Below are positions 1 through 64,000 of a stretch of DNA of 64,000 bases, in pieces (the stretch's first letter is position 1; every line of letters starts with the position of its first letter). A program made the position numbers and the translations under genes. Source of the stretch: Peptococcaceae bacterium BRH_c4b (lineage in GTDB: Bacteria > Bacillota > Desulfotomaculia > Desulfotomaculales > Desulfocucumaceae); the NCBI GenBank assembly GCA_000961595.1, contig LADO01000036.1, positions 1 to 64,000 on the forward strand, written 5' to 3'. The notes beneath the pieces were generated by a model, which made no database searches, was not told where the DNA came from, and saw only the letters and a program-made list of their open reading frames with translations.

Positions 1-150
1 CATAAATTGATCTTGTTACATATAGCGAAGCGGCATTTTTGGATTTGGAAATAGTAAGCTTCAAGCCAACACCTCCAGACCCTTATATTATAACACATTG
101 TTACAAATTGCTCAATACTAAACCGCAAAAATTTGACAAAAAAATAATAA

Positions 151-175
151 AAAAAGCCCTGTTTTCAAGGCTTTT
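151..175 (-). terminator. Hairpin terminator, minus strand
   Basis: A 7-bp stem (AAAAGCC with GGCTTTT) closes a 10-base loop. Read on the minus strand it is followed by a long T-rich run, as in an intrinsic terminator. On the plus strand there is no T run. It would end a minus-strand transcript coming from about position 190-350. Confidence 0.5.
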
Positions 176-189
176 AGAAAATCTATTGG

Positions 190-279
190 TTATTCAACTG
201 TCAAAGACCCGTGCATGCTTGTGAATCTTTCGCCTAGCCATTCGGCTCCCTTGTCGTTTTGTGAAACAATAGACGACCA
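190..279 (-). pseudogene. Possible 3' fragment of an unknown gene
   Basis: A short open stretch of about 29 codons on the minus strand ends 15 bases before the minus-strand terminator at 151-175. It has no start codon with a ribosome binding site, and a stop lies directly upstream in frame. The residues (ending GERFTSMHGSLTVE) look protein-like, but I do not recognise a family. The position next to a terminator is the main reason to suspect a gene end. The rest of 1-367 holds nothing else that I can support. Confidence 0.2.
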
Positions 280-367
280 TTAATGATAATTTAACGGTAA
301 CTGTTTTGTATTTTAGCAAAGGGAGAATATAATAAAAACAAATCAAATAACAAAGGGGGGTATTAAA

Positions 368-541
368 ATGCCTAACCTGAAAGATATTTTTGTTAAATAT
401 TTTGAGGAACCGTTTCTCAAAGCCGAACTACACAGAGCCGATGTCTGCAGAACGTCCGGCGAAAGAAAGGGATACCAGGAGGAATTATCAATAAACCTGG
501 CTAAAAACCACAGGGCTTTTAAAACATGGGCCACCAAATAA
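368..541 (+). CDS. Small hypothetical protein (57 aa)
   Basis: This is a 57-codon gene too short for most ORF lists. Its ATG lies 7 bases after a GGGGGG ribosome binding site (355-360), which makes translation plausible. The product is charged and probably soluble, starting MPNLKDIFVKYFEEPFLKAE, with no signal peptide or membrane segment and one cysteine. It is followed by a second strong ribosome binding site with a 9-codon reading frame and then a textbook terminator, so the unit looks like a complete short transcript. I do not recognise the family. The antisense 85-codon frame over the same bases has no credible start and is treated as a shadow. Confidence 0.5.
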   Translation: MPNLKDIFVKYFEEPFLKAELHRADVCRTSGERKGYQEELSINLAKNHRAFKTWATK

Positions 542-592
542 CAAAGAGTTGCTGAAATTATCCTAGAACTCCGCGCTATAAGGAGGTCAAAA

Positions 593-622
593 ATGATCAA
601 AACAAAGGATACCAGTATATGA
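593..622 (+). CDS. Nine-codon reading frame before terminator
   Basis: A near-perfect AGGAGG (581-586) sits 6 bases before an ATG that opens only nine codons (MIKTKDTSI). Its stop directly abuts the terminator stem at 624. Either this is a tiny translated peptide, or it is the start of a gene whose body was lost when the terminator was joined here. The strength of the ribosome binding site is the only positive evidence. Confidence 0.25.
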   Translation: MIKTKDTSI

Positions 623-623
623 G

Positions 624-654
624 CCCCTGCCTTCTACCGGCAGGGGTTTATTTA
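624..654 (+). terminator. Strong rho-independent terminator
   Basis: CCCCTGCC pairs perfectly with GGCAGGGG around a 7-base loop and is followed by TTTATTTATT. It ends the small transcript covering 368-622 and separates it from the aminotransferase-like gene downstream. Confidence 0.9.
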
Positions 655-691
655 TTCCCCTGCCCAGCGTCTATCACAAAAAATATATCGA

Positions 692-705
692 CTTTTCCGG
701 AAAAG
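692..705. promoter_or_regulatory. 14-bp perfect palindrome upstream of DegT gene
   Basis: CTTTTCC is followed immediately by its inverse complement GGAAAAG, about 70 bases upstream of the DegT-family start. A dimeric repressor could bind here, but no recognised operator matches it. It may be chance. Confidence 0.25.
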
Positions 706-775
706 AGGAATATTAAGGATATATGCTGAAAATGATTTATCATGACAAAACTATTGAACAAAAAGGTAATCCGTC

Positions 776-1993
776 ATGAAGATGAACAAACCCGCCGTGG
801 CAGGAGGCACCCCGATAAGGAACCGGTTTCTGCCCTTCAACCGCCCCTTCATTAATCATTATGACATCGCCGCCGTAACTGCATCCCTCTCCCGGGATGT
901 GCTTTCCATGGGCGAACTGGTAGACGAATTTGAAAAGGCTTTTGCAACCTACACCGGCTCAAAATATGCCGTGGCTGTGTCCAGCGGCTCCGCCGGCCTG
1001 CACATAGCCCTGATGGCTGCCGGCATAGGACACCAGGAAGAGGTAATCTGCACCTCCCTGACTCACCCGGGCACCACCCACTGCATACTCTATCAGAAGG
1101 CTGTCCCCATATTTACCGATATTTCTCTTGCTACCTATAACCTTGACCCGGATGAAATAAAAGTGAGGCTTACCGACCGCACCAGGGCTATGATCATCAC
1201 TCATTACGCCGGGCTGCCCTGCGATATGGCAAGGATCGGGAAATTGGCCAGGGAAAGAGATCTCCTTGTAATCGAAGACGCCACCATGGCTCTGGGGGCA
1301 GAGTGTAACGGGGAAATAAAGGAGGGAACTACCGGCCACATCGGAGTCTTCAGTTTTTCCGGCGTAAATGGAATTACCACAGGCGAAGGCGGCATGGTGG
1401 TAACCAATGACGAGGAAACTTTCCAATGGCTGAATATGTTTCGTAACATGGGGGTAGTTACGAACATAGAGCAGTTCAGCAAATACCCCGGACCCTGGCA
1501 CCGGGAGGTGCAGGACCTGGGCTTCAACTACCGGCTAACGGAAATGCAGGCTGCTCTGGGGCTTAGCCAACTGGCCAGGGCGGAGCAGTTCATAAAACGG
1601 CGGAAGTATATTGCAGACAGGTACAACAGCGCCTTTACCGGCTGCTGGGAACTGATCATACCTCCCGTTCCGGAAAGCGTCCGGCCATCCTGGGACATTT
1701 ACCCGCTGAGGATTAATCCGGCTGCATTTAAATGCAGTCGCAGGGAAATATTCGAGGCCCTGCTGGCCGAAAATATAGGGGTTGATGTGCTATTCCAGCC
1801 CGTATACCTGCACCCCTATTACGTCTGGATCGGTCACCCGGATGTATGCGCCATTACCGGTAGTCTCTGTCCCCGGGCGGAGGAGGTTTACGAGAGTCTA
1901 ATCTGTCTGCCCATATACCCGGCCATGACGGAGCAGGATATAGCCGATGTAATAGAGGCGGTAATAAGAGTTATCAGTTATTACCGTAATTGA
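776..1993 (+). CDS. DegT/DnrJ/EryC1/StrS-family protein lacking PLP lysine
   Basis: This 405-residue protein has the length and fold signature of sugar aminotransferases of the DegT family, which act on nucleotide-linked keto sugars. Family marks include VSSGSAGLHIAL (69-80), the PLP-phenol-binding aspartate in VIEDATMALGA (D168), TTGEGGMVVT (201-210) and FQPVYLHPYY near the C-terminus. The catalytic lysine that forms the Schiff base should sit three residues before the TTGEGG block; here that residue is Asn198 (GVNG). Simple transamination is therefore unlikely. It could be a lysine-free variant such as the ColD-type dehydratases, which use histidine, or a non-catalytic paralogue. ATG codons exist at 776 and 782; the ribosome binding site is weak for both. 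It stands alone, convergent with sigI. Confidence 0.85.
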   Translation: MKMNKPAVAGGTPIRNRFLPFNRPFINHYDIAAVTASLSRDVLSMGELVDEFEKAFATYTGSKYAVAVSSGSAGLHIALMAAGIGHQEEVICTSLTHPGTTHCILYQKAVPIFTDISLATYNLDPDEIKVRLTDRTRAMIITHYAGLPCDMARIGKLARERDLLVIEDATMALGAECNGEIKEGTTGHIGVFSFSGVNGITTGEGGMVVTNDEETFQWLNMFRNMGVVTNIEQFSKYPGPWHREVQDLGFNYRLTEMQAALGLSQLARAEQFIKRRKYIADRYNSAFTGCWELIIPPVPESVRPSWDIYPLRINPAAFKCSRREIFEALLAENIGVDVLFQPVYLHPYYVWIGHPDVCAITGSLCPRAEEVYESLICLPIYPAMTEQDIADVIEAVIRVISYYRN

Positions 1994-2029
1994 TAAAACT
2001 GTGTGGTGGAAGCTACACTCTCATTTAAG

Positions 2030-2728
2030 TTAAACAGCAGAGTCTGATAACGATGCTAACTGGGGGTCGAGCAATAAAATGGCCAGAGCTATTATAAGTT
2101 TTCTCCTTTTTTCTACTACCTTTCGGCTAAGGCCGGTAGATTTGCACAACTCCTTAACAGGCAGCTGTCCGCAGTTCGTCAGGTAATCCGCCATTCTTGT
2201 ATCTATAACCAGAGAACGTGCTGCCTGGTGCAGAGATTGAAGCTTCTCCCGCCGCTTTGGAACAATCCCGGGCAATTCATGAATATCAATATTGAACCTG
2301 CGTAATTTTTGCTTGTACTGATCAACCATGTAGGACAGGTTTTCCCCGGCCCTGGCCTCGGAATAAATTTTCATGGATTGGGCGATAACTTCTGCGACCT
2401 GCTCTCCTTCCGACTCCAGCGGTGTTACCAGCGTCTCGTTTTCAATTCTGGACTGGCTTCTGAAATAATCGATAAGACGTCGCTTAATCACCGTGTAGCC
2501 AAAAGTGGTAAATTTTACCCCGGCGCTCATGTCATAGCTGCTGATAGCCTCATTCAGGGCAATTAAACCAACGCTAAGCTCCTCATCGTTTTCCCAGGCC
2601 AGGCACCTGTTGCATTCCCGGGCACAAACACCGGCCACAAAATGACGATACTTTCTAATCAACTTCTCCCGGGCGAGCTCATCTCCATGCTGAGCCCGTA
2701 AAAACAGTTGTCTCATCTTTGATGTCAT
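2030..2728 (-). CDS. sigI: RNA polymerase sigma factor SigI-like
   Basis: About 232 residues resembling SigI of bacilli and clostridia, a sigma-70-family factor linked to heat and envelope or cell-wall polysaccharide responses. Region 2 is visible in LSVGLIALNEAISSYDMSAGVKFTTFGYTVIKRRLIDYFR, written here only as a description of residues about 55-95, with a region-4-like helix-turn-helix near ELCKSTGLSRKVVEKRRK. The usual partner, an RsgI anti-sigma with a membrane helix, is not next to it. An upstream in-frame ATG at 2800 exists, but the start at 2728 has a GGGGGGG ribosome binding site just before it and matches family length, so I prefer it. It is convergent with the DegT gene. Confidence 0.85.
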   Translation of the reverse strand: MTSKMRQLFLRAQHGDELAREKLIRKYRHFVAGVCARECNRCLAWENDEELSVGLIALNEAISSYDMSAGVKFTTFGYTVIKRRLIDYFRSQSRIENETLVTPLESEGEQVAEVIAQSMKIYSEARAGENLSYMVDQYKQKLRRFNIDIHELPGIVPKRREKLQSLHQAARSLVIDTRMADYLTNCGQLPVKELCKSTGLSRKVVEKRRKLIIALAILLLDPQLASLSDSAV

Positions 2729-2914
2729 ATAACCCCCCCGGCAGTAATATCCCATGAGGCAACTTTTGAATAGTTTTTTCATGTGTTTACAATATATCAC
2801 ATTCCTTTTAAATATTTGGCCTGTAATAACTGACAGGCTAGCCAGTTCCTGCCTTACCAGATCATACCACCTTCTCTACCCCCAAAAACACGCCTTTTCC
2901 CCACGAATAATTTA

Positions 2915-3095
2915 AAAAGCCGGAAAACCAAATCTGTTTCCCGGTAAACATGGCCGAATTTTCCGTCAGGAATACGGGGGACTAAGAAATTTGGGGTGAA
3001 TGCGGACCTGCCGTGGAGGTGAACAGGCCATCGTCCGTTAGGGTACCCTCAACCCGAACCCGTCAACTAACCCCGGAGGCCCAGGGAGGGAAAAA
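2915..3095 (+). promoter_or_regulatory. Cyclic-di-AMP (ydaO/yuaA) riboswitch
   Basis: The leader before the cortex hydrolase carries the conserved blocks of the ydaO-type c-di-AMP riboswitch in order. These are a CCGAAT-TCCGTCAG-like half (about 2952-2967), ACGGGGGAC then GGGGTGAAT (2972-3001), GGGTACC (3040-3047), and AACCCGTCAACTAACCCCGG (3057-3077) followed by GGAGGC. The end overlaps the GGGAGGG ribosome binding site of the gene at 3101. Known members switch off cell-wall hydrolase, germination and osmolyte genes when c-di-AMP is high, which fits the downstream gene. Exact 5' limit is estimated. Confidence 0.88.
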
Positions 3096-3100
3096 ATCAT

Positions 3101-3748
3101 ATGTTTTTAAGGCGCCTTCAAGCTAGTTTGCTTGTGCTGGTGTTATTTTTCACGTGCCCTTTGTACGCTGCCGCAGCGGACGGCACCCAGCCCAGATTAC
3201 AGATTAAATATACCGTTGTCCCGGGAGACAATCTATACAACATTGGCAAGAAATATGGCCTGGGGCCTTCCGCTCTAATGAAGGCCAACAGGCTGAAAGA
3301 TACAATAATACATCCCGGTCAGGTCCTCCTTATTCCATTAAAATCAGATAGCGCCTCACAGGTTTCCCGGGCCGGAAACAGATTTACCGCTGGTGATATA
3401 AACCTGCTGGCCCGTTTGATTGAGGCTGAAGCCGGCTCAGAGTCCTATCTGGCCAAGGTGGCGGTGGGAGCGGTGGTGCTTAACCGGGTTCAAAGCCCCA
3501 TATACCCAGACTCCATATCCCGGGTGATTAACCAATCAAATAATGGCACCTACCAATTCTCACCTGTTCATAATGGTAGCATTAACAGGCCTGCCAGAGA
3601 TGATTCAGTAAAAGCCGCCCGGGAAGCACTAAATGGGTCTGACCCCACCGGGGGAGCACTGTTTTTCTTTACTTCAGGGGCTGCCGACAAGCATCTGAAA
3701 TCTCGACCAGTAAGCAAAATTATCGGCAATTTAACTTTTGCATTATAG
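3101..3748 (+). CDS. LysM-domain cell-wall hydrolase, SleB/CwlJ family
   Basis: A 215-residue exported protein. Residues 1-26 form a signal peptide (hydrophobic LLVLVLFFTCPLYAAAA). A LysM peptidoglycan-binding repeat lies at about 36-80 (YTVVPGDNLYNIGKKYGL to LLIPL). A Hydrolase_2/SleB catalytic domain follows at about 105-213, with the family glutamate in RLIEAEAGSE and LNRV, YQFSPV and ALFFFTS motifs. SleB-type enzymes are lytic transglycosylases that degrade spore cortex or cell wall. The C-terminus ends IGNLTFAL where the family usually reads IGNHVF, a minor divergence. Expression is probably controlled by the c-di-AMP riboswitch immediately upstream, with GGGAGGG serving as ribosome binding site. 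Confidence 0.9.
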   Translation: MFLRRLQASLLVLVLFFTCPLYAAAADGTQPRLQIKYTVVPGDNLYNIGKKYGLGPSALMKANRLKDTIIHPGQVLLIPLKSDSASQVSRAGNRFTAGDINLLARLIEAEAGSESYLAKVAVGAVVLNRVQSPIYPDSISRVINQSNNGTYQFSPVHNGSINRPARDDSVKAAREALNGSDPTGGALFFFTSGAADKHLKSRPVSKIIGNLTFAL

Positions 3749-3754
3749 AAATAA

Positions 3755-4069
3755 TTCAAGGAACTCAAGTATGGGTTCTCAGTAAGACAAGTGATTGAAA
3801 TCGCCCAGGCGCTATTCCCAAATATCAAAATGCCACCAAAAATAGACTATAATTACTTGATGAACATATCGACTTCATTGGAGTCTGAGAGTGAAACTAC
3901 TGGCCAGCCTCCGGCATTGCTTCGCTCAAATGTTAAGTTGTATTATCAGGCTGATGCAAGAATCGATATTTTCAAAGCCAGAAAAGAATTAGGATATAAC
4001 CCTATGTCTCCTGAAGAAGCAATCAAAGAAACGTTTATCTATTTAAAAAAAGGTAAGCCGGGCAAATAA
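3755..4069 (+). pseudogene. C-terminal fragment of NAD-dependent epimerase/dehydratase
   Basis: An open frame of about 105 codons starts directly after a stop codon and has no proper start; only a GTG at 3791 is available, without a ribosome binding site. The translated residues look like the tail of an extended SDR sugar epimerase: YGFSVRQVIEIAQALFP, and near the end IFKARKELGYNPMSPEEAI, a typical C-terminal helix pair. The NAD-binding Rossmann half is absent. It is best read as a remnant left by deletion between the hydrolase and the following terminator. Confidence 0.6.
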
Positions 4070-4205
4070 CTAAGCCGGATATCTTTTCTGACATGTTTCT
4101 CCATCATTTTCAATTACAATTCACATAGTATATCTGCTCCCATATCCTGTGTATGAAACAGATGTCACACTGTCCGACTGACTGTTCCAGCCCAAGGCAG
4201 TAATT

Positions 4206-4238
4206 GAAAGCCCGGTAGAGTCCGGGCTTTCAATTTTT
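4206..4238 (+). terminator. Rho-independent terminator
   Basis: GAAAGCCCGG pairs perfectly with CCGGGCTTTC across a 6-base loop, followed by AATTTTT. It closes the unit containing the hydrolase and the epimerase remnant. The bases 4070-4205 hold no gene I can support. Confidence 0.9.
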
Positions 4239-4303
4239 ACAGGAGTCTTTATGAATACATAGAATTACTATTACATATTATTCGCTACTATAAAGCGCAG
4301 GAA

Positions 4304-5305
4304 ATGGTGATAATAAAAAGATTGTTTCCAGTAATAGTGTGTATATTTTTATTCTTTTGTCCTGCCGAAGGTTTATCACTACAACCCGGAAACATCTCCG
4401 TTTTTCAGCTTGGCAGTGACCGCTATTTCCTTGCTGGCACTGAATATACTATGGATGCCTTAGCCTTCATGGAACAGAACAGGGCCTTCGTTCCGGTCCG
4501 CTACCTGGCTCTGGTCTGCGGCCTGAAGGATGATGAGATAATTTGGGACGGCGCCACCGCTAAAGTTACCCTTACTCACAATGGACGCAGCCTAACGATG
4601 CAGGTGGGCAACAGAATGCTGGACACCTGCGGAACGTTGTTGGAAGCAGAAGCTGTTCCGGAGGCTATCGGGGGCAGGGTCTACCTGCCCGCCCGCCAGG
4701 TAGCCGAATTTTTTGACTATCAAGTAAGCTGGGATGAGGCCACTGGCGCTGTACTGATATATCCCCCTGGAGGAGCCAGGCCGGAACCACCGGGAAAAAT
4801 AGATTTATTGCTGGTGAACAAAGCTCACCCGATGCCCAAAGACTTCCATCCCGGCCCCCTGGCCGTTATAAACAACCGTCAAATATCGCAGCAAATAAAA
4901 AGTCCACTTCAAAATCTCCTTGCTGCAGCCAGGGATAAGGGGTATTTACTTACCGTTAATTCCGGCTACCGTAGCTATCAGGACCAAAATCTGATCTATA
5001 GCAGCCGTGTCAAATTATATGGCCGGAAATCCGCATCATTCACCGTGGCCCTCCCGGGTCACAGCGAGCACCAGACAGGCCTGGCGGTGGGCCTTAAAGG
5101 CAGCGCCGCAGCCTATGCGTGGCTGGAAAAAAATTGCTGGCACTACGGTTTTATATTGCGCTATCCAGCAGGTAAGCAAGTCGTTACAGGCTTTGCTTAT
5201 GAGCCCTGGCATTACCGCTACGTGGGTATAACTGTTGCAACTTTCATGCATGATAAGAAAATCTCCACCCTGGAGGAATATGCCTCATATATAATGCTGC
5301 ATTAA
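4304..5305 (+). CDS. Stalk-domain plus M15B carboxypeptidase-like protein, Zn ligand missing
   Basis: A 333-residue exported protein. Residues 1-24 are a signal peptide. Residues about 40-155 form a copper-amine-oxidase-like N-terminal (stalk) domain with FVPVRYLAL and VYLPARQVAEFF. Residues about 165-325 match M15B D-alanyl-D-alanine carboxypeptidases (VanY/DdcY), which trim peptidoglycan stems. The family zinc site is SxHxxGxAxD plus a distal EPWH. His256 and His303 are present, but the aspartate is Gly263 (codon GGC at 5090-5092, one base from GAC). The enzyme is therefore probably inactive or binds metal differently. SGYRS (220-224) is intact. The start ATG at 4304 has only a close AGGA; GTG 4307 is an alternative. 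Confidence 0.85.
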   Translation: MVIIKRLFPVIVCIFLFFCPAEGLSLQPGNISVFQLGSDRYFLAGTEYTMDALAFMEQNRAFVPVRYLALVCGLKDDEIIWDGATAKVTLTHNGRSLTMQVGNRMLDTCGTLLEAEAVPEAIGGRVYLPARQVAEFFDYQVSWDEATGAVLIYPPGGARPEPPGKIDLLLVNKAHPMPKDFHPGPLAVINNRQISQQIKSPLQNLLAAARDKGYLLTVNSGYRSYQDQNLIYSSRVKLYGRKSASFTVALPGHSEHQTGLAVGLKGSAAAYAWLEKNCWHYGFILRYPAGKQVVTGFAYEPWHYRYVGITVATFMHDKKISTLEEYASYIMLH

Positions 5306-5307
5306 AC

Positions 5308-5465
5308 AGCGTCTTTGGCCCACTGACCAGCGGTATCGGCAAACACCTTCCCGCCTTTGCTTCCAGTTTGAAGGCCTTCACCAGAACCGATGCAAACTCG
5401 GCACGGGTAATGGTGTTGTCGGGCTTTAAAGTGCCGTCGGGCGGTTCCGCCTGGGCATAAAAAAC
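5308..5465 (-). pseudogene. Frameshifted SLH-domain fragment
   Basis: Reading the minus strand gives a recognisable S-layer homology module, starting LKPDNTITRAEFASVLVKAF. After LEAK the frame must shift by one base to continue as GGKVFADTAGQWAKDAV, the next conserved SLH block. The fragment begins and ends abruptly: its 3' side abuts the stop of the M15 gene, and no start or preceding domain is seen. SLH modules anchor surface proteins to secondary wall polymers. This is a relic of a lost surface-protein gene. Confidence 0.65.
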
Positions 5466-5521
5466 CCCCCGCCGATGAGCCCGGTTGCACCTGATACTTA
5501 ATCACCCGCAACGATAATAGA

Positions 5522-5554
5522 AAAGCGCAACCCTAATATCCGGGGTTGCGCTTT
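5522..5554. terminator. Terminator hairpin
   Basis: AAAGCGCAACCC pairs perfectly with GGGTTGCGCTTT around TAATATCCG. A-rich and T-rich flanks are short, so it may work in either direction. It separates the SLH remnant from the diguanylate cyclase. Confidence 0.7.
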
Positions 5555-5722
5555 ATATTGAGAAGGATTTTGTTTTAGCCTGTCTACTGTGTTGTGGCTG
5601 CCCCCCCTTACCGGTTTCCACCTAGTGATCAGCCAGTTTGCCTAGACAAGGATAACCTGTATCGTTTGTCGAAACAGGTATTAATTTCCGTGTTTTTTCT
5701 TTGTCTAGGACGGGGGAATAGT

Positions 5723-6949
5723 ATGAACCCTGCAATAACCCGTAAAATAGCTTCGCTCTTTATGCCTTTTGGGATTGCCGCCCTGGCCTGGATATTTTTT
5801 TTAAGGTTGTGGACTGCTTCTGCTTTATTTATTGCAGCATTAAATTATGCACCATACTTGATCTTCTTTGTAGGTTTTGTGCTAAGCTACTGGTTCAACC
5901 GCAGCGGTATTTTTTTCACTATGTCTATTCTTCTGCTGTGCCACCTGTGGAAGGTTAATTACTTTCCTGCCCCCGGCGGTGTCCTTGACCCGATCATGAT
6001 TTATAATTCCGTCTGTTTTCTGGTGCCTGTGAACATACTGCTTTTTTCACTGTTCAAGGAACGCGGTATACTGACCGCCGGTGGAAGGAACCGGGCAGTT
6101 ATGATTTTATTGCAGCTAATATATATAGCGGCGGCGACTACACCGGGAGGAGAAGACATTGCCGGTCTATTCACCTGGAATATTGTTTCACCGGGATTGC
6201 TTGGTGCTACCCCTATCACCCAGCCGGCCTTGCTAGTCTTTGTAATTGCTTTGGTGGCCCTTATGACCGGTCATCTATCAGGCCGGGTTTCCATGGCGAA
6301 CCATTATGCCGGTGTGTTGATTACAGTTTTTGCAGCTTTATATTACAGGAATCAGCACATGGCCGGGCCGGTATTTTTCTCGGCATCGGGAATAATGCTG
6401 CTGGTGGCAGTCATCCAGGATTCATACAGCAAAGCTTACCTGGACGAACTTACGGAACTGCCTGGCCGCCGGGCTCTAAAGGAGGACCTTTTAAAACTGG
6501 ATGGCAGTTATGCCATAGCCATGCTGGATATAGATTTTTTCAAAAAGTTCAATGATACCTACGGGCATGACGTTGGAGACCAGGTTCTAAAGCTGGTAGC
6601 TTCTATAATTAAAAAAGTAGGCGGCGGTGGAAAAGCCTACCGCTACGGTGGAGAGGAGTTTACCATACTATTTCCCGGGAAAAGGATGGACGGAGTAGTG
6701 CCTCATCTGGAGGAACTGCGGGAGACAATCGCTAAAAGGGCGTTCACTCCGAGGGGGAAGGACCGGCCCTCAAAAAAGCCCGATGAAGTCAAACCAGGCA
6801 GGAAATCCGTAAAAAAGCTTTTTATTACCGTAAGTATCGGTGTTTCCGAAAAAAGTAAGCATCATAAAACCGCCGATGAGGTGGTCAAAGCCGCTGACGC
6901 CTCACTTTACAAAGCGAAGAAAAATGGCAGAAACCAGGTAAGCTGTTAA
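5723..6949 (+). CDS. Integral-membrane diguanylate cyclase (GGDEF)
   Basis: About 408 residues. The first ~240 form seven or eight hydrophobic helices (for example MPFGIAALAWIFFLRLW and YLIFFVGFVLSYWF). The remainder is a GGDEF domain with LDIDFFKKFNDTYGHDVGD and an active-site RYGGEEF, so it should make c-di-GMP from two GTP. No RxxD inhibitory site precedes the active-site loop, suggesting weak product feedback. A basic, lysine-rich insert lies before the VSIGVS strand. The frame is open back to 5594, but that extension has no hydrophobic character and no ribosome binding site. The ATG at 5723 has GGGGGAA just upstream and starts the first membrane helix sensibly. Convergent with the cyclase gene at 7039. 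Confidence 0.9.
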   Translation: MNPAITRKIASLFMPFGIAALAWIFFLRLWTASALFIAALNYAPYLIFFVGFVLSYWFNRSGIFFTMSILLLCHLWKVNYFPAPGGVLDPIMIYNSVCFLVPVNILLFSLFKERGILTAGGRNRAVMILLQLIYIAAATTPGGEDIAGLFTWNIVSPGLLGATPITQPALLVFVIALVALMTGHLSGRVSMANHYAGVLITVFAALYYRNQHMAGPVFFSASGIMLLVAVIQDSYSKAYLDELTELPGRRALKEDLLKLDGSYAIAMLDIDFFKKFNDTYGHDVGDQVLKLVASIIKKVGGGGKAYRYGGEEFTILFPGKRMDGVVPHLEELRETIAKRAFTPRGKDRPSKKPDEVKPGRKSVKKLFITVSIGVSEKSKHHKTADEVVKAADASLYKAKKNGRNQVSC

Positions 6950-7038
6950 CCCAGCCTGATCCCTTCTACCCGCCTAAGGATCACTGGCAAATTTGCTTCC
7001 ATCCTGACGCAGCTAGCTATGGTTATAAAGCATATATT

Positions 7039-8751
7039 TCAAATTTCGTGTGCTTCGTACATTTGCCTTTCCTGCACCCCGTACTTCAAAATGTTTTTGC
7101 ATTGCTCTATATAAGCCAATGTAATCTTGTCATAAGGGTTTTCAGCAATACATTCTTCAAACAGATGCATTGCTTCCACTATGTTTTTTTTATAATTAGA
7201 GCCATTGTCATAAAATATAATACAGGCCTTTTCAAATTTATGTTTTGTTTGTAGTTTTGCCCTTTGAATTTCCGGGGGGTCTACCTCAAATACTTCGTGT
7301 ACTGTTACGAATTCCGACTTTCCTTTTACCTTCACCTGGCCAATAGCACGCATATGGTACCTGGAAGGGTCTTTTAGACTCCTATAAGTCTTATCACTAA
7401 TCAGTAAATCAGTGCCATAGTACTTATTCAAATCTTCGATACGTGAAGCCAGATTTACAGCATCGCTAATCACCGTCCCGTCCATCCGGTTATGTCCACC
7501 GACAATACCAAGAATCACCGGGCCGGTGTTTAGACCGATACCCACCCGCAGCGGTTCAAAGCCATCCCCCCGCCGTTTACGGTTGTATTCTGAAAGGGTA
7601 AGCAGCATGGATATGGCCGCCTTCAGGGCATCGTCCGCACCACTGTGAAAAAGAGCCATAATGGCATCACCTATAAATTTGTCTATAAAACCATTATAGG
7701 TATTCACAATCGGTTCCATCTGCTTAAGATAGGCGTTAATAAAATGAAAATTTTCCTCCGGCGTCATCCTTTCCGACAAAGACGTAAATGAACGTATATC
7801 CGAAAATAGCACGGTCATCTCCATCAGGGACTGATCGCCCAGTTGAACGTCGGTAATGCTTTCTTTGTTCAGGTACTGGAGGAATTCATGGGGAACAAAC
7901 CGGCTGTAGGCAATGTTCAACTCCACCTGCTCCTGCCTGGCCCTTTGCTCTTGCTCCAGCGCCTTTTCCAGGTTAAAAAACAGCCTGGCATTTTCTATTG
8001 CAGCTGCCGATTGAAGAGCTAAGGCCGCCAGGAGCTTTAAATCCCCGGAGGTATAAAAGTCGGGGTGCCGGCTGCTGACATTGACCACGCCGATAACTTT
8101 GTCTTTTATTTTTAAAGGCGCGCACATCAGTGATTTGCTATTATTAGCCCCATGAACATGTCTTGAGTCCGCGTGCACATCATTCACTATTTCGGCTACG
8201 CCCGTATGGATTACAGTTCCTGCAACCCCTTCCCCGGCCTTTAAATATGTCTTGGGATGAAACTCCCGGCCCAGTGCGGCAATAACTTCAAGCAAGCCGG
8301 CATCTTTACTCATAAGCATCAACGATATATTATCCGCTTCCACCAGCTTCTTTCCTTCTATGACAACCAACTGGGCAACCTCTTTGGGATTCAGGTTGGT
8401 GGCAAGCTTTTCCGTAATGTTATAGAGCATGGTAATTTCTTTGTATTTCTCCAGCGTTTCACGCCCCAGCGCCTTTTTCTCCAATTCTGCGGCTGCCAGG
8501 CACGACAGTGCCCGGGCAACGAAGAGCGCCTTTTCGCCTCCCAGCACCCAGCCAATAATGTCGTCCCCCAGCTTTATGGCATGCCTGGACAGGGAACTAT
8601 CTGCAGCATTGCCGCAAAAAACCTGCCCTTGGGCATCAATCACGGCCACGGCATGATCGGATGCACATGAGGTGTCGCTGATCAAGCAAGATATTTCCTT
8701 TTTTGCAATAAGCCGTTTAAGGCTTACCTGAACCGGTTTATTTGCCGCCAT
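7039..8751 (-). CDS. GAF-domain class III adenylate/guanylate cyclase
   Basis: A 570-residue soluble protein. After an unassigned N-terminal ~95 residues comes a helical linker, a GAF domain (about 115-260), and a class III nucleotidyl cyclase catalytic domain (about 305-475). Metal-binding aspartates are visible in VLFSDIRSFTSL and FIDKFIGDAIMALF, and the transition-state Asn/Arg pair in VNLASRIEDL. The catalytic centre therefore looks complete. The lysine in FIDKF suggests ATP as substrate, but I cannot settle ATP versus GTP. A C-terminal ~90 residues look like helical TPR-type repeats. It is the last gene of the minus-strand sensory block. A truncated cyclic-nucleotide-binding regulator lies 43 kb away in the same window (50472-51185). 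Confidence 0.9.
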   Translation of the reverse strand: MAANKPVQVSLKRLIAKKEISCLISDTSCASDHAVAVIDAQGQVFCGNAADSSLSRHAIKLGDDIIGWVLGGEKALFVARALSCLAAAELEKKALGRETLEKYKEITMLYNITEKLATNLNPKEVAQLVVIEGKKLVEADNISLMLMSKDAGLLEVIAALGREFHPKTYLKAGEGVAGTVIHTGVAEIVNDVHADSRHVHGANNSKSLMCAPLKIKDKVIGVVNVSSRHPDFYTSGDLKLLAALALQSAAAIENARLFFNLEKALEQEQRARQEQVELNIAYSRFVPHEFLQYLNKESITDVQLGDQSLMEMTVLFSDIRSFTSLSERMTPEENFHFINAYLKQMEPIVNTYNGFIDKFIGDAIMALFHSGADDALKAAISMLLTLSEYNRKRRGDGFEPLRVGIGLNTGPVILGIVGGHNRMDGTVISDAVNLASRIEDLNKYYGTDLLISDKTYRSLKDPSRYHMRAIGQVKVKGKSEFVTVHEVFEVDPPEIQRAKLQTKHKFEKACIIFYDNGSNYKKNIVEAMHLFEECIAENPYDKITLAYIEQCKNILKYGVQERQMYEAHEI

Positions 8752-8819
8752 AACAACCCACTCCCAGGTTCAATCGGGCAGTTAGCCCTGTAATTCACTT
8801 ATTCCCCAAATCTTCTCTG

Positions 8820-11687
8820 CTATCTCGTTTTCTCATGCTCCTTCAGCATAATAAATACTACATTATTAAGCCCTTTTTCAAAGCACAGCGTTTTAACCAA
8901 ATTGGTTTTTTCGGAACACAATGTATCAATAATGATCATGTCCGGTTGCTCAGACAATGCTTTTTTTATGCATTCTATGCCCTTATTGGCCTCAACCACA
9001 GTGTATCCCCGTACCTCCAGGGCATCTGATATGGTTTTAAAAGTCGACCTGTCTTCATCAACCACCAAAACCTTTTTCCTGGAACTGCCTTTAGATAAAA
9101 GCACTTCTATTTCGTCAAGCAAATAATCCGTATTGTATGGCTTGGTGAAATACCGGTCGGCGCCGATGCGGTAACCCCTGTCCTTGTCTTCCAGGACTGA
9201 AAGAATAACCACCGGAATATCAGCGGTTTGAGGATTATTTTTCAGTACCGCCGCCGTGTCGAACCCGCTCATGCCGGGCATCATAACATCCAGAATAATC
9301 AGGTCCGGCCTTTCTTTTTTAACCTGGCTGATGGCCTCCATGCCGTCTTTGGCTTCCCTGATATTATAACCAACTGCTTCAAGCTCCTGCCTCAGAAGAC
9401 TTCTGATGCCTGCATCATCATCCACCAGCAGAATTTCTTTACCGCTCCAGCTAAGGCCGGATGTTCCATCTTTTGCGTAATCTTGCAGTTGTTTGACCAG
9501 GGAGTCCAAATCAATTGATTTACCGGGTTCAGCTTCCGGCTCTTTGAACACAGGAAGGGTAAATGAGAAGGTGCTGCCCTGGCCGGGCTCGCTATGCACC
9601 CATATCCTGCCGCCATGTTGCTCAACGATCTGTTTGCAAATCGGCAGTCCGAGGCCTGTACCCTTGGGCTTGTCGGTAAGAGTATCCCCAATTTGTTTAA
9701 ACTTTTCAAAAACTTTACCCTGATCTTCCCTGGCTATCCCAATACCCGTATCAATCACACTGACTTCAACATCATTGCCAACAACAGTTGCCCGGCATGT
9801 CACGGAACCCTGGGTGGTAAATTTCACAGCATTGGAAATAAGGTTAATTATAGTTTGGATCAGCCTGTCCCTGTCACCCGGCACTCTGGGTAGATCCTGT
9901 TGCATTTCTTTGTTCAGTTCCAACCCTCTTTGCTCAAACAAGGAAGTGGTGGCGGCAGCGGCCCTATCGATAATTTCTTCCACGGATAGCGGCTCCATTT
10001 CCCACTCAACTCTACCCGCTTCCATCTTCGCCAGATCAAGCACATCATTGATGAGGGTGGTCAGCCTTTCTCCCTCTGATATAATGATATCCAGATTATC
10101 TTTCACCTGCCTGACTGCCCTATCAACTTTATTGTCGCCGGTATTCACCAGGGGGAATACAACATCTCCAAGTCTCTTCTTAATAATCTTGGCAAAACCG
10201 AGCACAGAGGTCAGTGGTGTCCTTAATTCATGGGAAACTGTAGACATAAATTCCGTTTTCATCTTGTCAAGCTCGCGAAGCCTTAAATTTTCATCGCTCG
10301 ACAGTTTCGCCTCTTGTTTCATATGTATGATACATCCGCCCAGCACATTTTCACCATTATGCACCGCCGTAGCCCGCTCCCGGCATGTCAGATAGCCACA
10401 GGCGCCGCAGTTAAGCTCATCATCGGAGTTAAATTTGCCATCGCTTTCCAGAATAAATTTCAGTTCCGCTTCATTTGGCATTTTTCTTTCATAAAGCTTA
10501 TTGTTCCATGTCCTGATGAATTTATTGTTTTTAATCAGTTCGTCCACAATCTCCAGCCATTTTTCAAACTCTGGAGCCTGCACTGTATTCTTAACAAGTA
10601 TTGCATAGCCTTTATACTTTTGCTCATTTTCCATTGTTCTTTTGAACCTTTGCTGGGTATACTCCGAGATAATCCTTCTGTTTTCCAGAAGGTCGCTGTC
10701 AATGCCCAGGAATTTACCCAGAATGCAACCTTCGCAGTATAACAGGTCAATTAACAGGGGATACCCGGCCAATGTGCCATGCTCATTTTTTCTCTGGGCC
10801 ATCCTTTTTAAGAAACCGGTGCTCCTGTCCTCCCCTTCCAGAATTATGTAATCATTACCGATGGGGTTGTATTCAGCCGAATCTGAAAACTGTTCCAGTG
10901 TTTTGGTCAAACCTCCGGATATGGGAAAGCCTGCGCCGTAAAAAGCCTGGATGCCGTCAAATTCAGACTCTTCAAGCTCCGAGGGAATAATTCCCTTACC
11001 GTCTATTAAATTAATAAGCTCCTCAAAAGTCAAATCCTCATCATACAGGCCAAGATCTCTGTCCAGCAATTCTGATTTTTTGGCCACGCAGGGGTTAGCG
11101 CCGACAATAGCGATTTCTTCGTCATTCCAGTATTTGGCCAGAACGGCCTGGGCGGCCATGGGGCTTAAAATCGGGGCAAATTCATCAATTAGTGAAGGCG
11201 CATGCTTTTCAACGAAATTCATCAGCGCCGGGCACGGGCTGGCAATGACATGAGTATTCTCCCGGCCTTTATCCTTGATTAATCCGTCTATATAATCCAC
11301 ATAAACCTTCGTAACCACATCGGCTCCAAAGCTGGACTCATAAACAAGGCTGAACCCTGCTTTTCTTAGCGCTGCACAAAATTGTCCGGGTGTGCAGGCA
11401 TATTTTTTCTTTGCCACGATAACATAAGAAGGAGCTAATATTACTGCAGTCTTTCTATGTTGCACCATCTGCCCAACATTATAGACACCACTGCTGTACT
11501 GTTTGGCTCTTTTACTGCAATGATTCACACATATACCGCAATTTAGGCAGCTTTCTTCAATAATTTCCGCTTTTCCATCCACCATCCTGATAGACTTGGT
11601 CTGGCATACCCTAAGGCAAGCGGAACAACACTCACACTTATTCTTGTCCGTATAAACAACACCATTCAACACAACATTTGCCCCCAA
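8820..11687 (-). CDS. [FeFe]-hydrogenase-like sensor histidine kinase with two receivers
   Basis: A 955-residue fusion. Residues 12-62 are a 2x[4Fe-4S] ferredoxin (C18, C21, C24, C28; C47, C50, C53, C57). Residues ~80-345 match the H-cluster domain of [FeFe] hydrogenases. The cluster cysteines survive as ASPCP (C152), NPCVAKK (C200) and YCEGC (C318, C321), but the proton-shuttle cysteine of TSCCP is a proline and the last pair is CxxC rather than CxxxC. A further Fe-S motif follows (C427, C430, C435, C452). A HisKA/HATPase kinase (phospho-His486 in VSHELRTP) and a complete receiver come next. The final receiver is degenerate, keeping IIID but lacking the late lysine. It likely senses H2 or redox state rather than making H2. 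It is 14 bases downstream of the response regulator. Confidence 0.9.
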   Translation of the reverse strand: MGANVVLNGVVYTDKNKCECCSACLRVCQTKSIRMVDGKAEIIEESCLNCGICVNHCSKRAKQYSSGVYNVGQMVQHRKTAVILAPSYVIVAKKKYACTPGQFCAALRKAGFSLVYESSFGADVVTKVYVDYIDGLIKDKGRENTHVIASPCPALMNFVEKHAPSLIDEFAPILSPMAAQAVLAKYWNDEEIAIVGANPCVAKKSELLDRDLGLYDEDLTFEELINLIDGKGIIPSELEESEFDGIQAFYGAGFPISGGLTKTLEQFSDSAEYNPIGNDYIILEGEDRSTGFLKRMAQRKNEHGTLAGYPLLIDLLYCEGCILGKFLGIDSDLLENRRIISEYTQQRFKRTMENEQKYKGYAILVKNTVQAPEFEKWLEIVDELIKNNKFIRTWNNKLYERKMPNEAELKFILESDGKFNSDDELNCGACGYLTCRERATAVHNGENVLGGCIIHMKQEAKLSSDENLRLRELDKMKTEFMSTVSHELRTPLTSVLGFAKIIKKRLGDVVFPLVNTGDNKVDRAVRQVKDNLDIIISEGERLTTLINDVLDLAKMEAGRVEWEMEPLSVEEIIDRAAAATTSLFEQRGLELNKEMQQDLPRVPGDRDRLIQTIINLISNAVKFTTQGSVTCRATVVGNDVEVSVIDTGIGIAREDQGKVFEKFKQIGDTLTDKPKGTGLGLPICKQIVEQHGGRIWVHSEPGQGSTFSFTLPVFKEPEAEPGKSIDLDSLVKQLQDYAKDGTSGLSWSGKEILLVDDDAGIRSLLRQELEAVGYNIREAKDGMEAISQVKKERPDLIILDVMMPGMSGFDTAAVLKNNPQTADIPVVILSVLEDKDRGYRIGADRYFTKPYNTDYLLDEIEVLLSKGSSRKKVLVVDEDRSTFKTISDALEVRGYTVVEANKGIECIKKALSEQPDMIIIDTLCSEKTNLVKTLCFEKGLNNVVFIMLKEHEKTR

Positions 11688-11701
11688 TTAATATATAGAA
11701 T

Positions 11702-12076
11702 TCAAATTCCTAAAATTTCCCTTGCTTTTTCCAGCAAATCATCGGGATTAAAAGGCTTTGTCATATAGGTGTCGGCTCCTGATTCCACTCCCTTTATTTT
11801 ATCGAATTCCTGCCCCTTTGCCGTAAGCATTATGATATATACTTCTTTTAGTTCCAGTTCCTGCTTAACTATTCTACACACCTCGAAGCCGTTCATTTTG
11901 GGCATCATCACATCAAGAAAAACAAGCTGGGGCTTTTCTTCCCTGATTATCTCCAGGGCATCCTCGCCATTTTCGGCAACGAAAAAATCAACCCCTTCAT
12001 CTTCCAGTTCCTCAAGGGTTTGCTCCAAAAGGATCCTTATATGTGGCTCATCATCCACTATCAATATTTTTGGCAT
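11702..12076 (-). CDS. Single-domain response regulator (CheY-like)
   Basis: A 124-residue stand-alone receiver. It has the acidic pair DDE near the N-terminus (ILIVDDEPHIR), the phosphoacceptor Asp in LVFLDVMMPKMNGF, the conserved Thr/Ala in MLTAKG and the late Lys in TKPFNPDDL, so all switch residues are present. There is no output domain. It is encoded 14 bases before the hydrogenase-like kinase and downstream of the 7TM kinase, suggesting a phosphorelay shuttle among these proteins. Confidence 0.93.
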   Translation of the reverse strand: MPKILIVDDEPHIRILLEQTLEELEDEGVDFFVAENGEDALEIIREEKPQLVFLDVMMPKMNGFEVCRIVKQELELKEVYIIMLTAKGQEFDKIKGVESGADTYMTKPFNPDDLLEKAREILGI

Positions 12077-12243
12077 TTCGTTCCAGACCTCCCCTTCTAA
12101 AGTTTTTATCCCTCCCTACGGCTTTCAGATGTTATTTCCCGGAAAACAGTGTTTCTATTTCTCCGGGCACTAACCACAGGGGTCTTTAACTGTTTATCCA
12201 GCTTTTCAGCTAATTGTATTAACCATACTCTTTATCTCGCTAA

Positions 12244-12263
12244 GGGTTCGGTAGGCCGAACCC
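12244..12263 (-). terminator. Hairpin between two-component genes
   Basis: GGGTTCGG pairs perfectly with CCGAACCC around a 4-base loop, just after the stop of the 7TM kinase. No U-tract follows on the minus strand. It is more likely a pausing or processing hairpin or a weak terminator than a strong stop. Confidence 0.4.
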
Positions 12264-12272
12264 AAGGCTCAC

Positions 12273-14132
12273 TTATATCTCTGCGTTTACAGGAAGGGTA
12301 AATGAAAATTTGCTCCCCTTTCCCGGTTCGCTTTCCACCCAGATCCGCCCACCATGATGTTCCACTATTTGCTTGCATATGGACAGGCCAAGACCGGTTC
12401 CCTGGGGTTTGTCAGTGAGGGTATCCCCCACCTGCTTAAATTTTTCAAATACAACATCCTGTTCCCCAGCAGTTATCCCTGTGCCCGTATCGATCACACT
12501 AACGGTCAGTTCCATGCCCTTGGACCTCGCCATGCAGGTTACGGTTCCTTGAGCGGTAAATTTAACAGCATTAGAAATCAGGTTAATAATTACTTGGATC
12601 AGCCTGTTCATGTCTCCGGATATCTCAGGCAACCCCTCCTGAATGTCCTTGACCAGCTTCAGTTTTTTCTGCTCAAAAAGTGGCAAAGTGGCGGCAATTG
12701 CCCTTTCAATGCATTCAGCCGGCTGGATCAGTTCCATTTTCCACTCTATTTTTCCGGCATCCATCTTAGCTATGTCGAGAACATTGTTTATAAGCGCGGT
12801 TAATCTCTTGCTTTCCGCGATAATGATATGGATATTTTCTTTAACCTGTCTGGCGGCTTTATCAGCCTTTTTGTCAGCACATTCAATCCGGGGCAAGATG
12901 ACCTCATCAAACCTCTTACTGATAATCTTGGCAAAACCCAAAATCGACGTCAGGGGCGTTCTGAGTTCGTGGGATACTGTTGATAAGAAATCGGTCTTGA
13001 GCTTATCCAGTTCTTTCAGCTTTTCATAGGACTGCAGCAATTCCTCTTCAACTTTCTTACGTTCGTCTATTTCCATTTGTAATTGCCTGGTCTGCCTTAA
13101 ATCCTGGGCGACAATTACAAATCCAACAACATCACCTTCCCTGTCTTTTATCAGCGTGGCAGAAATATTAATAGGAATATTAACGCCAGCACTTGTTTTA
13201 CAGTGCATTTCACAGCAAAAGCGGGAGTGCGGCCCTGCATACATTTTTAGAATTTTTTCTTCGACGATATTTTTCTCCAGAAAAAGCATAGTCACCGGCC
13301 GGTCAACCAGTTCTTCCTCTTTATAGCCAAGCAGTTCAGCAACCCGGCGGTTAACCCTGGCTATTTTTCCCCGGGGACTGACCAGAAACAGTAAATCCAT
13401 AATATTCGAAATAATTTCATCGGTAGCAATCGTCGGGGCGATTTCCAACTGCCTGTATTTTGAAATGGCGTACCACATACCCGGCGCCCAGATTAATCCA
13501 ATGAGCGACGGAATCCTGGGGACAGTACTGCTACCCATGGCCGGCAGCAGGGTTTGATCAATAAAAACCGCAATAATACCGATAACCAGCGATGTAGTAA
13601 TAATCCGGTCCTGCTTCTTTTCCCTGTTGATTGTTGAATGTTTCCCCCATCTTGTAATCATCACGACGCTAAAAACAAGGTAACCCATGTAATAAACTGT
13701 AAAGGCAGTGCTCCAGATTGATCTCCCCGGATCTACCATATCCCAACCGTAATTTTTCATGATAAAATCGCTGGTCATCAGTAAACTGGTCACGGACCTG
13801 TATGTAAATATGGTGCCCGGCAGGTAAATAAGCGGGTATATCCACCGTTTGTTCAATATGTGGTTTTTCCCGGTCAGAATCAGGGCGAAATGCAAAACAA
13901 CCCCACTGACCAGGCACCAGCCTGGTGAAGACAGCTTATGCCAGAATTCAGCAGACTCTTTGTCCGTTGCTGCTACAGAAAAGGTGATACAGAAGGCCCA
14001 TAGAGCCATGGCAAGGCAAAAACATAAGAAGATCCTGTTCAGCCGCGAGCGGGTATCCATTATAAAAGCATAAAGGCCAAGGTACATATATATAATAAAA
14101 GCGACAAAAATCGAAAGCGCGTATAAATTCAT
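12273..14132 (-). CDS. 7TM-PAS sensor histidine kinase
   Basis: About 619 residues. The N-terminal ~220 residues form seven hydrophobic helices of the histidine-kinase 7TM input type. A PAS domain follows (around [25 protein letters not shown] in description), then HisKA with [19 protein letters not shown] and a HATPase with [10 protein letters not shown] and [10 protein letters not shown]. Its kinase core is closely similar to that of the hydrogenase-like kinase downstream, indicating duplication within the block. The frame is open to 14219, but the ATG at 14132 directly precedes the first membrane helix and has AAAGGGA upstream. It is likely membrane-bound and may feed the CheY-like receiver. 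Confidence 0.9.
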
Positions 14133-14510
14133 ATTGTCAGTTTCCCTTTCGTCCCTTAGCAACATCTGGAAGGTTCTTTGCTGGAAATTCAAAGCAGTTT
14201 TAAAATACTGTTTTTGCAAAATTTAATAAATTCTTTCCGTTTCCCGGTAATTACCCAACATCCGCATGATTTTGGTCAGTATGGTTGGTTCCGCAGTCGG
14301 GTTGTATATAAGACTGTAGTAATCCATGGGATTGACAGGCTTCATATTTTGCATTTCCGACAGTAGATGATCTTTCTTTCCAGCTTATGCAACTTTATCC
14401 TTTAAATTATAAATTATTTACAATGGATTTAAAACAGTCAAAAGTACTATATGCTAGTAAAAAATGACAATCTCTATTTTTTTTCGTCAAAAAACATTAT
14501 CCCAAAGCAA

Positions 14511-14580
14511 GCAGAGGCAAGCAGGGACGGTTCTTGTTTGCCTAGAATGCGACAAAGGGACGGTTCACCTGTCGCACTGA
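14511..14580. repeat. Dispersed palindromic repeat (GGGACGGTTC family), double copy
   Basis: Two tandem copies of a GGGACGGTTC core. The second is bounded by TGCGAC (14548) and GTCGCA (14576). Related copies occur at 19041-19170, 19283-19313, 21232-21259, 53353-53382 and 63381-63417. It is a short non-coding dispersed element, of the kind common in Desulfotomaculum-like genomes. Confidence 0.7.
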
Positions 14581-14591
14581 CTACTACTATC

Positions 14592-16496
14592 CTATTTCCC
14601 TTTGGCGATTTTTTCAGCCAGCTCATTGAGGTAGACCCATCTATCCATTTTTTCTTTTAGCTGTTGCTCCATCTCATCTTTTTCAGCTAATAATTGCTGC
14701 AATAGAATATAATCGGCATAGGCCTCACTGATTTTATTGTCTAATTGCTGTATCTTATTTTCAATTTCAGCAATTGTATCATCTATTTCTGCATATTCCT
14801 TCTGTTCATTGAAGGAAAACTTTAAAGCCCTTTCCTTCTTTTTTTGCGTAACAGACTTATCCAAATTTTTATTAACAGCAGCTCTGACTTGATCAGAAAC
14901 AATATTATCTTGGCTTTCACCACTGCTTTTTTCTCTATAATCCGAATAATTCCCAGGGTAATGTGCAATTTCTCCTTTTCCTTTAAAGGCAAATATCTTT
15001 TCTGCCATTCTGTCTAAGAAGTATCTATCATGGGAAACAGCAATAACTGCCCCTTTGAAGTCCTCAAAATAATCCTCTAATATGGTAAGCGTTTCTATAT
15101 CCAGATCATTGGTTGGTTCATCCAGGAGCAGTATATTAGGTGCTTCCATAAGTACTTTGAGCAGACTTAACCTTCTTTTCTCTCCTCCTGAAAGGTTAGC
15201 TATAAGAGTCCACTGCAGAGCAGGAGGAAATAAAAATCTCTCCAGCATCTGTGATGCACTTATTTTATACCCCTCTGCAGTAGTTAAATATTCTGCTGTT
15301 TCTTTTATATATTCTATAACTCGCGAGCCGCCATCAATATGCTGGGTTTCCTGGGAGTATAATCCAACCTTTACCGTTTCCCCTACTTCCACTTTTCCAC
15401 TGTCAGGTTTAATCCTGCCGCACATTATATTTAAAAGGGTCGACTTGCCGCTGCCATTTGGCCCCACTATACCAACCCTGTCATTTCTTAGCAGAATATA
15501 GTTAAAATCATCTATTACCTTGGTGCCATTGAATGATTTACTAATATGCTCCAATTCAATTGTCTTTTTGCCAAGACGACTGGATGCCACTGAAACTTGT
15601 AACTTTTCATCCATTACAACTCCAGTCTGTTCACATAACTTGTCGTAACGGTCTATTCTGGCCTTTTGTTTAGTTGTTCTGGCTTTAGCACCCTTTTTAA
15701 TCCAGGCCAGCTCTTTCCTGAGCAACCTCTGCATTTTTTTCTCACTGGCTGCCTCTATCTCTTCCCTTTCGAGCATTTTTTCTAAAAAATAACTGTAATT
15801 GCCCTGGTATAAATAAAGACCTCCCTTATCCAGTTCAATAATCTGATTTACCACCCGGTCCAAAAAGTATCTGTCATGGGTAACCATAAGCAGGGAGCCT
15901 TTTCTTTTGTTAAGATATTGCTCCAGCCAGTCGATAGTTTCATTGTCAAGCTGGTTTGTGGGTTCATCTAAGATTAGTAAATCTGAAGGGTTTACCAGTG
16001 CGGTTGCTAAAGCTATCTTCTTTTTCTCCCCCCCGGATAGCGCGCCTATCTTTGCAGTAAAATCTGAAATTCCTAACTTTGTCAGTATGGCCCTTGCTTC
16101 ACTTTCTAAACTCCATGCATTCATTACATCCATATCATGGGTAAGCTTTAAAATTTCCTCATTTGAAGTGTTTCGGTTCTGAATAGCTTCTTCATACTCC
16201 CTTATTAACTTCATAATAGCGGAGTTCCCATAAAAAACTTGCTCCAGCACCGTAGCCTCAGAATCGAAATCAGGGTTCTGGGAAAGGTATTCTGTCTTGA
16301 CCGAGTTCCCTCTAACTACCCTTCCCTCATCTGCTTGTTCCACACCTGCGATGATTTTTAGCAGTGTTGTTTTACCGGTGCCATTAATACCTATTACTCC
16401 TATTTTATCCCCTTCATTTATGCCAACAGTTATTTTACTCAGCAATTTCTTTTCACTATAACTTTTTGAAATATTCTCCGCAGTTAATTGATTCAT
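14592..16496 (-). CDS. ABC-F family ATPase (Uup/YfmR-like)
   Basis: About 634 residues with two ABC ATPase cassettes and no membrane segments. Walker A motifs are GINGTGKTT and GPNGSGKST, signatures LSGGEKKK and LSGGEKRR, and Walker B LLILDEPTNQLD and ILLLDEPTNDLD, so both sites look active. The inter-domain linker is lysine/arginine rich (ARTTKQKARIDRYDKL) and a C-terminal coiled coil (about 570-630) resembles Uup/YfmR. ABC-F proteins act on the ribosome, relieving stalls or giving antibiotic protection; which applies here cannot be told. The ATG at 16496 has AAAGGGAGC upstream, better than the ATG at 16520. Single-gene unit. Confidence 0.93.
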   Translation of the reverse strand: MNQLTAENISKSYSEKKLLSKITVGINEGDKIGVIGINGTGKTTLLKIIAGVEQADEGRVVRGNSVKTEYLSQNPDFDSEATVLEQVFYGNSAIMKLIREYEEAIQNRNTSNEEILKLTHDMDVMNAWSLESEARAILTKLGISDFTAKIGALSGGEKKKIALATALVNPSDLLILDEPTNQLDNETIDWLEQYLNKRKGSLLMVTHDRYFLDRVVNQIIELDKGGLYLYQGNYSYFLEKMLEREEIEAASEKKMQRLLRKELAWIKKGAKARTTKQKARIDRYDKLCEQTGVVMDEKLQVSVASSRLGKKTIELEHISKSFNGTKVIDDFNYILLRNDRVGIVGPNGSGKSTLLNIMCGRIKPDSGKVEVGETVKVGLYSQETQHIDGGSRVIEYIKETAEYLTTAEGYKISASQMLERFLFPPALQWTLIANLSGGEKRRLSLLKVLMEAPNILLLDEPTNDLDIETLTILEDYFEDFKGAVIAVSHDRYFLDRMAEKIFAFKGKGEIAHYPGNYSDYREKSSGESQDNIVSDQVRAAVNKNLDKSVTQKKKERALKFSFNEQKEYAEIDDTIAEIENKIQQLDNKISEAYADYILLQQLLAEKDEMEQQLKEKMDRWVYLNELAEKIAKGK

Positions 16497-16696
16497 CTTG
16501 CTCCCTTTCTCTATTGTCAACTAAAAAAATGATTAGCATATAAGACATTATATCAAAAAAAGATACTGCTGCCTTAAAAAAGCGAGGAGTGGATTTTAAG
16601 CCACGAGACCGCTACTAACAGCCTACCATATTCTGAATTCTGTAGAGGGCTTTCCGGGTATTTTCAAACTGTGGAATTGATAAACTGTCAAGTATG

Positions 16697-17605
16697 TTAT
16701 ATTGTTTTTTTTGCCCAAAGATTCATATCTTCATAGCGGCCACCAATATGGCAATTATTGATGAACCTGCCCATATATTCATATCCCAGCCGGTACAGGG
16801 CTGCGTTCATTCCATAGGAACCAGCCCGCGCAAGGCTATATAGTATCCCCATTTTTTGAAGACACATTTCTTTTTCAAGTAGCTTTATTAGATTGCTTAA
16901 GAGCCCCTTCCCCCTGTGCTCTAACAGTGTGGCACAGTCAGTAATTTCAGCATTGCGATTTTGTTCATCTAATTCCGCCGAAGCGGCGCTAACCAAACTA
17001 TCCCCCGCAAACACACCATAAAAGGTAACATGGGTCTGCATCACTTTTTGAACATATTCCGGATTTAATAATGGGCTAGGATAACTACTGAATATCTTCC
17101 TGTACAATTTCACCAAGTCATCCACATGTTCCTTGCGAATTTTACAGACCACATAACCGGCAGGCAATTCTATTTTTCCTTCCCGATCCTTTTCCTTTAT
17201 AATTTTTTTAAGCAACTCCTCTTCTTGCTCGTAGTTTGTACTCTGTGACCGTACATAATCAGTGAAACGCGAATAACACAGTGCGTCATCCCCCCGAAAA
17301 AAGGCGGGAATCACCCCTTCCCGAACATATCCGAAATTTTCCAACGGGTAATCGTCCGGACGCCTGATATACAATAAAATTTTACCTGAATGATTCCTGG
17401 CTGCTGCCTCGTCCAGGTAGGATATTACTTTTTTCCAGTCCTGCACCTCATAATCAAGAACTTTTAAGCGTTCATTGGTGCTGTCAATCGAAATTTCAAC
17501 AAAATTCCCCTCGTGATCTGTTTCTACTATTTTTCCAACAGCACACCCCCGGCTGCAGCATGAACGCGCTGCTTCCGTGCATGTTTGTGAAACCGGTATA
17601 TCCAT
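16697..17605 (-). CDS. ablB: Beta-lysine N-acetyltransferase
   Basis: A 302-residue protein with a C-terminal GNAT acetyltransferase fold (about 150-290, including ATLLEHRGKGLLSNLIKLLE as the acetyl-CoA-binding stretch). It lies 13 bases after lysine 2,3-aminomutase. AblB acetylates beta-lysine to N-epsilon-acetyl-beta-lysine, a compatible solute in methanogens and some Firmicutes. Gene order ablA-ablB is the usual one. An N-terminal CCSRGCAVGK stretch is cysteine-rich; whether it binds metal is unknown. The start at 17605 leaves a short gap to ablA and is consistent with an operon. Confidence 0.88.
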   Translation of the reverse strand: MDIPVSQTCTEAARSCCSRGCAVGKIVETDHEGNFVEISIDSTNERLKVLDYEVQDWKKVISYLDEAAARNHSGKILLYIRRPDDYPLENFGYVREGVIPAFFRGDDALCYSRFTDYVRSQSTNYEQEEELLKKIIKEKDREGKIELPAGYVVCKIRKEHVDDLVKLYRKIFSSYPSPLLNPEYVQKVMQTHVTFYGVFAGDSLVSAASAELDEQNRNAEITDCATLLEHRGKGLLSNLIKLLEKEMCLQKMGILYSLARAGSYGMNAALYRLGYEYMGRFINNCHIGGRYEDMNLWAKKTI

Positions 17606-17618
17606 CGGTCTTCCCCTT

Positions 17619-18893
17619 TCAGTGGCATCCCTTAGAGTACTGAAGCCGGCGCTTTTCCCTGATATTTCCCTTGGGAACTAAACTTATTCTTTTGCCTGCA
17701 AATAATTTTTCAATGCCAACCGGATCAAGTTTCCTCATACGTTCACAGTTGTCACAATCCGCGCAGGAGCTCCCTTTTTCAACAGGCTCGGGGTAGGCAC
17801 AGACCACCCCTTCGTAATTTCGAAGCACTACCTTTTGCTCAGACTGCGATATTAAGTATTGAGGAGCAACCGGAATTTTACCGCCTCCTCCAGGAGCATC
17901 AATTACGTAGGTTGGCACCCCAAGACCGGAGGTATGTCCGCGTAAAAGCTCTACGATTTCTATCCCTTTGGCCACCGGGGTACGGAAATGCTCAATCCCG
18001 GGAGATATATCACACTGGTATAAATAATAAGGCCGCACACGCATTCTCAATAGGCGGTGCACCAAATCTTTGATAACATACGGGCAGTCGTTTATTCCTT
18101 TTAGCAAAACAGTCTGATTACCCAGAGGCACGCCTGCATCAGCCAAACGCGCACAGGCTTTTTGCGCCTCTGGAGTGATCTCCTCAGGATGATTGAAATG
18201 GGTATTAAGCCAAACTGGATGGTACTTTTTTATAATACTACAAAGGCTATCCGTGATGCGTTGCGGCATGACCACCGGAGTGCGCGTTCCAATGCGAATG
18301 ATTTCCACATGATTAATCTTCCGCAGACTTTCCAACAAAAATTCCAAAAGGTCGTCATCAATACAAAGACTGTCCCCCCCTGAAAGCAGGACATCCCGTA
18401 CCACTGGGGTCCACCGGATATAGTTTAATGCGTCCTCTAGCTGCTGCCTGTTGTGCTGTTGGTCGTGGACGCCTGCAAAACGTCTTCGTGTGCAATGGCG
18501 GCAGTACATTGAGCATTGGTCGGTAATCAGCAGCAGCACCCGGTCAGGATAGCGGTGAGTAATACCAGGTACCGGAGAATCAATATCTTCATGCAGGGGG
18601 TCTTCCATCTCATGCTCGCCGTCCTGCAATTCCATTGACACAGGGACAGCCTGTTTCCGAATGGGGCAGTCCGGATCATACGGATCCATTAGAGATGCAT
18701 AATAGGGTGTAATGGCCATGCGAAGGGTTGACAGGGAACGTTTTATTCCTTCCCCCTCCTCTGGCAGGAGGCGGATTACTTTTTCCAATTCCTCTAATGT
18801 AGTAATGCGGTTTGCAATTTGCCAGCGCCAATCTTGCCAATCCTCAACGCTAACACTTTCCCATAAAGGAATTTGCCTGTAGTCCCGTTGCAA
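17619..18893 (-). CDS. ablA: Lysine 2,3-aminomutase
   Basis: A 424-residue radical-SAM enzyme that converts L-lysine to L-beta-lysine using PLP and an [4Fe-4S] cluster. The cluster motif is CSMYCRHC (CxxxCxxC), followed by RRRFAG. The downstream DVLLSGGDSL and the PLP-lysine region near APQYLISQ and VIDAPGGGGKIPV are typical. A C-terminal CADCDNCERM supplies further cysteines. With ablB it forms the N-epsilon-acetyl-beta-lysine osmolyte pathway, an alternative being lysine catabolism, for which no other genes are seen. Upstream DNA to 19040 is AT-rich and probably contains the promoter. Confidence 0.95.
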   Translation of the reverse strand: MQRDYRQIPLWESVSVEDWQDWRWQIANRITTLEELEKVIRLLPEEGEGIKRSLSTLRMAITPYYASLMDPYDPDCPIRKQAVPVSMELQDGEHEMEDPLHEDIDSPVPGITHRYPDRVLLLITDQCSMYCRHCTRRRFAGVHDQQHNRQQLEDALNYIRWTPVVRDVLLSGGDSLCIDDDLLEFLLESLRKINHVEIIRIGTRTPVVMPQRITDSLCSIIKKYHPVWLNTHFNHPEEITPEAQKACARLADAGVPLGNQTVLLKGINDCPYVIKDLVHRLLRMRVRPYYLYQCDISPGIEHFRTPVAKGIEIVELLRGHTSGLGVPTYVIDAPGGGGKIPVAPQYLISQSEQKVVLRNYEGVVCAYPEPVEKGSSCADCDNCERMRKLDPVGIEKLFAGKRISLVPKGNIREKRRLQYSKGCH

Positions 18894-19040
18894 AATACTG
18901 CCTCCTCAATTGAACGCTTATCATTACTATTCACTTTATTTCATTAAAAAATTAGTATTGTAAGATATCCTTACAGAAAAAGAGATTCAAAGATCTTAGT
19001 AGACTTATATCCCTTTAGAACTTCCCATAGCCGTGATTCT

Positions 19041-19170
19041 ATAACATGCAGTCACTCAATGAGAAACCGAACACCGTCGCGAAAAAAGAAACCCCCGCTT
19101 CATCAGAGGTTCCCGGGCTCTGCGACAGTTCGACATGAGACGGTTCGGTTCTCCGGTGTCGCAGAGGTCA
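19041..19170. repeat. Degenerate palindromic repeat cluster
   Basis: Several copies of the GACGGTTC / GTCGC motifs lie around a CCGGGAACC-like hairpin, with outer arms ACCGAACACCGTCGC and GGTTCGGTTCTCC. It belongs to the dispersed palindrome family and holds no gene. Confidence 0.55.
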
Positions 19171-19282
19171 TGCTCTAAACACGGTATCTTTACTGATTCC
19201 TATCATCCTGGATGGTTGACGAACTGAGGTAAATACTATACATCCCTTACTTTTTTTAGGTACGGCGCGTTAAAAGGGATAG

Positions 19283-19313
19283 TACGACAAGAGAAAACCG
19301 TCCCCTGTCGCAC
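19283..19313. repeat. Dispersed palindromic repeat copy
   Basis: GACAAGAG AAAACCGTCCCC TGTCGCA matches the GGGACGGTTC family in reverse. The rest of 18894-19637 contains no gene I can defend apart from a 49-codon fragment at 19449. Confidence 0.6.
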
Positions 19314-19448
19314 TCATTTCGGCTTTCTCCCGCTCTTCTCTTTACCAGAACCAGGTGTCCCTGTGCCACCTGTATCACTTCCTCATGACTATCGGCAGCT
19401 GAAAGATGCGAAACCGAAAGAGCTTTTTGACGTATTACCCTCCGAGCC

Positions 19449-19598
19449 ATGTGCTCCCTAAAGTCATTCTTACCAAGAGCACATGTTCAAGGTGAATCTG
19501 TAGCCGTTGCTCGCTCTTGGTGCCAGCTGAATGAAATCAAGCTCTACGTAAAGCCTGACCGTATTGGGATGAACTCCGCATTTATCTACGACTTATAA
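19449..19598 (+). pseudogene. Possible gene-end fragment (49 codons)
   Basis: An open frame with an ATG but no ribosome binding site reads plausibly as protein (SWCQLNEIKLYVKPDRIG near its end). No family is recognised. It lies in a 740-base stretch of repeats and decayed sequence, so it is likely a relic or chance. Confidence 0.15.
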
Positions 19599-19637
19599 GG
19601 TTTCTTGAGTTTTCATCAGAATCACTTTGTCGCTTTA

Positions 19638-20506
19638 TTAATAAATATTCCCAAGCAATGATTTCATTTTCATAGGGGTGTCTGTTTCTGAACAAGGAGT
19701 ATTCACAATCAATCTCAATCCACAATTATCAGAAACATCAAAACTGCTAAACTCAAAGATCAATGTTCCTGCAATTGGATGTCTGAGTTTCTTATAAATT
19801 TCACTATTGCTCTGCACATCATGTCGAGACCACCATAAATCAAATTCCTCACTTTCTTTCTAAAGGGCTTGAATAAATTCAATAAGCCAAGGGTCTTCTA
19901 TATATTGCCCACAGGTTGTTGCCCACAGGTTGAACGAAATCTGGCCAACATACCTTGCGCATGATATTGCCAGTCTATAAACAATTGCTTATAGTCAATA
20001 TTTGTAAACATACTCCAAACCATATTTCTTTCATGTGCATTCACTTTGCCAAAATCCTCAAATACTAAACATGCTGCCTTATTCCATGCAACAACATTCC
20101 ATCTTTGATCCATAACAAACGATGGGCATAATACCAAATTATCTAATACATGCTGGATGATTTGACTTACAGTCCCTTGGTATGCAGGTATATCTGCCGG
20201 AAGCAGATGTTCTGCCAAAGTAAAAAGATGAATACGTTCATGTTTATCAAGCAAAAGTACCCTGGACAAGCTTTCTATGATCTGTTTCGATACACGAATG
20301 GGGCGTCCTTGTTCAAGCCACGTATACCATATCAGACCAATACCCGCCAGCTGTGCCACTTCCTCCCTTCTCAGACAGGGTGTTCGCCTTCGTGCACCTT
20401 GAGGAAGTCCCACTTGCGATGGTGAAATTTTAGCCCTTCGTGTCTTCAAAAAATCTGCTAATTCCTCATATCGCTGTTTCTCACTATGCAAATTCTTCAT
20501 TCCCAA
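19638..20506 (-). pseudogene. Broken MmyB-type HTH transcriptional regulator
   Basis: The first ~190 codons encode an N-terminal helix-turn-helix (TRRAKISPSQVGLP, LRREEVAQLAGIGLIWYTWLEQGR) and the start of the MmyB ligand-binding domain. The frame is then broken by a perfect 14-bp tandem duplication (TTGCCCACAGGTTG twice, about 19904-19931). If one copy is removed, translation continues through IEDPWLIEFIQAL, an in-frame TAG, then EEFDLWWSRHDVQ and RHPIAGTLIFEF, the expected end of the family. There are therefore two lesions. The gene is divergent from an FMN-reductase-like gene, the classic arrangement for this regulator family. The truncated 202-residue product keeps DNA-binding ability in principle. 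Confidence 0.75.
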
Positions 20507-20514
20507 CCTATTAG

Positions 20515-20534
20515 TATTTATACCAGTATAAATA
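20515..20534. promoter_or_regulatory. Operator-like palindrome
   Basis: TATTTATAC-CA-GTATAAATA is a perfect 9-bp inverted repeat immediately upstream of the HTH regulator start and in the divergent promoter region. It is a good candidate binding site for the MmyB-type regulator. Confidence 0.5.
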
Positions 20535-20546
20535 CGCTCCTATTAC

Positions 20547-20565
20547 TAGTATATAAATCATACTA
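20547..20565. promoter_or_regulatory. Second operator-like inverted repeat
   Basis: TAGTAT is repeated inverted as ATACTA with a 7-base spacer, 12 bases beyond the first palindrome. The sequence resembles the first palindrome (both contain TAGTAT or GTAT arms) and could be a second regulator site or overlap the reductase promoter. Confidence 0.35.
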
Positions 20566-20634
20566 ATATATTTCTAGAAATTCTTAAACCTTTATTAAAT
20601 TTATCATTTTATAAACAAAAAAGGGGGCTTCGGT

Positions 20635-21216
20635 ATGAAAATATTATTTTTGAATGGATCACCCAGGAAAGATGGATATACAGTGCGTGTAATGAAATGT
20701 ATTGAAGACGGAATTGAATCAAAACATACTGTAGAATGGATACATGCTTATGATTTAGGAATAAAGCCCTGTCAGAGCTGTTTGCAATGCAGACCCAATA
20801 AAGAATGCAATCTGCCAAAGGATGATGGACATCATGTATGGCATAAGATTCGATCTGCCGATGCTTTAGTGATTGGTAGTCCCACCTATTTTGGAAATAT
20901 ATCCGGACCATTAAAAACCCTTATCGATAGGAACCTCACTGCTTATGAGGAGATAGCAGCAAGCGGGTTAGAAATGCCTATATCACTGCACATTGGCAAA
21001 AAAGCCGCTATGGTGACAGCATGTAACGCACCTTCCCCCATCAGCCAATTGCCAAATCAAAGCAAAGGAGCTCTGCAGGCAATGGAAACAGTACTAACAG
21101 CTGGCGGATATGATATTGTTGGAAGTATAACTTTAGATGGAGCTGCCTCAAAAAAGGAGATACCTTTAGAAATTCAGGAAGAAGCTAAAATGCTTGGTGT
21201 AGAGCTCCAATCTTAG
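20635..21216 (+). CDS. NADPH-dependent FMN reductase / flavodoxin-fold oxidoreductase
   Basis: A 193-residue flavodoxin-like protein. The FMN phosphate loop is NGSPRKDGYT (7-16), and the iron-sulfur-flavoprotein-like cysteine set CQSCLQCRPNKEC (about 43-55) follows, then SADALVIGSPTYFGNISGPLK. Such proteins reduce flavins, quinones or other substrates with NAD(P)H, and those with the cysteine motif can carry an Fe-S cluster. A GGGGG ribosome binding site lies 7-8 bases before the ATG. It is divergent from the broken HTH gene, with two operator-like palindromes between them, so it was probably controlled by that regulator. Confidence 0.85.
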   Translation: MKILFLNGSPRKDGYTVRVMKCIEDGIESKHTVEWIHAYDLGIKPCQSCLQCRPNKECNLPKDDGHHVWHKIRSADALVIGSPTYFGNISGPLKTLIDRNLTAYEEIAASGLEMPISLHIGKKAAMVTACNAPSPISQLPNQSKGALQAMETVLTAGGYDIVGSITLDGAASKKEIPLEIQEEAKMLGVELQS

Positions 21217-21231
21217 CTCTTTTACACTTGG

Positions 21232-21259
21232 TGCGACAGGGGAAGGTTCTCTTGTCGCA
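21232..21259. repeat. Dispersed palindromic repeat copy
   Basis: TGCGACA and TGTCGCA arms enclose a GGGGAAGGTTCTC core. Same family as the copies at 14511 and 53353. It follows the reductase stop closely and might end its transcript. The remainder of 21260-21500 shows no gene. Confidence 0.7.
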
Positions 21260-21502
21260 TACTTACTCGTTCCAAAAAACATTGACAACTGACCACCAGG
21301 GCATGCATGACTGATTTACCCATTCTTATCAATAACATCAATTCGATGTTATACAATAAGGCATGCCTGTCCAGGGATTGTACCACGTATAGTTGGAACT
21401 TAATTTAAGAAGGGTTAAGAGATGATATGGGCATTTTTCCGAAGACGGGGTCAAATCAATCTTTTTATCATAGTACATTCTCAATTTGATAGCTTTGTTA
21501 AT

Positions 21503-21538
21503 CGATAAAAGAAAGCATTTAATTGCTTTCTTTTATCG
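21503..21538 (-). terminator. 15-bp perfect hairpin terminator
   Basis: CGATAAAAGAAAGCA pairs perfectly with TGCTTTCTTTTATCG around a 6-base loop, 17 bases after the stop of the stalk-domain gene. Its arms are A/T-rich enough to act as terminator in either direction. Confidence 0.75.
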
Positions 21539-21554
21539 TATGAACAAAAATATT

Positions 21555-22310
21555 TTATCCGTGGGTAGCAGAGGCTCCTTGTAGATTTCCATTATAGAAA
21601 ACAGGCTCTCCAACCACTATTTTTTTAATAATGCCGTGGTTAATTGCTATGTTGGATTCAATACATAATTTATTAACACCACCGATATCCAGGTCCACAT
21701 CTTTAATAGTATTGCCCGGCTGCAAGACGAGAGTCTTAATCACTTGCCCGTCAGGAGTATCTTTCCTTATATTCATAGTAAGCTTATCTTTTGCGCTGTT
21801 GTCGAGGAAGAACGAGGCGCGAAACCTCTTATAATTTCCGTTCGGCTTCAAATAAAAGGTGAAATATTGCATGTTAAGGTCTTTGTCATTTGTGATACCC
21901 CATTTGTATGCCTCATCCGGTGTGAAAAGCCTTTCACTATCTGTAGTAATGATAGTTCCGTAATAATCCTCATAATACTCAGACGAACTTACATTTAAGC
22001 TGTCCGTTTTGCCGCCGATCCATATTGTTTGAGAAGCGCTGTCGTAATCCACCGGCATGCCTGCGGCTTCTTCAACAACTGCCCGGACAGGCAAGTAGGC
22101 TCTGCCGTTATAGCTGATGGGCTTATAATAGTTACCCGTTGCGGGGTCTTTTGGTGTCCAGTCTTTTCCGTTAAGTTTTAATTTAATGGAATTGCTCAAT
22201 ACAGCTTGTATGTTCAAATCATTTGCTGCCGCAAAAGCTCCGGCTATGGTCCCCATTAAAAGAGCGCAAGCCAGAAATCCTGTTATAAACATTTTTAAAT
22301 TTTTAAACAT
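21555..22310 (-). CDS. Secreted copper-amine-oxidase-like stalk-domain protein
   Basis: About 251 residues with a signal peptide (FITGFLACALLMGTIAGAFAAA). A stalk domain spans roughly 30-100 (IKLKLNGKDW, ISYNGRAYLPVRAVVE). The C-terminal half (about 125-245) looks like an NPCBM-type beta-sandwich (FRASFFLDNSAKDKLTM, VDLDIGGVNKLCIES), suggesting carbohydrate or wall binding. It is probably an extracellular, wall-associated protein of unknown role. A GTG at 22319 is possible, but the ATG at 22310 is preferred, with GTGAG upstream. Three TTTCAC repeats at 11-bp spacing lie about 220 bases upstream. Confidence 0.75.
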   Translation of the reverse strand: MFKNLKMFITGFLACALLMGTIAGAFAAANDLNIQAVLSNSIKLKLNGKDWTPKDPATGNYYKPISYNGRAYLPVRAVVEEAAGMPVDYDSASQTIWIGGKTDSLNVSSSEYYEDYYGTIITTDSERLFTPDEAYKWGITNDKDLNMQYFTFYLKPNGNYKRFRASFFLDNSAKDKLTMNIRKDTPDGQVIKTLVLQPGNTIKDVDLDIGGVNKLCIESNIAINHGIIKKIVVGEPVFYNGNLQGASATHG

Positions 22311-22364
22311 AAGTTTCACTCACTTTCGTTTCATATTTTATATTCTCTCATACAATCATTGCCC

Positions 22365-22490
22365 CTAAAATGGTTTAAATACCCCTTTCAAGTGTCTATT
22401 TGCTCTGGTTACAATGACGTTGCAGGTCTTGGTGGTGGTAGCGTCCTGGGCGGTAACCAGAACAGTGCGGGAATGCCTTTCACATCACCC
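22365..22490 (-). pseudogene. Remnant of cadherin-like beta-sandwich domain
   Basis: On the minus strand about 40 codons read RTVLVTAQDATTTKTCNVIV then TRA, the terminal strands of the bacterial cadherin-like beta-sandwich domain found in surface proteins. No start, no preceding domain and a quick stop show it is a relic. It lies in the leader of the stalk-domain gene. Confidence 0.45.
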
Positions 22491-22528
22491 TCCTTATAAA
22501 ATTTTCCTTTTAATTGAATAATAACAGA

Positions 22529-22556
22529 TTTCACACATATTTCACATTTATTTCAC
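22529..22556. promoter_or_regulatory. Triple TTTCAC direct repeat, 11-bp phase
   Basis: TTTCAC occurs at 22529, 22540 and 22551, exactly 11 bp apart, with 5-base AT-rich spacers. Direct repeats of one helical turn are the hallmark of OmpR/PhoB-family response-regulator sites, and TTCACA with 5-base gaps resembles the Bacillus PhoP box. It may control the stalk-domain gene or the decayed gene beyond it. Confidence 0.45.
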
Positions 22557-22617
22557 GGCAGAAATTTAAACTTTAAAGTAAAAAGAAGTCTCATGCAATT
22601 TGGGGGGAAGGGTTGGT

Positions 22618-22920
22618 ACAGCAAATTAGGCTAACCAGGTATGACGAAGTTGTTGATAATAAGGCGATTCTATTTTATATAAAGAGCTTCACCTATCAGA
22701 AAGGCAAGGAAAAAAATTAATTCTATCAAAGAAAGCGCTGTCGTTATTCGAGTTGTTCTGGCCAGGGTCTGATAAAAAGTCAGCTTCAATGTCGCTGCGG
22801 GCCGCCCTGTATGAATTGAGAAAAGTTTTTAAACGCTACGGTATTCCACCGGAAGGGAAAGATACACTAATTCTGATTCTATCGTTCTGCCATTTTCTAT
22901 TGTTTACTTTTTCTGGTTAA
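22618..22920 (+). pseudogene. Fragment of BTAD/SARP-type winged-helix regulator
   Basis: Two frames join into one protein-like stretch. The first reads LVQQIRLTRYDEVVDNKAIL to QKGKE. After a run of seven A bases (about 22709) the other frame continues as KLILSKKALSLFELFWPGSD and SMSLRAALYELRKVFKRYGI. The FWP-SD and SLRAALYELRK blocks are typical of OmpR-like winged helices in BTAD/SARP activators. One-base indel in the A run plus loss of both ends marks a pseudogene. Its tail overlaps the 3' end of the convergent membrane-protein gene by 17 bases. Confidence 0.5.
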
Positions 22921-24517
22921 CCAAACACGAAGGTTGCTTTATGTGGTCTTCACAAAATTCCACTGTATTAAACATAGCAATATCGTATAAAACCTTTGCA
23001 AGGTAAATAAACAATAACACATTCAAGAACGATGTGAATACAAGAGTAGGATTAAAAGAAACGGAATTTATACCTCTGCTCGTCTCAAAGAGAACAAAAT
23101 GAGTGTTGCTATAAACGGTAGCGCTAAATCCGGCGGATAACAGCAGCAGCCTTTTGTCCCTGAGATATCTGAAGGCCAAAATTGATAGGGCTACAGCAGG
23201 AAATAAATATCTTTCATGCATGCTGGTGGAAAAAGTGAATACACCTGCTATTTGGAGAAGTGCTGCTGCAGAAGCAAATAATCTGCTATTCCCCTTAATG
23301 TAAATAAACCATGAAAATGCTGTGATCATGACAATAAAAATTATCCCCCAGCTATGATAGCTGAATACAAACATGGTAGCCGCATCCTGTGTATAGTTTT
23401 TTCCAATCAAACTGAAGAAGTTGAATGCATTAACAGAGGCATAGGGATACTCAGCCACAGTGCTTGAAAAGAGCTTGAAAATCCACAGCACATCTTTGTT
23501 TAAGGAAAATGGGAGAATAATGACTATTGCCGTAATCAAGGCAAATACTGCCACTTTAAGCAAGCTCTTAAAACTCTTTTGCCTTACCAGTTCAAAGAAA
23601 AGCACGGGAAGAAAGATAATTCCTTGCGGCTTCATAAGTACGGCAGCTGTAAATAAGGCAGATGAAAAGCCAATCTTTTTTTCCGAAAGCATAAACACTG
23701 CAGAAATAACAATGAATGTAAAAAATGAATCCACCTGCCCCCAAAAGGTGGAATTGATAAAAATAGCCGGGTTGAATATATAAAATGCGGATAGCAGGAT
23801 ACTGATTTCCAAAGAGAGATGTTTTCTGGCCAGCTTGTAAATAAGCAGAGACGTAGCAATATCAGCCACTATTGACGGCAGCTTTAATAATAATGTGAAA
23901 TATGGACTCATTACAGGGACGCTGGCAATCTTGCCAATTATAAACAAAATGTATATATATAATGGTGGGTAGTCGCTTGACCTAGAGTTTGAATAAACTT
24001 GAAAGAGATTATTTGCGGCAGTAGTTGCCCAGTTTTTGAAGGTATTAATATCGAAGGGATGTCCATCCATTAATGTGGAGGAGGAAATCCGTAAAAGCAG
24101 TCCCACACAGAGTAATGTCACTATTAATAATCTTTCATGGCCAGGATGGATTTTCACCTTTTTATATATAAAAAGGTAGTAGGCTGCGATGAATACAACT
24201 AAAAATATTATTGAATATGTGATAAGATGAGGAGCATATTTTGTACCCGCACTTGTAATACCTCCCCACATGCGTCCATTGGGAGGCGCCATATGCTGAG
24301 TCGAATCCGGCTTTGTGAACTGCCCTCCTGGTATTTGATCCGGATTATCCGGCCATTGATTTCTTTCACTGGAAAGGGAAATACGAGGTTCAATTCTGCT
24401 TTGGGGCGGGGCAGTATTACTATGATAATTCCATAATGTATAAATGCATAGAAATACTGCTAAAAATAGTATCAAAAGCAAACTTATTTTAAATATATGC
24501 TTTTTGAAAGCCACCAT
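22904..24517 (-). CDS. GT-C-type polytopic glycosyltransferase-like membrane protein
   Basis: About 537 residues with an N-terminal helix, a proline-rich extracytoplasmic stretch (about 25-80) and then roughly ten membrane helices. The pattern LMDGHPFDINTFKNWA, YPPLYIYIL and NSTFWGQVDSFFTF matches GT-C mannosyltransferase-like proteins (GT39/GT87 neighbourhood), which use lipid-linked sugars at the outer membrane face. It ends the operon GT39-GT2-GtrA-galE and starts 22 bases after galE. The ATG at 24517 follows AAAGGAG; the upstream ATG at 24586 lies inside galE without a site. Substrate unknown. Confidence 0.8.
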   Translation of the reverse strand: MVAFKKHIFKISLLLILFLAVFLCIYTLWNYHSNTAPPQSRIEPRISLSSERNQWPDNPDQIPGGQFTKPDSTQHMAPPNGRMWGGITSAGTKYAPHLITYSIIFLVVFIAAYYLFIYKKVKIHPGHERLLIVTLLCVGLLLRISSSTLMDGHPFDINTFKNWATTAANNLFQVYSNSRSSDYPPLYIYILFIIGKIASVPVMSPYFTLLLKLPSIVADIATSLLIYKLARKHLSLEISILLSAFYIFNPAIFINSTFWGQVDSFFTFIVISAVFMLSEKKIGFSSALFTAAVLMKPQGIIFLPVLFFELVRQKSFKSLLKVAVFALITAIVIILPFSLNKDVLWIFKLFSSTVAEYPYASVNAFNFFSLIGKNYTQDAATMFVFSYHSWGIIFIVMITAFSWFIYIKGNSRLFASAAALLQIAGVFTFSTSMHERYLFPAVALSILAFRYLRDKRLLLLSAGFSATVYSNTHFVLFETSRGINSVSFNPTLVFTSFLNVLLFIYLAKVLYDIAMFNTVEFCEDHIKQPSCLVNQKK

Positions 24518-24539
24518 TGGAATGCTCCTTTGCCTCAAC

Positions 24540-25565
24540 CTATTGGCGATAACCATTCGGATGGGTGCTATGCCAGCGCCACGCACTGGAAAGTATGGTT
24601 TCTAGATTGCTGTATCTTGGCTCCCAGCACACAACTCCTTTAATAGCCTCACTATCAGCTACCAGGATGGGCGGATCTCCCTCTCTGCGCTCTTCGTATG
24701 CCACTGAAAGTTTATGCCCGGTAAGTGCTTCTGATTTTTCGATAATCTCCAAAACTGAACTCCCCTTTCCTGTGCCTACATTGAAAATACCGCTTTGCAT
24801 GCTGTGTTCCAAGGCACGGAGAGCAAGAATATGAGCGTTGGCCAAATCGATAACATGTACATAATCGCGAATGCATGTACCATCGGATGTCACATAGTCT
24901 GCACCGAATACAGATAATTTTTCCCGCAGCCCGAGGGCTGTTTGCAGGACCAATGGAATGAGATGAGTCTCCGGCCCGTGGTCTTCGCCCAAACTGCCGT
25001 CCAGCGATGCGCCCGCTGCGTTGAAATAGCGGAGGGCCACCCATCTGATGCCATGAACCTTTCCCACCCACTCCAGACACTCTTCAATCATACGTTTTGA
25101 AGCGCCATATGGATTAATCGGAGCAAGCATCGTTTCTTCCCGGATGGGGATATATTTCGGAATCCCATACACAGCGGCCGTAGATGAAAAGACAACGTGT
25201 TTTACTCCTGCTTTCATTACCGCCTCGAAGAACATAAAAGACTTGACCGTATTTTCGCAAAAATACAGTTCTGGTTTTGCTAATGATTCGCTTACCTGAC
25301 TTTTGGCAGCGAAATGGATGACTGATTGTATCTGATGTTCCTTAATAATGTGTTCCACCAGTGCGGTGTCCGCAATATCACCTTCGTAAAAATGCTCTGC
25401 GCGAACCGCATCCCGGTGGCCGGTGGTCAAATTGTCCAGCACGACCACCAGAGCACCTTCTTTGATAAGCTCCTGCGCCGTATGGCTACCGATGTAGCCT
25501 GCGCCCCCTGTAACTAATACCGGTTTCATTGGACCTGCGGGAATGACTGCTTTTTTGATTTTCAT
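24540..25565 (-). CDS. galE: UDP-glucose 4-epimerase
   Basis: A 341-residue extended SDR enzyme that interconverts UDP-glucose and UDP-galactose. It has the NAD-binding VTGGAGYIGSHTAQ, the catalytic SSTAAVYG and YGASKRM (YxxxK), and the substrate-binding region DYVTSDGTCIRDYVHV. Its ATG overlaps the TGA of gtrA as ATGA, and GGGGTGA lies 9 bases upstream, so translation is probably coupled. A second ATG 12 codons in is possible; residues 1-12 are an unusual short extension. In the operon it likely supplies galactose units for surface glycosylation. Confidence 0.93.
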   Translation of the reverse strand: MKIKKAVIPAGPMKPVLVTGGAGYIGSHTAQELIKEGALVVVLDNLTTGHRDAVRAEHFYEGDIADTALVEHIIKEHQIQSVIHFAAKSQVSESLAKPELYFCENTVKSFMFFEAVMKAGVKHVVFSSTAAVYGIPKYIPIREETMLAPINPYGASKRMIEECLEWVGKVHGIRWVALRYFNAAGASLDGSLGEDHGPETHLIPLVLQTALGLREKLSVFGADYVTSDGTCIRDYVHVIDLANAHILALRALEHSMQSGIFNVGTGKGSSVLEIIEKSEALTGHKLSVAYEERREGDPPILVADSEAIKGVVCWEPRYSNLETILSSAWRWHSTHPNGYRQ

Positions 25566-25978
25566 GCAATTTCACCCCTTGTTCTTTGGTATTCTGTAAA
25601 TACCCAAAGCCGACTGCCCATATAGTTCACAGCAATGGCGGCCCCTGTGGCCATAAGCTTGCTAATCCAAAGAGCCATATGATTTGCATCGTGTAAGATG
25701 AAAAGCAGACCGGATAATACCAGCAAGGAAAGCCCGTTTACGATGATAAACCTGGCAACCTCCAGGACGTTAGCTTTGCGTGCAACCCGAAATGTCCACT
25801 TTCGATTGAGCAAGAAACTGTTCACCACACCTGCCGCATAGGAAAGCGCCTGGGCCAGCAGGTACGGCACTCCGCCCAGTGTCAGAAGAAAAAAGGCGGC
25901 AAAATCCACTGCCGTATTTCCTACCCCTACGGTACAAAAACGCAGGAACTGAATAGCCCTGTGCTTATTGTTGAACAC
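25562..25978 (-). CDS. GtrA-family membrane protein
   Basis: A 138-residue protein with four hydrophobic helices in the GtrA pattern (RFCTVGVGNTAVDFAAFFLL, then SYAAGVVNSFLLNRKWTF). GtrA proteins are thought to flip or position undecaprenyl-phosphate-linked sugars for O-antigen, teichoic-acid or wall glycosylation. It overlaps the upstream GT2 gene by 14 bases and the downstream galE by 4, showing a tightly coupled operon. Confidence 0.92.
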   Translation of the reverse strand: MFNNKHRAIQFLRFCTVGVGNTAVDFAAFFLLTLGGVPYLLAQALSYAAGVVNSFLLNRKWTFRVARKANVLEVARFIIVNGLSLLVLSGLLFILHDANHMALWISKLMATGAAIAVNYMGSRLWVFTEYQRTRGEIA

Positions 25979-26942
25979 TCCAGATCACCTCTTCCGACCT
26001 TAAATTTTTAACTTTTTGCTCGTTCCGGAGAATATATAGCGGACGGTTTTTGGTTTCATCGTAAATTCTGCCCACATACTCTCCGAGGATCCCCAAAATG
26101 ATGAGGATCACGCCGTTTAGCAACAGCAGGCAGGCAATGAGCGATGACCATCCAGCAACTGCATTGGTGGTGAATAATTTTAGGCACAAAGAAATAACCA
26201 GACAGACAAAACTTGCAAACGAGATTATAAAACCGAGATAAGTGGCCAACTTTAACGGTTTATAGGAAAATGATGTAATCCCATCCATTGAGAAGCGAAT
26301 CATTTTCTTTAGGGGGTATTTGGTTTCTCCAGCAAATCGTTCCTCCCGCACGTACTCAATGGCTGTAGAACGAAAGCCTACCCAGCTTACCAGGCCGCGG
26401 ACAAAGCGGTTTTTCTCCCGGATGCTGCACATGGCCTTACACACTTTCCGGTCTATCAGGCGGAAGTCACCTGTATCAAGCGGAATGTTTACTTCTGTCA
26501 GCGCGCTAAGGGTGCGATAGAACAAAGAGGCGGTCCATCTTTTAAACAGCGTCTCCCCTTTCCGTTTAGAGCGCCGGGCATAGACTACTTCATATCCTTC
26601 TTGCCATTTTTCAATCATTTGCGGGATCAACTCGGGCGGGTCCTGCAAATCGGCATCTAAAATCACAATGGCGTCCCCGCAAGCAAAGTCCATGCCCGCG
26701 GTAATCGCTATTTGATGCCCGAAATTGCGCGAGAAATCAAGCAGCTTCACACACTCGTCAGATTCAGCAAATCCTTCTATTATTTCTGCCGTCCGGTCCC
26801 GGCTTCCATCGTTAACAAACAGCAGTTCATACGGCTCACCGATAGCTTCCATGACCCGTGTCAGCCGGCGATAGGTTTCATGTACAACGGCCTCTTCGTT
26901 ATAGACCGGAATGATAATGGTATAACGGACGTTTCTTTTCAT
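25965..26942 (-). CDS. GT2 family lipid-linked glycosyltransferase (DPM1/GtrB/YkcC-like)
   Basis: A 325-residue enzyme with a GT-A fold: TIIIPVYNEEAVV at the N-terminus, VNDGSRDRT, the metal-binding VILDADLQDPPE and the acceptor region DTGDFRLIDRKV. Two C-terminal membrane helices (about 235-300) follow. Members transfer a sugar from a nucleotide donor to polyprenyl phosphate on the cytoplasmic side. Together with GtrA and the GT39 protein this gives a complete make-flip-transfer set. It starts 69 bases after the GT39 stop. Confidence 0.92.
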   Translation of the reverse strand: MKRNVRYTIIIPVYNEEAVVHETYRRLTRVMEAIGEPYELLFVNDGSRDRTAEIIEGFAESDECVKLLDFSRNFGHQIAITAGMDFACGDAIVILDADLQDPPELIPQMIEKWQEGYEVVYARRSKRKGETLFKRWTASLFYRTLSALTEVNIPLDTGDFRLIDRKVCKAMCSIREKNRFVRGLVSWVGFRSTAIEYVREERFAGETKYPLKKMIRFSMDGITSFSYKPLKLATYLGFIISFASFVCLVISLCLKLFTTNAVAGWSSLIACLLLLNGVILIILGILGEYVGRIYDETKNRPLYILRNEQKVKNLRSEEVIWSVQQ

Positions 26943-27011
26943 TACATCTCATCCCCGTTACTTTTTTAAAAGGAATCAGAAAGTAGCGCAGTTCTTAAGC
27001 TGCAGTCTTTT

Positions 27012-29180
27012 TTAGTTGATTTTGTATAACGTCCTGTCGTTCCCCATTCCCATAGGACCACCTTGAGGGCCAGCCTGGGCTGAGTTCGTTTGCCACTCTT
27101 CTTGAGGAACCTCCGTGCTGTGTATACGTATCCAATCCATCACTTCATTGTTGTCTCTGCCTCCGAAGCCCGAAGGAATCAAGAAATATTTCACTTCTTT
27201 GTTGGCCACCATTTGTTTCAATTTTTCCACCGTTAGAATGGGATCGGACCCACTAAACCCGCCCATGGCCATGACGGCTTTACCGGTTTCAATGATATAA
27301 GGTGCGGCCGTATTGGAATCTGTGGTCGCAAAAAGGTACTTTTCCCCCGTATTATTCCTGGTTACATATTCAAGTAGTTTATCATTGATACTGGTGTTCG
27401 GCCCGCCCCTCATACCCGGTCTTTGGCCGGACAGTCCCAGGCCGGGCGGTGCCTGCGCGGATGATCCTTGACTGGGTGGTGCCTGCACAGATGATCCTCG
27501 GCCGGAAGGCCCAGCCTGCGGCAGCATGTTGTTGTCGCCATACAGCAGCGGAGTAGCTGCCCAGTACATTGGCCCCATCAGCAGTACCAGCATTCCGGCT
27601 ATTGCGGCCATCGAAGACAACTTCTCCTTCTTTGCAGCCAGGATCAATACAATCGATAGCGCGATGCCTGCGGCACCGATGCCGATGGACCATCCAATGT
27701 CAATTTGCTTTTGATAGGGCTGCAGTACATACAGTTCAAAAACTGTGGCAGTCAGAAGACCCGCCGGCAGCAGCCACCTTTTCCAGCCTTCTTTGTCGCG
27801 ATATTGGTTCCAAAGCTCCACCCAGCCTGCTCCTGCCAGCGCCGCAATCGATGGGGCAAGCATGATCAGGTAATAGTGATGGAAGAAGCCCGCTACACTG
27901 AAAAACACCATCGACGGGAGCAGCCAGGCCAGCCAGAACAAGGTCTCATTTTGTTTGTCAGTAAGCGGCTTTCTAAAGCGGATGCCTGCCAGCAAACCAA
28001 CGCAGGCGAAAGCTACAAAGGGCAGCAGCCAGCTGGCTTGCCCGGAAAGTTCGGATTGGAACAGCCGCAGCGGACCTGCCTGACCGGTACCGAACGCACC
28101 GCCGCCCCCTTGTCCTGGCGGTCTGCCCCCGCCGGACATTGGGCCTGATCCTCCATTACCGTCCAGATCGAAGCCTCCCGGCCTGTTGTTTCCATCCGTC
28201 GGCATTTGCTGCTGGCTGGGCATGTTGTTCCCTTGCTGCATTTGCTGTGGGTTGGGCATGTTGTTCCCATCCTGCTGCATCTGTTGCTGATCAGGCATTG
28301 TTCCCCCGTCCTGCTGAGTTTGCCGTTGGTTCGGCGCTGCGCCGGGACCGGGACCCCCGCCTCCCCTGTTCCCGGTAAGGCGAGATATACCGTTATAGCC
28401 GAAGGCAAGCTCCAAAACGGAATTCGTTTTACTGCCTCCCATGTATGGCCGGTTTTCTTGAGGAATCGTATCGACGATCACCGCCCAGGACGCGGATACT
28501 CCGGCCATGATCACTGTTGCCGCCGCAATGATGGCCAGTTTCTTTTTCCACTCGCCCTTGAAAGCAAGCAGGTAAAACAGGTAAAAAGCCGGTACCACCA
28601 TGTATGCTTGCAGCATCTTCATATTAAAGCCCACACCGATCATGGCAAAGGCTCCAAGAACCCAGGACGGCTTCTGATTACGAATCCCCCGAAACAACAT
28701 CCAGGTGGCCAGGAGAAGCGTAAATACCAAAAGGCTGTCGATATTATTAGTCCGGCTCACCGCAACAGCGATGGGTGTACATGCCATAACCAGGCTCGCT
28801 AACCGGGCAGCCGTTTTACCGAAAGCCGGCTTGACCAGAACATACATCAGCAAAACGGAACCGACACCGGCCAAAGCCTGCGGGAGAATCACGCTCCATC
28901 CGTGCACCCCGAAGATATCGGCGAATACCGTCTGGACCCAAAACGCGACCGGCGGTTTATCCACCGTAACGTATCCGCCCGGATCAAAAGAAGCGTAGAA
29001 AAAATTGTGCCAGTTCTGCAGCATACTGGTTACGGCTGCAGTGTAATAGGCGTTAGCGTACTGATTGTTCCAGATGTTATAAATATTTAAAAAAGCGGAT
29101 AGTAAGGCAATACCTATCAGGATCATATCGAAACGTTGGCCTTGCTTCGGTCTCACCGTCATCTTCCCCCTCTGATTCAT
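27012..29180 (-). CDS. GT39 (ArnT/PMT/YkcB-like) glycosyltransferase with Gln/Met/Gly-rich insert
   Basis: A 722-residue membrane protein. Multiple helices flank the PMT-type first loop (ASFDPGGYVTVDKPPVAFWV, with the acidic residue used in catalysis). An extracytoplasmic low-complexity insert at about 270-370 alternates QQMQQDGNN-type repeats with glycine runs. A C-terminal domain (about 610-720) contains YLFATTDSNTAAPYIIETG. YkcB-type proteins transfer sugars from polyprenyl-phosphate donors to envelope acceptors. The Met/Gln-rich loop could bind metal, but this is inference. A start at 29162 (after GGGGG) competes with 29180. Its promoter region carries the six-repeat 11-bp element at 29255-29314, so it heads a five-gene operon. 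Confidence 0.88.
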   Translation of the reverse strand: MNQRGKMTVRPKQGQRFDMILIGIALLSAFLNIYNIWNNQYANAYYTAAVTSMLQNWHNFFYASFDPGGYVTVDKPPVAFWVQTVFADIFGVHGWSVILPQALAGVGSVLLMYVLVKPAFGKTAARLASLVMACTPIAVAVSRTNNIDSLLVFTLLLATWMLFRGIRNQKPSWVLGAFAMIGVGFNMKMLQAYMVVPAFYLFYLLAFKGEWKKKLAIIAAATVIMAGVSASWAVIVDTIPQENRPYMGGSKTNSVLELAFGYNGISRLTGNRGGGGPGPGAAPNQRQTQQDGGTMPDQQQMQQDGNNMPNPQQMQQGNNMPSQQQMPTDGNNRPGGFDLDGNGGSGPMSGGGRPPGQGGGGAFGTGQAGPLRLFQSELSGQASWLLPFVAFACVGLLAGIRFRKPLTDKQNETLFWLAWLLPSMVFFSVAGFFHHYYLIMLAPSIAALAGAGWVELWNQYRDKEGWKRWLLPAGLLTATVFELYVLQPYQKQIDIGWSIGIGAAGIALSIVLILAAKKEKLSSMAAIAGMLVLLMGPMYWAATPLLYGDNNMLPQAGPSGRGSSVQAPPSQGSSAQAPPGLGLSGQRPGMRGGPNTSINDKLLEYVTRNNTGEKYLFATTDSNTAAPYIIETGKAVMAMGGFSGSDPILTVEKLKQMVANKEVKYFLIPSGFGGRDNNEVMDWIRIHSTEVPQEEWQTNSAQAGPQGGPMGMGNDRTLYKIN

Positions 29181-29254
29181 CTTGTTTTGTTGCCGCTATG
29201 GGCAGTCCCCCGTGATGTCCGGGCCTCATATTATTACAATCATATCCCCTTTAG

Positions 29255-29314
29255 CTGAATTGTCCCTTAACTGCAACTGAGCATTAATTGAGTAATGGCT
29301 GAATATATGCTGAA
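29255..29314 (-). promoter_or_regulatory. Six-copy 11-bp-phased CTGAA repeat, operon 1
   Basis: CTGAA, CTTAA, CTGAG, TTGAG, CTGAA and CTGAA begin at 29255, 29266, 29277, 29288, 29299 and 29310, exactly 11 bp apart. This matches an OmpR/PhoB-type tandem binding array. It lies 75-95 bases upstream of the GT39 start, and near-identical arrays precede two other operons (35259, 39864) and, in shorter form, the response-regulator gene (38531). Confidence 0.8.
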
Positions 29315-29332
29315 AACCGCAGCAGATAAATT

Positions 29333-29398
29333 AGGGACATTCCTTCTCGAATTTGTATAGTAGTAGGAGTTTTAGATACTACAAGAAGGCGTGTCCCT
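29333..29398. repeat. Long imperfect inverted repeat, copy 1
   Basis: AGGGACATTCCTTCT at one end is matched by AGAAGGCGTGTCCCT at the other, separated by about 36 bases that also tend to fold back. A second copy is at 39937-40002 and a degenerate one at 38447-38491. It sits just upstream of the 11-bp array in copies 1 and 2. Confidence 0.75.
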
Positions 29399-29425
29399 CT
29401 CCTCTAAGGCGCGCGTATAACAAAA

Positions 29426-29464
29426 ACGGCATTCATACACAGGTAAACCGTGCAGAAATGCCGT
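29426..29464 (-). terminator. Hairpin repeat (ACGGCATTC), copy 1
   Basis: ACGGCATTC and GAAATGCCGT arms enclose a 20-base loop. The same hairpin follows the intact kinase (36110-36148) and the Cache-GGDEF gene (40015-40053), so it looks like a shared terminator. Confidence 0.6.
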
Positions 29465-29506
29465 TAATAAAGTTAGGCCAATATGAACTTTAAGAAAGCA
29501 TTCAGG

Positions 29507-29713
29507 TTATCCGGAAAGCCGGTAATGAAATGTACAGCCTTCTCCCTCTTGACATACAACGCTAATGGTTCCTTTTATCTGTTCTACCTGCCCCCGGGTT
29601 AATCCGGTCAGTCCAATTATTTGATTAACTGGAACCAAGAAAGTCTGGCCATTGCAATCAACAACAAAATAGCCCCCGGAACACCAAATTAACCGGGAGG
29701 CTAGGAAAGTCGA
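29507..29713 (-). pseudogene. Chimeric remnant carrying a kinase tail
   Basis: An open frame runs from the stop of the 163-residue gene to a TAA at 29507. Its end reads CQEGEGCTFHYRLSG, a close copy of the last residues (ESQEGEGCTFHIWLPE) of the histidine kinase at 36190. The flanking TGAACTTTAAGAAA and hairpin are also shared. Its first part (GGYFVVDCNGQTFLVPVNQI) is unrelated and unrecognised. It seems to be the scar of a recombination or duplication involving the kinase 3' end. No convincing start codon is present. Confidence 0.5.
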
Positions 29714-30205
29714 TTACCTATCAAGACGTTTTAGAATTTGAATGAGTTTTTGGTCAAACGTACAACTCGATGGGTTAATCTTTGAATCTTGCTCGAGTCT
29801 TGCTTCATACTCTGCGATCCAATCTCTCCTGCCTTCATGACTGGCTGGAGTTAAATAGAAACTAGCTGGTTGAGGAAATTTGCTTAGATCAATATTAGAT
29901 TTAATATCTTGAAGAGCTTTATCATAATCAAAAGTCAAAATTGCATGTTCCCCCCCAGATATTTGTCCTGCCTCGTAAAGTTTTAAGGACATTTCACAAA
30001 GCTCATCGAATGTAGCATTTCGGATATCATATTCTCTGGCCAATTCTCCCCATATATCCGAAGTCTGATCCGGTTTATACTCCACATCGGTTTTTTTCTG
30101 GGTGACCGATAAGTTGAACAAATTTTTTTCAGTACTTTTTGTGCTTGTGGTGCTTGTTTTTACATACGAAGATGGCTGATAACTGCCTATTCCAAAGACG
30201 TTCAT
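29714..30205 (-). CDS. Hypothetical protein (163 aa)
   Basis: I do not recognise the family. The protein is soluble and acidic to neutral, opening MNVFGIGSYQPSSYVKTSTT with a Ser/Thr-rich, probably flexible first 45 residues. A helical region follows (ATFDELCEMSLKLYEAGQIS), and the C-terminus is rich in charged residues (WIAEYEARLEQDSKINPSS). There is no signal peptide. A perfect GGAGG lies 7 bases before the ATG, so it is surely translated. The short serine-rich opening resembles that of the 157-residue protein at 35628 (MNISSISSASS). It is upstream of the chimeric remnant and divergent from the tyrosinase-like gene. Confidence 0.7.
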   Translation of the reverse strand: MNVFGIGSYQPSSYVKTSTTSTKSTEKNLFNLSVTQKKTDVEYKPDQTSDIWGELAREYDIRNATFDELCEMSLKLYEAGQISGGEHAILTFDYDKALQDIKSNIDLSKFPQPASFYLTPASHEGRRDWIAEYEARLEQDSKINPSSCTFDQKLIQILKRLDR

Positions 30206-30374
30206 GCATTTACCTCCGATTTTATTCTACCAAATAATATTGTTAATGAACCCAACAGATCACGGATTTAGGTTAAGTCTATATTACCATAATAAGTTAG
30301 TCATAATATGTTGTAATTTGTCATATATACAAATATATTTTTCTTTAGGAGGGCATAAGACCAAGTTTAGGAGC

Positions 30375-30458
30375 ATGGCTGACATCCACCTCATGGGCGG
30401 TCAGGACGAAGGAATTAATAGCAAAGACCCTGTGAGATATGGAAGGATTGCGGCCTGA
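30375..30458 (+). other. Short open frame in a 420-base gap
   Basis: AGGAG directly precedes an ATG opening 27 codons (MADIHLMGGQDEGINSKD at the start). The frame continues after a TGA with protein-like residues. It may be a relic of a longer gene. The rest of 30206-30625 is AT-rich and shows nothing else. Confidence 0.15.
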
Positions 30459-30625
30459 GGACAAGTGGTTACCATAGGCCAAAATATGGAACTTTTACGC
30501 TTGTCCTATCATATATATTCATGAATAGATTAAATGCCCATGATGTGGTTTGTTTAAACAAATGTGAAAATATAAGATTGAGTGAGCATCTTAAAGAATA
30601 TTAAAGATTATAGAGGAAGGTTAAA

Positions 30626-31156
30626 ATGCATAGACCTAACCTTAATGATTTACCTGAAAATGAAAGAGCTTTATTAGCAAGGCAAATTCAGAGATACGTT
30701 ACACCAGATATAGTTAACATACACTGGAATGCAGTCTTATCTGGTGCCCATAACGACCCGGCGATGTTCTTAACCTTTCACAGAGACTTAATTAGTGGTT
30801 TAGAAAACTTTTTGTCAGACCAGGGATATACGCAATTTGTGCCTCTACCGGCATGGAACCCAAGAAATCCAATTCCTGAGGAATTTAATATCCCGAGTAC
30901 TGGCCCCGGGAGACTACGGAATCTAAACCCAGATGTAAATTTCTCGCCAGAGTTTGACCAGGAAAATTTTAATAACTTCGGAACTGAAGAAGAGCTGGGA
31001 GAAGCCCTTATGACCAGACATAACCTGGTTCATGCTAGAATTGGCGGCATAATGAATAATACCCGGCTTGCACCGTTAGCTCCTATTTTTTGGCCATTTC
31101 ATGGCTTCATTGATGATATATGGCGGGATTGGCAAGAGTTGCAATTGAAAATTTGA
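30626..31156 (+). CDS. Small tyrosinase-like type-3 copper protein
   Basis: A 176-residue protein resembling the central domain of tyrosinases. The CuA-like half has His33, His42 and His52 (NIHWN, GAHND, FLTFHRDL). The CuB half has His132 and His136 in HNLVHARIGG and His159 in PIFWPFHGFIDDIW, all in the expected order and spacing for CuB. The H42-H52 gap is one residue longer than usual. All six copper ligands appear present, so it may bind a dicopper centre and act as a phenol oxidase or oxygen-binding protein. No signal peptide is seen. GAGGAAGG precedes the ATG. Its presence in an apparent anaerobe is odd. It stands alone, convergent with the PepSY-helix gene. Confidence 0.75.
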   Translation: MHRPNLNDLPENERALLARQIQRYVTPDIVNIHWNAVLSGAHNDPAMFLTFHRDLISGLENFLSDQGYTQFVPLPAWNPRNPIPEEFNIPSTGPGRLRNLNPDVNFSPEFDQENFNNFGTEEELGEALMTRHNLVHARIGGIMNNTRLAPLAPIFWPFHGFIDDIWRDWQELQLKI

Positions 31157-31185
31157 TTATTCTTATTTACAATCTCTCCTTAATT

Positions 31186-31599
31186 TTACTCGCGTCTATT
31201 TTCAGTAAAAAACTGTGCTTTTAATATTTTAACAGATAATATAATCCCTGTTGTTGATAGCACAATTAAACCAATAGCTGCTATATCAAGAAAAACAGAA
31301 ACGTCTGTATTGTTTATTCTTCCTTGATGCAAATTCCTGATAAATCCCATCAGATTATTTTTCTTGTAAACATTTCCAGAATCTCCACCTTGTGGCGCCA
31401 GCCCCTCTACAGGTGCTACTACTCTAATAGAATCACCTATTTTTGCTTTTTCAGACTGCACACTTTGCTCTGTTGGTGGATGATTTGCACCGATAAGCCA
31501 CGGTTCAATCATAATAAGTCCTGTAATTGCCTCTATCAGTATTAAAAGAGAAGTAAACAAACCAATCCATAAGTGTAATTGACGACATTTTTTAGTCAT
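31186..31599 (-). CDS. PepSY-associated transmembrane-helix protein (short)
   Basis: A 137-residue protein with two membrane helices (about 8-33 and 102-125) flanking an extracytoplasmic loop. RQLHLWIGLFTSLLILIEAITGL is the typical PepSY_TM opening, described here by its first residues. Larger family members act in iron-siderophore reduction or envelope redox chemistry; this one has only the outer helices. It follows the MacB permease by 58 bases and is probably the last gene of the efflux operon. The ribosome binding site (AGGAGG-like, TTTAGGAGGAAATAATTA) is good. Confidence 0.75.
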   Translation of the reverse strand: MTKKCRQLHLWIGLFTSLLILIEAITGLIMIEPWLIGANHPPTEQSVQSEKAKIGDSIRVVAPVEGLAPQGGDSGNVYKKNNLMGFIRNLHQGRINNTDVSVFLDIAAIGLIVLSTTGIILSVKILKAQFFTENRRE

Positions 31600-31657
31600 T
31601 AATTATTTCCTCCTAAAGGGCGCAATTTGGTTGTATTCAAAACAATCACAAATACAT

Positions 31658-32878
31658 TTACTTTTCAAAACGCAGCGCTTCGATGGGGTCCAGTGCTGCA
31701 GCTTGTTTGGCAGGATAATATCCGAAAAATATCCCAACGGCCGCGGAAAAGCCTGCTGACAGTAAAATTGAGTATAAGGTTACTGAAGTCGACCAGCCGC
31801 CTATAACGGACAATAGCTTTGACCCCGTCACCCCCAGCAGTATTCCGGCGATTCCTCCCAACATACAGAGCACCAGGGCTTCCACCAGAAACTGGTTGCG
31901 GATGTTGCTGTCAGTGGCGCCTACCGCCATGCGCAGACCAATTTCCCTGGTTCTTTCCGTAACAGATACCAGCATAATATTCATTATCCCTATTCCACCC
32001 ACCAGCAGGGAAACTGCGGCAACACTGGCCAGCATCATGGTCATCACTGCCGAGGTGCTTTCCACTGCTTCAATCAGCTCCGCCTGATTTCTAACGTTAA
32101 AATCATCTTCTTCATTATTGTGTATATCATGCCTTTCCCTGAGCAAGCTCTCAATGCTGCTCTCTATGTAATCCATACTTTCCTGGGATTCCGCCTGCAC
32201 GTTGATCCGGCTGACATATTTTTGCCCCAGCATTTTTCTCTGAGCCGTGGTCACCGGGATATATACAACATCATCCTGATCCTGTCCCATCATGGATGCT
32301 CCCTTGGAAGCCAGCACCCCCACCACTGTATATGACAGCTTGTTAATACGGATTTTGGTTCCTATGGGGTCTGTGCCTTCCGGGTAAAGGTTATCCACCA
32401 CGGTCTGGCCCAACACCGCCACCGGGGTAGCACCACTAACATCCTCATCCGCAAAGAAAGTGCCTGATGCAGTAGGTAAGTCTCTGATCTTCTGCAGTTC
32501 CGGCGTGGTTCCGCTGTATTCGGAAGTCCAGGTCTCGCTGCCATATGCTATAGTGGCGCTGCCGCCTACAGCGGGAGCCACGTTGGCCACCATGTCAAGC
32601 TTCGCTATAGCTTTCGCATCATCCAGGGTAAGGGTATTAACGCTCCCCCCCGCTCCCCGAACTGGTCCCTGCTGCTCAGCTCCGGGCATCACCGTCAATA
32701 GGTTTGAGCCCATGCTGGAAATCTGGTCGGTTATTCTTTTACCAGCCCCCTGCCCCACGGAAATCATTATAATAACTGCAGAGACACCGATTATTATGCC
32801 CAGCATGGTCAGGGCGGAGCGCAGTTTGTTTGCCTTAAGGCCGTTTAGGGCCACTTCCAGATTGCTTTTTAAATTCAT
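31658..32878 (-). CDS. MacB-type ABC transporter permease
   Basis: A 406-residue permease with one N-terminal membrane helix (ALTMLGIIIGVSAVIIMISVGQG), a ~230-residue extracytoplasmic MacB periplasmic-core domain, and three C-terminal helices of the FtsX fold. The conserved VTERTREIGLRMAVGA motif that couples to the ATPase is present. In Gram-positives such systems export peptides or drugs with an HlyD-like partner. The start overlaps the ATPase stop by 4 bases, so translation is coupled. Confidence 0.93.
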   Translation of the reverse strand: MNLKSNLEVALNGLKANKLRSALTMLGIIIGVSAVIIMISVGQGAGKRITDQISSMGSNLLTVMPGAEQQGPVRGAGGSVNTLTLDDAKAIAKLDMVANVAPAVGGSATIAYGSETWTSEYSGTTPELQKIRDLPTASGTFFADEDVSGATPVAVLGQTVVDNLYPEGTDPIGTKIRINKLSYTVVGVLASKGASMMGQDQDDVVYIPVTTAQRKMLGQKYVSRINVQAESQESMDYIESSIESLLRERHDIHNNEEDDFNVRNQAELIEAVESTSAVMTMMLASVAAVSLLVGGIGIMNIMLVSVTERTREIGLRMAVGATDSNIRNQFLVEALVLCMLGGIAGILLGVTGSKLLSVIGGWSTSVTLYSILLSAGFSAAVGIFFGYYPAKQAAALDPIEALRFEK

Positions 32879-33627
32879 GCAACTACCTCCGCATCATCCA
32901 CCGGATAGGCCGCCAGTTCCTCTACTGCGCTCCTGGGATTGAGAACTTGTTTGTCACTGACTATACGCCCGTCCTTTATTCTTATAATCCTGCCGCAGTG
33001 CAGGGCTATATCCTCTTCATGGGTAACCATTATCACCGTAATCCCCTTTTCCCAGTTCAGCCGCTGGATAACAGACATTATTTCCATGCTGGTTCTTGAA
33101 TCCAGGGCGCCGGTGGGCTCGTCCGCAAGGATCATTGAAGGATTGTTCACCAGTGCCCTGGCTATGGCCACCCTTTGCTGCTGGCCGCCGGACATCTGGC
33201 TGGGAAGGTGATTGAGGTAAGCAGAAAGTCCTACCCAGCCAAGGGCTTCCTTGGCCCTATCTTCCATTTCGCTTTTCTCGACGCCGCCATAAATCATCGG
33301 CAGCTGAACATTCGCCTTTACGGTCGACCTGCCCAACAGATTAAATCCCTGAAATACAAAGCCTAATTTTTTATTTCTAATGGAAGCCAGCTGTTTTTTA
33401 TCCAGTTGCGAAACATCTTGACCTTCAAGGTAATATGCTCCTGCGGTGGGTTTGTCCAGACAGCCAATTATATTCAGCAGTGTACTTTTACCGGAACCTG
33501 AAGAGCCCATTACCGCCAGCATCTCTCCTTCCGGCACGGTCAAGTCGATGCCCCTTACCGCATGAACCAGGGTTCCCCCCAGTTTATAGACCTTTTTTAT
33601 TCCTTCCAGCTTAATTGTGGTTTTCAA
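32875..33627 (-). CDS. MacB/LolD-type ABC transporter ATP-binding protein
   Basis: A 250-residue ATPase with Walker A (GSSGSGKST), signature (MSGGQQQRVAIARAL), Walker B (MILADEPTGALD) and a switch histidine (MVTHEED), all intact. It energises the permease encoded next and overlaps it by 4 bases. It begins 37 bases after the HlyD-like gene, and the three form the usual adaptor-ATPase-permease efflux set. Confidence 0.95.
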   Translation of the reverse strand: MKTTIKLEGIKKVYKLGGTLVHAVRGIDLTVPEGEMLAVMGSSGSGKSTLLNIIGCLDKPTAGAYYLEGQDVSQLDKKQLASIRNKKLGFVFQGFNLLGRSTVKANVQLPMIYGGVEKSEMEDRAKEALGWVGLSAYLNHLPSQMSGGQQQRVAIARALVNNPSMILADEPTGALDSRTSMEIMSVIQRLNWEKGITVIMVTHEEDIALHCGRIIRIKDGRIVSDKQVLNPRSAVEELAAYPVDDAEVVA

Positions 33628-33664
33628 TACCCCGCCACTCCCCCGTACTGTTCAATTATAAAAC

Positions 33665-35104
33665 TCAGTTCCCGCCGGGCGGCGGCCCCCCGGGTCCACC
33701 GAGCATGCCCTGGCCACTTTTTGAGTTATCCTTGGTGCCTGTAGAGCTGGATGATGTTGCCGCAGTCCGGCTCGTGGAACCAATAATAACTGTCTCCCCT
33801 TCTTTTAGCCCGCTAATCACTTCATAATTGGTCAAGTCGGACAATCCCAGTTCCACCTGCCTGGGCTCGGGAGAACCTGATTTACCTGACACTAAAACCA
33901 TGGCGCGCTGCCCTTGTGCACTTTCCGTCGTTACTGAGGCATTTTTTCCAGCTGTAGCATCCATTTGTTTAGTTGCGTAACTTTCTGCATAGGTTACGGC
34001 ACCCTTGGGAATGGTCAGGACATCTTCGCTCTGCTCCACTATGATGGTCACATCGGCGGGCATGCCTGCTTTCAATTCAGTGTAATTATTCTCCAGTTGT
34101 ATAATCACCTCATAAATCTGGACGTTAGACTGCGTGGTGGCCGTGGGGGAGATGCTGCTCACCTTCCCGACAAATGTTTTTTCTGGGAAGGAGTTTACCG
34201 TGAATTCCACCTTTTGACCCACCTGGGTCTTGCCGATATCCCCTTCGTTTACCTGGGCTTCTACCTGTAGTGCTTCAGAAATCACTTCCATGAAGCCGCC
34301 GCCGCTTGTGTTGTTGTTATTGGCTGTGGCCCGCTGGCCCTCCGCCCCACTATTCGAGCTGACGATGCCATTAATGGGGCTTACCAACTTGGCATCGGAA
34401 AGCGACCTTTTGGCTACCTGCAACTGTGCCCTGGCGTTTACCACCTGTGCGGCCGCGGAAGCAATATCTTCCGGGCGGTTCCCTTTTTGCAAGCTTCTTA
34501 ATGACGCCCTGGCCTGTTTTAAACTGGCTTCCGCATTGTCAAAATCCGCTTTTACCTGCTCAAGTTCCGACTGGGATAGCGCCCCGGCCTGGTATAAAGT
34601 CTGATTTCTTTCCATAGTGGCTTTGGCAAGATTATAACTTACCTGAGCCATGCTTACTTTTGCCTCGGCCTCTTCCAATTCTTCCTGTGTGGCGCCGTTC
34701 CTCTCCAGCGCAAGCTTCGCGGACTGGCTGTCAAAGTTTGCCTGTGCTTGCATAACATCCGCTTCCAGGTTATCGGTTTCCAACTCGGCCAGAAGTTGGC
34801 CCGGTTCTACTTTGTCGCCGACTTTCACATAAATCTTTTTGACTATTTCGGCGTCTTTAAAGCTCATACTAATTGTTTCGACCGGTTCTACCGTTCCGCT
34901 GGCGGATATGGTGTTGGTTATGTTGCCGCGTTTCACGGTATTGGTCAGGTAATCTCCAGATGCCCTCGAGGGTCCGCTCAGGATAAAATAAAGGGCTAGC
35001 GAGATCCCAGCGGCCGCTATAATACCAAACATGAGCTTTTTCTTTTTTACGTGGCTGGTTAAAGAGCTCAATCTCATAATGAATGATTTGTTTTCGTTCT
35101 GCAA
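33665..35104 (-). CDS. HlyD/MacA-family efflux adaptor
   Basis: A 479-residue membrane-fusion protein. One membrane helix lies near residues 24-42. Next come a lipoyl half (GTVEPVETISMSFKDAEIV), a long coiled-coil hairpin (about 100-205, ALSQSELEQVKADFDNAEAS), the second lipoyl half, beta-barrel and membrane-proximal domains. The C-terminus is a low-complexity Gly/Pro/Ser tail (GQGMLGGPGGPPPGGN). The start is a TTG at 35104, eight bases after a perfect AGGAGG. It heads the adaptor-ATPase-permease-PepSY operon. The six-repeat array at 35259-35318, about 155-215 bases upstream, probably controls it. Confidence 0.92.
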   Translation of the reverse strand: MQNENKSFIMRLSSLTSHVKKKKLMFGIIAAAGISLALYFILSGPSRASGDYLTNTVKRGNITNTISASGTVEPVETISMSFKDAEIVKKIYVKVGDKVEPGQLLAELETDNLEADVMQAQANFDSQSAKLALERNGATQEELEEAEAKVSMAQVSYNLAKATMERNQTLYQAGALSQSELEQVKADFDNAEASLKQARASLRSLQKGNRPEDIASAAAQVVNARAQLQVAKRSLSDAKLVSPINGIVSSNSGAEGQRATANNNNTSGGGFMEVISEALQVEAQVNEGDIGKTQVGQKVEFTVNSFPEKTFVGKVSSISPTATTQSNVQIYEVIIQLENNYTELKAGMPADVTIIVEQSEDVLTIPKGAVTYAESYATKQMDATAGKNASVTTESAQGQRAMVLVSGKSGSPEPRQVELGLSDLTNYEVISGLKEGETVIIGSTSRTAATSSSSTGTKDNSKSGQGMLGGPGGPPPGGN

Positions 35105-35258
35105 TTTGGTGTCCTCCTATTAATAACACGGAAATTTGTCAGCGCAGCAAACCCATCTTTAACTTTAGCACCAGGAATGTTAGATATAATGAAGCCATGA
35201 TGAATAAAAAATGAAATGAACATCCGGGCTTTTACTCTTACAATAATATCCCCTTTTG

Positions 35259-35318
35259 CTGAATTATCCCTTAACGGTAACTGAACATTGATTGAATAAT
35301 GGCTGAATATATGCTGAA
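35259..35318 (-). promoter_or_regulatory. Six-copy 11-bp-phased CTGAA repeat, operon 2
   Basis: CTGAA, CTTAA, CTGAA, TTGAA, CTGAA and CTGAA begin at 35259, 35270, 35281, 35292, 35303 and 35314, exactly 11 bp apart. The order of variants matches operon 1 and operon 3. The region 35105-35258 holds the rest of the leader and no supported gene. Confidence 0.8.
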
Positions 35319-35442
35319 AAAAGCAGCATAATTGTTGCTTCAATTTTGCCACAGGTTTGCCACAGTATTGCTATATTTTAAAAAGGCGTATCCGCCGATA
35401 ATTATAATAGGTAAATAAATCACTTTTACAGTTCACGAAGGG

Positions 35443-35592
35443 ATGCCAATAAATGGAGGTGATATTTGTCGACAGAATTCAAACCCACAGATGCAGGAGA
35501 ATGCAAGACAAAATAACAATGAAGCTATTCCTGACAAATTGGGAAATGAAATGCATCGGGATATGGTAACCATTATTCTTCAGAACTATTAA
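35443..35592 (+). CDS. Small hypothetical protein (49 aa)
   Basis: A 49-codon frame, too short for usual listing, opens MPINGGDICRQNSNPQMQEN and is rich in Asn and Gln. GAAGGG lies directly before the ATG, which is too close for ideal spacing. It stops 35 bases before the 157-residue gene and has the same Asn/Gln-rich composition, suggesting a two-gene unit. Family unknown. The whole unit diverges from the HlyD operon. Confidence 0.35.
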   Translation: MPINGGDICRQNSNPQMQENARQNNNEAIPDKLGNEMHRDMVTIILQNY

Positions 35593-35627
35593 TATCTTGA
35601 GTAGATTAAAAGGAGTGTGGTGTTAAT

Positions 35628-36101
35628 ATGAATATTTCATCAATTTCATCTGCCTCAAGTAGCGCTTATTCTACTGTGAATAATAATAATGAAGTAGCAC
35701 AGCTTAAAAAAGAAAAGGCAGATCTTCAGAAGGAACTACAAAAAGTTCTACAAAGTAAGGATGATGAAGAAACAAAACAGCAGAAAATTCAACAACTACA
35801 ACTGCAAATACAGCAAATTGATTCACAAATTCAAGGTAATAGCACTACTAGTAACGTGAACACGCAAAACACCGATGACAGAAAAGGACCTGAACAATTC
35901 TTTACTGATGCAGCAAGTGTTTTAGGCATATCAGACGACGACCTCAAATCCGAATTACAATCAGGCAATGACTTACAAACAATTATTGAAGAACAAGGTT
36001 TGACTATGGGAGATTTCCAGCAACAGATGACTACACTTTTAAATAGTCATCAATCTTCTAACGTTGATCAAATAGGATACTTTGTTGATGAAGCGATTTA
36101 A
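35628..36101 (+). CDS. Coiled-coil hypothetical protein with LGI-DL-EL motif
   Basis: A 157-residue protein with an AAAGGAG ribosome binding site. Residues 1-22 are Ser/Asn-rich. Residues 23-72 form a strong coiled coil of Lys, Gln and Glu, as in FlxA-like proteins. The C-terminal ~60 residues hold SVLGISDDDLKSELQSGNDL then QTIIEEQGLTMGDF. The same small helical motif occurs in the membrane-anchored protein at 39172-39708 (ILGITAEDLQTELKEGKTL). No signal peptide is present, so it may be cytoplasmic or leave by another route. Function unknown. It ends 8 bases before a bidirectional hairpin. Confidence 0.7.
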   Translation: MNISSISSASSSAYSTVNNNNEVAQLKKEKADLQKELQKVLQSKDDEETKQQKIQQLQLQIQQIDSQIQGNSTTSNVNTQNTDDRKGPEQFFTDAASVLGISDDDLKSELQSGNDLQTIIEEQGLTMGDFQQQMTTLLNSHQSSNVDQIGYFVDEAI

Positions 36102-36109
36102 TTATGAGT

Positions 36110-36148
36110 ACGGCATTCATACACAGTCAAACCGCGCATGAATGCCGT
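36110..36148. terminator. Bidirectional hairpin terminator (ACGGCATTC repeat), copy 2
   Basis: ACGGCATTCAT pairs perfectly with ATGAATGCCGT across a 17-base loop, between the convergent 157-residue gene and the histidine kinase. It can end both transcripts. Confidence 0.75.
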
Positions 36149-36189
36149 CATTGAAGTTGGGCTGATATGAACTTTAAGAAACATTCAGG

Positions 36190-37743
36190 TTATTCGGGAA
36201 GCCAGATATGAAATGTACAGCCTTCTCCCTCTTGACTTTCAACGTTAATGGTTCCCCCATGAGCGGTTACAATGGATTTGGAGATCGCTAAGCCTAAACC
36301 GGCCCCGCCATATTTGCGCGTCCGGGAGGAATCACTGCGGTAAAAACGATCAAAGATGTGGTGGAGATGGTTATCGCTGATCCCTGGTCCGTTATCTTGA
36401 ACGGACAATTGCACACCGCTGTTCTTCCCAGATAATGAAATCTGTATATGACCATTTTCAGGATCTGTCTGCTGCACCGCATTATAAAACAGATTCAAAA
36501 TCACCTGTTTCATTTTATCTGCATCATATTTGCATTTCATGTTTGGTTCGATCGATAAGTCAAGCCTTCTGTCGCCGGCCAGAATGCGCAGCTGCGGTTC
36601 CATATCCAGGATAACGGTATCCAGCAAGCCTTCCTTAAGTTCAATATGAGGTGTGCGGTCAAGTTTGGCCAGGAGAAGAAGATCATGTACCAATATTGTG
36701 AGGCGTTCCGATTCGCCATGCATGCTTTTTAACGCTTTATGCAGTTGTTCCGGCTGATTGGCCGCGCCGCGGAGCAGTACCTCCAAAAATCCGTGAATGG
36801 AGGTTAACGGCGTACGAAGCTCATGAGAGGCGTCCGCTATAAAGCGGCGCATCTGTTCCTTGGTTTCTCTTTCTGCTGCAAAGGAAGCTTCCAGTCGCTC
36901 CAGCATGCCGTTAAAGGATTCCGCCAAACGATCGATTTCCATCTGTCCTTGCCGGGTTGGGAAACGCCTTGCTAAATTACCCGCATCGATTTGTTCCGCA
37001 GTATCCACCATATTGAATAAGGGAACCAACGTTCTTTTAAGTATCGGTAAAAAGCAAAACAATCCAAACAGCATGGCCACGAGGGAAAGGAACAAAAAAG
37101 TGAGCAGTTGACGAATAAGCAGCTCTTTGAGCGGGCCTGTCAAAGTACTTATTTGAACGACGCCAAGCACCTCTCCGCGATCAAAAACCGGTTGTAATAC
37201 CAATAATTGTTCCGCTCTCCCGGCGTCAACTATTTTGTAGTCCAGCCCTGGCTTTTTCTTTACATCAAAATACCCTGGCTTATCCAATCTCGGAGGTTTT
37301 ATGCTGCCGGACCCATTTTCTCCAGCATCATCAATAACTTTGTTGCCCGGCCCCGGTTTTTTCTTCATTACATCCAAATACTTTTGGGTATCCAATCTTG
37401 GAGTATTTATGTTGCCGGGCACATTTGACAATGCGAAATAATTTCCCTTCGCATCAATAAATGCCAAGCTTGCCCCAGGAATAAAAAAAATCGGTGGTTG
37501 CAAATCGCCATTTTCCGGGATTGTGGCGATATGCTGCCAAGCATCCCGTGGAATCGACATAATCTGTGTCTGAAGACTGTCAGCTCTATTTCTGTAAAGA
37601 ACCTCCCGCATAAAAGCATATTGAAACAGGCCAATAAGCAAGAGCAAAACGGCAAGGATTAGCAGTGAGCGGGATAACAGTTGAATCTTAAGTGAGTTAG
37701 GAGCAAAAAAAGATCTAATTCCAATGCTTTTTCTTTGGTTCAT
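36190..37743 (-). CDS. OmpR-system sensor histidine kinase with duplicated sensor segment
   Basis: A 517-residue kinase. A membrane helix (about 23-42), an extracytoplasmic sensor (about 45-215), a second helix, HAMP, HisKA (phosphohistidine in [16 protein letters not shown]) and HATPase with GAGLGLAISKSIVTAHGG are all present. The sensor contains an imperfect tandem duplication: PRLDTQKYLDVMKKKPGPG and PRLDKPGYFDVKKKPGLD, each followed by a V-I-D-A-G-like stretch. Its ATG overlaps the response-regulator stop (ATGA), so the two are coupled. The ligand is unknown. The copy of its tail at 29507 suggests past recombination. Confidence 0.93.
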   Translation of the reverse strand: MNQRKSIGIRSFFAPNSLKIQLLSRSLLILAVLLLLIGLFQYAFMREVLYRNRADSLQTQIMSIPRDAWQHIATIPENGDLQPPIFFIPGASLAFIDAKGNYFALSNVPGNINTPRLDTQKYLDVMKKKPGPGNKVIDDAGENGSGSIKPPRLDKPGYFDVKKKPGLDYKIVDAGRAEQLLVLQPVFDRGEVLGVVQISTLTGPLKELLIRQLLTFLFLSLVAMLFGLFCFLPILKRTLVPLFNMVDTAEQIDAGNLARRFPTRQGQMEIDRLAESFNGMLERLEASFAAERETKEQMRRFIADASHELRTPLTSIHGFLEVLLRGAANQPEQLHKALKSMHGESERLTILVHDLLLLAKLDRTPHIELKEGLLDTVILDMEPQLRILAGDRRLDLSIEPNMKCKYDADKMKQVILNLFYNAVQQTDPENGHIQISLSGKNSGVQLSVQDNGPGISDNHLHHIFDRFYRSDSSRTRKYGGAGLGLAISKSIVTAHGGTINVESQEGEGCTFHIWLPE

Positions 37744-38423
37744 GGCAGATCAACCCGGTATCCTGATCCGCGCAAGGTTCGTATTAATTTATGGTCTTTG
37801 TCGTGTAATTTTTCCCGCAACGAACGAATATACACCTCGACAATATTTTCCTCCCCACCGAAATCATAGCCCCATACTTTATCCAAAATTGTCGTTTTAC
37901 TTAAAACCAGCCCGTGATTGAGAACTACAAATTTAAGGAGCTCATATTCTGTTGGAGACAGCTCCAAAACCCGATCTTCGAGCCTGATTTCTTTGCGGCG
38001 GTCATCAATGTGAAACGGGCCAATAACGACTTCCCCAAATAAGTTCGGAAATTGATTTCGGATTCTGGCATATATCCTGGCGAGCAGTTCCTCAAAGCTA
38101 AACGGTTTTACCATGTAATCATCGGCCCCAATGGTGAGACCCTTCACCCGATCATCCACCTCATCCTTGGCCGTCAGCATGATCACCGCTACATTCTCCG
38201 TTTTTTTGAGCATCCGGCATACTTCGAAACCGTCCATTCCGGGCATCATGACATCTAGTATAGCCACATGGGGCTGGAATTGCCTCAACAGTGTAATGGC
38301 TGTCATGCCATCCTGGGCGGTCTGTACTTCAAATCCTTCATTTTGCAGACCGAGCTCTAAAAACTGTAGTATATTCGGTTCATCGTCCACTAATAATATT
38401 TTGATTCCCTTTAATTGTTGCAT
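37740..38423 (-). CDS. OmpR/PhoB-family response regulator
   Basis: About 227 residues. The receiver has ILLVDDEPN, the phospho-Asp in VAILDVMMPGMDGF, LTAKDEVDDR and VKPFSFEELLAR. The winged-helix output follows with ELSPTEYELLKFV, TILDKVWGYDFGGEE and RGSGYRVDLP. The frame is open to 38585, but the ATG at 38423 starts the receiver exactly and removes a non-conserved extension. OmpR-family proteins bind direct repeats spaced one helical turn (10-11 bp). A five-copy 11-bp CTGAA array lies upstream of its own gene (38531-38579) and six-copy arrays precede three operons, so it is the prime candidate regulator of the block. Confidence 0.93.
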   Translation of the reverse strand: MQQLKGIKILLVDDEPNILQFLELGLQNEGFEVQTAQDGMTAITLLRQFQPHVAILDVMMPGMDGFEVCRMLKKTENVAVIMLTAKDEVDDRVKGLTIGADDYMVKPFSFEELLARIYARIRNQFPNLFGEVVIGPFHIDDRRKEIRLEDRVLELSPTEYELLKFVVLNHGLVLSKTTILDKVWGYDFGGEENIVEVYIRSLREKLHDKDHKLIRTLRGSGYRVDLP

Positions 38424-38446
38424 TCCTGACCTACCACCCTTATATC

Positions 38447-38491
38447 GGGGACATTCCATCGGGGACATTCCTCCGATGGAGGTGTGTTCCC
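38447..38491. repeat. Degenerate copy of the GGGACATTCC inverted repeat
   Basis: GGGGACATTCC occurs twice (38447, 38461) and is followed by GGAGGTGTGTTCCC in inverted orientation. It lies between the response-regulator start and its repeat array. Confidence 0.55.
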
Positions 38492-38530
38492 TTTCCGCTG
38501 ATGGTGTGTCCGTCATTATGTTTATATTAT

Positions 38531-38579
38531 CTGGATCATAACTGAAACCGTACTGAATGAAAACTGAAAATTTGTTGAA
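38531..38579 (-). promoter_or_regulatory. Five-copy 11-bp-phased CTGAA repeat upstream of response regulator
   Basis: CTGGA, CTGAA, CTGAA, CTGAA and TTGAA begin at 38531, 38542, 38553, 38564 and 38575, again exactly 11 bp apart. It suggests autoregulation. The spacer sequences differ from the operon arrays, so the phase is not explained by simple duplication of one promoter. Confidence 0.75.
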
Positions 38580-38603
38580 TACCAATAGTTTCCATGATTC
38601 GAG

Positions 38604-39283
38604 TCAGTGAGTTTGAATTATCGGCAACTCAATTATAAATAAAGCGCCTGACGCAGAATTTTCAGCAGTAATTTTTCCATTGTGCTTTTTAATAACATTC
38701 TTACTAATAGCCAATCCAAGCCCGGAATTACCTTTTTTACCCTTATAGAACCTTTCAAATATATATGGAAGATCATTGATGTCAAAGCCTGGACCATCAT
38801 CCGAAATAGTGAGTAGTGCTTTGTTATCCTCAACAATCTCCAAGGAAAGCTCTACAATACTGTCTGCATATCTTATACAGTTGCTGATTATATTCATAAT
38901 TGCACGAGAAAGCTTTTCTTCATCTGCATATATTTCTATCCTTTCATTAAGCCTATTAATGGTGATTTCTGTGTTATTTTTGATGGCATCCCATTTATGC
39001 GTTCAATACAATTACTGATTAATTCATTATAATTAAAAATGTCAAACTGATAATTTTCCTCTACTGCATCAAGGCGTGATAAGTATAGTATATCTTCTAC
39101 CAGATGAGTCATACGCTTTGTTTCATCGATTATAATATTAACAGCAGTGCTGCTATCAACAACATCATATTTTATGCCCTCGGCGTAACTTTGAATAGAC
39201 ATAAGAGGCGTTCTGAATTCATGGGATGCGTTTTGCAGGAAAGTTTTCTGTGCTTTATCGTATGTTTCAAGCTTTTTAGACAT
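38604..39283 (-). pseudogene. Frameshifted, N-truncated sensor histidine kinase
   Basis: The 5' part reads TYDKAQKTFLQNASHEFRTP to EDILYLSRLDAVEE, a HisKA domain with its phosphohistidine. A frameshift near 39000 must be crossed to continue as INRLNERIEIYADEEKLSRA and ISNCIRYADS, then the HATPase with SDDGPGFDI and GNSGLGLAISKNVIKKHNG, ending at 38604. The sensor, membrane helices and HAMP region are missing: the sequence is joined directly, out of frame, to the small membrane-protein gene upstream (near 39290). It is a dead kinase created by deletion plus frameshift. Confidence 0.75.
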
Positions 39284-39708
39284 AATATTAGGTGGTGGTG
39301 GTGGTATTCTAAGGTTTTTCCTTCCTTTAACTCGGTTTGCAGATCCTCGGCAGTTATGCCAAGAATCTGGGCTATGTCATCTGGCCGGAACATCATCGGT
39401 GGCCCACCCCCTGGCTTATCGCCCTTATTTGGCTGTTTGGCTTGATTATTTGACTGCTGGGCTTGAACAGTAGGAACTGACCCCTTCTTCACGGTCTCAT
39501 CGCCAGCCTGGTTAATGGTGTTGTTCGTGGCATCCGACTGTTCTGTCTGATCGATACCCTCATAGGTGGCTGGCTCGGAAGGTACCGGTTGTTGCGTTAT
39601 ATCGGTTAGGCTGGCATTCTTCTTGGCCATCACCACTCCCACACCCACCAGAGCCACGACCAAAACAGTTGCCAGGCTAAAAATCAGCAACTTCTTTTTG
39701 CTCATCAT
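39172..39708 (-). CDS. Membrane-anchored small protein with 3' end altered by deletion
   Basis: A GGAGG ribosome binding site precedes the ATG at 39708 by 6 bases. The product has an N-terminal membrane anchor (LLIFSLATVLVVALVGVGVV), a Ser/Thr/Gln-rich linker, a GGGPPMMF segment and the helical motif ILGITAEDLQTELKEGKTL also present in the protein at 35628. After GKTLEYHHHH the frame enters the kinase remnant out of phase and runs to a chance stop at 39172, adding about 45 foreign residues. The natural C-terminus is therefore lost. It is headed by the six-repeat array at 39864-39923. Confidence 0.55.
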   Translation of the reverse strand: MMSKKKLLIFSLATVLVVALVGVGVVMAKKNASLTDITQQPVPSEPATYEGIDQTEQSDATNNTINQAGDETVKKGSVPTVQAQQSNNQAKQPNKGDKPGGGPPMMFRPDDIAQILGITAEDLQTELKEGKTLEYHHHHLILCLKSLKHTIKHRKLSCKTHPMNSERLLCLFKVTPRA

Positions 39709-39863
39709 TTTCACCTCCACTATCAGTAAATACCCACCAGAACGGCCACCAAATTGTACATAGCACCTGGACATCTTTCAAAGTATCAAACACCTCCCTT
39801 TATAAAAATTCATCCCGCATCTTCCTGTTGAATGACTCGACTCTCCAATAATAACCACTCCAA

Positions 39864-39923
39864 CTGAATTTTTCCTTAACGGTAACTGAACGTTGATTGA
39901 GTAGTGGCTGAATATATGCTGAA
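39864..39923 (-). promoter_or_regulatory. Six-copy 11-bp-phased CTGAA repeat, operon 3
   Basis: CTGAA, CTTAA, CTGAA, TTGAG, CTGAA and CTGAA begin at 39864, 39875, 39886, 39897, 39908 and 39919. The array is about 155 bases from the ATG at 39708, the same distance as in operon 2. Region 39709-40137 otherwise holds only the two repeat elements below. Confidence 0.8.
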
Positions 39924-39936
39924 AAAGGCATATATT

Positions 39937-40002
39937 GGGGACATTCCTTCTCTAATTTGTATAGAATTAGGAGCTTTAAATAGTTCAAGAAGGTGTGTCT
40001 CC
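39937..40002. repeat. Long imperfect inverted repeat, copy 2
   Basis: GGGGACATTCCTTCT and AGAAGGTGTGTCTCC arms around a ~36-base centre, highly similar to copy 1 at 29333-29398 including the TAATTTGTATAG interior. It lies in the same place relative to the 11-bp array. Confidence 0.75.
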
Positions 40003-40014
40003 TTTCCTTAAAAA

Positions 40015-40053
40015 ACGGCATTCATACACAGGTAAACCGTGCAAGAATGCCGT
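40015..40053 (-). terminator. Hairpin repeat (ACGGCATTC), copy 3
   Basis: ACGGCATTC and GAATGCCGT arms, located after the stop of the Cache-PAS-GGDEF gene on the minus strand, followed by the shared TGAACTTTAAG flank. Probable terminator. Confidence 0.65.
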
Positions 40054-40137
40054 CATTAAAAACGGGCCGATATGAACTTTAAGCTATTCAGATTATTATA
40101 AAGCCAGATATATAACGTTATTCAAAAGTTTTCAGCA

Positions 40138-43100
40138 TTATCGGCTGTCGAATTCAAGTCCCCAACTCGCAAGACATACCCTGTTTCTGCCTTCGTTTTT
40201 GGCCCGGTAGAGAGCTTCATCTGCCTTACTGATCAATGCATCAACTTTTTCTTCCAAGCCGCCTTCCAGTGCAGCAACACCGAAACTGGCTTTAATGCCG
40301 ATATATTGGGAATTATCCGGTAAATGTATGCGCTGATTTTGCACCGCAGCACGCATACGCTCTGCTATTCTTGCTGACTGTTCACATGTTGCGCCGGGCA
40401 AACAGACAATAAACTCCTCACCGCCATACCGGCCGACAAAATCGTATGGCCGGCAGGTCATGGACAGACAGGCGGCAAATTCCTTCAAAACCACATCCCC
40501 GAACTGGTGACCGTAACTGTCGTTAATTCTCTTAAAATGATCTATATCCGTGAGAATTATACCAATTGGCGCCCCTGCCCGTTTTGCACGTGTTATCTCC
40601 GATTCCAAACGTTCCATGAAAACCCGGCGGTTCATAAGATCCGTCAAGTAATCGGTGGTGGCGTGATATTCAGCTTGTTCACGGGCCTTTTCAGCTTTAA
40701 CTTTTGCCTCCACAAGTTCGGTGACATCGATAAAGGACACGATGCCGCCTGTAATCAGACCGGATTCATCCCGCAGAAAACTGGCGTTCTTTATGACCGA
40801 CAAACGTCGCCCGTTCTTGGTTAAAATCGTACAATGATGTCCTAAAACCGGATCCTTCCGGCTAGGATCGAAGATAGAACACTCTCCCATACATTCCAAC
40901 ATAAGCAACTGGCAGTGCCGGCCCATAACTTCTTCGCGGTGATAGCCGGTTATAGAACAAAACTCATCATTGACGCTAGTAATCTCCCAATTGGAATTCA
41001 CCATAAAAATTGCTGTGGCGGCAGTTTGCAATACTTTCTCCGTTAACTTTTTTTCCGACTCGATCGCCCGGCGTGCTTCAACCAGATGAGTCACATCAAC
41101 AACATTGAGGAGCACACCTGCATACTGGCTGTTTTTCAAAACCGGCTGCACGCGAAACGTCAGGTCAACCTTACCAATTCTTTTGTCGGTGGAGAGAGGT
41201 TTTTTGTTTACCCCTGCCTTAAGGTCAAATATTATCTTTCTTACCTTCCCGGCGACTTCTCCATGGTGAAATTCCCACAGGGAACGGCCCAAGATCTCTT
41301 CCCGGTTTTTTCCAACAAACCGGCAGAAATAATCGTTTATCTCGACTATCCTGTCCTCTACGTCGGCAAAAACCACTCCTTCCTGCATATTCGAGAGAAC
41401 CGTGTGCAGCCTGACGTATTCGATCTCGACAGCTGACTTGGCCTGATAAAGCTCCTCCTCCAAACGCTTGCGCCTGGTAATATCGCGCGCTATCCCCTCA
41501 ACGGCCACCAGCCGGCCGTCATCATCATACAACGGGACCTGGTTAATCTCCAGCCAAATATATTGCCCGTCCAAACGCTTCCATCGCAATGTGAGCCGTG
41601 TTTTAATCTCACCGGCAATAATTTGGCCAATATGAGGCCGGTCATCCGGGTGCACTCTCTTAAAAAATAAATTTGGATCACGGTAGAAATCTTCCGGACT
41701 ATAACCGCCCATTGAGGCTGTTACCGGGCTCATGTATTCAAAGTAAGGCTCTGGCAACACTTTTCGGCGGTAGATAACGTCTTGGGCATTTTCGGCCAGG
41801 CGCCTGAAACGTTCCTCGCTCTCCCGCAACGCCCTCTCTACCCGTTTGCGTTCCGTGATGTCGCGAATGGTTTCAATAGCCCCAACCAGCCGGCATCCTT
41901 CGTCAAAAAGCGGAGATGCCTTGCCCCACAGAAAAACTCCCTCCTCATGTATTGAGGGCAAAAAGATCTCGGTGTAGAGGGTATCTCCTTCGCGCCCCAC
42001 ATAAGGATACTTCATTGTAGTCTCTTCGTCGTCAGCCAGGACGAGATCAATCAGGATCGGCCTGGACTCCCCGTAAAAGGGCACTGCGTAGGCGTAATTA
42101 CCCCGGCCGATTATATCTTCTTTGGGTACCCCGGTCATTTGTTCAATAGCCTTATTCCAGGCGATAACCTTTCTTTCCCGGTCAATGACAAAGGTGGCAT
42201 CGGGCAGGAAATCTATGATGGCCGCAAGCAACTGGTGAGCGGCCGCCAGAGCCACCCTGCTTTTTTGAACTTCATCGAGTTGTGCCGTTCGCTCGATGAC
42301 TTGTTGTTTAAGTTCTTCGTTCAGCTTACTAATTTCTTCCTCATTTTGTTTCAATACATTCTCTCTTGACCTTATAACCTCAGTCATGGCCATAAAATCA
42401 TTGGCCAGTTCATCGAACTCAATATAGCTGTTAGATTGAAGAGTAAAATTATAGTTGCCACCAGCAATCTTTTTGGTGTTTCCAGCAAGTTCAAAGAGCG
42501 GCTGCAATATTTTACTCAAACTTCCTGTTGCTATCAAGAAGGCCAAAACTAAAGCTGCTACATCTCCTATAAAAAAAACATTTCTAGCTCCCCTAACCGG
42601 GGCAAAAGCCTCTTCAACAGCCTGGCAAAAAACTACAGGCCAGCCGGTCTGTGCAACAACAGCAACACTGGCAAGCATTTCCTCTCCTTCGCCCTCCCGG
42701 CAATAATAACGATAGTTCCCTTCGTTACCATTGATACCCTGACTGACAGCAAACATATCCTTTACATTAGTTCGTTGATAAACATACGATTTATTGGAAT
42801 AAGCTATATAGGTTCCTTCCCGATCAACAATTCCCACATAACTATGACGGCCGATCTTAACCCGGTCGGCAATATCGCCAAGTGTGGCTAAATTAAGATA
42901 ACCGACTATCATTCCCCGCTTAAATGGCCGGGTAAGTGTTAAAGTTGGTTGTCCTGTTTGCATAGAAATAAATGAAGGTGACCAGTATGGTTTTCCAAGA
43001 GCCATGGTTGACTTAAAAAAATCCTGCCCTGACATATTGATTCCGATTAAATCCCGGTTGAAAGGAGCTACATGCTCGACTTCTCCACGACGATCAAGGA

Positions 43101-43413
43101 TTTGGATCATATTAAAACATTGATAATTATTAACAACTTTTTCAAGATAGGAGTTTATCTGTTGTTCTTCAATTAAACCATCTTCCTCAATAACATCTTC
43201 TATCTGTGCTAAAATATTTGTGGGCTGATTTAAAAATTTTTCTGTCTCCTCGGCTAAAGACCTGGCAATAAGTGTGTTTTTATTGCTAATTTCTTCTCCT
43301 AATTTCTCCGTCAATATATGTATGGAAAAAAAGCTGATGATTAAGATAGGAACCATAACCACAAAAACAAAGTTGAAGATTAGGATATTTTTAAGACTGG
43401 TTTTAATTTTCAT
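40138..43413 (-). CDS. Cache-HAMP-multi-PAS diguanylate cyclase
   Basis: A 1091-residue sensor. Membrane helices near 10-35 and 280-300 bracket a dCache ligand-binding domain (TLTLTRPFKRGMIVGYL, VGIVDREGTYIAYSN). HAMP, then four or more PAS domains (for example VIDRERKVIAWNKAIEQMTG; FMVNSNWEITSVNDEFC) with PAC motifs such as GAIETIRDITERK follow. The C-terminal GGDEF domain has TDIDHFKRINDSYGHQFGD and RYGGEEF, with a complete RPYD inhibitory I-site before it, so product feedback is likely. No EAL domain is present. It starts 3 bases after the substrate-binding lipoprotein gene, with which it forms an operon and perhaps a signalling pair. Confidence 0.92.
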   Translation of the reverse strand: MKIKTSLKNILIFNFVFVVMVPILIISFFSIHILTEKLGEEISNKNTLIARSLAEETEKFLNQPTNILAQIEDVIEEDGLIEEQQINSYLEKVVNNYQCFNMIQILDRRGEVEHVAPFNRDLIGINMSGQDFFKSTMALGKPYWSPSFISMQTGQPTLTLTRPFKRGMIVGYLNLATLGDIADRVKIGRHSYVGIVDREGTYIAYSNKSYVYQRTNVKDMFAVSQGINGNEGNYRYYCREGEGEEMLASVAVVAQTGWPVVFCQAVEEAFAPVRGARNVFFIGDVAALVLAFLIATGSLSKILQPLFELAGNTKKIAGGNYNFTLQSNSYIEFDELANDFMAMTEVIRSRENVLKQNEEEISKLNEELKQQVIERTAQLDEVQKSRVALAAAHQLLAAIIDFLPDATFVIDRERKVIAWNKAIEQMTGVPKEDIIGRGNYAYAVPFYGESRPILIDLVLADDEETTMKYPYVGREGDTLYTEIFLPSIHEEGVFLWGKASPLFDEGCRLVGAIETIRDITERKRVERALRESEERFRRLAENAQDVIYRRKVLPEPYFEYMSPVTASMGGYSPEDFYRDPNLFFKRVHPDDRPHIGQIIAGEIKTRLTLRWKRLDGQYIWLEINQVPLYDDDGRLVAVEGIARDITRRKRLEEELYQAKSAVEIEYVRLHTVLSNMQEGVVFADVEDRIVEINDYFCRFVGKNREEILGRSLWEFHHGEVAGKVRKIIFDLKAGVNKKPLSTDKRIGKVDLTFRVQPVLKNSQYAGVLLNVVDVTHLVEARRAIESEKKLTEKVLQTAATAIFMVNSNWEITSVNDEFCSITGYHREEVMGRHCQLLMLECMGECSIFDPSRKDPVLGHHCTILTKNGRRLSVIKNASFLRDESGLITGGIVSFIDVTELVEAKVKAEKAREQAEYHATTDYLTDLMNRRVFMERLESEITRAKRAGAPIGIILTDIDHFKRINDSYGHQFGDVVLKEFAACLSMTCRPYDFVGRYGGEEFIVCLPGATCEQSARIAERMRAAVQNQRIHLPDNSQYIGIKASFGVAALEGGLEEKVDALISKADEALYRAKNEGRNRVCLASWGLEFDSR

Positions 43414-43416
43414 TTT

Positions 43417-44547
43417 TTAATCTATCCTTTTAAATTGTGCGTCTTTAATGGTAAACAAGAAATACTTGCGCTGTGCGTCGCCATATTTATCTATTCTAAA
43501 GTCTCCCTGCAGGCCTTGAAATATTTCTTGCCTTAAAATAATCTCCTTTATTTTTTTTGGATTGGGGTTATCGCTTTTGGCTAAGGCCTCAAAAAGAACC
43601 CGGGCCGCCTCATAGCCATGCAAAGCACTAAAACTCGGGTCACTTCCAAACCTTTCCTTAAAACATTTTTTAAATTTCAGATAATCTTTATTCTGATCAT
43701 TTCTGTCAAAGGTATTACTAAAAATAACACCTTCTACGGCTGGACCCCCATATTGGAGAATATCATCCGTCATAGCCCAGCCACCGGTTATTACAGGGAT
43801 TTTTGACCCGGTCTTTCTAATCTGTTGACAAAACATGGCCGTATCAATAGCACCGGCTACTATCAGTATACCGTCCGGTTTAGAATTTATTAACTCACCA
43901 GTCAGATTCATAAAGCTAACATCGGGAGAGGATGTAAATGGCCTGCTTAAAACTATCTGTCCGCCCAGCTCTTCATATTCTGATTTAAAATTACCGTACC
44001 ATTCCTCAGAATAAGCGCGATTTGACAAGTCATACGCAACAGCCATCTTTTTAAAGCCCATCTTTTGAAAAGCATTTACTGCCATAAGAACTGTCGCCGT
44101 TTTATTAGGTGGTTGGACCCTGATGAAGTAGTCATCTATACCGCTCAGGCTGTTGGCGCTGGTGGTGGGGCTTATTAACAATACTTTTTCCTTATTGACC
44201 AAAGGCAGTGCCGCTATGGACATGGCAGTGTTCATGTGGCCGATGATAGCCACTACACCCTTATTTATCAGTTCCTTATCAACCTGCACTGCAACATCCG
44301 GATCTTGTTTTTCGTCTTTGATAAGAAGCTCCACCATGTGACCTTTAATGCCGCCAGCTTTATTTATCTCCTCAACAGCCATGACGACTCCATTCCGGCC
44401 AGATACGCTAATATCTGAAAGACGCCCCGTCAGATTACCGACAAAACCAATTCTATATTTTTTTTTGTCGCCACAACCCGCCATTCCCAACAATAAAATA
44501 ACAATAAGGAGCAGGGAAACTAATTGAAAATATTTTTTTACGTTCAT
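43417..44547 (-). CDS. LivK-like substrate-binding lipoprotein
   Basis: About 376 residues. A lipoprotein signal ends in LLGMAGC. The mature protein is a type I periplasmic-binding fold (YRIGFVGNLTGRLSDISVSG; GVVAIIGHMNTAMSIAALPL; HGYEAARVLFEALAKSD) as in branched-chain amino-acid ABC transporters and ligand sensors. No permease or ATPase genes are nearby; instead the diguanylate cyclase follows after 3 bases. This suggests it delivers ligand to the Cache sensor instead of importing it. The reading frame is open to 44691, but GGGAGG near 44557 places the start at one of two adjacent ATGs (44550 or 44547); both are compatible. Confidence 0.88.
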   Translation of the reverse strand: MNVKKYFQLVSLLLIVILLLGMAGCGDKKKYRIGFVGNLTGRLSDISVSGRNGVVMAVEEINKAGGIKGHMVELLIKDEKQDPDVAVQVDKELINKGVVAIIGHMNTAMSIAALPLVNKEKVLLISPTTSANSLSGIDDYFIRVQPPNKTATVLMAVNAFQKMGFKKMAVAYDLSNRAYSEEWYGNFKSEYEELGGQIVLSRPFTSSPDVSFMNLTGELINSKPDGILIVAGAIDTAMFCQQIRKTGSKIPVITGGWAMTDDILQYGGPAVEGVIFSNTFDRNDQNKDYLKFKKCFKERFGSDPSFSALHGYEAARVLFEALAKSDNPNPKKIKEIILRQEIFQGLQGDFRIDKYGDAQRKYFLFTIKDAQFKRID

Positions 44548-44559
44548 CATATTCCTCCC

Positions 44560-44700
44560 GGTAGTGATAACCCCAAAAATAAAAATCGGCCACTTTAAAG
44601 CGTGGCCGGTTGCATCACTGGTTACCGCCGCCTCCTGATGCCCAAAAAACGGAATGCGGCTCTCATAACTTCCACAAGGAAATTTTAACATAAAAAATAA
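44560..44700 (-). promoter_or_regulatory. Leader RNA with hairpins and an intrinsic terminator (candidate attenuator)
   Basis: Between the upstream AT-rich region and the lipoprotein start the minus strand contains a GCATCA...TGATGC hairpin (44610-44641) enclosing GGAGGCGGCGGTAACCAG, followed by CGGCCAC...GTGGCCG (44587-44609) and then ATTTTTATTTTT. The second hairpin with its U-tract is an intrinsic terminator inside the 5' leader. No minus-strand gene precedes it, so it probably attenuates the lipoprotein-cyclase operon. It does not match the c-di-GMP, purine, T-box or SAM consensus known to me. Confidence 0.5.
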
Positions 44701-44978
44701 CTATAACAAATATTTTTTCGATGAATTTCGACAAATATCCTTATTTGAATATCTGAAGTAAAAAAATAGTTGCATCTCTATGACAACTGATCTAACTTAT
44801 TAATAACAACCACTTAAAAAAATTATTTTAAGTCAATCAAGATACGATGCCTCTTGATGTGAAAAATCGGAATAGGCAGCCGTGACTATGAATTAATTTT
44901 TCAATAGGTTTATGACCGAGTCAAATTCTCTTCGCAAGCAGCAATTATTTTTCAATTAAATAGTTCGGAGTGATCATA

Positions 44979-46751
44979 TTGTCAACAGCGATCAGGAATC
45001 TGCAGGAGTTATTAGACGTAGCCGCTGGCAGGGGGGAGGCGGACCTCTACCTGAAGGGTGGTTCTATGGTGAATGTGCTCTCCGGTGAGATTTATCCCGC
45101 AAATGTGGCGGTCTGGCAAGATAAAATCGCTTATGTGGGTGAGAGCAGCAAAATGGTGGGATCTAATACCACGGTTATTGATGCCGGGGGATACTACCTC
45201 TGTCCCGCTTTGATTGAGCCGCACTACCACCCGTGGATGATTTACAACCCTGTTAGCCTGGCTGAAGTCGCTCTGTGCCGCGGGATTACCACAATGGTTT
45301 GCGATAACCTTTTTTTCTTTGTCCAACTGGGGGCACAGGGCCTATTAAAATTGATCCAGTTCCTGGATCACCTGCCGGTTAAATTTTTATGGCTGGCCCG
45401 TGCTATCCATCAGTCGCCGGACCCGTGTGAAGAAGAAATGTTTTCAACCGGCAATTTACAAAAGCTCTTTTCCGACCCGCGCGTCGTAAAATTGGCGGAA
45501 ATCACCCGCTGGCCACTAATAGTGGAAGGGAATACTTCAATTTTGGAAAAGATCTGTCTGGCCCGAGAGCACCGCATCGGTATGGAGGGCCACACCGCGG
45601 GCTGTTCTTACGACCGCCTGAACGTGATGGCTGCGGCCGGCACGGAGTCGTGCCACGAAGCAATCACTGCACAGGAAGTTGCGCAGCGTATAAGGTTAGG
45701 TTATTGGGCGATGCTCCGCCACAGTTCCCTAAGACCGGACCTGCCGGAGTTGCTCCGGACGATTACAGAGATGAATCTGCATACCGGCAGAATGCTTTTT
45801 ACCAGTGACGCTTGCGGTCCGGGCTTTATCGCCAGGGAGGGGCTTTTAGACGGGATGCTGCGTCTGGCTGTAGCAACGGGGGTAAACCCTGTTACGGCAC
45901 TGCAAATAGCCACGATTAACCCGGCCACCTACCTCGGGCTGGAAAAGGAGCTGGGCTCAATCAGCCCTGGCCGGCGGGCTGATATTCTCCTGCTGCCCGA
46001 CCTGAAGAATTTTACCCCCCACATGGTCCTCTCCGGCGGACAAGTGGCCGCAGTGGACGGAAAACCTGACGCTCCGCTGGTTGCCCCGGACTGGGATAAG
46101 ATGGGTTTACACACCAATTTGCCCAGTCCAGATTTGCTGAATAATCCCTCTTTATTCGGAGTGCCTTCGGATAAGCCGGAGGTTTTCCCGGTAGTTGATT
46201 TCGTCTCCGCTGTCATTACCAGGCAGCAGGACCGCCTGCTTCAGCCGCGCAGTGGCTTCCTGGAGCGGGAAGAGGATATGCTTTACTGCACCCACATCGA
46301 CCGTTACGGCAAATGGCTGACTAACGGCTTTGTCAAAGGAATGGGACGGGTAGAGGCGTTTGCTTCAACATTCACTACTTCGTTCGGCCTTATGGTACTG
46401 GGCCGGGATCGTTCCTCCATGGCCCGGGCCGCCGCTGAAGTGGCCGCGATGAACGGCGGAATGGTCCTGATTGAGAGCGGCCAGGTATCGTTCCGCCTGC
46501 CACTCCAACTAGGAGGATTAATGAGCGATAGTCCCATTTCAACGTTAACCGGCAAAGTTAATGAACTGGAAGAGCTGGCCAGGGGGTTCGGCTACCCTTA
46601 CAATGATATCCTGTACAGTATATTGTTTTTATCATGCGACTTTCTGCCTGGCTTGAGAATGACCGCATTGGGCATTAAAGATGTGAAAAGTCAGAAGATC
46701 ATCGTTCCTTCCCGAAATTTTCCAGGTACTTTCAAGGCACCGGTTAACTAA
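44979..46751 (+). CDS. YerA-like adenine deaminase family amidohydrolase
   Basis: About 590 residues. The amidohydrolase metal site is IEPHYHPWMIYNP (HxH) and the region EGHTAGCSYDRLN follows; the C-terminal adenine-deaminase domain begins near residue 400 (DRYGKWLTNGFVKGMG; SFGLMVLGRDRSSM). The HxHPxxIYNP pattern is that of Bacillus YerA, a paralogue of adenine deaminase whose substrate is uncertain, rather than the HVHIESS of classical Ade. The start is uncertain: GGAGTG precedes a TTG at 44979, and a GTG at 44970 overlaps that site. A headless NCS1 purine/pyrimidine permease lies 14 kb away. Upstream 44701-44969 has two AT-rich hairpins and no recognised riboswitch. Confidence 0.82.
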   Translation: MSTAIRNLQELLDVAAGRGEADLYLKGGSMVNVLSGEIYPANVAVWQDKIAYVGESSKMVGSNTTVIDAGGYYLCPALIEPHYHPWMIYNPVSLAEVALCRGITTMVCDNLFFFVQLGAQGLLKLIQFLDHLPVKFLWLARAIHQSPDPCEEEMFSTGNLQKLFSDPRVVKLAEITRWPLIVEGNTSILEKICLAREHRIGMEGHTAGCSYDRLNVMAAAGTESCHEAITAQEVAQRIRLGYWAMLRHSSLRPDLPELLRTITEMNLHTGRMLFTSDACGPGFIAREGLLDGMLRLAVATGVNPVTALQIATINPATYLGLEKELGSISPGRRADILLLPDLKNFTPHMVLSGGQVAAVDGKPDAPLVAPDWDKMGLHTNLPSPDLLNNPSLFGVPSDKPEVFPVVDFVSAVITRQQDRLLQPRSGFLEREEDMLYCTHIDRYGKWLTNGFVKGMGRVEAFASTFTTSFGLMVLGRDRSSMARAAAEVAAMNGGMVLIESGQVSFRLPLQLGGLMSDSPISTLTGKVNELEELARGFGYPYNDILYSILFLSCDFLPGLRMTALGIKDVKSQKIIVPSRNFPGTFKAPVN

Positions 46752-46757
46752 ATCACG

Positions 46758-46782
46758 GGACCACCCGTTTTATGGGTGGTCC
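46758..46782 (+). terminator. Rho-independent terminator
   Basis: GGACCACCC pairs with GGGTGGTCC around GTTTTAT, 7 bases after the deaminase stop. The following 46783-47001 holds no gene. Confidence 0.85.
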
Positions 46783-47001
46783 TGACTTTAAAATTACATC
46801 CTTTCTGATGCCAAGCGTACTTACATAATTTCCTCTTGACCCAAAATGTCTGCTTCTCTATTGTTTCAATTAAGGAAGCCGTGAACCTACCACGAAACGA
46901 TGGACACTAAAAACGCACAATACCTAGCTGTCTCGCATTATCGCTCACTATTTAATTCTTAAGGATGATTGTATTAACGTATATGTTTCCCGCCTGAAAC
47001 C

Positions 47002-47601
47002 TTAATTAGGGCTATCCGTTTCTTTACTTTTTATTTTTCGTTTTATATTACGTTCACGCTGTTTATATAGAGGATCATCAAAATTAATAGTTTCGGGATC
47101 AACCAACCACCGAAATTGACCTTGAGCAGCGGCTTCATCCAGAACTTTCCGATAACGAGCATAATACATCGGAGCGATTGAAACCAGTTTATCCCATTTG
47201 GCACTAATAGCAAGTGACGGACAAATATTTACACAGTGGAAACAGTAAATACAAGGAGTTTGTATGCGGGGCGGGTCTTCTTCAATATTGATTCCCTGGA
47301 CAGGACAGTTTATCTCACACGCATGGCATTTAGCACACTTGTTATTATCGATGCCAAGCTTTGGCATAACCTGACCCAGGAATTCATTAAAAGGCTCTTT
47401 GTAATAAAACACCGGGCAACCAATACCAACAAGATCATAATCAGACAACAGTTTCACATCTACATCATTCAAATCCGTTATATCGCATTGACCATTCAGA
47501 TCAATAATTCCACCCTGAATACATTTGGCTACTCTGCGTGTATTTCCTGTTTGGGAGAAATATATTATCAATGATTTTATGTTTTTGTTGCCTCCCTGCA
47601 C
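47002..47601 (-). CDS. EFR1-like flavodoxin/ferredoxin protein, shortened
   Basis: A 199-residue protein. A flavodoxin FMN loop (YFSQTGNTRRVAK) and GIGCPVFYYKEPFNEFL mark the N-terminal half, and two [4Fe-4S] motifs follow (CAKCHACEINCP; CIYCFHCVNICP). Full EFR1 proteins have about 100 more residues of flavodoxin fold between these parts, so an internal deletion is likely. The listed start is a GTG whose own codons contain the GGGAGG site. Ten bases after that site is an ATA where a start would be expected, so the start codon may be mutated. Function, if any, would be electron transfer. It is probably decaying. Confidence 0.5.
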   Translation of the reverse strand: MQGGNKNIKSLIIYFSQTGNTRRVAKCIQGGIIDLNGQCDITDLNDVDVKLLSDYDLVGIGCPVFYYKEPFNEFLGQVMPKLGIDNNKCAKCHACEINCPVQGINIEEDPPRIQTPCIYCFHCVNICPSLAISAKWDKLVSIAPMYYARYRKVLDEAAAQGQFRWLVDPETINFDDPLYKQRERNIKRKIKSKETDSPN

Positions 47602-47658
47602 TTTTCACTTTTGTACTGTAATCATGATGGTATTAAAGCAAGGCTAACTATTATGCAC

Positions 47659-48470
47659 TTATAAATAAATTTCCGGTTCTTTTCTTTCCAAACACTTCTT
47701 ATATAACAATTCCATTCCTTGAGACCAAAATATATTATCAATTCCTCTTGCATGTGACGGACAATTCTTTACACAGGCAAAACATAATATACATAAATTC
47801 ATATCGTTCTTAAATTGGACTGGCCGTCAACAGATATTGCCTCTACCGGACACACCTCTAAACATCTATTGCACATAGCGCAACATTCTTTTAACGTTTC
47901 CGGCGCTACTGGGTATTTAGGCATTGTTTTATTTTTGTAGTCACTACTGCCGGGTATGGAAATTTTATTAATATTATCGAGCGTTATTAAGGAACGGAAC
48001 TCTTTTTGAATGGTTGCGCCAAATAATTTTGCCCTTTCCAAGTCCATATCGTCTGGCCGGCCATGAGCCATCGGCAGTTTTTCAGAAGAATAGGAATGTT
48101 CTCCAATAAATGCAGCACAAGCAATTGGTATAAAACCTGCGGCACAAGCCGTATCATATAATTCCTTTAACGAATCTTCATATTCACGGTTTCCATATAC
48201 AACTACTAATACTGCATAAACATTATTAACATGAATTTTTGACAAATAATCCGTCACTTCATTTGGGATTCTTCCATAATATGCCGGGGTTCCGATTATG
48301 ACCAAGTCAGCATTTAAATCAACATCAGCATTCTCTCTAATCTTCTTTTTCGTAAAATCTATTGTCTCCAGTGTTTCGCATTGGACTGAACCTGAAATGG
48401 TTTCAATAATTTTCTTCGTGGTTCCCGTTGGGGAAAAATAAAGCATTATTAATTTTTTAACATGCATCAT
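47659..48470 (-). pseudogene. Frameshifted EFR1-type flavodoxin/ferredoxin gene
   Basis: From the ATG at 48470 (GGAGGAG site) the frame encodes a flavodoxin domain (YFSPTGTTKKIIETI; VIIGTPAYYGRIPNEV) and a first [4Fe-4S] motif (CCAMCNRCLEVCPVEAIS). It then stops at 47799. In the adjacent frame translation continues as FKNDMNLCILCFACVKNCP, the second cluster motif, to a TAA at 47659. A single-base change near 47805-47815 therefore splits the gene. The clipped product lacks one cluster. The gene is a paralogue of its downstream neighbour at 47002. Confidence 0.7.
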
Positions 48471-48586
48471 TCTCTCCTCCTCCCGGGTTATATCTTTACA
48501 TGCATTTCCCACGCGGGTATGGTTTAGTTGCATCATTCCCGAAAAGAGCAGGGAAAAGTATCCTGCCCTTTTAGTCTAATACTTTA

Positions 48587-49417
48587 TTATACTGTACCTG
48601 ATAGTATATCTTCCAATCTCTTTCTCACTATCTCATTTAAATCGGGATGAGTAAGGATATATAATCTTTCCTCCCTGATGGCAGCAAAGACAGCATCTGC
48701 TACCTGTTCAGGAGATATCACCTTGAATTGAGCCTGAATGTCGGCCCAGATGGCCTCTTCCATTTCTGGGCTCACCGGCGCCTCAGAGGAATCTGACTTC
48801 AATTCCTCCGGCCGGTTTCGGGCTGAGTTAGTAATCCGGGTCTTTACAAAGCCGGGACAGAGTACCGAGGCTTTTATTTTCGCACCCCGCCGGGCCAGGG
48901 ACGCGCTGAGGTTTTCAGACAGACCCACAACTGCATGCTTCGTAACCTGGTAGGCGGCGCATGGATGGAATGGCAATAGCCCCGCAACGGAAGCTGTATT
49001 AACAATATGGCCCTCAGTATCCTGGGAAAGCATGATGGGTACAAAGGCCCGAAGGCCGTGGATGACTCCCCAGAGGTTGACGCCTATAACCCATTCCCAA
49101 TCGGTCAGGCTGCTTTCCCAGATTGATTCGCCCGCGCCAACTCCGGCATTGTTGCAAAGAAGATGCACCGCCCCAAAAGTATCCATAGTCTTCCGCGCCA
49201 GCGATTCCACCTGGTCAACCTTGGCAACGTCCGTCAAGACTGCCAGCACGTTCCCACCCATGGCTGCCAACTCTTTTTCTGCCTGCTCCAGGGCAGTTTG
49301 CTCGACGTCGGCCAGCACCACCCGCATACCCTCCCGGACACAGCGTTTGGCCAGGCCCAGCCCGATGCCGCTGGCCGCGCCTGTAATTACCGCCACCCTA
49401 TCTTTAAACTCTTTCAT
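48587..49417 (-). CDS. Short-chain dehydrogenase/reductase
   Basis: A 276-residue classical SDR with the cofactor motif TGAASGIGLGLA near the N-terminus, NNAGVG, the catalytic Ser in NTASVAGLLPF and Tyr/Lys in YQVTKHAVVG. Asp in VVLADVE after the second strand suggests NAD preference. The substrate is not evident. It is the only intact gene of a short minus-strand group with the AraC-type regulator upstream, which may control it. GGAGGT lies just before the ATG. Confidence 0.9.
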   Translation of the reverse strand: MKEFKDRVAVITGAASGIGLGLAKRCVREGMRVVLADVEQTALEQAEKELAAMGGNVLAVLTDVAKVDQVESLARKTMDTFGAVHLLCNNAGVGAGESIWESSLTDWEWVIGVNLWGVIHGLRAFVPIMLSQDTEGHIVNTASVAGLLPFHPCAAYQVTKHAVVGLSENLSASLARRGAKIKASVLCPGFVKTRITNSARNRPEELKSDSSEAPVSPEMEEAIWADIQAQFKVISPEQVADAVFAAIREERLYILTHPDLNEIVRKRLEDILSGTV

Positions 49418-49500
49418 GATTTTTAACCTCCACCTCTTTTGGTTATCTAAAAGATACCAGAGATAAAGAGAGAGATCTTGAGGTTTTTTACAGTAATCAA

Positions 49501-50355
49501 CTAAATCACTGGCATGTATAAATAAAACTTCCCGGTCTTCTCGTATTCCTCGGTATATAATTCAAAAAAGTCAATGCCGATATTATGGTTAAACTCTAGC
49601 CCGGTTACAATAAGCCATTTATAAACATCTTTCTCCACCGTGCGAAAATTCAAACCCATGCTGCCCGGGTACCTGAATATAGCGTACCTGGACCCAGGAA
49701 TGCTCCTCTCGGCCAGCCCGGACCGGTCACCCTGGTGATCCTCTTCGGCTATGCCGTAGAAACAAAAAACGCGGGACGGATCGCTGCGGTCTGCGTGGGC
49801 GACGCTGAACAACCGCTTGATAGTACCCCGGACAACGTACTTTTTTTTAAAATCAATGACCAGGCGAAAGACCTTCTCCAGTTCGCAGGAATTATGCGGA
49901 TGAAAAAGGACTTCCTTTCCCAATAGCTTTATTTCCTTTAGCTCCCGGCAGGAGTAGTCAACAATAATGTCCTTATTTTCATTCCTGAAGTCCCGCTCCA
50001 CGATATCCAGCTTTTCCATTAATGAAACTGAAATGTTCTCCTTCCTGTAGCGGTGCGGAGTAACGTAAAACACTTTAAGAAAGCTCCTGGTGAACTGCTC
50101 ATGGGAATTGAAGCCATACTTAAAGGCAATGTCCACTACCCTGCGGTCCGTGTTTTTCAAAGCAACGGCAGCCTCGGAGAGCCTTCGCCCCAAGGTGTAT
50201 GACTTTACCGTCTGATTGGCCACCGCCCGGAATATGCGGTAAAAGTGCGTGGGAGAGATAAAATACCGGGCCGCCAGTTCCTCATGGCCTGGGTTCCTGT
50301 ATAGGTTGGACTCGATATATTGGATAGCATCATTTACTATTTCCAGGTAATTCAT
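49501..50355 (-). CDS. AraC-family regulator with GyrI-like ligand domain
   Basis: About 284 residues. The N-terminal double helix-turn-helix has EELAARYFISPTHFYRIF and VVDIAFKYGFNSHEQFTRSF then FYVTPHRYRKE, the AraC signature. The C-terminal half (about 115-284) resembles GyrI-like/AraC_E_bind small-molecule domains. The ATG at 50355 follows GGGGGAG closely, better than the ATG at 50385. It lies upstream of the SDR gene, with an 83-base gap between them, and might regulate it. Ligand unknown. Confidence 0.9.
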   Translation of the reverse strand: MNYLEIVNDAIQYIESNLYRNPGHEELAARYFISPTHFYRIFRAVANQTVKSYTLGRRLSEAAVALKNTDRRVVDIAFKYGFNSHEQFTRSFLKVFYVTPHRYRKENISVSLMEKLDIVERDFRNENKDIIVDYSCRELKEIKLLGKEVLFHPHNSCELEKVFRLVIDFKKKYVVRGTIKRLFSVAHADRSDPSRVFCFYGIAEEDHQGDRSGLAERSIPGSRYAIFRYPGSMGLNFRTVEKDVYKWLIVTGLEFNHNIGIDFFELYTEEYEKTGKFYLYMPVI

Positions 50356-50471
50356 AAACTCCCCCGCCAGGAAATGAGGTACCATTATTATGACTATATT
50401 CTATTGTTTTAATGTCATAAAGACAAGATGGTGTCAGCCTTGGTTCTATTTATGCTGTATAGCCCTGTTGA

Positions 50472-51185
50472 CGGCATGCAGGCAATCTTACTGCCCATGA
50501 ATTAAGTGAACTAGCCAATGATTTTAACTGGCAGGAGTATGAACAAGGCGCTGATATCATAAAGCGAGGCCAGACGGAGCACTATTATTATGTTTTAATT
50601 AAAGGACAAGCTGAAGCGTTAATTTCGACGCGGGGAAATAATTCCTGGAAAGTTAATTCCTTCGGCCCCTGTGATACTTTCGGTGAAATCTCTCTGTTTA
50701 CCGGCAAGCCTGCGCCAACGACGGTCCGGTGTTTAGAAGATTGCCGTGTTTTAGTATTAAATGCTGATAATTTTGCCCGGATGCTCACAAGATGGCCTAA
50801 ACTTTATTATAAATTCATTGAACATCTATACAATAACTTGAATGATGCTAATCGTGAAATATGGGATGCCAAATATAAAGATTTATTACGTTCAACCCTG
50901 CAGATAACCCAATATGAGGATAAATTTTACGGGATTTGGGGAAGTGCCCGAACGACCAGGGAAATTGAAAATAAAATTGATGAGCTCGTTTACATGAAGG
51001 AAAACTTGCTTATAATTGGTGAACGGGGTACAGGCCGGCAAATGCTGGCCTGGTATTTACACAAACGCAGGTTTGGGGAATCGGCAACCTTTGTAGTTGT
51101 TGACGGGCGTTATTTTAATCAGCAGTGGAGCGAAACCATGTTACAAAACCAGAACCACCTGATGTTCCTGGCCGTCATCGATTAA
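50472..51185 (+). pseudogene. Truncated cyclic-nucleotide-binding / AAA-type regulator
   Basis: An open frame without a start runs from an in-frame TGA. It encodes a cyclic-nucleotide-binding (CAP_ED) domain: IIKRGQTEHYYYVLIKGQ, TFGEISLFTGKPAPTTV, DCRVLVLNADNF. A linker follows, then the first part of a sigma-54-activator-like ATPase with a changed Walker A (IGERGTGRQMLAW). It ends where it runs into the 3' end of the glucan synthase gene on the other strand (overlap 51141-51185). Both ends are lost, so it is a relic, likely truncated when the synthase region arrived or rearranged. Confidence 0.65.
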
Positions 51186-54100
51186 TTCAACGTACGGACC
51201 TTCCTTCACATCTCGCTCCGCAAGCGCAACGTCCCGCCCGTCATACTTGAACGCGGTTACACCGCCGGATTTGTGCGAGGGATTTTTGACAGTAATAAGG
51301 TAGCGTGCACTGCCAAAACGGTAGCTGACGGAATACTCCGGCCATGCGCAAGGAATGCACGGGCGAATGTACAGCCTTTGGCCACGGCGGCGCAGGCCGA
51401 GGATCCACTCAACCCCTGCCTGATACATCCATCCCGCAGCGCCGGTGTACCACGTCCAGCCGGCCCGCCCTTTGTGCGGGTCCACCGTGTAAACGTCTGC
51501 CGCCATGACGTAGGGTTCACCGGCATACTTCCGCACTTCATTCGGCGTACGCGTGTGATTTAGAGGATTTAACATCTGAAATAATTCAAAAGCCTTGTCT
51601 CCGTCGCCAAGCCCACACCAGGCGATAATGCTCCAGATGACACCATGAGTATACTGGGCTCCGTTCTCCCGGATTCCGGGCGGATAGCCCTGAATGTAGC
51701 CGGGACTCGGATCCGTGCGTTCAAAAGGCGGCGTCAAAAGACGTGCGACGGAAAGATCCCGGTCCACCAGTTCACGGTCGAAGGATTGCATCGCCTGCAG
51801 TGCCTTCTCTTGCGGTGCCGCTCCGGAGATGACCGACCACGACTGGGCGATGGCATCGATACGGCATTCCTCATTGTAAATAGAACCCAGCCACTTACCG
51901 GCGTCGGCAAAGGCCCGCCGGTACCACTGCCCATCCCAGGCATGCTCTTCCAGCGAGGAGGCCAACTTATCGCGTACCTCCCGGTAGCGTTCCGCCCGCT
52001 CGACATCGCCGCGCTGCCGGCAAAGTTCCGTGAACCGGTTCAGCACATCACAGAGGAACCAGCCGAGCCACACGCTCTCACCGCGGCCTTCGGCGCCGAC
52101 ACAGCTCAAACCGTCGTTCCAGTCGCCGATTCCAATCAGTGGCAGCCCGTGTTCACCGAAACGCTGTAAAGCCCTGTCAATGGCACGCAGGCAGTGCTCG
52201 AAAACGGTGTCGCTCCGGGAAGAGATTTGGGTAGGCTCGCATCGTTCATGTTCACTCTCCCGCAAAGGTTCACTATGCAGAAACGTCACTGCCTCGTCAA
52301 GTATACTGCCCTCCCCTGTATGCTCGACATACCGCCCGGCGGCATAGGGCAGCCACAGCAAATCGTCGGAGAAACGCGTACGGATGCCGTGCTGCGTCTC
52401 TTCATGCCACCAATGCTGCACGTCGCCCTCTTCATATTGATGTGCGGCATGCAGCAAAATTTGCGCCCGCGCAAAGTCGGGACGGGAGTGCAGGAGCGCC
52501 AGAGCGTCTTGTAATTGATCGCGAAAGCCGTACGCGCCTCCCGCCTGGTAAAAAGCGGATCGCGCCCACATTCTGCAGCCAAGGGTCTGGTAAAGCAACC
52601 AGCCGTTCAATAGTAAATCCATCTCCGGGCTGGGCGTAGAAACCGAGGCCTGATCCAAAACACCATCCCAGAATTCCCTTATCAGATCAAAGGCCTGATC
52701 GCAGACACGGTTTTGGCAGTATTTCTGCGCCAGTTGCACGGCGGCGTCCCGGGAATGTTCGCAACCGAGCAAGATGCAGACTGTCCGTTCGGCACCAGGC
52801 TCCAGGGTTAGCTTGGCCTGCACCGCACCGCAAGCGTCATAAAGAGGTCCTGTTTGGCCTGAAAGGCGCTCCCGGGCAAAGGCAGCGGGATTTTCCAATG
52901 TGCCGTTGCGGCCGAGAAATTCGTTGCGGTCTGCCGTCCAGGACAGATCGTCCGTCCCGGCAGCTTTCCCCTGCGCTGCGAATTCTGCCGCAGAAAGTGG
53001 CTCTACAGACGTTTCTGGTTGCGAATACACGCCTAAAAAGGCTGTGGCATCGCGAAATGCCTCCTGATATGCGTTGCGGGCCAGCATGATTTGAGCAGAT
53101 TGATCCCACTCCGTGATGATGAAAGAGGCGTTCGCCTGGCGCTGTACACCTAATACCCATTCAGCGTAATAGGTGACGGAAAGGCGCCGCCGTTCGGCAG
53201 TCATGTTCTGCAACCGCAATTTGACCACTTTGACCGGATCATCCAGCGGAACAAAAACGGTCATTTCCTGCCTGACACCGTGTCTTTCGTGGCGAAAAAG
53301 CGTGAACCCCCGGCCGTGGGTAACAGTGTAAGGCTGGTCAGCGTGAGTAGCAGACGAGACAGAAGAACCGTCCCCTTGTCTTGTTGGCGTGGCAGACCAT
53401 AGCTCGCCGCTCTCTTCGTCCCGCAAATAACACACTTCACCCGGTGGGTCGAGCACAGGGTCGTTAGACCACGGGGTCAGTTTACACTCACGGCTGTTAC
53501 GCCACCAGGTGTAACCCGTGCCGAGTTCGGAAATAAGACAGCCGAAGCGTGGATTGGCGATTACATTGATCCATGGCGCCGGCAGATGATTGCCATTTTT
53601 AAGTATAATCCGATACTCCCGGCCATCCGGCGAAAATCCTCCCCAGCCGTTGAAGAACATCAAATCACGTACGTCGTCCGGCGCAAGTGCAGCGAACCTG
53701 TTTAAAGGCACTGATGGCGCGAGTGGCGCCGGGAAGACGGTATCCCTCCGGGGCAGTTTGGTTTGCGCCTTGAGGCTGGGACCGTCTGCCCGCAGCACAA
53801 CACGGGCTGCGGCAAGCAGCAGTGTCCTGTCCTCGTCCGGCAGCTGACTGGCATTGATGATAAAAATGCCGCCGGGCCCTGCACCACACCGGTCAACCAC
53901 TTGTTCCACCGCCCGCCTAAGTGTTTCCTGCAAATCCTGCTGGTATCCTCCCGCCGATTCGTTCAGAATGACCAAGTCGAAAAGTAACCCCAGGCGGCGA
54001 AAATACTCGTGCCCGGTCAGCAGTTTAACGACAAACTGCATATTGGCCAGGTTCTCGACCCGTACCAGGATCACCGGCACGTCTCCAGAAACTCCGTATG

Positions 54101-57100
54101 CCCAGAGGCCGGACTGCCCTTTTACATTGGCAGTGATACAAAGCTTTCGCTCCTGCCGCAACGGCGAAGTATACAACACCTGGCCCGCAAAAGTTTGCCA
54201 GGCCATGGCCTGGGCAGCAGTCAGGTGCAAATGCCGAAGTTCGATTTGACTGCGATTCCATGCCAGTTGAAATGTTCGTTCCACCACCAGGTCCCCCGAG
54301 AAACGGCTGACTATGTCCATCGCCTCTTCCTTTGTGCCTGCCACAGCAGTAACAGCGTTAAGTTGCACCTGTGCACCGGGCTCGATGCTTAATCGCCTCC
54401 GCATGATCAAGGCGGGGTCGGCCACAGAGCCCACCGTACCCCGCAGGCGGGAACGGATTCCCTGAGGCTGGGAGAGCGTATGGCCTCGGCCAATAAAGCC
54501 GGCCCGATCGGTCTCGTATTCCAGCGATCCCAGCGTTAGGCCTGTGACCATCAGCGCATGCGCCGTCCATAACGGTTTCTCGTCTTCCTGGCGAGGCCTG
54601 CGCCGGGCCAGCAGGCACTGGACATCCTCCGCATATTCCGTTTTGATAAATAATTTGCTGAAAGCCGGATGCGCATCGTCTGCGCAGGGAGGCGCCAGGG
54701 CCAGTTCAAGAAACGTTGTGACTTCGATGATCCGCGCTTCATATCCGGCGTTAGTAAGCGTCAAACGGCGGACTTCCGTATTCCATTCCGGAGACACGCA
54801 GATTTCCAGGCTTGTCTGCACGTCTCCGTCCACACGCATGAAGGTAGCTCGATCAAGGGAAAATTGCACCCGTTGTTCAGAAGACGGGACACGGCACGGC
54901 TGAAACGCCGGCGACCATACCACGTCGCGGGTAACGTCACGGATATACATATAACTCCCCCAATTGTCCAATACCGGATCCTCCCGCCAGCGCGAGACGG
55001 CCAAACCTTCGTACCGGCTGAACCCGCTGCCGCTGTTGGTCACACTAGTCAACAATGTCCCATTGGAAAGGACACAGACCTCGGGTGCAGGCGTGGCCGT
55101 GCTGAGGTATTCGCGCTGGGCGCCAGTCACTGCCGGCCTCGTATCAGGCACATGTACACATGCAAAAGCGGGATGTTTAATAATTTTAGGCCGCGCAGGG
55201 AGACGTTCCTGCAGCAGCAGTTCTGCTGCCTGCACACGCTTGTCACGGTGAAAGCGCTCGTATATTTTTTTCGGCGCCAGCAAGTTGGCCAGAGCGAGCA
55301 GGCTCATTCCCTGATGATGAGCCATAAAACTGCGGATGACCACGCTGGTCTGATCCTTCGGCAGCCGTTCGGACGTGAAATCTATGGCTTCGAAGTAGCC
55401 ATATTTTCCACGTGCGCCAAGCTCCTCCAATTTGCGCAAATCCTCCAGCCCTTGACGCTTCGTAAACGTTAAGGCAAGGATTGTCGCGTACGGCGCCACA
55501 ACCAAATCTTGTTCGAGGCCGCGCTTGAATCCAAGGCCGGGAACACCAAAGGCCCTATATTGATAGTTCATCCGATAATCAAAGGCGTAGTAGCCGGATT
55601 CAGAGATACCGAACGGGACCCCCCGCTGATGCGCGTATTCGATTTGCCGCTTGACCACCGCACGGTAGGTGCTGTCCCAGACGGTGTTTCGATAGGTACG
55701 CATAAAAAGCCAGGGCATTAAATATTCAAACATTGTCCCGGACCACGAGAGCAGAGTGACCCGCCGCCCTACCCTGGTCATTGTCCGCCCCAGCGCATAC
55801 CAGTGCGACACAGACACATGACCGAGGGCAATGGCAATAAAGCTTGACAGCCTTGCCTCTGATGCCATCAGGTCATATAGGATCTGATCAGGTTCACGCA
55901 GCCTGACGTTGTAGCCTAAGTTGAATAATTTGGACTTATGGTCGTAAAGTGGGCGAAAGTCTGTCCTGTTTATCAGCGCCTCTAAGCGAGCGATCAGATT
56001 TTGCCCGCATGCCGGCCAATCCTCCCGGACGCTCTTGGGCGATGTTCTGCCATCTGCCGTCTTCTCTTGCGCCCGGACCCCAGCGGTCACTGCTACCGTG
56101 CTCCCGGCTTCATCTTCATCTTTCAGTGCAGGCGTTAACTCCCCGGCGAAGGCAACATTAAAATCCTCCGCCTTTTTACCGCGATACTGATCAAAACCTG
56201 GCTGTTCGTCACCTTCCATGTCCGACATGAGCCACTCCGCCAGCCCCTCTTTGACCGTCATCAAACAGCCGGCGAAGTTGCCGGAATCCACCGTTGACAC
56301 GTACAGCGGGGGTAATGGTTCGAGGGTGACCGTGTCGTACCAGTTGTAAAGATGGCCTTTCCATTTATCCAGGTGCTCAACCGTACTGATGGTGCGTTCC
56401 AAACGCTCAATCAAGCCGGGCGTATCGATGAACCCGAAATCCCGCGCCGCCAGCGCGCAAGCGAGATAAAGCCCGATGTTGGTAGGCGAAGTGCGGTGCG
56501 CGAGCCCGTTGGGCGGCTCGATCTGAACATTATCAGGCGGCAGCCAATGATCTGTTTCAGTAACGTAGTCCTCAAAGAACGCCCAAATCTGTCCCGACAA
56601 CTTTCTCAATTCTTCTTCCTCAGCCGCTGTAAGGGGACGCTCGGGCCGCTGCACGGGCCGTTCCAGCCAGCGGACCGCAAGCGGTGCCATAGCCCATATA
56701 GCGCAAAGGGCCAGGCCTGTCAACTGCAGCTCCGGAACGGTACTGGCCGCCGCTGCCAGCGCAAAGAGCAATATCAGCGCGTAACCTCCGTACATACCCA
56801 GCAGCGCAGGGTAGCGCCCGCCCTGGCTGCGGCGTTCAACTTCCGCGGCGCTGATCCATTTCAGTAAATGACGTTTGGACACGAATAAGCGGTACAGGGT
56901 GCTGGCGATTGCGTCCAGCAACAGCACGCTTTGGAACGGCAGTGTGATAATAGTTACCAAAACTTGACCGGCTGTAGCCAGCAAGCTCCGTGGACGCCAA
57001 AACGTCCGCCTGATCGCCACCAATTGGCGAAGCAACGGTAAAAACAATGTAGCGAACACAAAAGCGAGCCATCGCCCGGGAGAACCGGGTAAGAGGGTCA

Positions 57101-59567
57101 GGCCGAGCAGCAGTACTGCAAACTGCGCCGGCGGCAGTAAACTGTGCCGGAGATTGTCGATTATTTGCCAGCGGGTAAGGGGGGATAAATCAACCGGCAC
57201 AAGCGTTCCCCGCCGGTCACGGGCACGGTGAAACAGCCATAGGAGTAATTGCCAATCGCCGCGCGTCCAGCGGTGCATTCTCTTCTGATAAGCGCTGAAC
57301 GTGGATGGGTACTCATCGATTAATTCAATGTCCGGCAGCAGGCCGGCGCGTATAAACCCGCCTTCCAATAAGTCGTGGCTGAGCACCCGGTTTTCTGGAA
57401 TACGTTCACACAAAACTTTCGCAAATGCGTCAACATCGAATATACCCTTCCCCGTAAAAATACCCTGCCCTAACCCGTCCTGGTATGGATCGGAGACGGC
57501 GAAGGCGTACGGATCGATTCCCGGATCTGCCGACCATAAATAAGCAAATCGCGAACGTAAGGCCGCCCCGTGGCTAATGCCGATACGCGGTTGCAGAACT
57601 CCGTATCCCTCGATGACCCGTGTACGCGTACGGTTTAACCGTGGCCGGTTGTAGGGCAGATGCAGGGTGCCAATCATCCGCTGCGCGCTTCCCAGCGGCA
57701 GTTGCGTATCCGCGTCAAGGGTGATGACGTAACGGATGCGCGACAAGATAGCTGTGTCCCCGACTACGCAGTCGTAAGTCGTATCCGTCCGTCCTTTAAG
57801 CAGTTCGACAAACTCCACCAATTTGCCTCGCTTGCGCTCCCACCCCATCCATACCCCCTCGGACGGGTTCCACAACCTGCAGCGCTGAAAGAGGTGAAAT
57901 GTACTCCCGCCCGTGCGGGAGTACGTGCAGTTTAACTCCTCAATGCTTGCGCGTGCAGCGGCAAGGACGGCAGCATCCTCTGGCAGTCTCTGCGCATCTG
58001 CATCAACAAGATCACCCAGGAGAGCGAAGTGGATATTCGAGTCGCGGTTGGCCAGATAATGCAGTTCCAGCCGGTCTGCCAATTCCTGCACCTCTTTGAC
58101 TGTGGACCAGATTACGGGAATGACGACCATAGTGGTAGCTTCAGGTGGAATCCCATGCGAGAAATCGTATCTCAACAGCGGCCGTGACCGCCTGGCGCAC
58201 TCTATCAGCCAGTGTGCCGCCGTGACAGCCCACTGGCTCGCGGGCAACGACAGCGCCAGCAGCAGCATCGCCCACTGTGCAGTGTTGAAGCTGGCGCCCC
58301 CTCCGATCCATACGGCGAATCCGAGCAGGACGACCATGAACAATCCTGTAAGGATGGTGAAATACGCGCCGGTGGCACGACGCAAAATTCCTGTTTCCGG
58401 CAGATACCGGGGAGTGCTGCACATTTTCAGCGCGCGCCGCAGCTCCTTGACACCATCCGGTTCCAGCAGGTAGTAAGGAGCAAATGCCTGGCGCGGCAAT
58501 TCTTCTAAATTTGCCGGACTGCCGGCAGACTCAGCCGCCTGCGCCCTCTCCGCGCACGCCTGCTCGTATTCCTGCGCTGCAAGCTCGACGGCCTGCTGCG
58601 CGACCAGATTTTCCGGCACACGCAAGCGGCGTGCCAATTGCTCAACGCGCCTCCGCAGCACGTCGCGGCTTGAGAAATCAAGCAGCGGGTAGACGCCTGC
58701 GCTTTCTTCGCGCAGAGTGTGCTCAACCATGCAAATCTGCTCGAACCGATCGCTCCATTGCAGGCGCGAAATTTTGCGCATGCTTCCGATGAGGTTGCCT
58801 GTGGTCACTTGATAGGCAGCCTGAAGCTGATACTCATAGGAGACGATTCGATCAAGGCTGTCAGGGCCATTTTCAAGTTTGCAGATCAGCCATTCCCGTA
58901 CGGTTGCTGAATCGTCCGCCCATTCACGAAGGTGCCTGACCAAGTGGACGATCAGCGGACCGGAGAGCGGCATATCCTGGCCCGCTTCTTCAAGGGCAAC
59001 CTGAAGAACATCAGGATTCAACTTCGACGGCTCTATGCGCGCCAGCAACCGTTCGACTAATGTACACACTTCTCGCCGCTCGCGGACCAGTTCCATTACT
59101 TTGTCCAGGCGCCGGATCAAAGCGATGCGCAGGATAAGAGGAACCGCCCACGCCTCAGCAATAGTCAAAACCGATACTTCCTGGTAAAAATTGATGTATG
59201 AAACCAGTGCGTCCTCATCTAGGTGCCCGTCCACATGCTCAAGATAATCAGCACAGATAGACAGTATCCTTGTCTTGCCGGTCTTGCGCAGGTGCGGCAT
59301 TTCCAGCAAAAAGGCTTCGGAAAGTTGGTGATGGACGACCAGCACCTGTTCCTCGATGAACTCAGCATGATCGAGCAGCCATTCTTCCGCGGGCTGCGAA
59401 CAGTTTGCACAGCCGTCCTGCAGGGAACGTATAAACACACGCAAATTCTCGACGTCCGCATAAAACTCCCGCCACAGGCGCTTTGAGGACTTAAGTCTCA
59501 CGTAAGGGCCGTGTGTCAGTGCAAGTTCATGGGCTTTTTGCCGGAGCTGTTCAGTATTTAGAATCAT
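51141..59567 (-). CDS. ndvB: Cyclic beta-1,2-glucan synthase (NdvB/Cgs-like)
   Basis: A 2808-residue protein, close to the ~2830 of proteobacterial NdvB. An N-terminal helical part precedes membrane helices near 407-460. A GT84 glycosyltransferase domain follows with GDLVDADAQRLP, ITLDADTQLP and RMHRWTRGDW, then more membrane helices (about 790-960). A glucoamylase-like domain comes next (GFGISESGYYAFDYRMNYQY region), then two GH94-type beta-glucan-phosphorylase-like modules at the C-terminus (GIGDWNDGLS, HPKGRAGWTWYTGAAGWMYQ-like). It would make and cyclise beta-1,2-glucan from UDP-glucose. GGGAGG precedes the ATG. A dispersed repeat is inserted in frame at 53353-53382. Its 3' end overlaps a truncated gene on the other strand. 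It stands as a single gene. Confidence 0.9.
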   Translation of the reverse strand: MILNTEQLRQKAHELALTHGPYVRLKSSKRLWREFYADVENLRVFIRSLQDGCANCSQPAEEWLLDHAEFIEEQVLVVHHQLSEAFLLEMPHLRKTGKTRILSICADYLEHVDGHLDEDALVSYINFYQEVSVLTIAEAWAVPLILRIALIRRLDKVMELVRERREVCTLVERLLARIEPSKLNPDVLQVALEEAGQDMPLSGPLIVHLVRHLREWADDSATVREWLICKLENGPDSLDRIVSYEYQLQAAYQVTTGNLIGSMRKISRLQWSDRFEQICMVEHTLREESAGVYPLLDFSSRDVLRRRVEQLARRLRVPENLVAQQAVELAAQEYEQACAERAQAAESAGSPANLEELPRQAFAPYYLLEPDGVKELRRALKMCSTPRYLPETGILRRATGAYFTILTGLFMVVLLGFAVWIGGGASFNTAQWAMLLLALSLPASQWAVTAAHWLIECARRSRPLLRYDFSHGIPPEATTMVVIPVIWSTVKEVQELADRLELHYLANRDSNIHFALLGDLVDADAQRLPEDAAVLAAARASIEELNCTYSRTGGSTFHLFQRCRLWNPSEGVWMGWERKRGKLVEFVELLKGRTDTTYDCVVGDTAILSRIRYVITLDADTQLPLGSAQRMIGTLHLPYNRPRLNRTRTRVIEGYGVLQPRIGISHGAALRSRFAYLWSADPGIDPYAFAVSDPYQDGLGQGIFTGKGIFDVDAFAKVLCERIPENRVLSHDLLEGGFIRAGLLPDIELIDEYPSTFSAYQKRMHRWTRGDWQLLLWLFHRARDRRGTLVPVDLSPLTRWQIIDNLRHSLLPPAQFAVLLLGLTLLPGSPGRWLAFVFATLFLPLLRQLVAIRRTFWRPRSLLATAGQVLVTIITLPFQSVLLLDAIASTLYRLFVSKRHLLKWISAAEVERRSQGGRYPALLGMYGGYALILLFALAAAASTVPELQLTGLALCAIWAMAPLAVRWLERPVQRPERPLTAAEEEELRKLSGQIWAFFEDYVTETDHWLPPDNVQIEPPNGLAHRTSPTNIGLYLACALAARDFGFIDTPGLIERLERTISTVEHLDKWKGHLYNWYDTVTLEPLPPLYVSTVDSGNFAGCLMTVKEGLAEWLMSDMEGDEQPGFDQYRGKKAEDFNVAFAGELTPALKDEDEAGSTVAVTAGVRAQEKTADGRTSPKSVREDWPACGQNLIARLEALINRTDFRPLYDHKSKLFNLGYNVRLREPDQILYDLMASEARLSSFIAIALGHVSVSHWYALGRTMTRVGRRVTLLSWSGTMFEYLMPWLFMRTYRNTVWDSTYRAVVKRQIEYAHQRGVPFGISESGYYAFDYRMNYQYRAFGVPGLGFKRGLEQDLVVAPYATILALTFTKRQGLEDLRKLEELGARGKYGYFEAIDFTSERLPKDQTSVVIRSFMAHHQGMSLLALANLLAPKKIYERFHRDKRVQAAELLLQERLPARPKIIKHPAFACVHVPDTRPAVTGAQREYLSTATPAPEVCVLSNGTLLTSVTNSGSGFSRYEGLAVSRWREDPVLDNWGSYMYIRDVTRDVVWSPAFQPCRVPSSEQRVQFSLDRATFMRVDGDVQTSLEICVSPEWNTEVRRLTLTNAGYEARIIEVTTFLELALAPPCADDAHPAFSKLFIKTEYAEDVQCLLARRRPRQEDEKPLWTAHALMVTGLTLGSLEYETDRAGFIGRGHTLSQPQGIRSRLRGTVGSVADPALIMRRRLSIEPGAQVQLNAVTAVAGTKEEAMDIVSRFSGDLVVERTFQLAWNRSQIELRHLHLTAAQAMAWQTFAGQVLYTSPLRQERKLCITANVKGQSGLWAYGVSGDVPVILVRVENLANMQFVVKLLTGHEYFRRLGLLFDLVILNESAGGYQQDLQETLRRAVEQVVDRCGAGPGGIFIINASQLPDEDRTLLLAAARVVLRADGPSLKAQTKLPRRDTVFPAPLAPSVPLNRFAALAPDDVRDLMFFNGWGGFSPDGREYRIILKNGNHLPAPWINVIANPRFGCLISELGTGYTWWRNSRECKLTPWSNDPVLDPPGEVCYLRDEESGELWSATPTRQGDGSSVSSATHADQPYTVTHGRGFTLFRHERHGVRQEMTVFVPLDDPVKVVKLRLQNMTAERRRLSVTYYAEWVLGVQRQANASFIITEWDQSAQIMLARNAYQEAFRDATAFLGVYSQPETSVEPLSAAEFAAQGKAAGTDDLSWTADRNEFLGRNGTLENPAAFARERLSGQTGPLYDACGAVQAKLTLEPGAERTVCILLGCEHSRDAAVQLAQKYCQNRVCDQAFDLIREFWDGVLDQASVSTPSPEMDLLLNGWLLYQTLGCRMWARSAFYQAGGAYGFRDQLQDALALLHSRPDFARAQILLHAAHQYEEGDVQHWWHEETQHGIRTRFSDDLLWLPYAAGRYVEHTGEGSILDEAVTFLHSEPLRESEHERCEPTQISSRSDTVFEHCLRAIDRALQRFGEHGLPLIGIGDWNDGLSCVGAEGRGESVWLGWFLCDVLNRFTELCRQRGDVERAERYREVRDKLASSLEEHAWDGQWYRRAFADAGKWLGSIYNEECRIDAIAQSWSVISGAAPQEKALQAMQSFDRELVDRDLSVARLLTPPFERTDPSPGYIQGYPPGIRENGAQYTHGVIWSIIAWCGLGDGDKAFELFQMLNPLNHTRTPNEVRKYAGEPYVMAADVYTVDPHKGRAGWTWYTGAAGWMYQAGVEWILGLRRRGQRLYIRPCIPCAWPEYSVSYRFGSARYLITVKNPSHKSGGVTAFKYDGRDVALAERDVKEGPYVELIDDGQEHQVVLVL
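53353..53382. repeat. Dispersed repeat inserted in frame inside glucan synthase
   Basis: AGAAGAACCGTCCCCTTGTC matches the GGGACGGTTC family seen in intergenic positions. On the coding strand it adds roughly TRQGDGSSVSSATH between SATP and ADQPYTVTHG, a loop before a conserved GH94-type strand. The frame stays open. Confidence 0.7.
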
Positions 59568-59734
59568 CAGTCCTCCCGAAGAATATCAGAAGTTGATAGT
59601 AATTTAGGATTCATTACCATGCGATGTTATGGAATCGGAAACAGTTAAAATATTCCCCGTTAGGATATTAATTATTAATTAATTTTGATTTGCCCTGACA
59701 AAAACAGTAGAAGGGTGGAATTCCAGCAGATTGT

Positions 59735-59821
59735 ATGAAAGAAAAACGGTGTGATGATAGGGTTAATTATGTTGGTTTCTGCCAAAACTGCGGCTCTAAA
59801 TTGGGGGGGGAAATGAGATAG
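59735..59821 (+). CDS. Tiny zinc-ribbon-like reading frame (28 aa)
   Basis: A 28-codon frame reads MKEKRCDDRVNYVGFCQNCG at the start: one CxxC pair plus an earlier cysteine, as in short zinc-ribbon segments. No ribosome binding site is evident, so it could be a fragment of a larger zinc-ribbon protein. A terminator follows 11 bases later. Confidence 0.25.
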   Translation: MKEKRCDDRVNYVGFCQNCGSKLGGEMR

Positions 59822-59832
59822 GAGATGATTCC

Positions 59833-59863
59833 AAAAACCCCACCGTTTTACGGCGGGGTTTTT
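59833..59863. terminator. Bidirectional terminator
   Basis: AAAAACCCCACCG and CGGCGGGGTTTTT form a 13-bp stem with one mismatch and U-tracts on both strands. It lies 5 bases after the permease stop on the minus strand. Confidence 0.85.
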
Positions 59864-59868
59864 ACACC

Positions 59869-60771
59869 TTATTGCATTTTGAGTTTTTTATCCAATGCGG
59901 CTTTAAGCAAAAGGTAGCACAAAGAACTGGAAAGCAAGCCCGTCACAGAGGTCCCCCAATATTTGGGAAGTCCCCTGGCAACAACAATACCGGTCAGTAT
60001 AGCGATGAATCCGGGGATATTTAATTTTTGCGGAGATTTTGCCGGGGTCTCCTGTCCTGATAAACGGTTGTTTATAAAGAAATCCATTAACAGTACCCCT
60101 AACACAGGTGAAAAAAGAAGGGCTAAAAAGGAAAGTATGTCTTGTAAATGCTGCTCTATGCCCATTACCGCCAGCGCCGTGCCGGCAATTCCGGATACAA
60201 GGGTATTTTTCCAGCGGCTGATTTTGGGGAAAATGTTTGTTACGGCAAGACCGGAGGAGTAGAGAAGATTAAAGTTGGTTGTACCGTTGGCGATGAATAT
60301 AAAAACCAGGGCGGGCACGCCCAGGCCGAAACTCTGAATCTCCTTGACAGGGTTCCACTCACCGGTTGCAGCGGTACAAAACATACCAATCAAGCCAAGG
60401 AAAAAAGACATGATAAAGGTGCCCGGCAGAACTCCCATCCAGTTACTGCGGTTGTTAAGGGTATAACGGGTAAAATCAGAGGCCGCCAGGGCTCCGGCTA
60501 TGTACCCCCCGATGACCAGATCCACACCCTGCCAGTAATTCAGGCCCCCGGTTTTTACATAATCCAGCCTCATTTCCCCCAAATTGTTACTGAATAGTTC
60601 AAACAGTATCCACAGGCAGAACAACGTTAGTAGCGGGACAGAAAAACAGCTATACCGTTTTATTTTCTCAAAGCCGAAAATTGCTGCATAGGAATTAAAT
60701 ATGCCCCCAATAACAATAAACAAAAGGGGGTTACTAACCGGACCACTAAAATAAGTAGTTGATAGTCTCAA
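59869..60771 (-). pseudogene. N-truncated NCS1 cytosine/purine permease
   Basis: The 300-residue frame matches the C-terminal two thirds of CodB-like NCS1 transporters (LVIGGYIAGALAASDFTRYT; ANGTTNFNLLYSSGLA), with about nine membrane helices. The first ~110-120 residues, including the first helices needed for substrate binding, are absent. An in-frame stop directly precedes the TTG at 60769-60771. This point coincides with the stop of the CBO0543-family gene, marking a breakpoint. It is likely non-functional. Confidence 0.7.
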
Positions 60772-61316
60772 TTAAAGGATAGCCTCTTTAATAAACCATT
60801 AACCCACCTTATGAATATTGCAATAACAATATATATTGGAAAAGAATATATGTACTTCCATTTTAATAACTGATAATATCCCAGTTGTACCAGTATTGGC
60901 TCTGCTATAAACGCAAATATCCCGGCTATAACAATATGGCCGATAATAAACCATTTCCAGGATTGAATGTACTGGTAAAAGAGCATGTAAGTTACCATTA
61001 AAACTGATATATCAAAAACAATAAGAACATCTAATAAGGGAATGAGTTGATAGTGGTATTCCCAAAAGTCATACTCTACACCAATTGCGTCAAAGGATAT
61101 GGTCATTAAAGAAACCATAAGACCATAAGTTAGAATTTCAAATATTCTTTTTTTGTCTATAAGCTTCCACCAAACAATCCAGGGTAACAAAAAAATAACC
61201 ACTAAAAGCCACCACTGCCAGGTAAACAAAATCTCATTAACCCATATTTTTTGGAGCATCTTATCTGCCTGTGACTGGATTTCAGATTCTTTAATGAAAG
61301 AACTCTTTGCTTTCAC
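60768..61316 (-). CDS. CBO0543-family membrane protein
   Basis: A 182-residue protein with about five membrane helices (WWLLVVIFLLPWIVWWKLID, FDISVLMVTYMLFYQYI). Aromatic motifs such as VEYDFWEYHYQLIP are typical of the CBO0543 family, which is widespread in spore formers and has no known function. It begins with a hydrophilic 25-residue segment. Its 3' end forms the breakpoint with the headless permease, so its last few residues may not be original. Confidence 0.75.
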   Translation of the reverse strand: MKAKSSFIKESEIQSQADKMLQKIWVNEILFTWQWWLLVVIFLLPWIVWWKLIDKKRIFEILTYGLMVSLMTISFDAIGVEYDFWEYHYQLIPLLDVLIVFDISVLMVTYMLFYQYIQSWKWFIIGHIVIAGIFAFIAEPILVQLGYYQLLKWKYIYSFPIYIVIAIFIRWVNGLLKRLSFN

Positions 61317-61472
61317 GTTAATGATACCTCTATTTATGGATTTGGTTTTTCTCTATGGTACCGGTTACAAAAGTCACGTACCATAGATTATGCCCTTATT
61401 TAAGCAGCTACAACCATCTTGTTCAATGAAGGTTATGTTTGTCAGGATAGAGTCTCAATATGCTTTCAAAAA

Positions 61473-61505
61473 AGGCTGCTGACAAATTGTGTTTGTCAGC
61501 AGCCT
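61473..61505 (-). terminator. Rho-independent terminator, minus strand
   Basis: AGGCTGCTGACAAA pairs perfectly with TTTGTCAGCAGCCT around a 5-base loop; on the minus strand it is followed by TTTTTTG. It ends the ArsC-like transcript. The remaining bases of 61317-61621 show no gene. Confidence 0.88.
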
Positions 61506-61621
61506 GAACCGCATCTTGAGGGTGCGCCTATAATATTCTTAAAAATGACTTTATGTTTTTCACCTATTTTGGCGGCTAATTTAGGGACCGGCATCGGCCG
61601 GACCGTCGGCTGCGTTATAGT

Positions 61622-61954
61622 TTAGCTCCACCCATGCCAGACCTCATGGCAATAGCCAACCGTGACCTTGGACCCGTTCCTCACAATTGGAGTTTTAAAA
61701 AGCAACGGGTGAGCCAGCAGCATCTCCTCCTTGTCGTGAACGATATATTTAAGATTGCGTTTGGCATATTCTTTTCCCGCTGTGTCGATAAGGTTTTCCA
61801 GGCTCACCACTGACTTGACCTTGTCCAGTTCGCCTTTGCTGAGTCCCCGCACTGTTAAGTCAACAAAATGATAAGATATGTTGCGTTCCTTGAAATAGCG
61901 CTCTGCTTTCCTGCTATCCTGGCATTTTTTTGTGCCGAATATCTGGATGTTCAT
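61622..61954 (-). CDS. ArsC/Spx-family thioredoxin-fold protein
   Basis: About 110 residues. The ArsC-family active loop is KKCQDSRKAERYF, with a single cysteine near the N-terminus (CxxS), and the C-terminal LLFKTPIVRNGSKVTVGY matches the family. Such proteins reduce arsenate or act as Spx-like regulators; no arsenic genes are nearby, so the role is open. An upstream ATG at 62002 adds 16 residues, but AGGCGG lies just before the ATG at 61954, which starts the conserved domain. It follows the MFS gene by 86 bases. Confidence 0.85.
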   Translation of the reverse strand: MNIQIFGTKKCQDSRKAERYFKERNISYHFVDLTVRGLSKGELDKVKSVVSLENLIDTAGKEYAKRNLKYIVHDKEEMLLAHPLLFKTPIVRNGSKVTVGYCHEVWHGWS

Positions 61955-62040
61955 CTCGCCGCCTCGCTTCTTCCGGTGTTTTTCAAGAAATACAGTATTC
62001 AAGCCATGATATATATTATTGCAGCTCAGTCGGCCCTTCT

Positions 62041-63273
62041 TTATTCAGGTATAGGCGAGGCTTCTTTTTTTTTGTTAAACAGAGTCGCCATCAACAACAT
62101 GCCTATAAAAAACAGCAGAGCTGATAGCTCGTACATGGTGACCAGAGAAAACTTAACTTTCAGCCAGCCCGCCAGGCCTATCATGCTTGCCATGGCACCC
62201 ATAAACAAGGGGGTGAGTACTCCGTTAACACGGCCGATTAGCGCCTCTTCTGTTTTATGCAATATTAGGGTATTGATCCCTATGTGAATGCATGGGAAAA
62301 AAAGGCCGCTCAGGAATTGAAATGCCAGTGTCAATACCAGACTGGTTGACAGCCCAACAACAAAAATAGATATAGAGCTAACAAGCAGACCCAGCGCCAG
62401 CAGCATCTGGGGTGAGATCTTCTTCGCGATGCCCATCACCAGACCTCCACCTATCAGCATGGCAATACCGTTTACCATCAGCAGCCATTGTAAATTTTCC
62501 TTAGGCAGGCCAAGGCGTTCCACCACGATAAATACTCCCAGCGGCTGAATGATGCCAACCGCCAACCCTACTGTAAAAAAAGTACCGCCAAGGGTTTTTA
62601 AAACCTTATTGGACCAGACATAGCGAAAACCTTCAGCCAGCTCATGCCAGAAGTGTTGCTCCGGCCTTGCAGTTGTTTTTTGCTGATCTGGCGGGAGAAA
62701 AACCAGCGCGGAGGCTGACAGCAGAAATGCCACCCCCATCACGCCAATGGAGAAAGAGATGCCGAATGTTTGATAGACAAAGGTTCCCAGCACAGGCCCT
62801 ATAATCATAAAAATGGCCATCAATGTTTGAAACATTGCCATGCTGGCTTGCAATTTATCCGCTGGTAAATGCGTTTTAAAAAGCTTCATGGCGGAAGGTT
62901 GTGAGAACTGCGAAAGTATAGCGGAAACAAGCGTGACAAAAAATATTGCTTGCCAAGTACCGTAAATGATCGCTAAAAGTACAATGATCACCGACAGTGC
63001 GCTTAATAAGTCACACCATATCATTGTACTTTTCGGCCGCCAGCGGTCTGCAAATGTACCACCGATAATAGAAAAAAGGAAAATCGGCGCGAACTCTGCA
63101 ACGTATATAAGGGATACGGCAAAAGGGTTATTATCAGTTTTCTCCATTACAAACAGGAGTATGGCAAAATTTCGGACCCAGATTCCTATTTGCAGGAATA
63201 TTGCAGACATCATAATGGCTTGGATAAATCGGTTTTGAAAAATACTGGTTGATGCGGTCAAAGCTTTTGGCAT
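62041..63273 (-). CDS. MFS transporter (probable exporter)
   Basis: A 410-residue membrane protein with about 12 helices in the MFS_3/enterobactin-exporter-like pattern. It has GGTFADRWRPKSTMIWCDLL after the second helix, and a matching GRVNGVLTPLFMGAMASM region in the second half. Members export macrolides, siderophores or other small molecules, and the substrate is unknown here. A GTGAAA start region with AAAGGTGAAA just upstream supports the ATG at 63273. It is followed by the ArsC-like gene. Confidence 0.88.
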   Translation of the reverse strand: MPKALTASTSIFQNRFIQAIMMSAIFLQIGIWVRNFAILLFVMEKTDNNPFAVSLIYVAEFAPIFLFSIIGGTFADRWRPKSTMIWCDLLSALSVIIVLLAIIYGTWQAIFFVTLVSAILSQFSQPSAMKLFKTHLPADKLQASMAMFQTLMAIFMIIGPVLGTFVYQTFGISFSIGVMGVAFLLSASALVFLPPDQQKTTARPEQHFWHELAEGFRYVWSNKVLKTLGGTFFTVGLAVGIIQPLGVFIVVERLGLPKENLQWLLMVNGIAMLIGGGLVMGIAKKISPQMLLALGLLVSSISIFVVGLSTSLVLTLAFQFLSGLFFPCIHIGINTLILHKTEEALIGRVNGVLTPLFMGAMASMIGLAGWLKVKFSLVTMYELSALLFFIGMLLMATLFNKKKEASPIPE

Positions 63274-63380
63274 TCTATTTCACCTTTCGTGAGAACTTTA
63301 GTATCTTATCAGGTGACGATTTCTTTTTGTAGAAAGTTCCTAATTATTGATCATAACCAGTTTATCCCAAATCACAGATA

Positions 63381-63417
63381 TCGTCCCCTGTTTCGCTGCC
63401 TTGTCCCTGTCTCGTCT
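63381..63417. repeat. Degenerate dispersed repeat
   Basis: CGTCCCCTGTTTCGCTGCC followed by TTGTCCCTGTCTCGTC is a decayed pair of GGGACGG-family half-elements in the 170-base gap before the MFS gene. Confidence 0.45.
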
Positions 63418-63443
63418 GATTGTCAATTTTAATCTACGAAAAT

Positions 63444-63830
63444 TTATATACTTTTAAGGGTGTTACTTCTTTCAGGCATAATTTTATCGTAGGGCCAGCC
63501 TATAATTCCACCTTCCAGGTTATATACATTTGTAAAGCCCTTTTCTGCCAGAAATCCAGCCACGTCTGCGCTTCTCCGGCCTGACCTGCAATAAATGATG
63601 AGTTTGCCTGTTTTGGGAAGAGCATTGAAATCACTCTTAACCTTTCCCACAGGAATGTTTACGGCCCCGGGGATATACCCCGTATCAAGCAACTCTTCAG
63701 GTTCCCTAACGTCAACAAGAAATAAATCTTTATCATTTTGAAGTATTGAGTTGAGTTCCTGCGGACCTATGTTCTGGTATTCTGGAACAGCCTTTGGCGA
63801 GCAACCGCTTATAACTGCTGCCGTTAACAA
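63444..63830 (-). CDS. Rhodanese-domain lipoprotein, 5' end altered
   Basis: At least 128 residues. A lipoprotein signal (ILLILLTAAVISGC) is followed by a single rhodanese domain with the active cysteine in IYCRSGRRSADVA (CRSGRR loop), so sulfur transfer or redox activity outside the membrane is plausible. The hydrophobic signal extends upstream of 63830 in frame (to about 63855), but there is no ATG. The frame instead runs into a palindromic repeat that begins at 63859. TTG at 63830 or another internal codon may be used. The original start was probably replaced by the repeat. Confidence 0.7.
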   Translation of the reverse strand: MLTAAVISGCSPKAVPEYQNIGPQELNSILQNDKDLFLVDVREPEELLDTGYIPGAVNIPVGKVKSDFNALPKTGKLIIYCRSGRRSADVAGFLAEKGFTNVYNLEGGIIGWPYDKIMPERSNTLKSI

Positions 63831-63858
63831 TATCAGTAGTATAAATTTGGGACAAAAA

Positions 63859-63926
63859 GGGGTCAGGCTTGCACTTTTGCATTAATATGAGTTGCTGGTA
63901 AAGTGCAATAATGCAAGCCCGACCCC
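63859..63926. repeat. Palindromic element with GGGGTCAGGCTTGCA ends
   Basis: GGGGTCAGGCTTGCA at one end and TGCAAGCCCGACCCC at the other form an almost perfect terminal inverted repeat, with a second inner pair (CACTTT / AAAGTG). It differs from the other repeat families here. It may be a miniature mobile element. Bases 63927-64000 show nothing further. Confidence 0.65.
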
Positions 63927-64000
63927 ATTACCATTCATGTCGTCTTTGCTATTGTTGATATGCCTTATACAATCTGCACCGTCATCCCTTAAATTAGCTA

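Follow-up and report, generated by a model that had tools for sequence, protein, structure and literature searches.

The phased pentamer arrays in the window (the whole 64,000-nt stretch of Peptococcaceae bacterium BRH_c4b DNA that was analysed) are very probably operators of the linked OmpR/PhoB-family response regulator, and they appear to form a real, conserved operator family of an ordinary kind, which would serve a new, conventional cell-envelope control circuit. As the first-pass annotation had described, arrays 1-3 (type B; Table 1) each contain six pentamers, the starts of which are exactly 11 bp apart and the variants of which follow one common order, and inspection of the sequence together with Pfam matches confirmed that they precede the GT39 operon, the HlyD-MacB operon and the small membrane-protein gene. 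All the downstream operons are encoded on the minus strand, where the word reads TTCAG rather than CTGAA as originally given; the common order there is TTCAG TTCAG [T/C]TCAA [T/C]TCAG TTAAG TTCAG, and array 1 reads TTCAG TTCAG CTCAA CTCAG TTAAG TTCAG at the 11-bp phase. In addition, array 4 is located between the remnant of another histidine kinase (38607-39283) and the response-regulator gene, and reads from 38579 to 38531 as TTCAACAAATT TTCAGTTTTCA TTCAGTACGGT TTCAGTTATGA TCCAG.

Table 1. Positions in the window of the arrays, predicted promoter elements and associated genes
Feature	Coordinates	Strand	Remark
Array 1 (type B), six units, precedes YkcB operon	29255..29314	-	
Array 2 (type B), six units, precedes HlyD-MacB operon	35259..35318	-	
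Array 3 (type B), six units, precedes small membrane-protein gene	39864..39923	-	
Array 4 (type A), five units at 11 bp, precedes regulator gene	38531..38579	-	Overlooked in the first-pass annotation
Predicted -10 TATGAT, 10 nt past last repeat of array 1	29239..29244	-	
Predicted -10 TATTAT, 10 nt past last repeat of array 2	35243..35248	-	
Predicted -10 TATTAT, 10 nt past last repeat of array 3	39848..39853	-	
Predicted -10 GATAAT, 10 nt past fourth unit of array 4	38526..38531	-	
OmpR/PhoB-family response regulator, receiver + Trans_reg_C; likely array binder	37740..38423	-	
Membrane histidine kinase, HAMP + HisKA + HATPase_c; presumed partner	36190..37743	-	Pfam
YkcB-like GT39/PMT_2 glycosyltransferase, PMT_2 + YkcB_C	27012..29180	-	Pfam
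Rest of operon 1: GT2 (GtrB-like), GtrA, GalE-like epimerase, 560-aa hydrophobic protein	22904..26942	-	Pfam
Operon 2: HlyD-type adaptor, MacB ATPase, MacB permease, PepSY_TM protein	31186..35104	-	Pfam
Small membrane protein gene, 3' part running into histidine-kinase remnant	39172..39714	-	

A chance origin of the arrays was ruled out by spacing controls and simulation. The top five-unit score in the window was 23/25, at 11-bp spacing, while the other spacings from 6 to 23 scored 20 at most (the 20 belonging to 22 bp, twice the period); in 60 simulated 64-kb windows, no score rose above 19. In a pattern-match scan of the whole genome (3.62 Mb), every match to TTCAG-N6-TTCAG-N6-TTCAG with at most one mismatch fell inside the locus of arrays 1-4. 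Genome-wide scattered sites were also rejected, as matches outside this locus carry at least two mismatches and contig C44 holds the sole other convincing array, six units of a different type ~70 nt upstream of a gene encoding an exported protein of 135 residues. As well, no Rfam family was found at the arrays, and their interpretation as an RNA element was rejected.

The regulator gene encodes a receiver (PF00072, 8.9e-32) and a winged helix (PF00486, 9.1e-24), and its assignment to the OmpR/PhoB family is based on these two domains, on a partner kinase in the same operon, the gene of which overlaps the regulator gene by 4 bp, and on the linked upstream 11-bp direct repeats. Many NCBIfam families match the regulator, and none of those listed reaches its cut-off. 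The recognition helix, NIVEVYIRSLR[D/E]KL, is nearly invariant among the orthologues. The nearest solved relative is PhoP of M. tuberculosis, which binds TCACAGC-N4-TCACAGC as a tandem dimer with an 11-bp period and contacts bases through N212, V213, E215, S216, Y217 and Y220 (PMC4832192). The helix of the window regulator, NIVEVYIRSLREKL, retains N, V/I, E and Y of these base-contacting positions and differs at those equivalent to Ser216 and Tyr220. The two systems share a tandem direct repeat, the period and a similar recognition helix, whereas the half-site (TCACAGC versus TTCAG), the organisms and the targets are different.

The arrangement of arrays and promoters points to the way in which the regulator might act. 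A -10-like hexamer begins exactly 10 nt past the last good unit in 81% of 115 arrays, which come partly from related genomes and so are not independent, while shuffled sequence gives such a hexamer in 14% of cases or fewer at any offset; this fixed distance is not circular, because the array search ignored the -10. Moreover, the last array unit overlaps the -35 region, which contains no good -35 hexamer. In PhoB and PhoP promoters, a weak -35 and a fixed -10 distance go with activation, and from geometry alone we infer activation rather than repression here. The kinase would phosphorylate the regulator, and regulator monomers would line up head to tail on a single helix face, each bound to its own TTCAG unit, so that two or three tandem dimers could load cooperatively on an array, the last of them covering the poor -35 region and helping RNA polymerase to use the -10. 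Array 4 would raise the expression of the regulator itself (positive autoregulation), while the targets activated by the regulator would be the operon for sugar transfer (YkcB-GtrB-GtrA-GalE), that for export (HlyD-MacB-PepSY_TM) and the small membrane protein, with cell-surface remodelling and export of harmful compounds as the likely outcome. A variant in which the bound regulator represses, and the operons are induced by its dephosphorylation or release, could draw on the same overlap with the -35 region, where a repressor might also act, but it is improbable given that the missing -35 hexamer and the fixed -10 distance favour activation. The position of an array before the regulator's own gene fits activation or repression alike.

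Linkage between arrays and regulator across genomes supports the operator reading. A search with the regulator returned 17 loci at 65-92% identity (in Desulforamulus, Moorella, Paradesulfitobacterium, Desulfosporosinus, Thermoactinomyces, Paenibacillus, Ectobacillus, Brevibacillus and Cohnella), followed by a gap down to 47% or less. When TTCAG arrays on the same strand, with a score of 17/20 or more at 11 bp, were sought within 250 nt of the regulator start, they were present upstream of 35 of 46 orthologues (64-94% identity), from Desulfotomaculales to Paenibacillus and Bacillales, the other 11 having no same-strand array close upstream; spacings of 7-17 other than 11 gave zero cases at the same 46 genes. 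By comparison, none of 64 other response-regulator loci, namely 63 paralogues and a plasmid copy from Alicyclobacillus (63% identical), had a TTCAG array upstream. Among 113 genomes of the window's order, in which arrays were called at four units with at most two mismatches, an orthologue (E<1e-70) was found in 25, and an array was present in 24 of these versus 5 of the 88 genomes without one (Fisher p ~1e-18, a value that is too small as the genomes are related). In Bacillales, orthologues of 73-82% identity occur in 6 of 21 YkcB-positive genomes, five with a clear array before the regulator gene (four scoring 20/20), and no TTCAG array was found at ykcB in the Bacillales genomes without an orthologue. 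The first-pass annotation had named arrays elsewhere with neither a linked OmpR-type gene nor a conserved 11-bp phase as an outcome that would count against it; in the other genomes, both the linked gene and the phase were found. Its proposal that the one-turn repeats are sites of a linked OmpR-type regulator gains support from linkage, co-occurrence, phase and promoter geometry taken together.

Somewhat less probable than repression is that the arrays are operators mainly of a different response regulator using the same word, such as that of a second two-component system represented by the kinase remnant, which matches an intact second kinase adjoining the equivalent locus in genome G057. Five genomes carry an array with no detected orthologue (G028, G029, G077, G089 and G098). 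G029 and G089 are 84% complete, the loci of G077 and G098 look decayed, broken or rearranged, and G028, at 99% completeness, is an exception without explanation. The arrays of G028, G029 and G089 could be taken as signs of another binder, and G029 also contains a counterpart of the contig C44 array, given which a second regulator may share the TTCAG word. However, the position of arrays directly before the orthologue and not before other regulators, together with the co-occurrence in the order, speaks for the linked regulator as the main binder. Within the window's own family, only the BRH_c4b genome has an orthologue, the other genome of the same genus (84% complete) having none. Since BRH_c4b is the sole holder in its family and its regulator is 92-94% identical to orthologues in another family of the order, horizontal transfer of the regulator is suggested.

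The likeness of arrays 1-3 to one another has to be read with their history in mind. They lie within a repeated segment of 92-107 bp that is 85-86% identical in gapped alignment (~103 bp at 85% and 69% identity when ungapped), and a 73-nt hairpin repeat is found near each of them. Moreover, the 3' end of the kinase gene is repeated near array 1, where 29572-29525 encodes GTISVVCQEGEGCTFH, 81% identical to kinase residues 497-512. In D. putei and Thermoactinomyces, the gene order is regulator, kinase, type-B array and YkcB, and the simplest reading is that a regulator-kinase-array unit was duplicated and that the kinase copy beside YkcB decayed, leaving its tail. The common variant order in arrays 1-3 would then partly reflect shared descent, and the case for function must therefore rest on other evidence. 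Array 4 is such independent evidence, because its spacers agree with those of arrays 1-3 at no more than 9-10 of 24 positions (versus 23-26 of 30 among arrays 1-3 themselves); judged by these spacers, it is non-homologous to arrays 1-3 and outside their duplication. That arrays 1-3 are mere copies of one duplicated promoter segment, with phased pentamers of no regulatory meaning, would explain the common ~103-bp segment and the copied kinase tail and hairpin, but is very improbable, as pure segmental duplication holds for these three and neither for array 4 nor for other genomes, many of which show the 11-bp phase and the -10 distance again in unrelated arrays ahead of regulator orthologues and of other genes.

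The gene content of the operons behind the arrays bears out the envelope-type target set that had been proposed. Across genomes, the recurring target classes are YkcB-GtrB-GtrA(-GalE), HlyD-MacB, PepSY_TM, small exported or membrane proteins and the regulator-kinase operon. Judged by gene position alone, the YkcB-GtrB operon follows array 1 in the window and arrays at many orthologue loci, and relatives of the small membrane protein stand behind type-B arrays at two further loci (L177 and L178). No Pfam match was found for the 560-aa hydrophobic protein of operon 1. YkcB/YkcC-type pairs are thought to take a sugar off a lipid carrier and attach it to a surface polymer (PMC5836110), although B. 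subtilis strains deleted for ykcB or ykcC showed unchanged lipoteichoic acid glycosylation under the conditions used. The functional theme would be surface glycosylation and export, and the stress or antimicrobial response originally suggested might be read from gene content only. The same suggestion called the regulon self-contained, which describes the targets linked at the locus and not the likely target on contig C44.

Judged by published members, the closest known regulon is that of B. subtilis YrkPQ, a system reported to control ykcBC, yrkON and yrkPQR, the regulon also being reported as active in mutants resistant to daptomycin (PMC10128005, PMC5836110, PMC6943732). Both systems would place an OmpR-type regulator over ykcBC (the counterpart of YkcB-GtrB here) and over its own operon, whereas the listed YrkPQ regulon includes neither HlyD-MacB nor PepSY_TM. 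Therefore, the circuit can only partly be called undescribed, control of ykcBC being already on record; the operator family itself was not found in the literature searched, as searches for TTCAG or Desulfotomaculum operators returned nothing relevant. The OmpR-type regulators CiaR of streptococci and BAS0540 of B. anthracis, which recognize TTTAAG-N5-TTTAAG, likewise have 11-bp direct repeats, a site upstream of their own gene and an efflux gene among their targets (PMC4938410), but their half-site is TTTAAG in a single repeat pair, versus four to six TTCAG units here. The arrays were accordingly not assigned to the NTTAAG-N5-NTTAAG site class, the dominant half-site being TTCAG. Six copies had been regarded as unusually long; however, E. 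coli OmpR at ompF already occupies six half-sites in F1-F3, three adjacent 20-bp sites spanning ~60 bp (PMC1489923), although those half-sites are ~10 bp with degenerate sequence and serve porin regulation.

In 30 six-unit type-B arrays, the selection of which favours pentamers and not spacers, pentamer columns hold 1.68 bits and spacers 0.83 bits; as the latter value arises without selection favouring spacers, these are conserved too. Unit 3 is mostly [T/C]TCAA and unit 5 [T/C]TAAG, also in Thermoactinomyces and Ectobacillus; unit 5 entered the selection of the set, while unit 3 did not. Most occurrences of TTAAG are at unit 5 of type-B arrays and in the outer units of type C. The six-unit type-B array could tentatively be regarded as a heterotypic ordered operator, in which the succession of strong and weak sites would set the cooperativity and threshold of one shared switch. 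This somewhat doubtful reading draws on weak units at fixed places (unit 3 [T/C]TCAA, unit 5 TTAAG) and on spacer letters conserved between Bacilli and Desulfotomaculales.

With these arrays, an uncharacterised, widely distributed two-component system gains a candidate binding word together with a promoter layout and a list of predicted targets, all readable from any genome, and is linked to MacB export and to sugar transfer of the lipid-carrier type. The conserved arrangement of strong and weak sites offers a natural test case for threshold setting by multi-site OmpR-type operators and, if the ordered reading is true, the type-B operator would represent one shared switch for surface remodelling in much of Bacillota.

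The arrays of TTCAG-like pentamers at 11-bp steps are accompanied by other repeats. A 73-nt hairpin repeat is present in three copies, which are probably intrinsic terminators and travelled together with the duplicated promoter segment holding arrays 1 to 3. The repeated GGGGACATTCC element has two tandem copies close to the start of the regulator (OmpR/PhoB family). At 29326-29395 and 39930-39999 its copies resemble imperfect inverted repeats, and a REP-like element is possible.

Behind array 3, the gene for the small membrane protein is truncated by a histidine kinase remnant, whose identity to a second kinase adjoining the regulator locus in genome G057 (L176) is 67-72%. The regulator's presumed partner kinase contains, in its presumed extracellular sensor part, a tandem duplication with 79% identity between 66-nt copies. 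Between this kinase and array 2, a FlxA-like gene lies on the opposite strand; a third array type (TTAAGG...TTCAGGCTATTTTCA) precedes its relatives in several genomes and was not seen at the window's own copy. Elsewhere in the window, a c-di-AMP riboswitch is present, as well as a tyrosinase-domain protein whose match to the Pfam model is confined to the model's C-terminal part.

Features of the window
Feature	Position	Strand	Detail
c-di-AMP riboswitch	2942-3095	+	Rfam RF00379, 80.6 bits
Hairpin repeat	29422-29494; 36106-36178; 40011-40083		ACGGCATT...AATGCCGT
GGGGACATTCC elements	29327; 38441; 38455; 39931
Tyrosinase-domain protein	30626-31156	+	176 residues
FlxA-like small protein gene	35628-36101	+
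Kinase tandem duplication	37253-37426	-	108 bp (~36 residues)
Histidine kinase remnant	38607-39283	-	HisKA and HATPase_c pieces in different frames

Beyond the window, another contig of the same genome (G000 contig C44:96000-106896, locus L184) carries a six-unit TTCAG-like array near L184 positions 9572-9631, and the gene behind it (9501-9094) encodes a 135-residue exported glycine-rich protein. Both have counterparts in genome G029 (L183), where a regulator orthologue was looked for and not found. Weaker TTCAG-word arrays occur in several genomes (L221, L224, L251, L247, L248 and L250), and the genes behind them encode short exported or membrane proteins with similar starting sequences, which suggests either that the regulon is wider or that a second regulator uses the same word.
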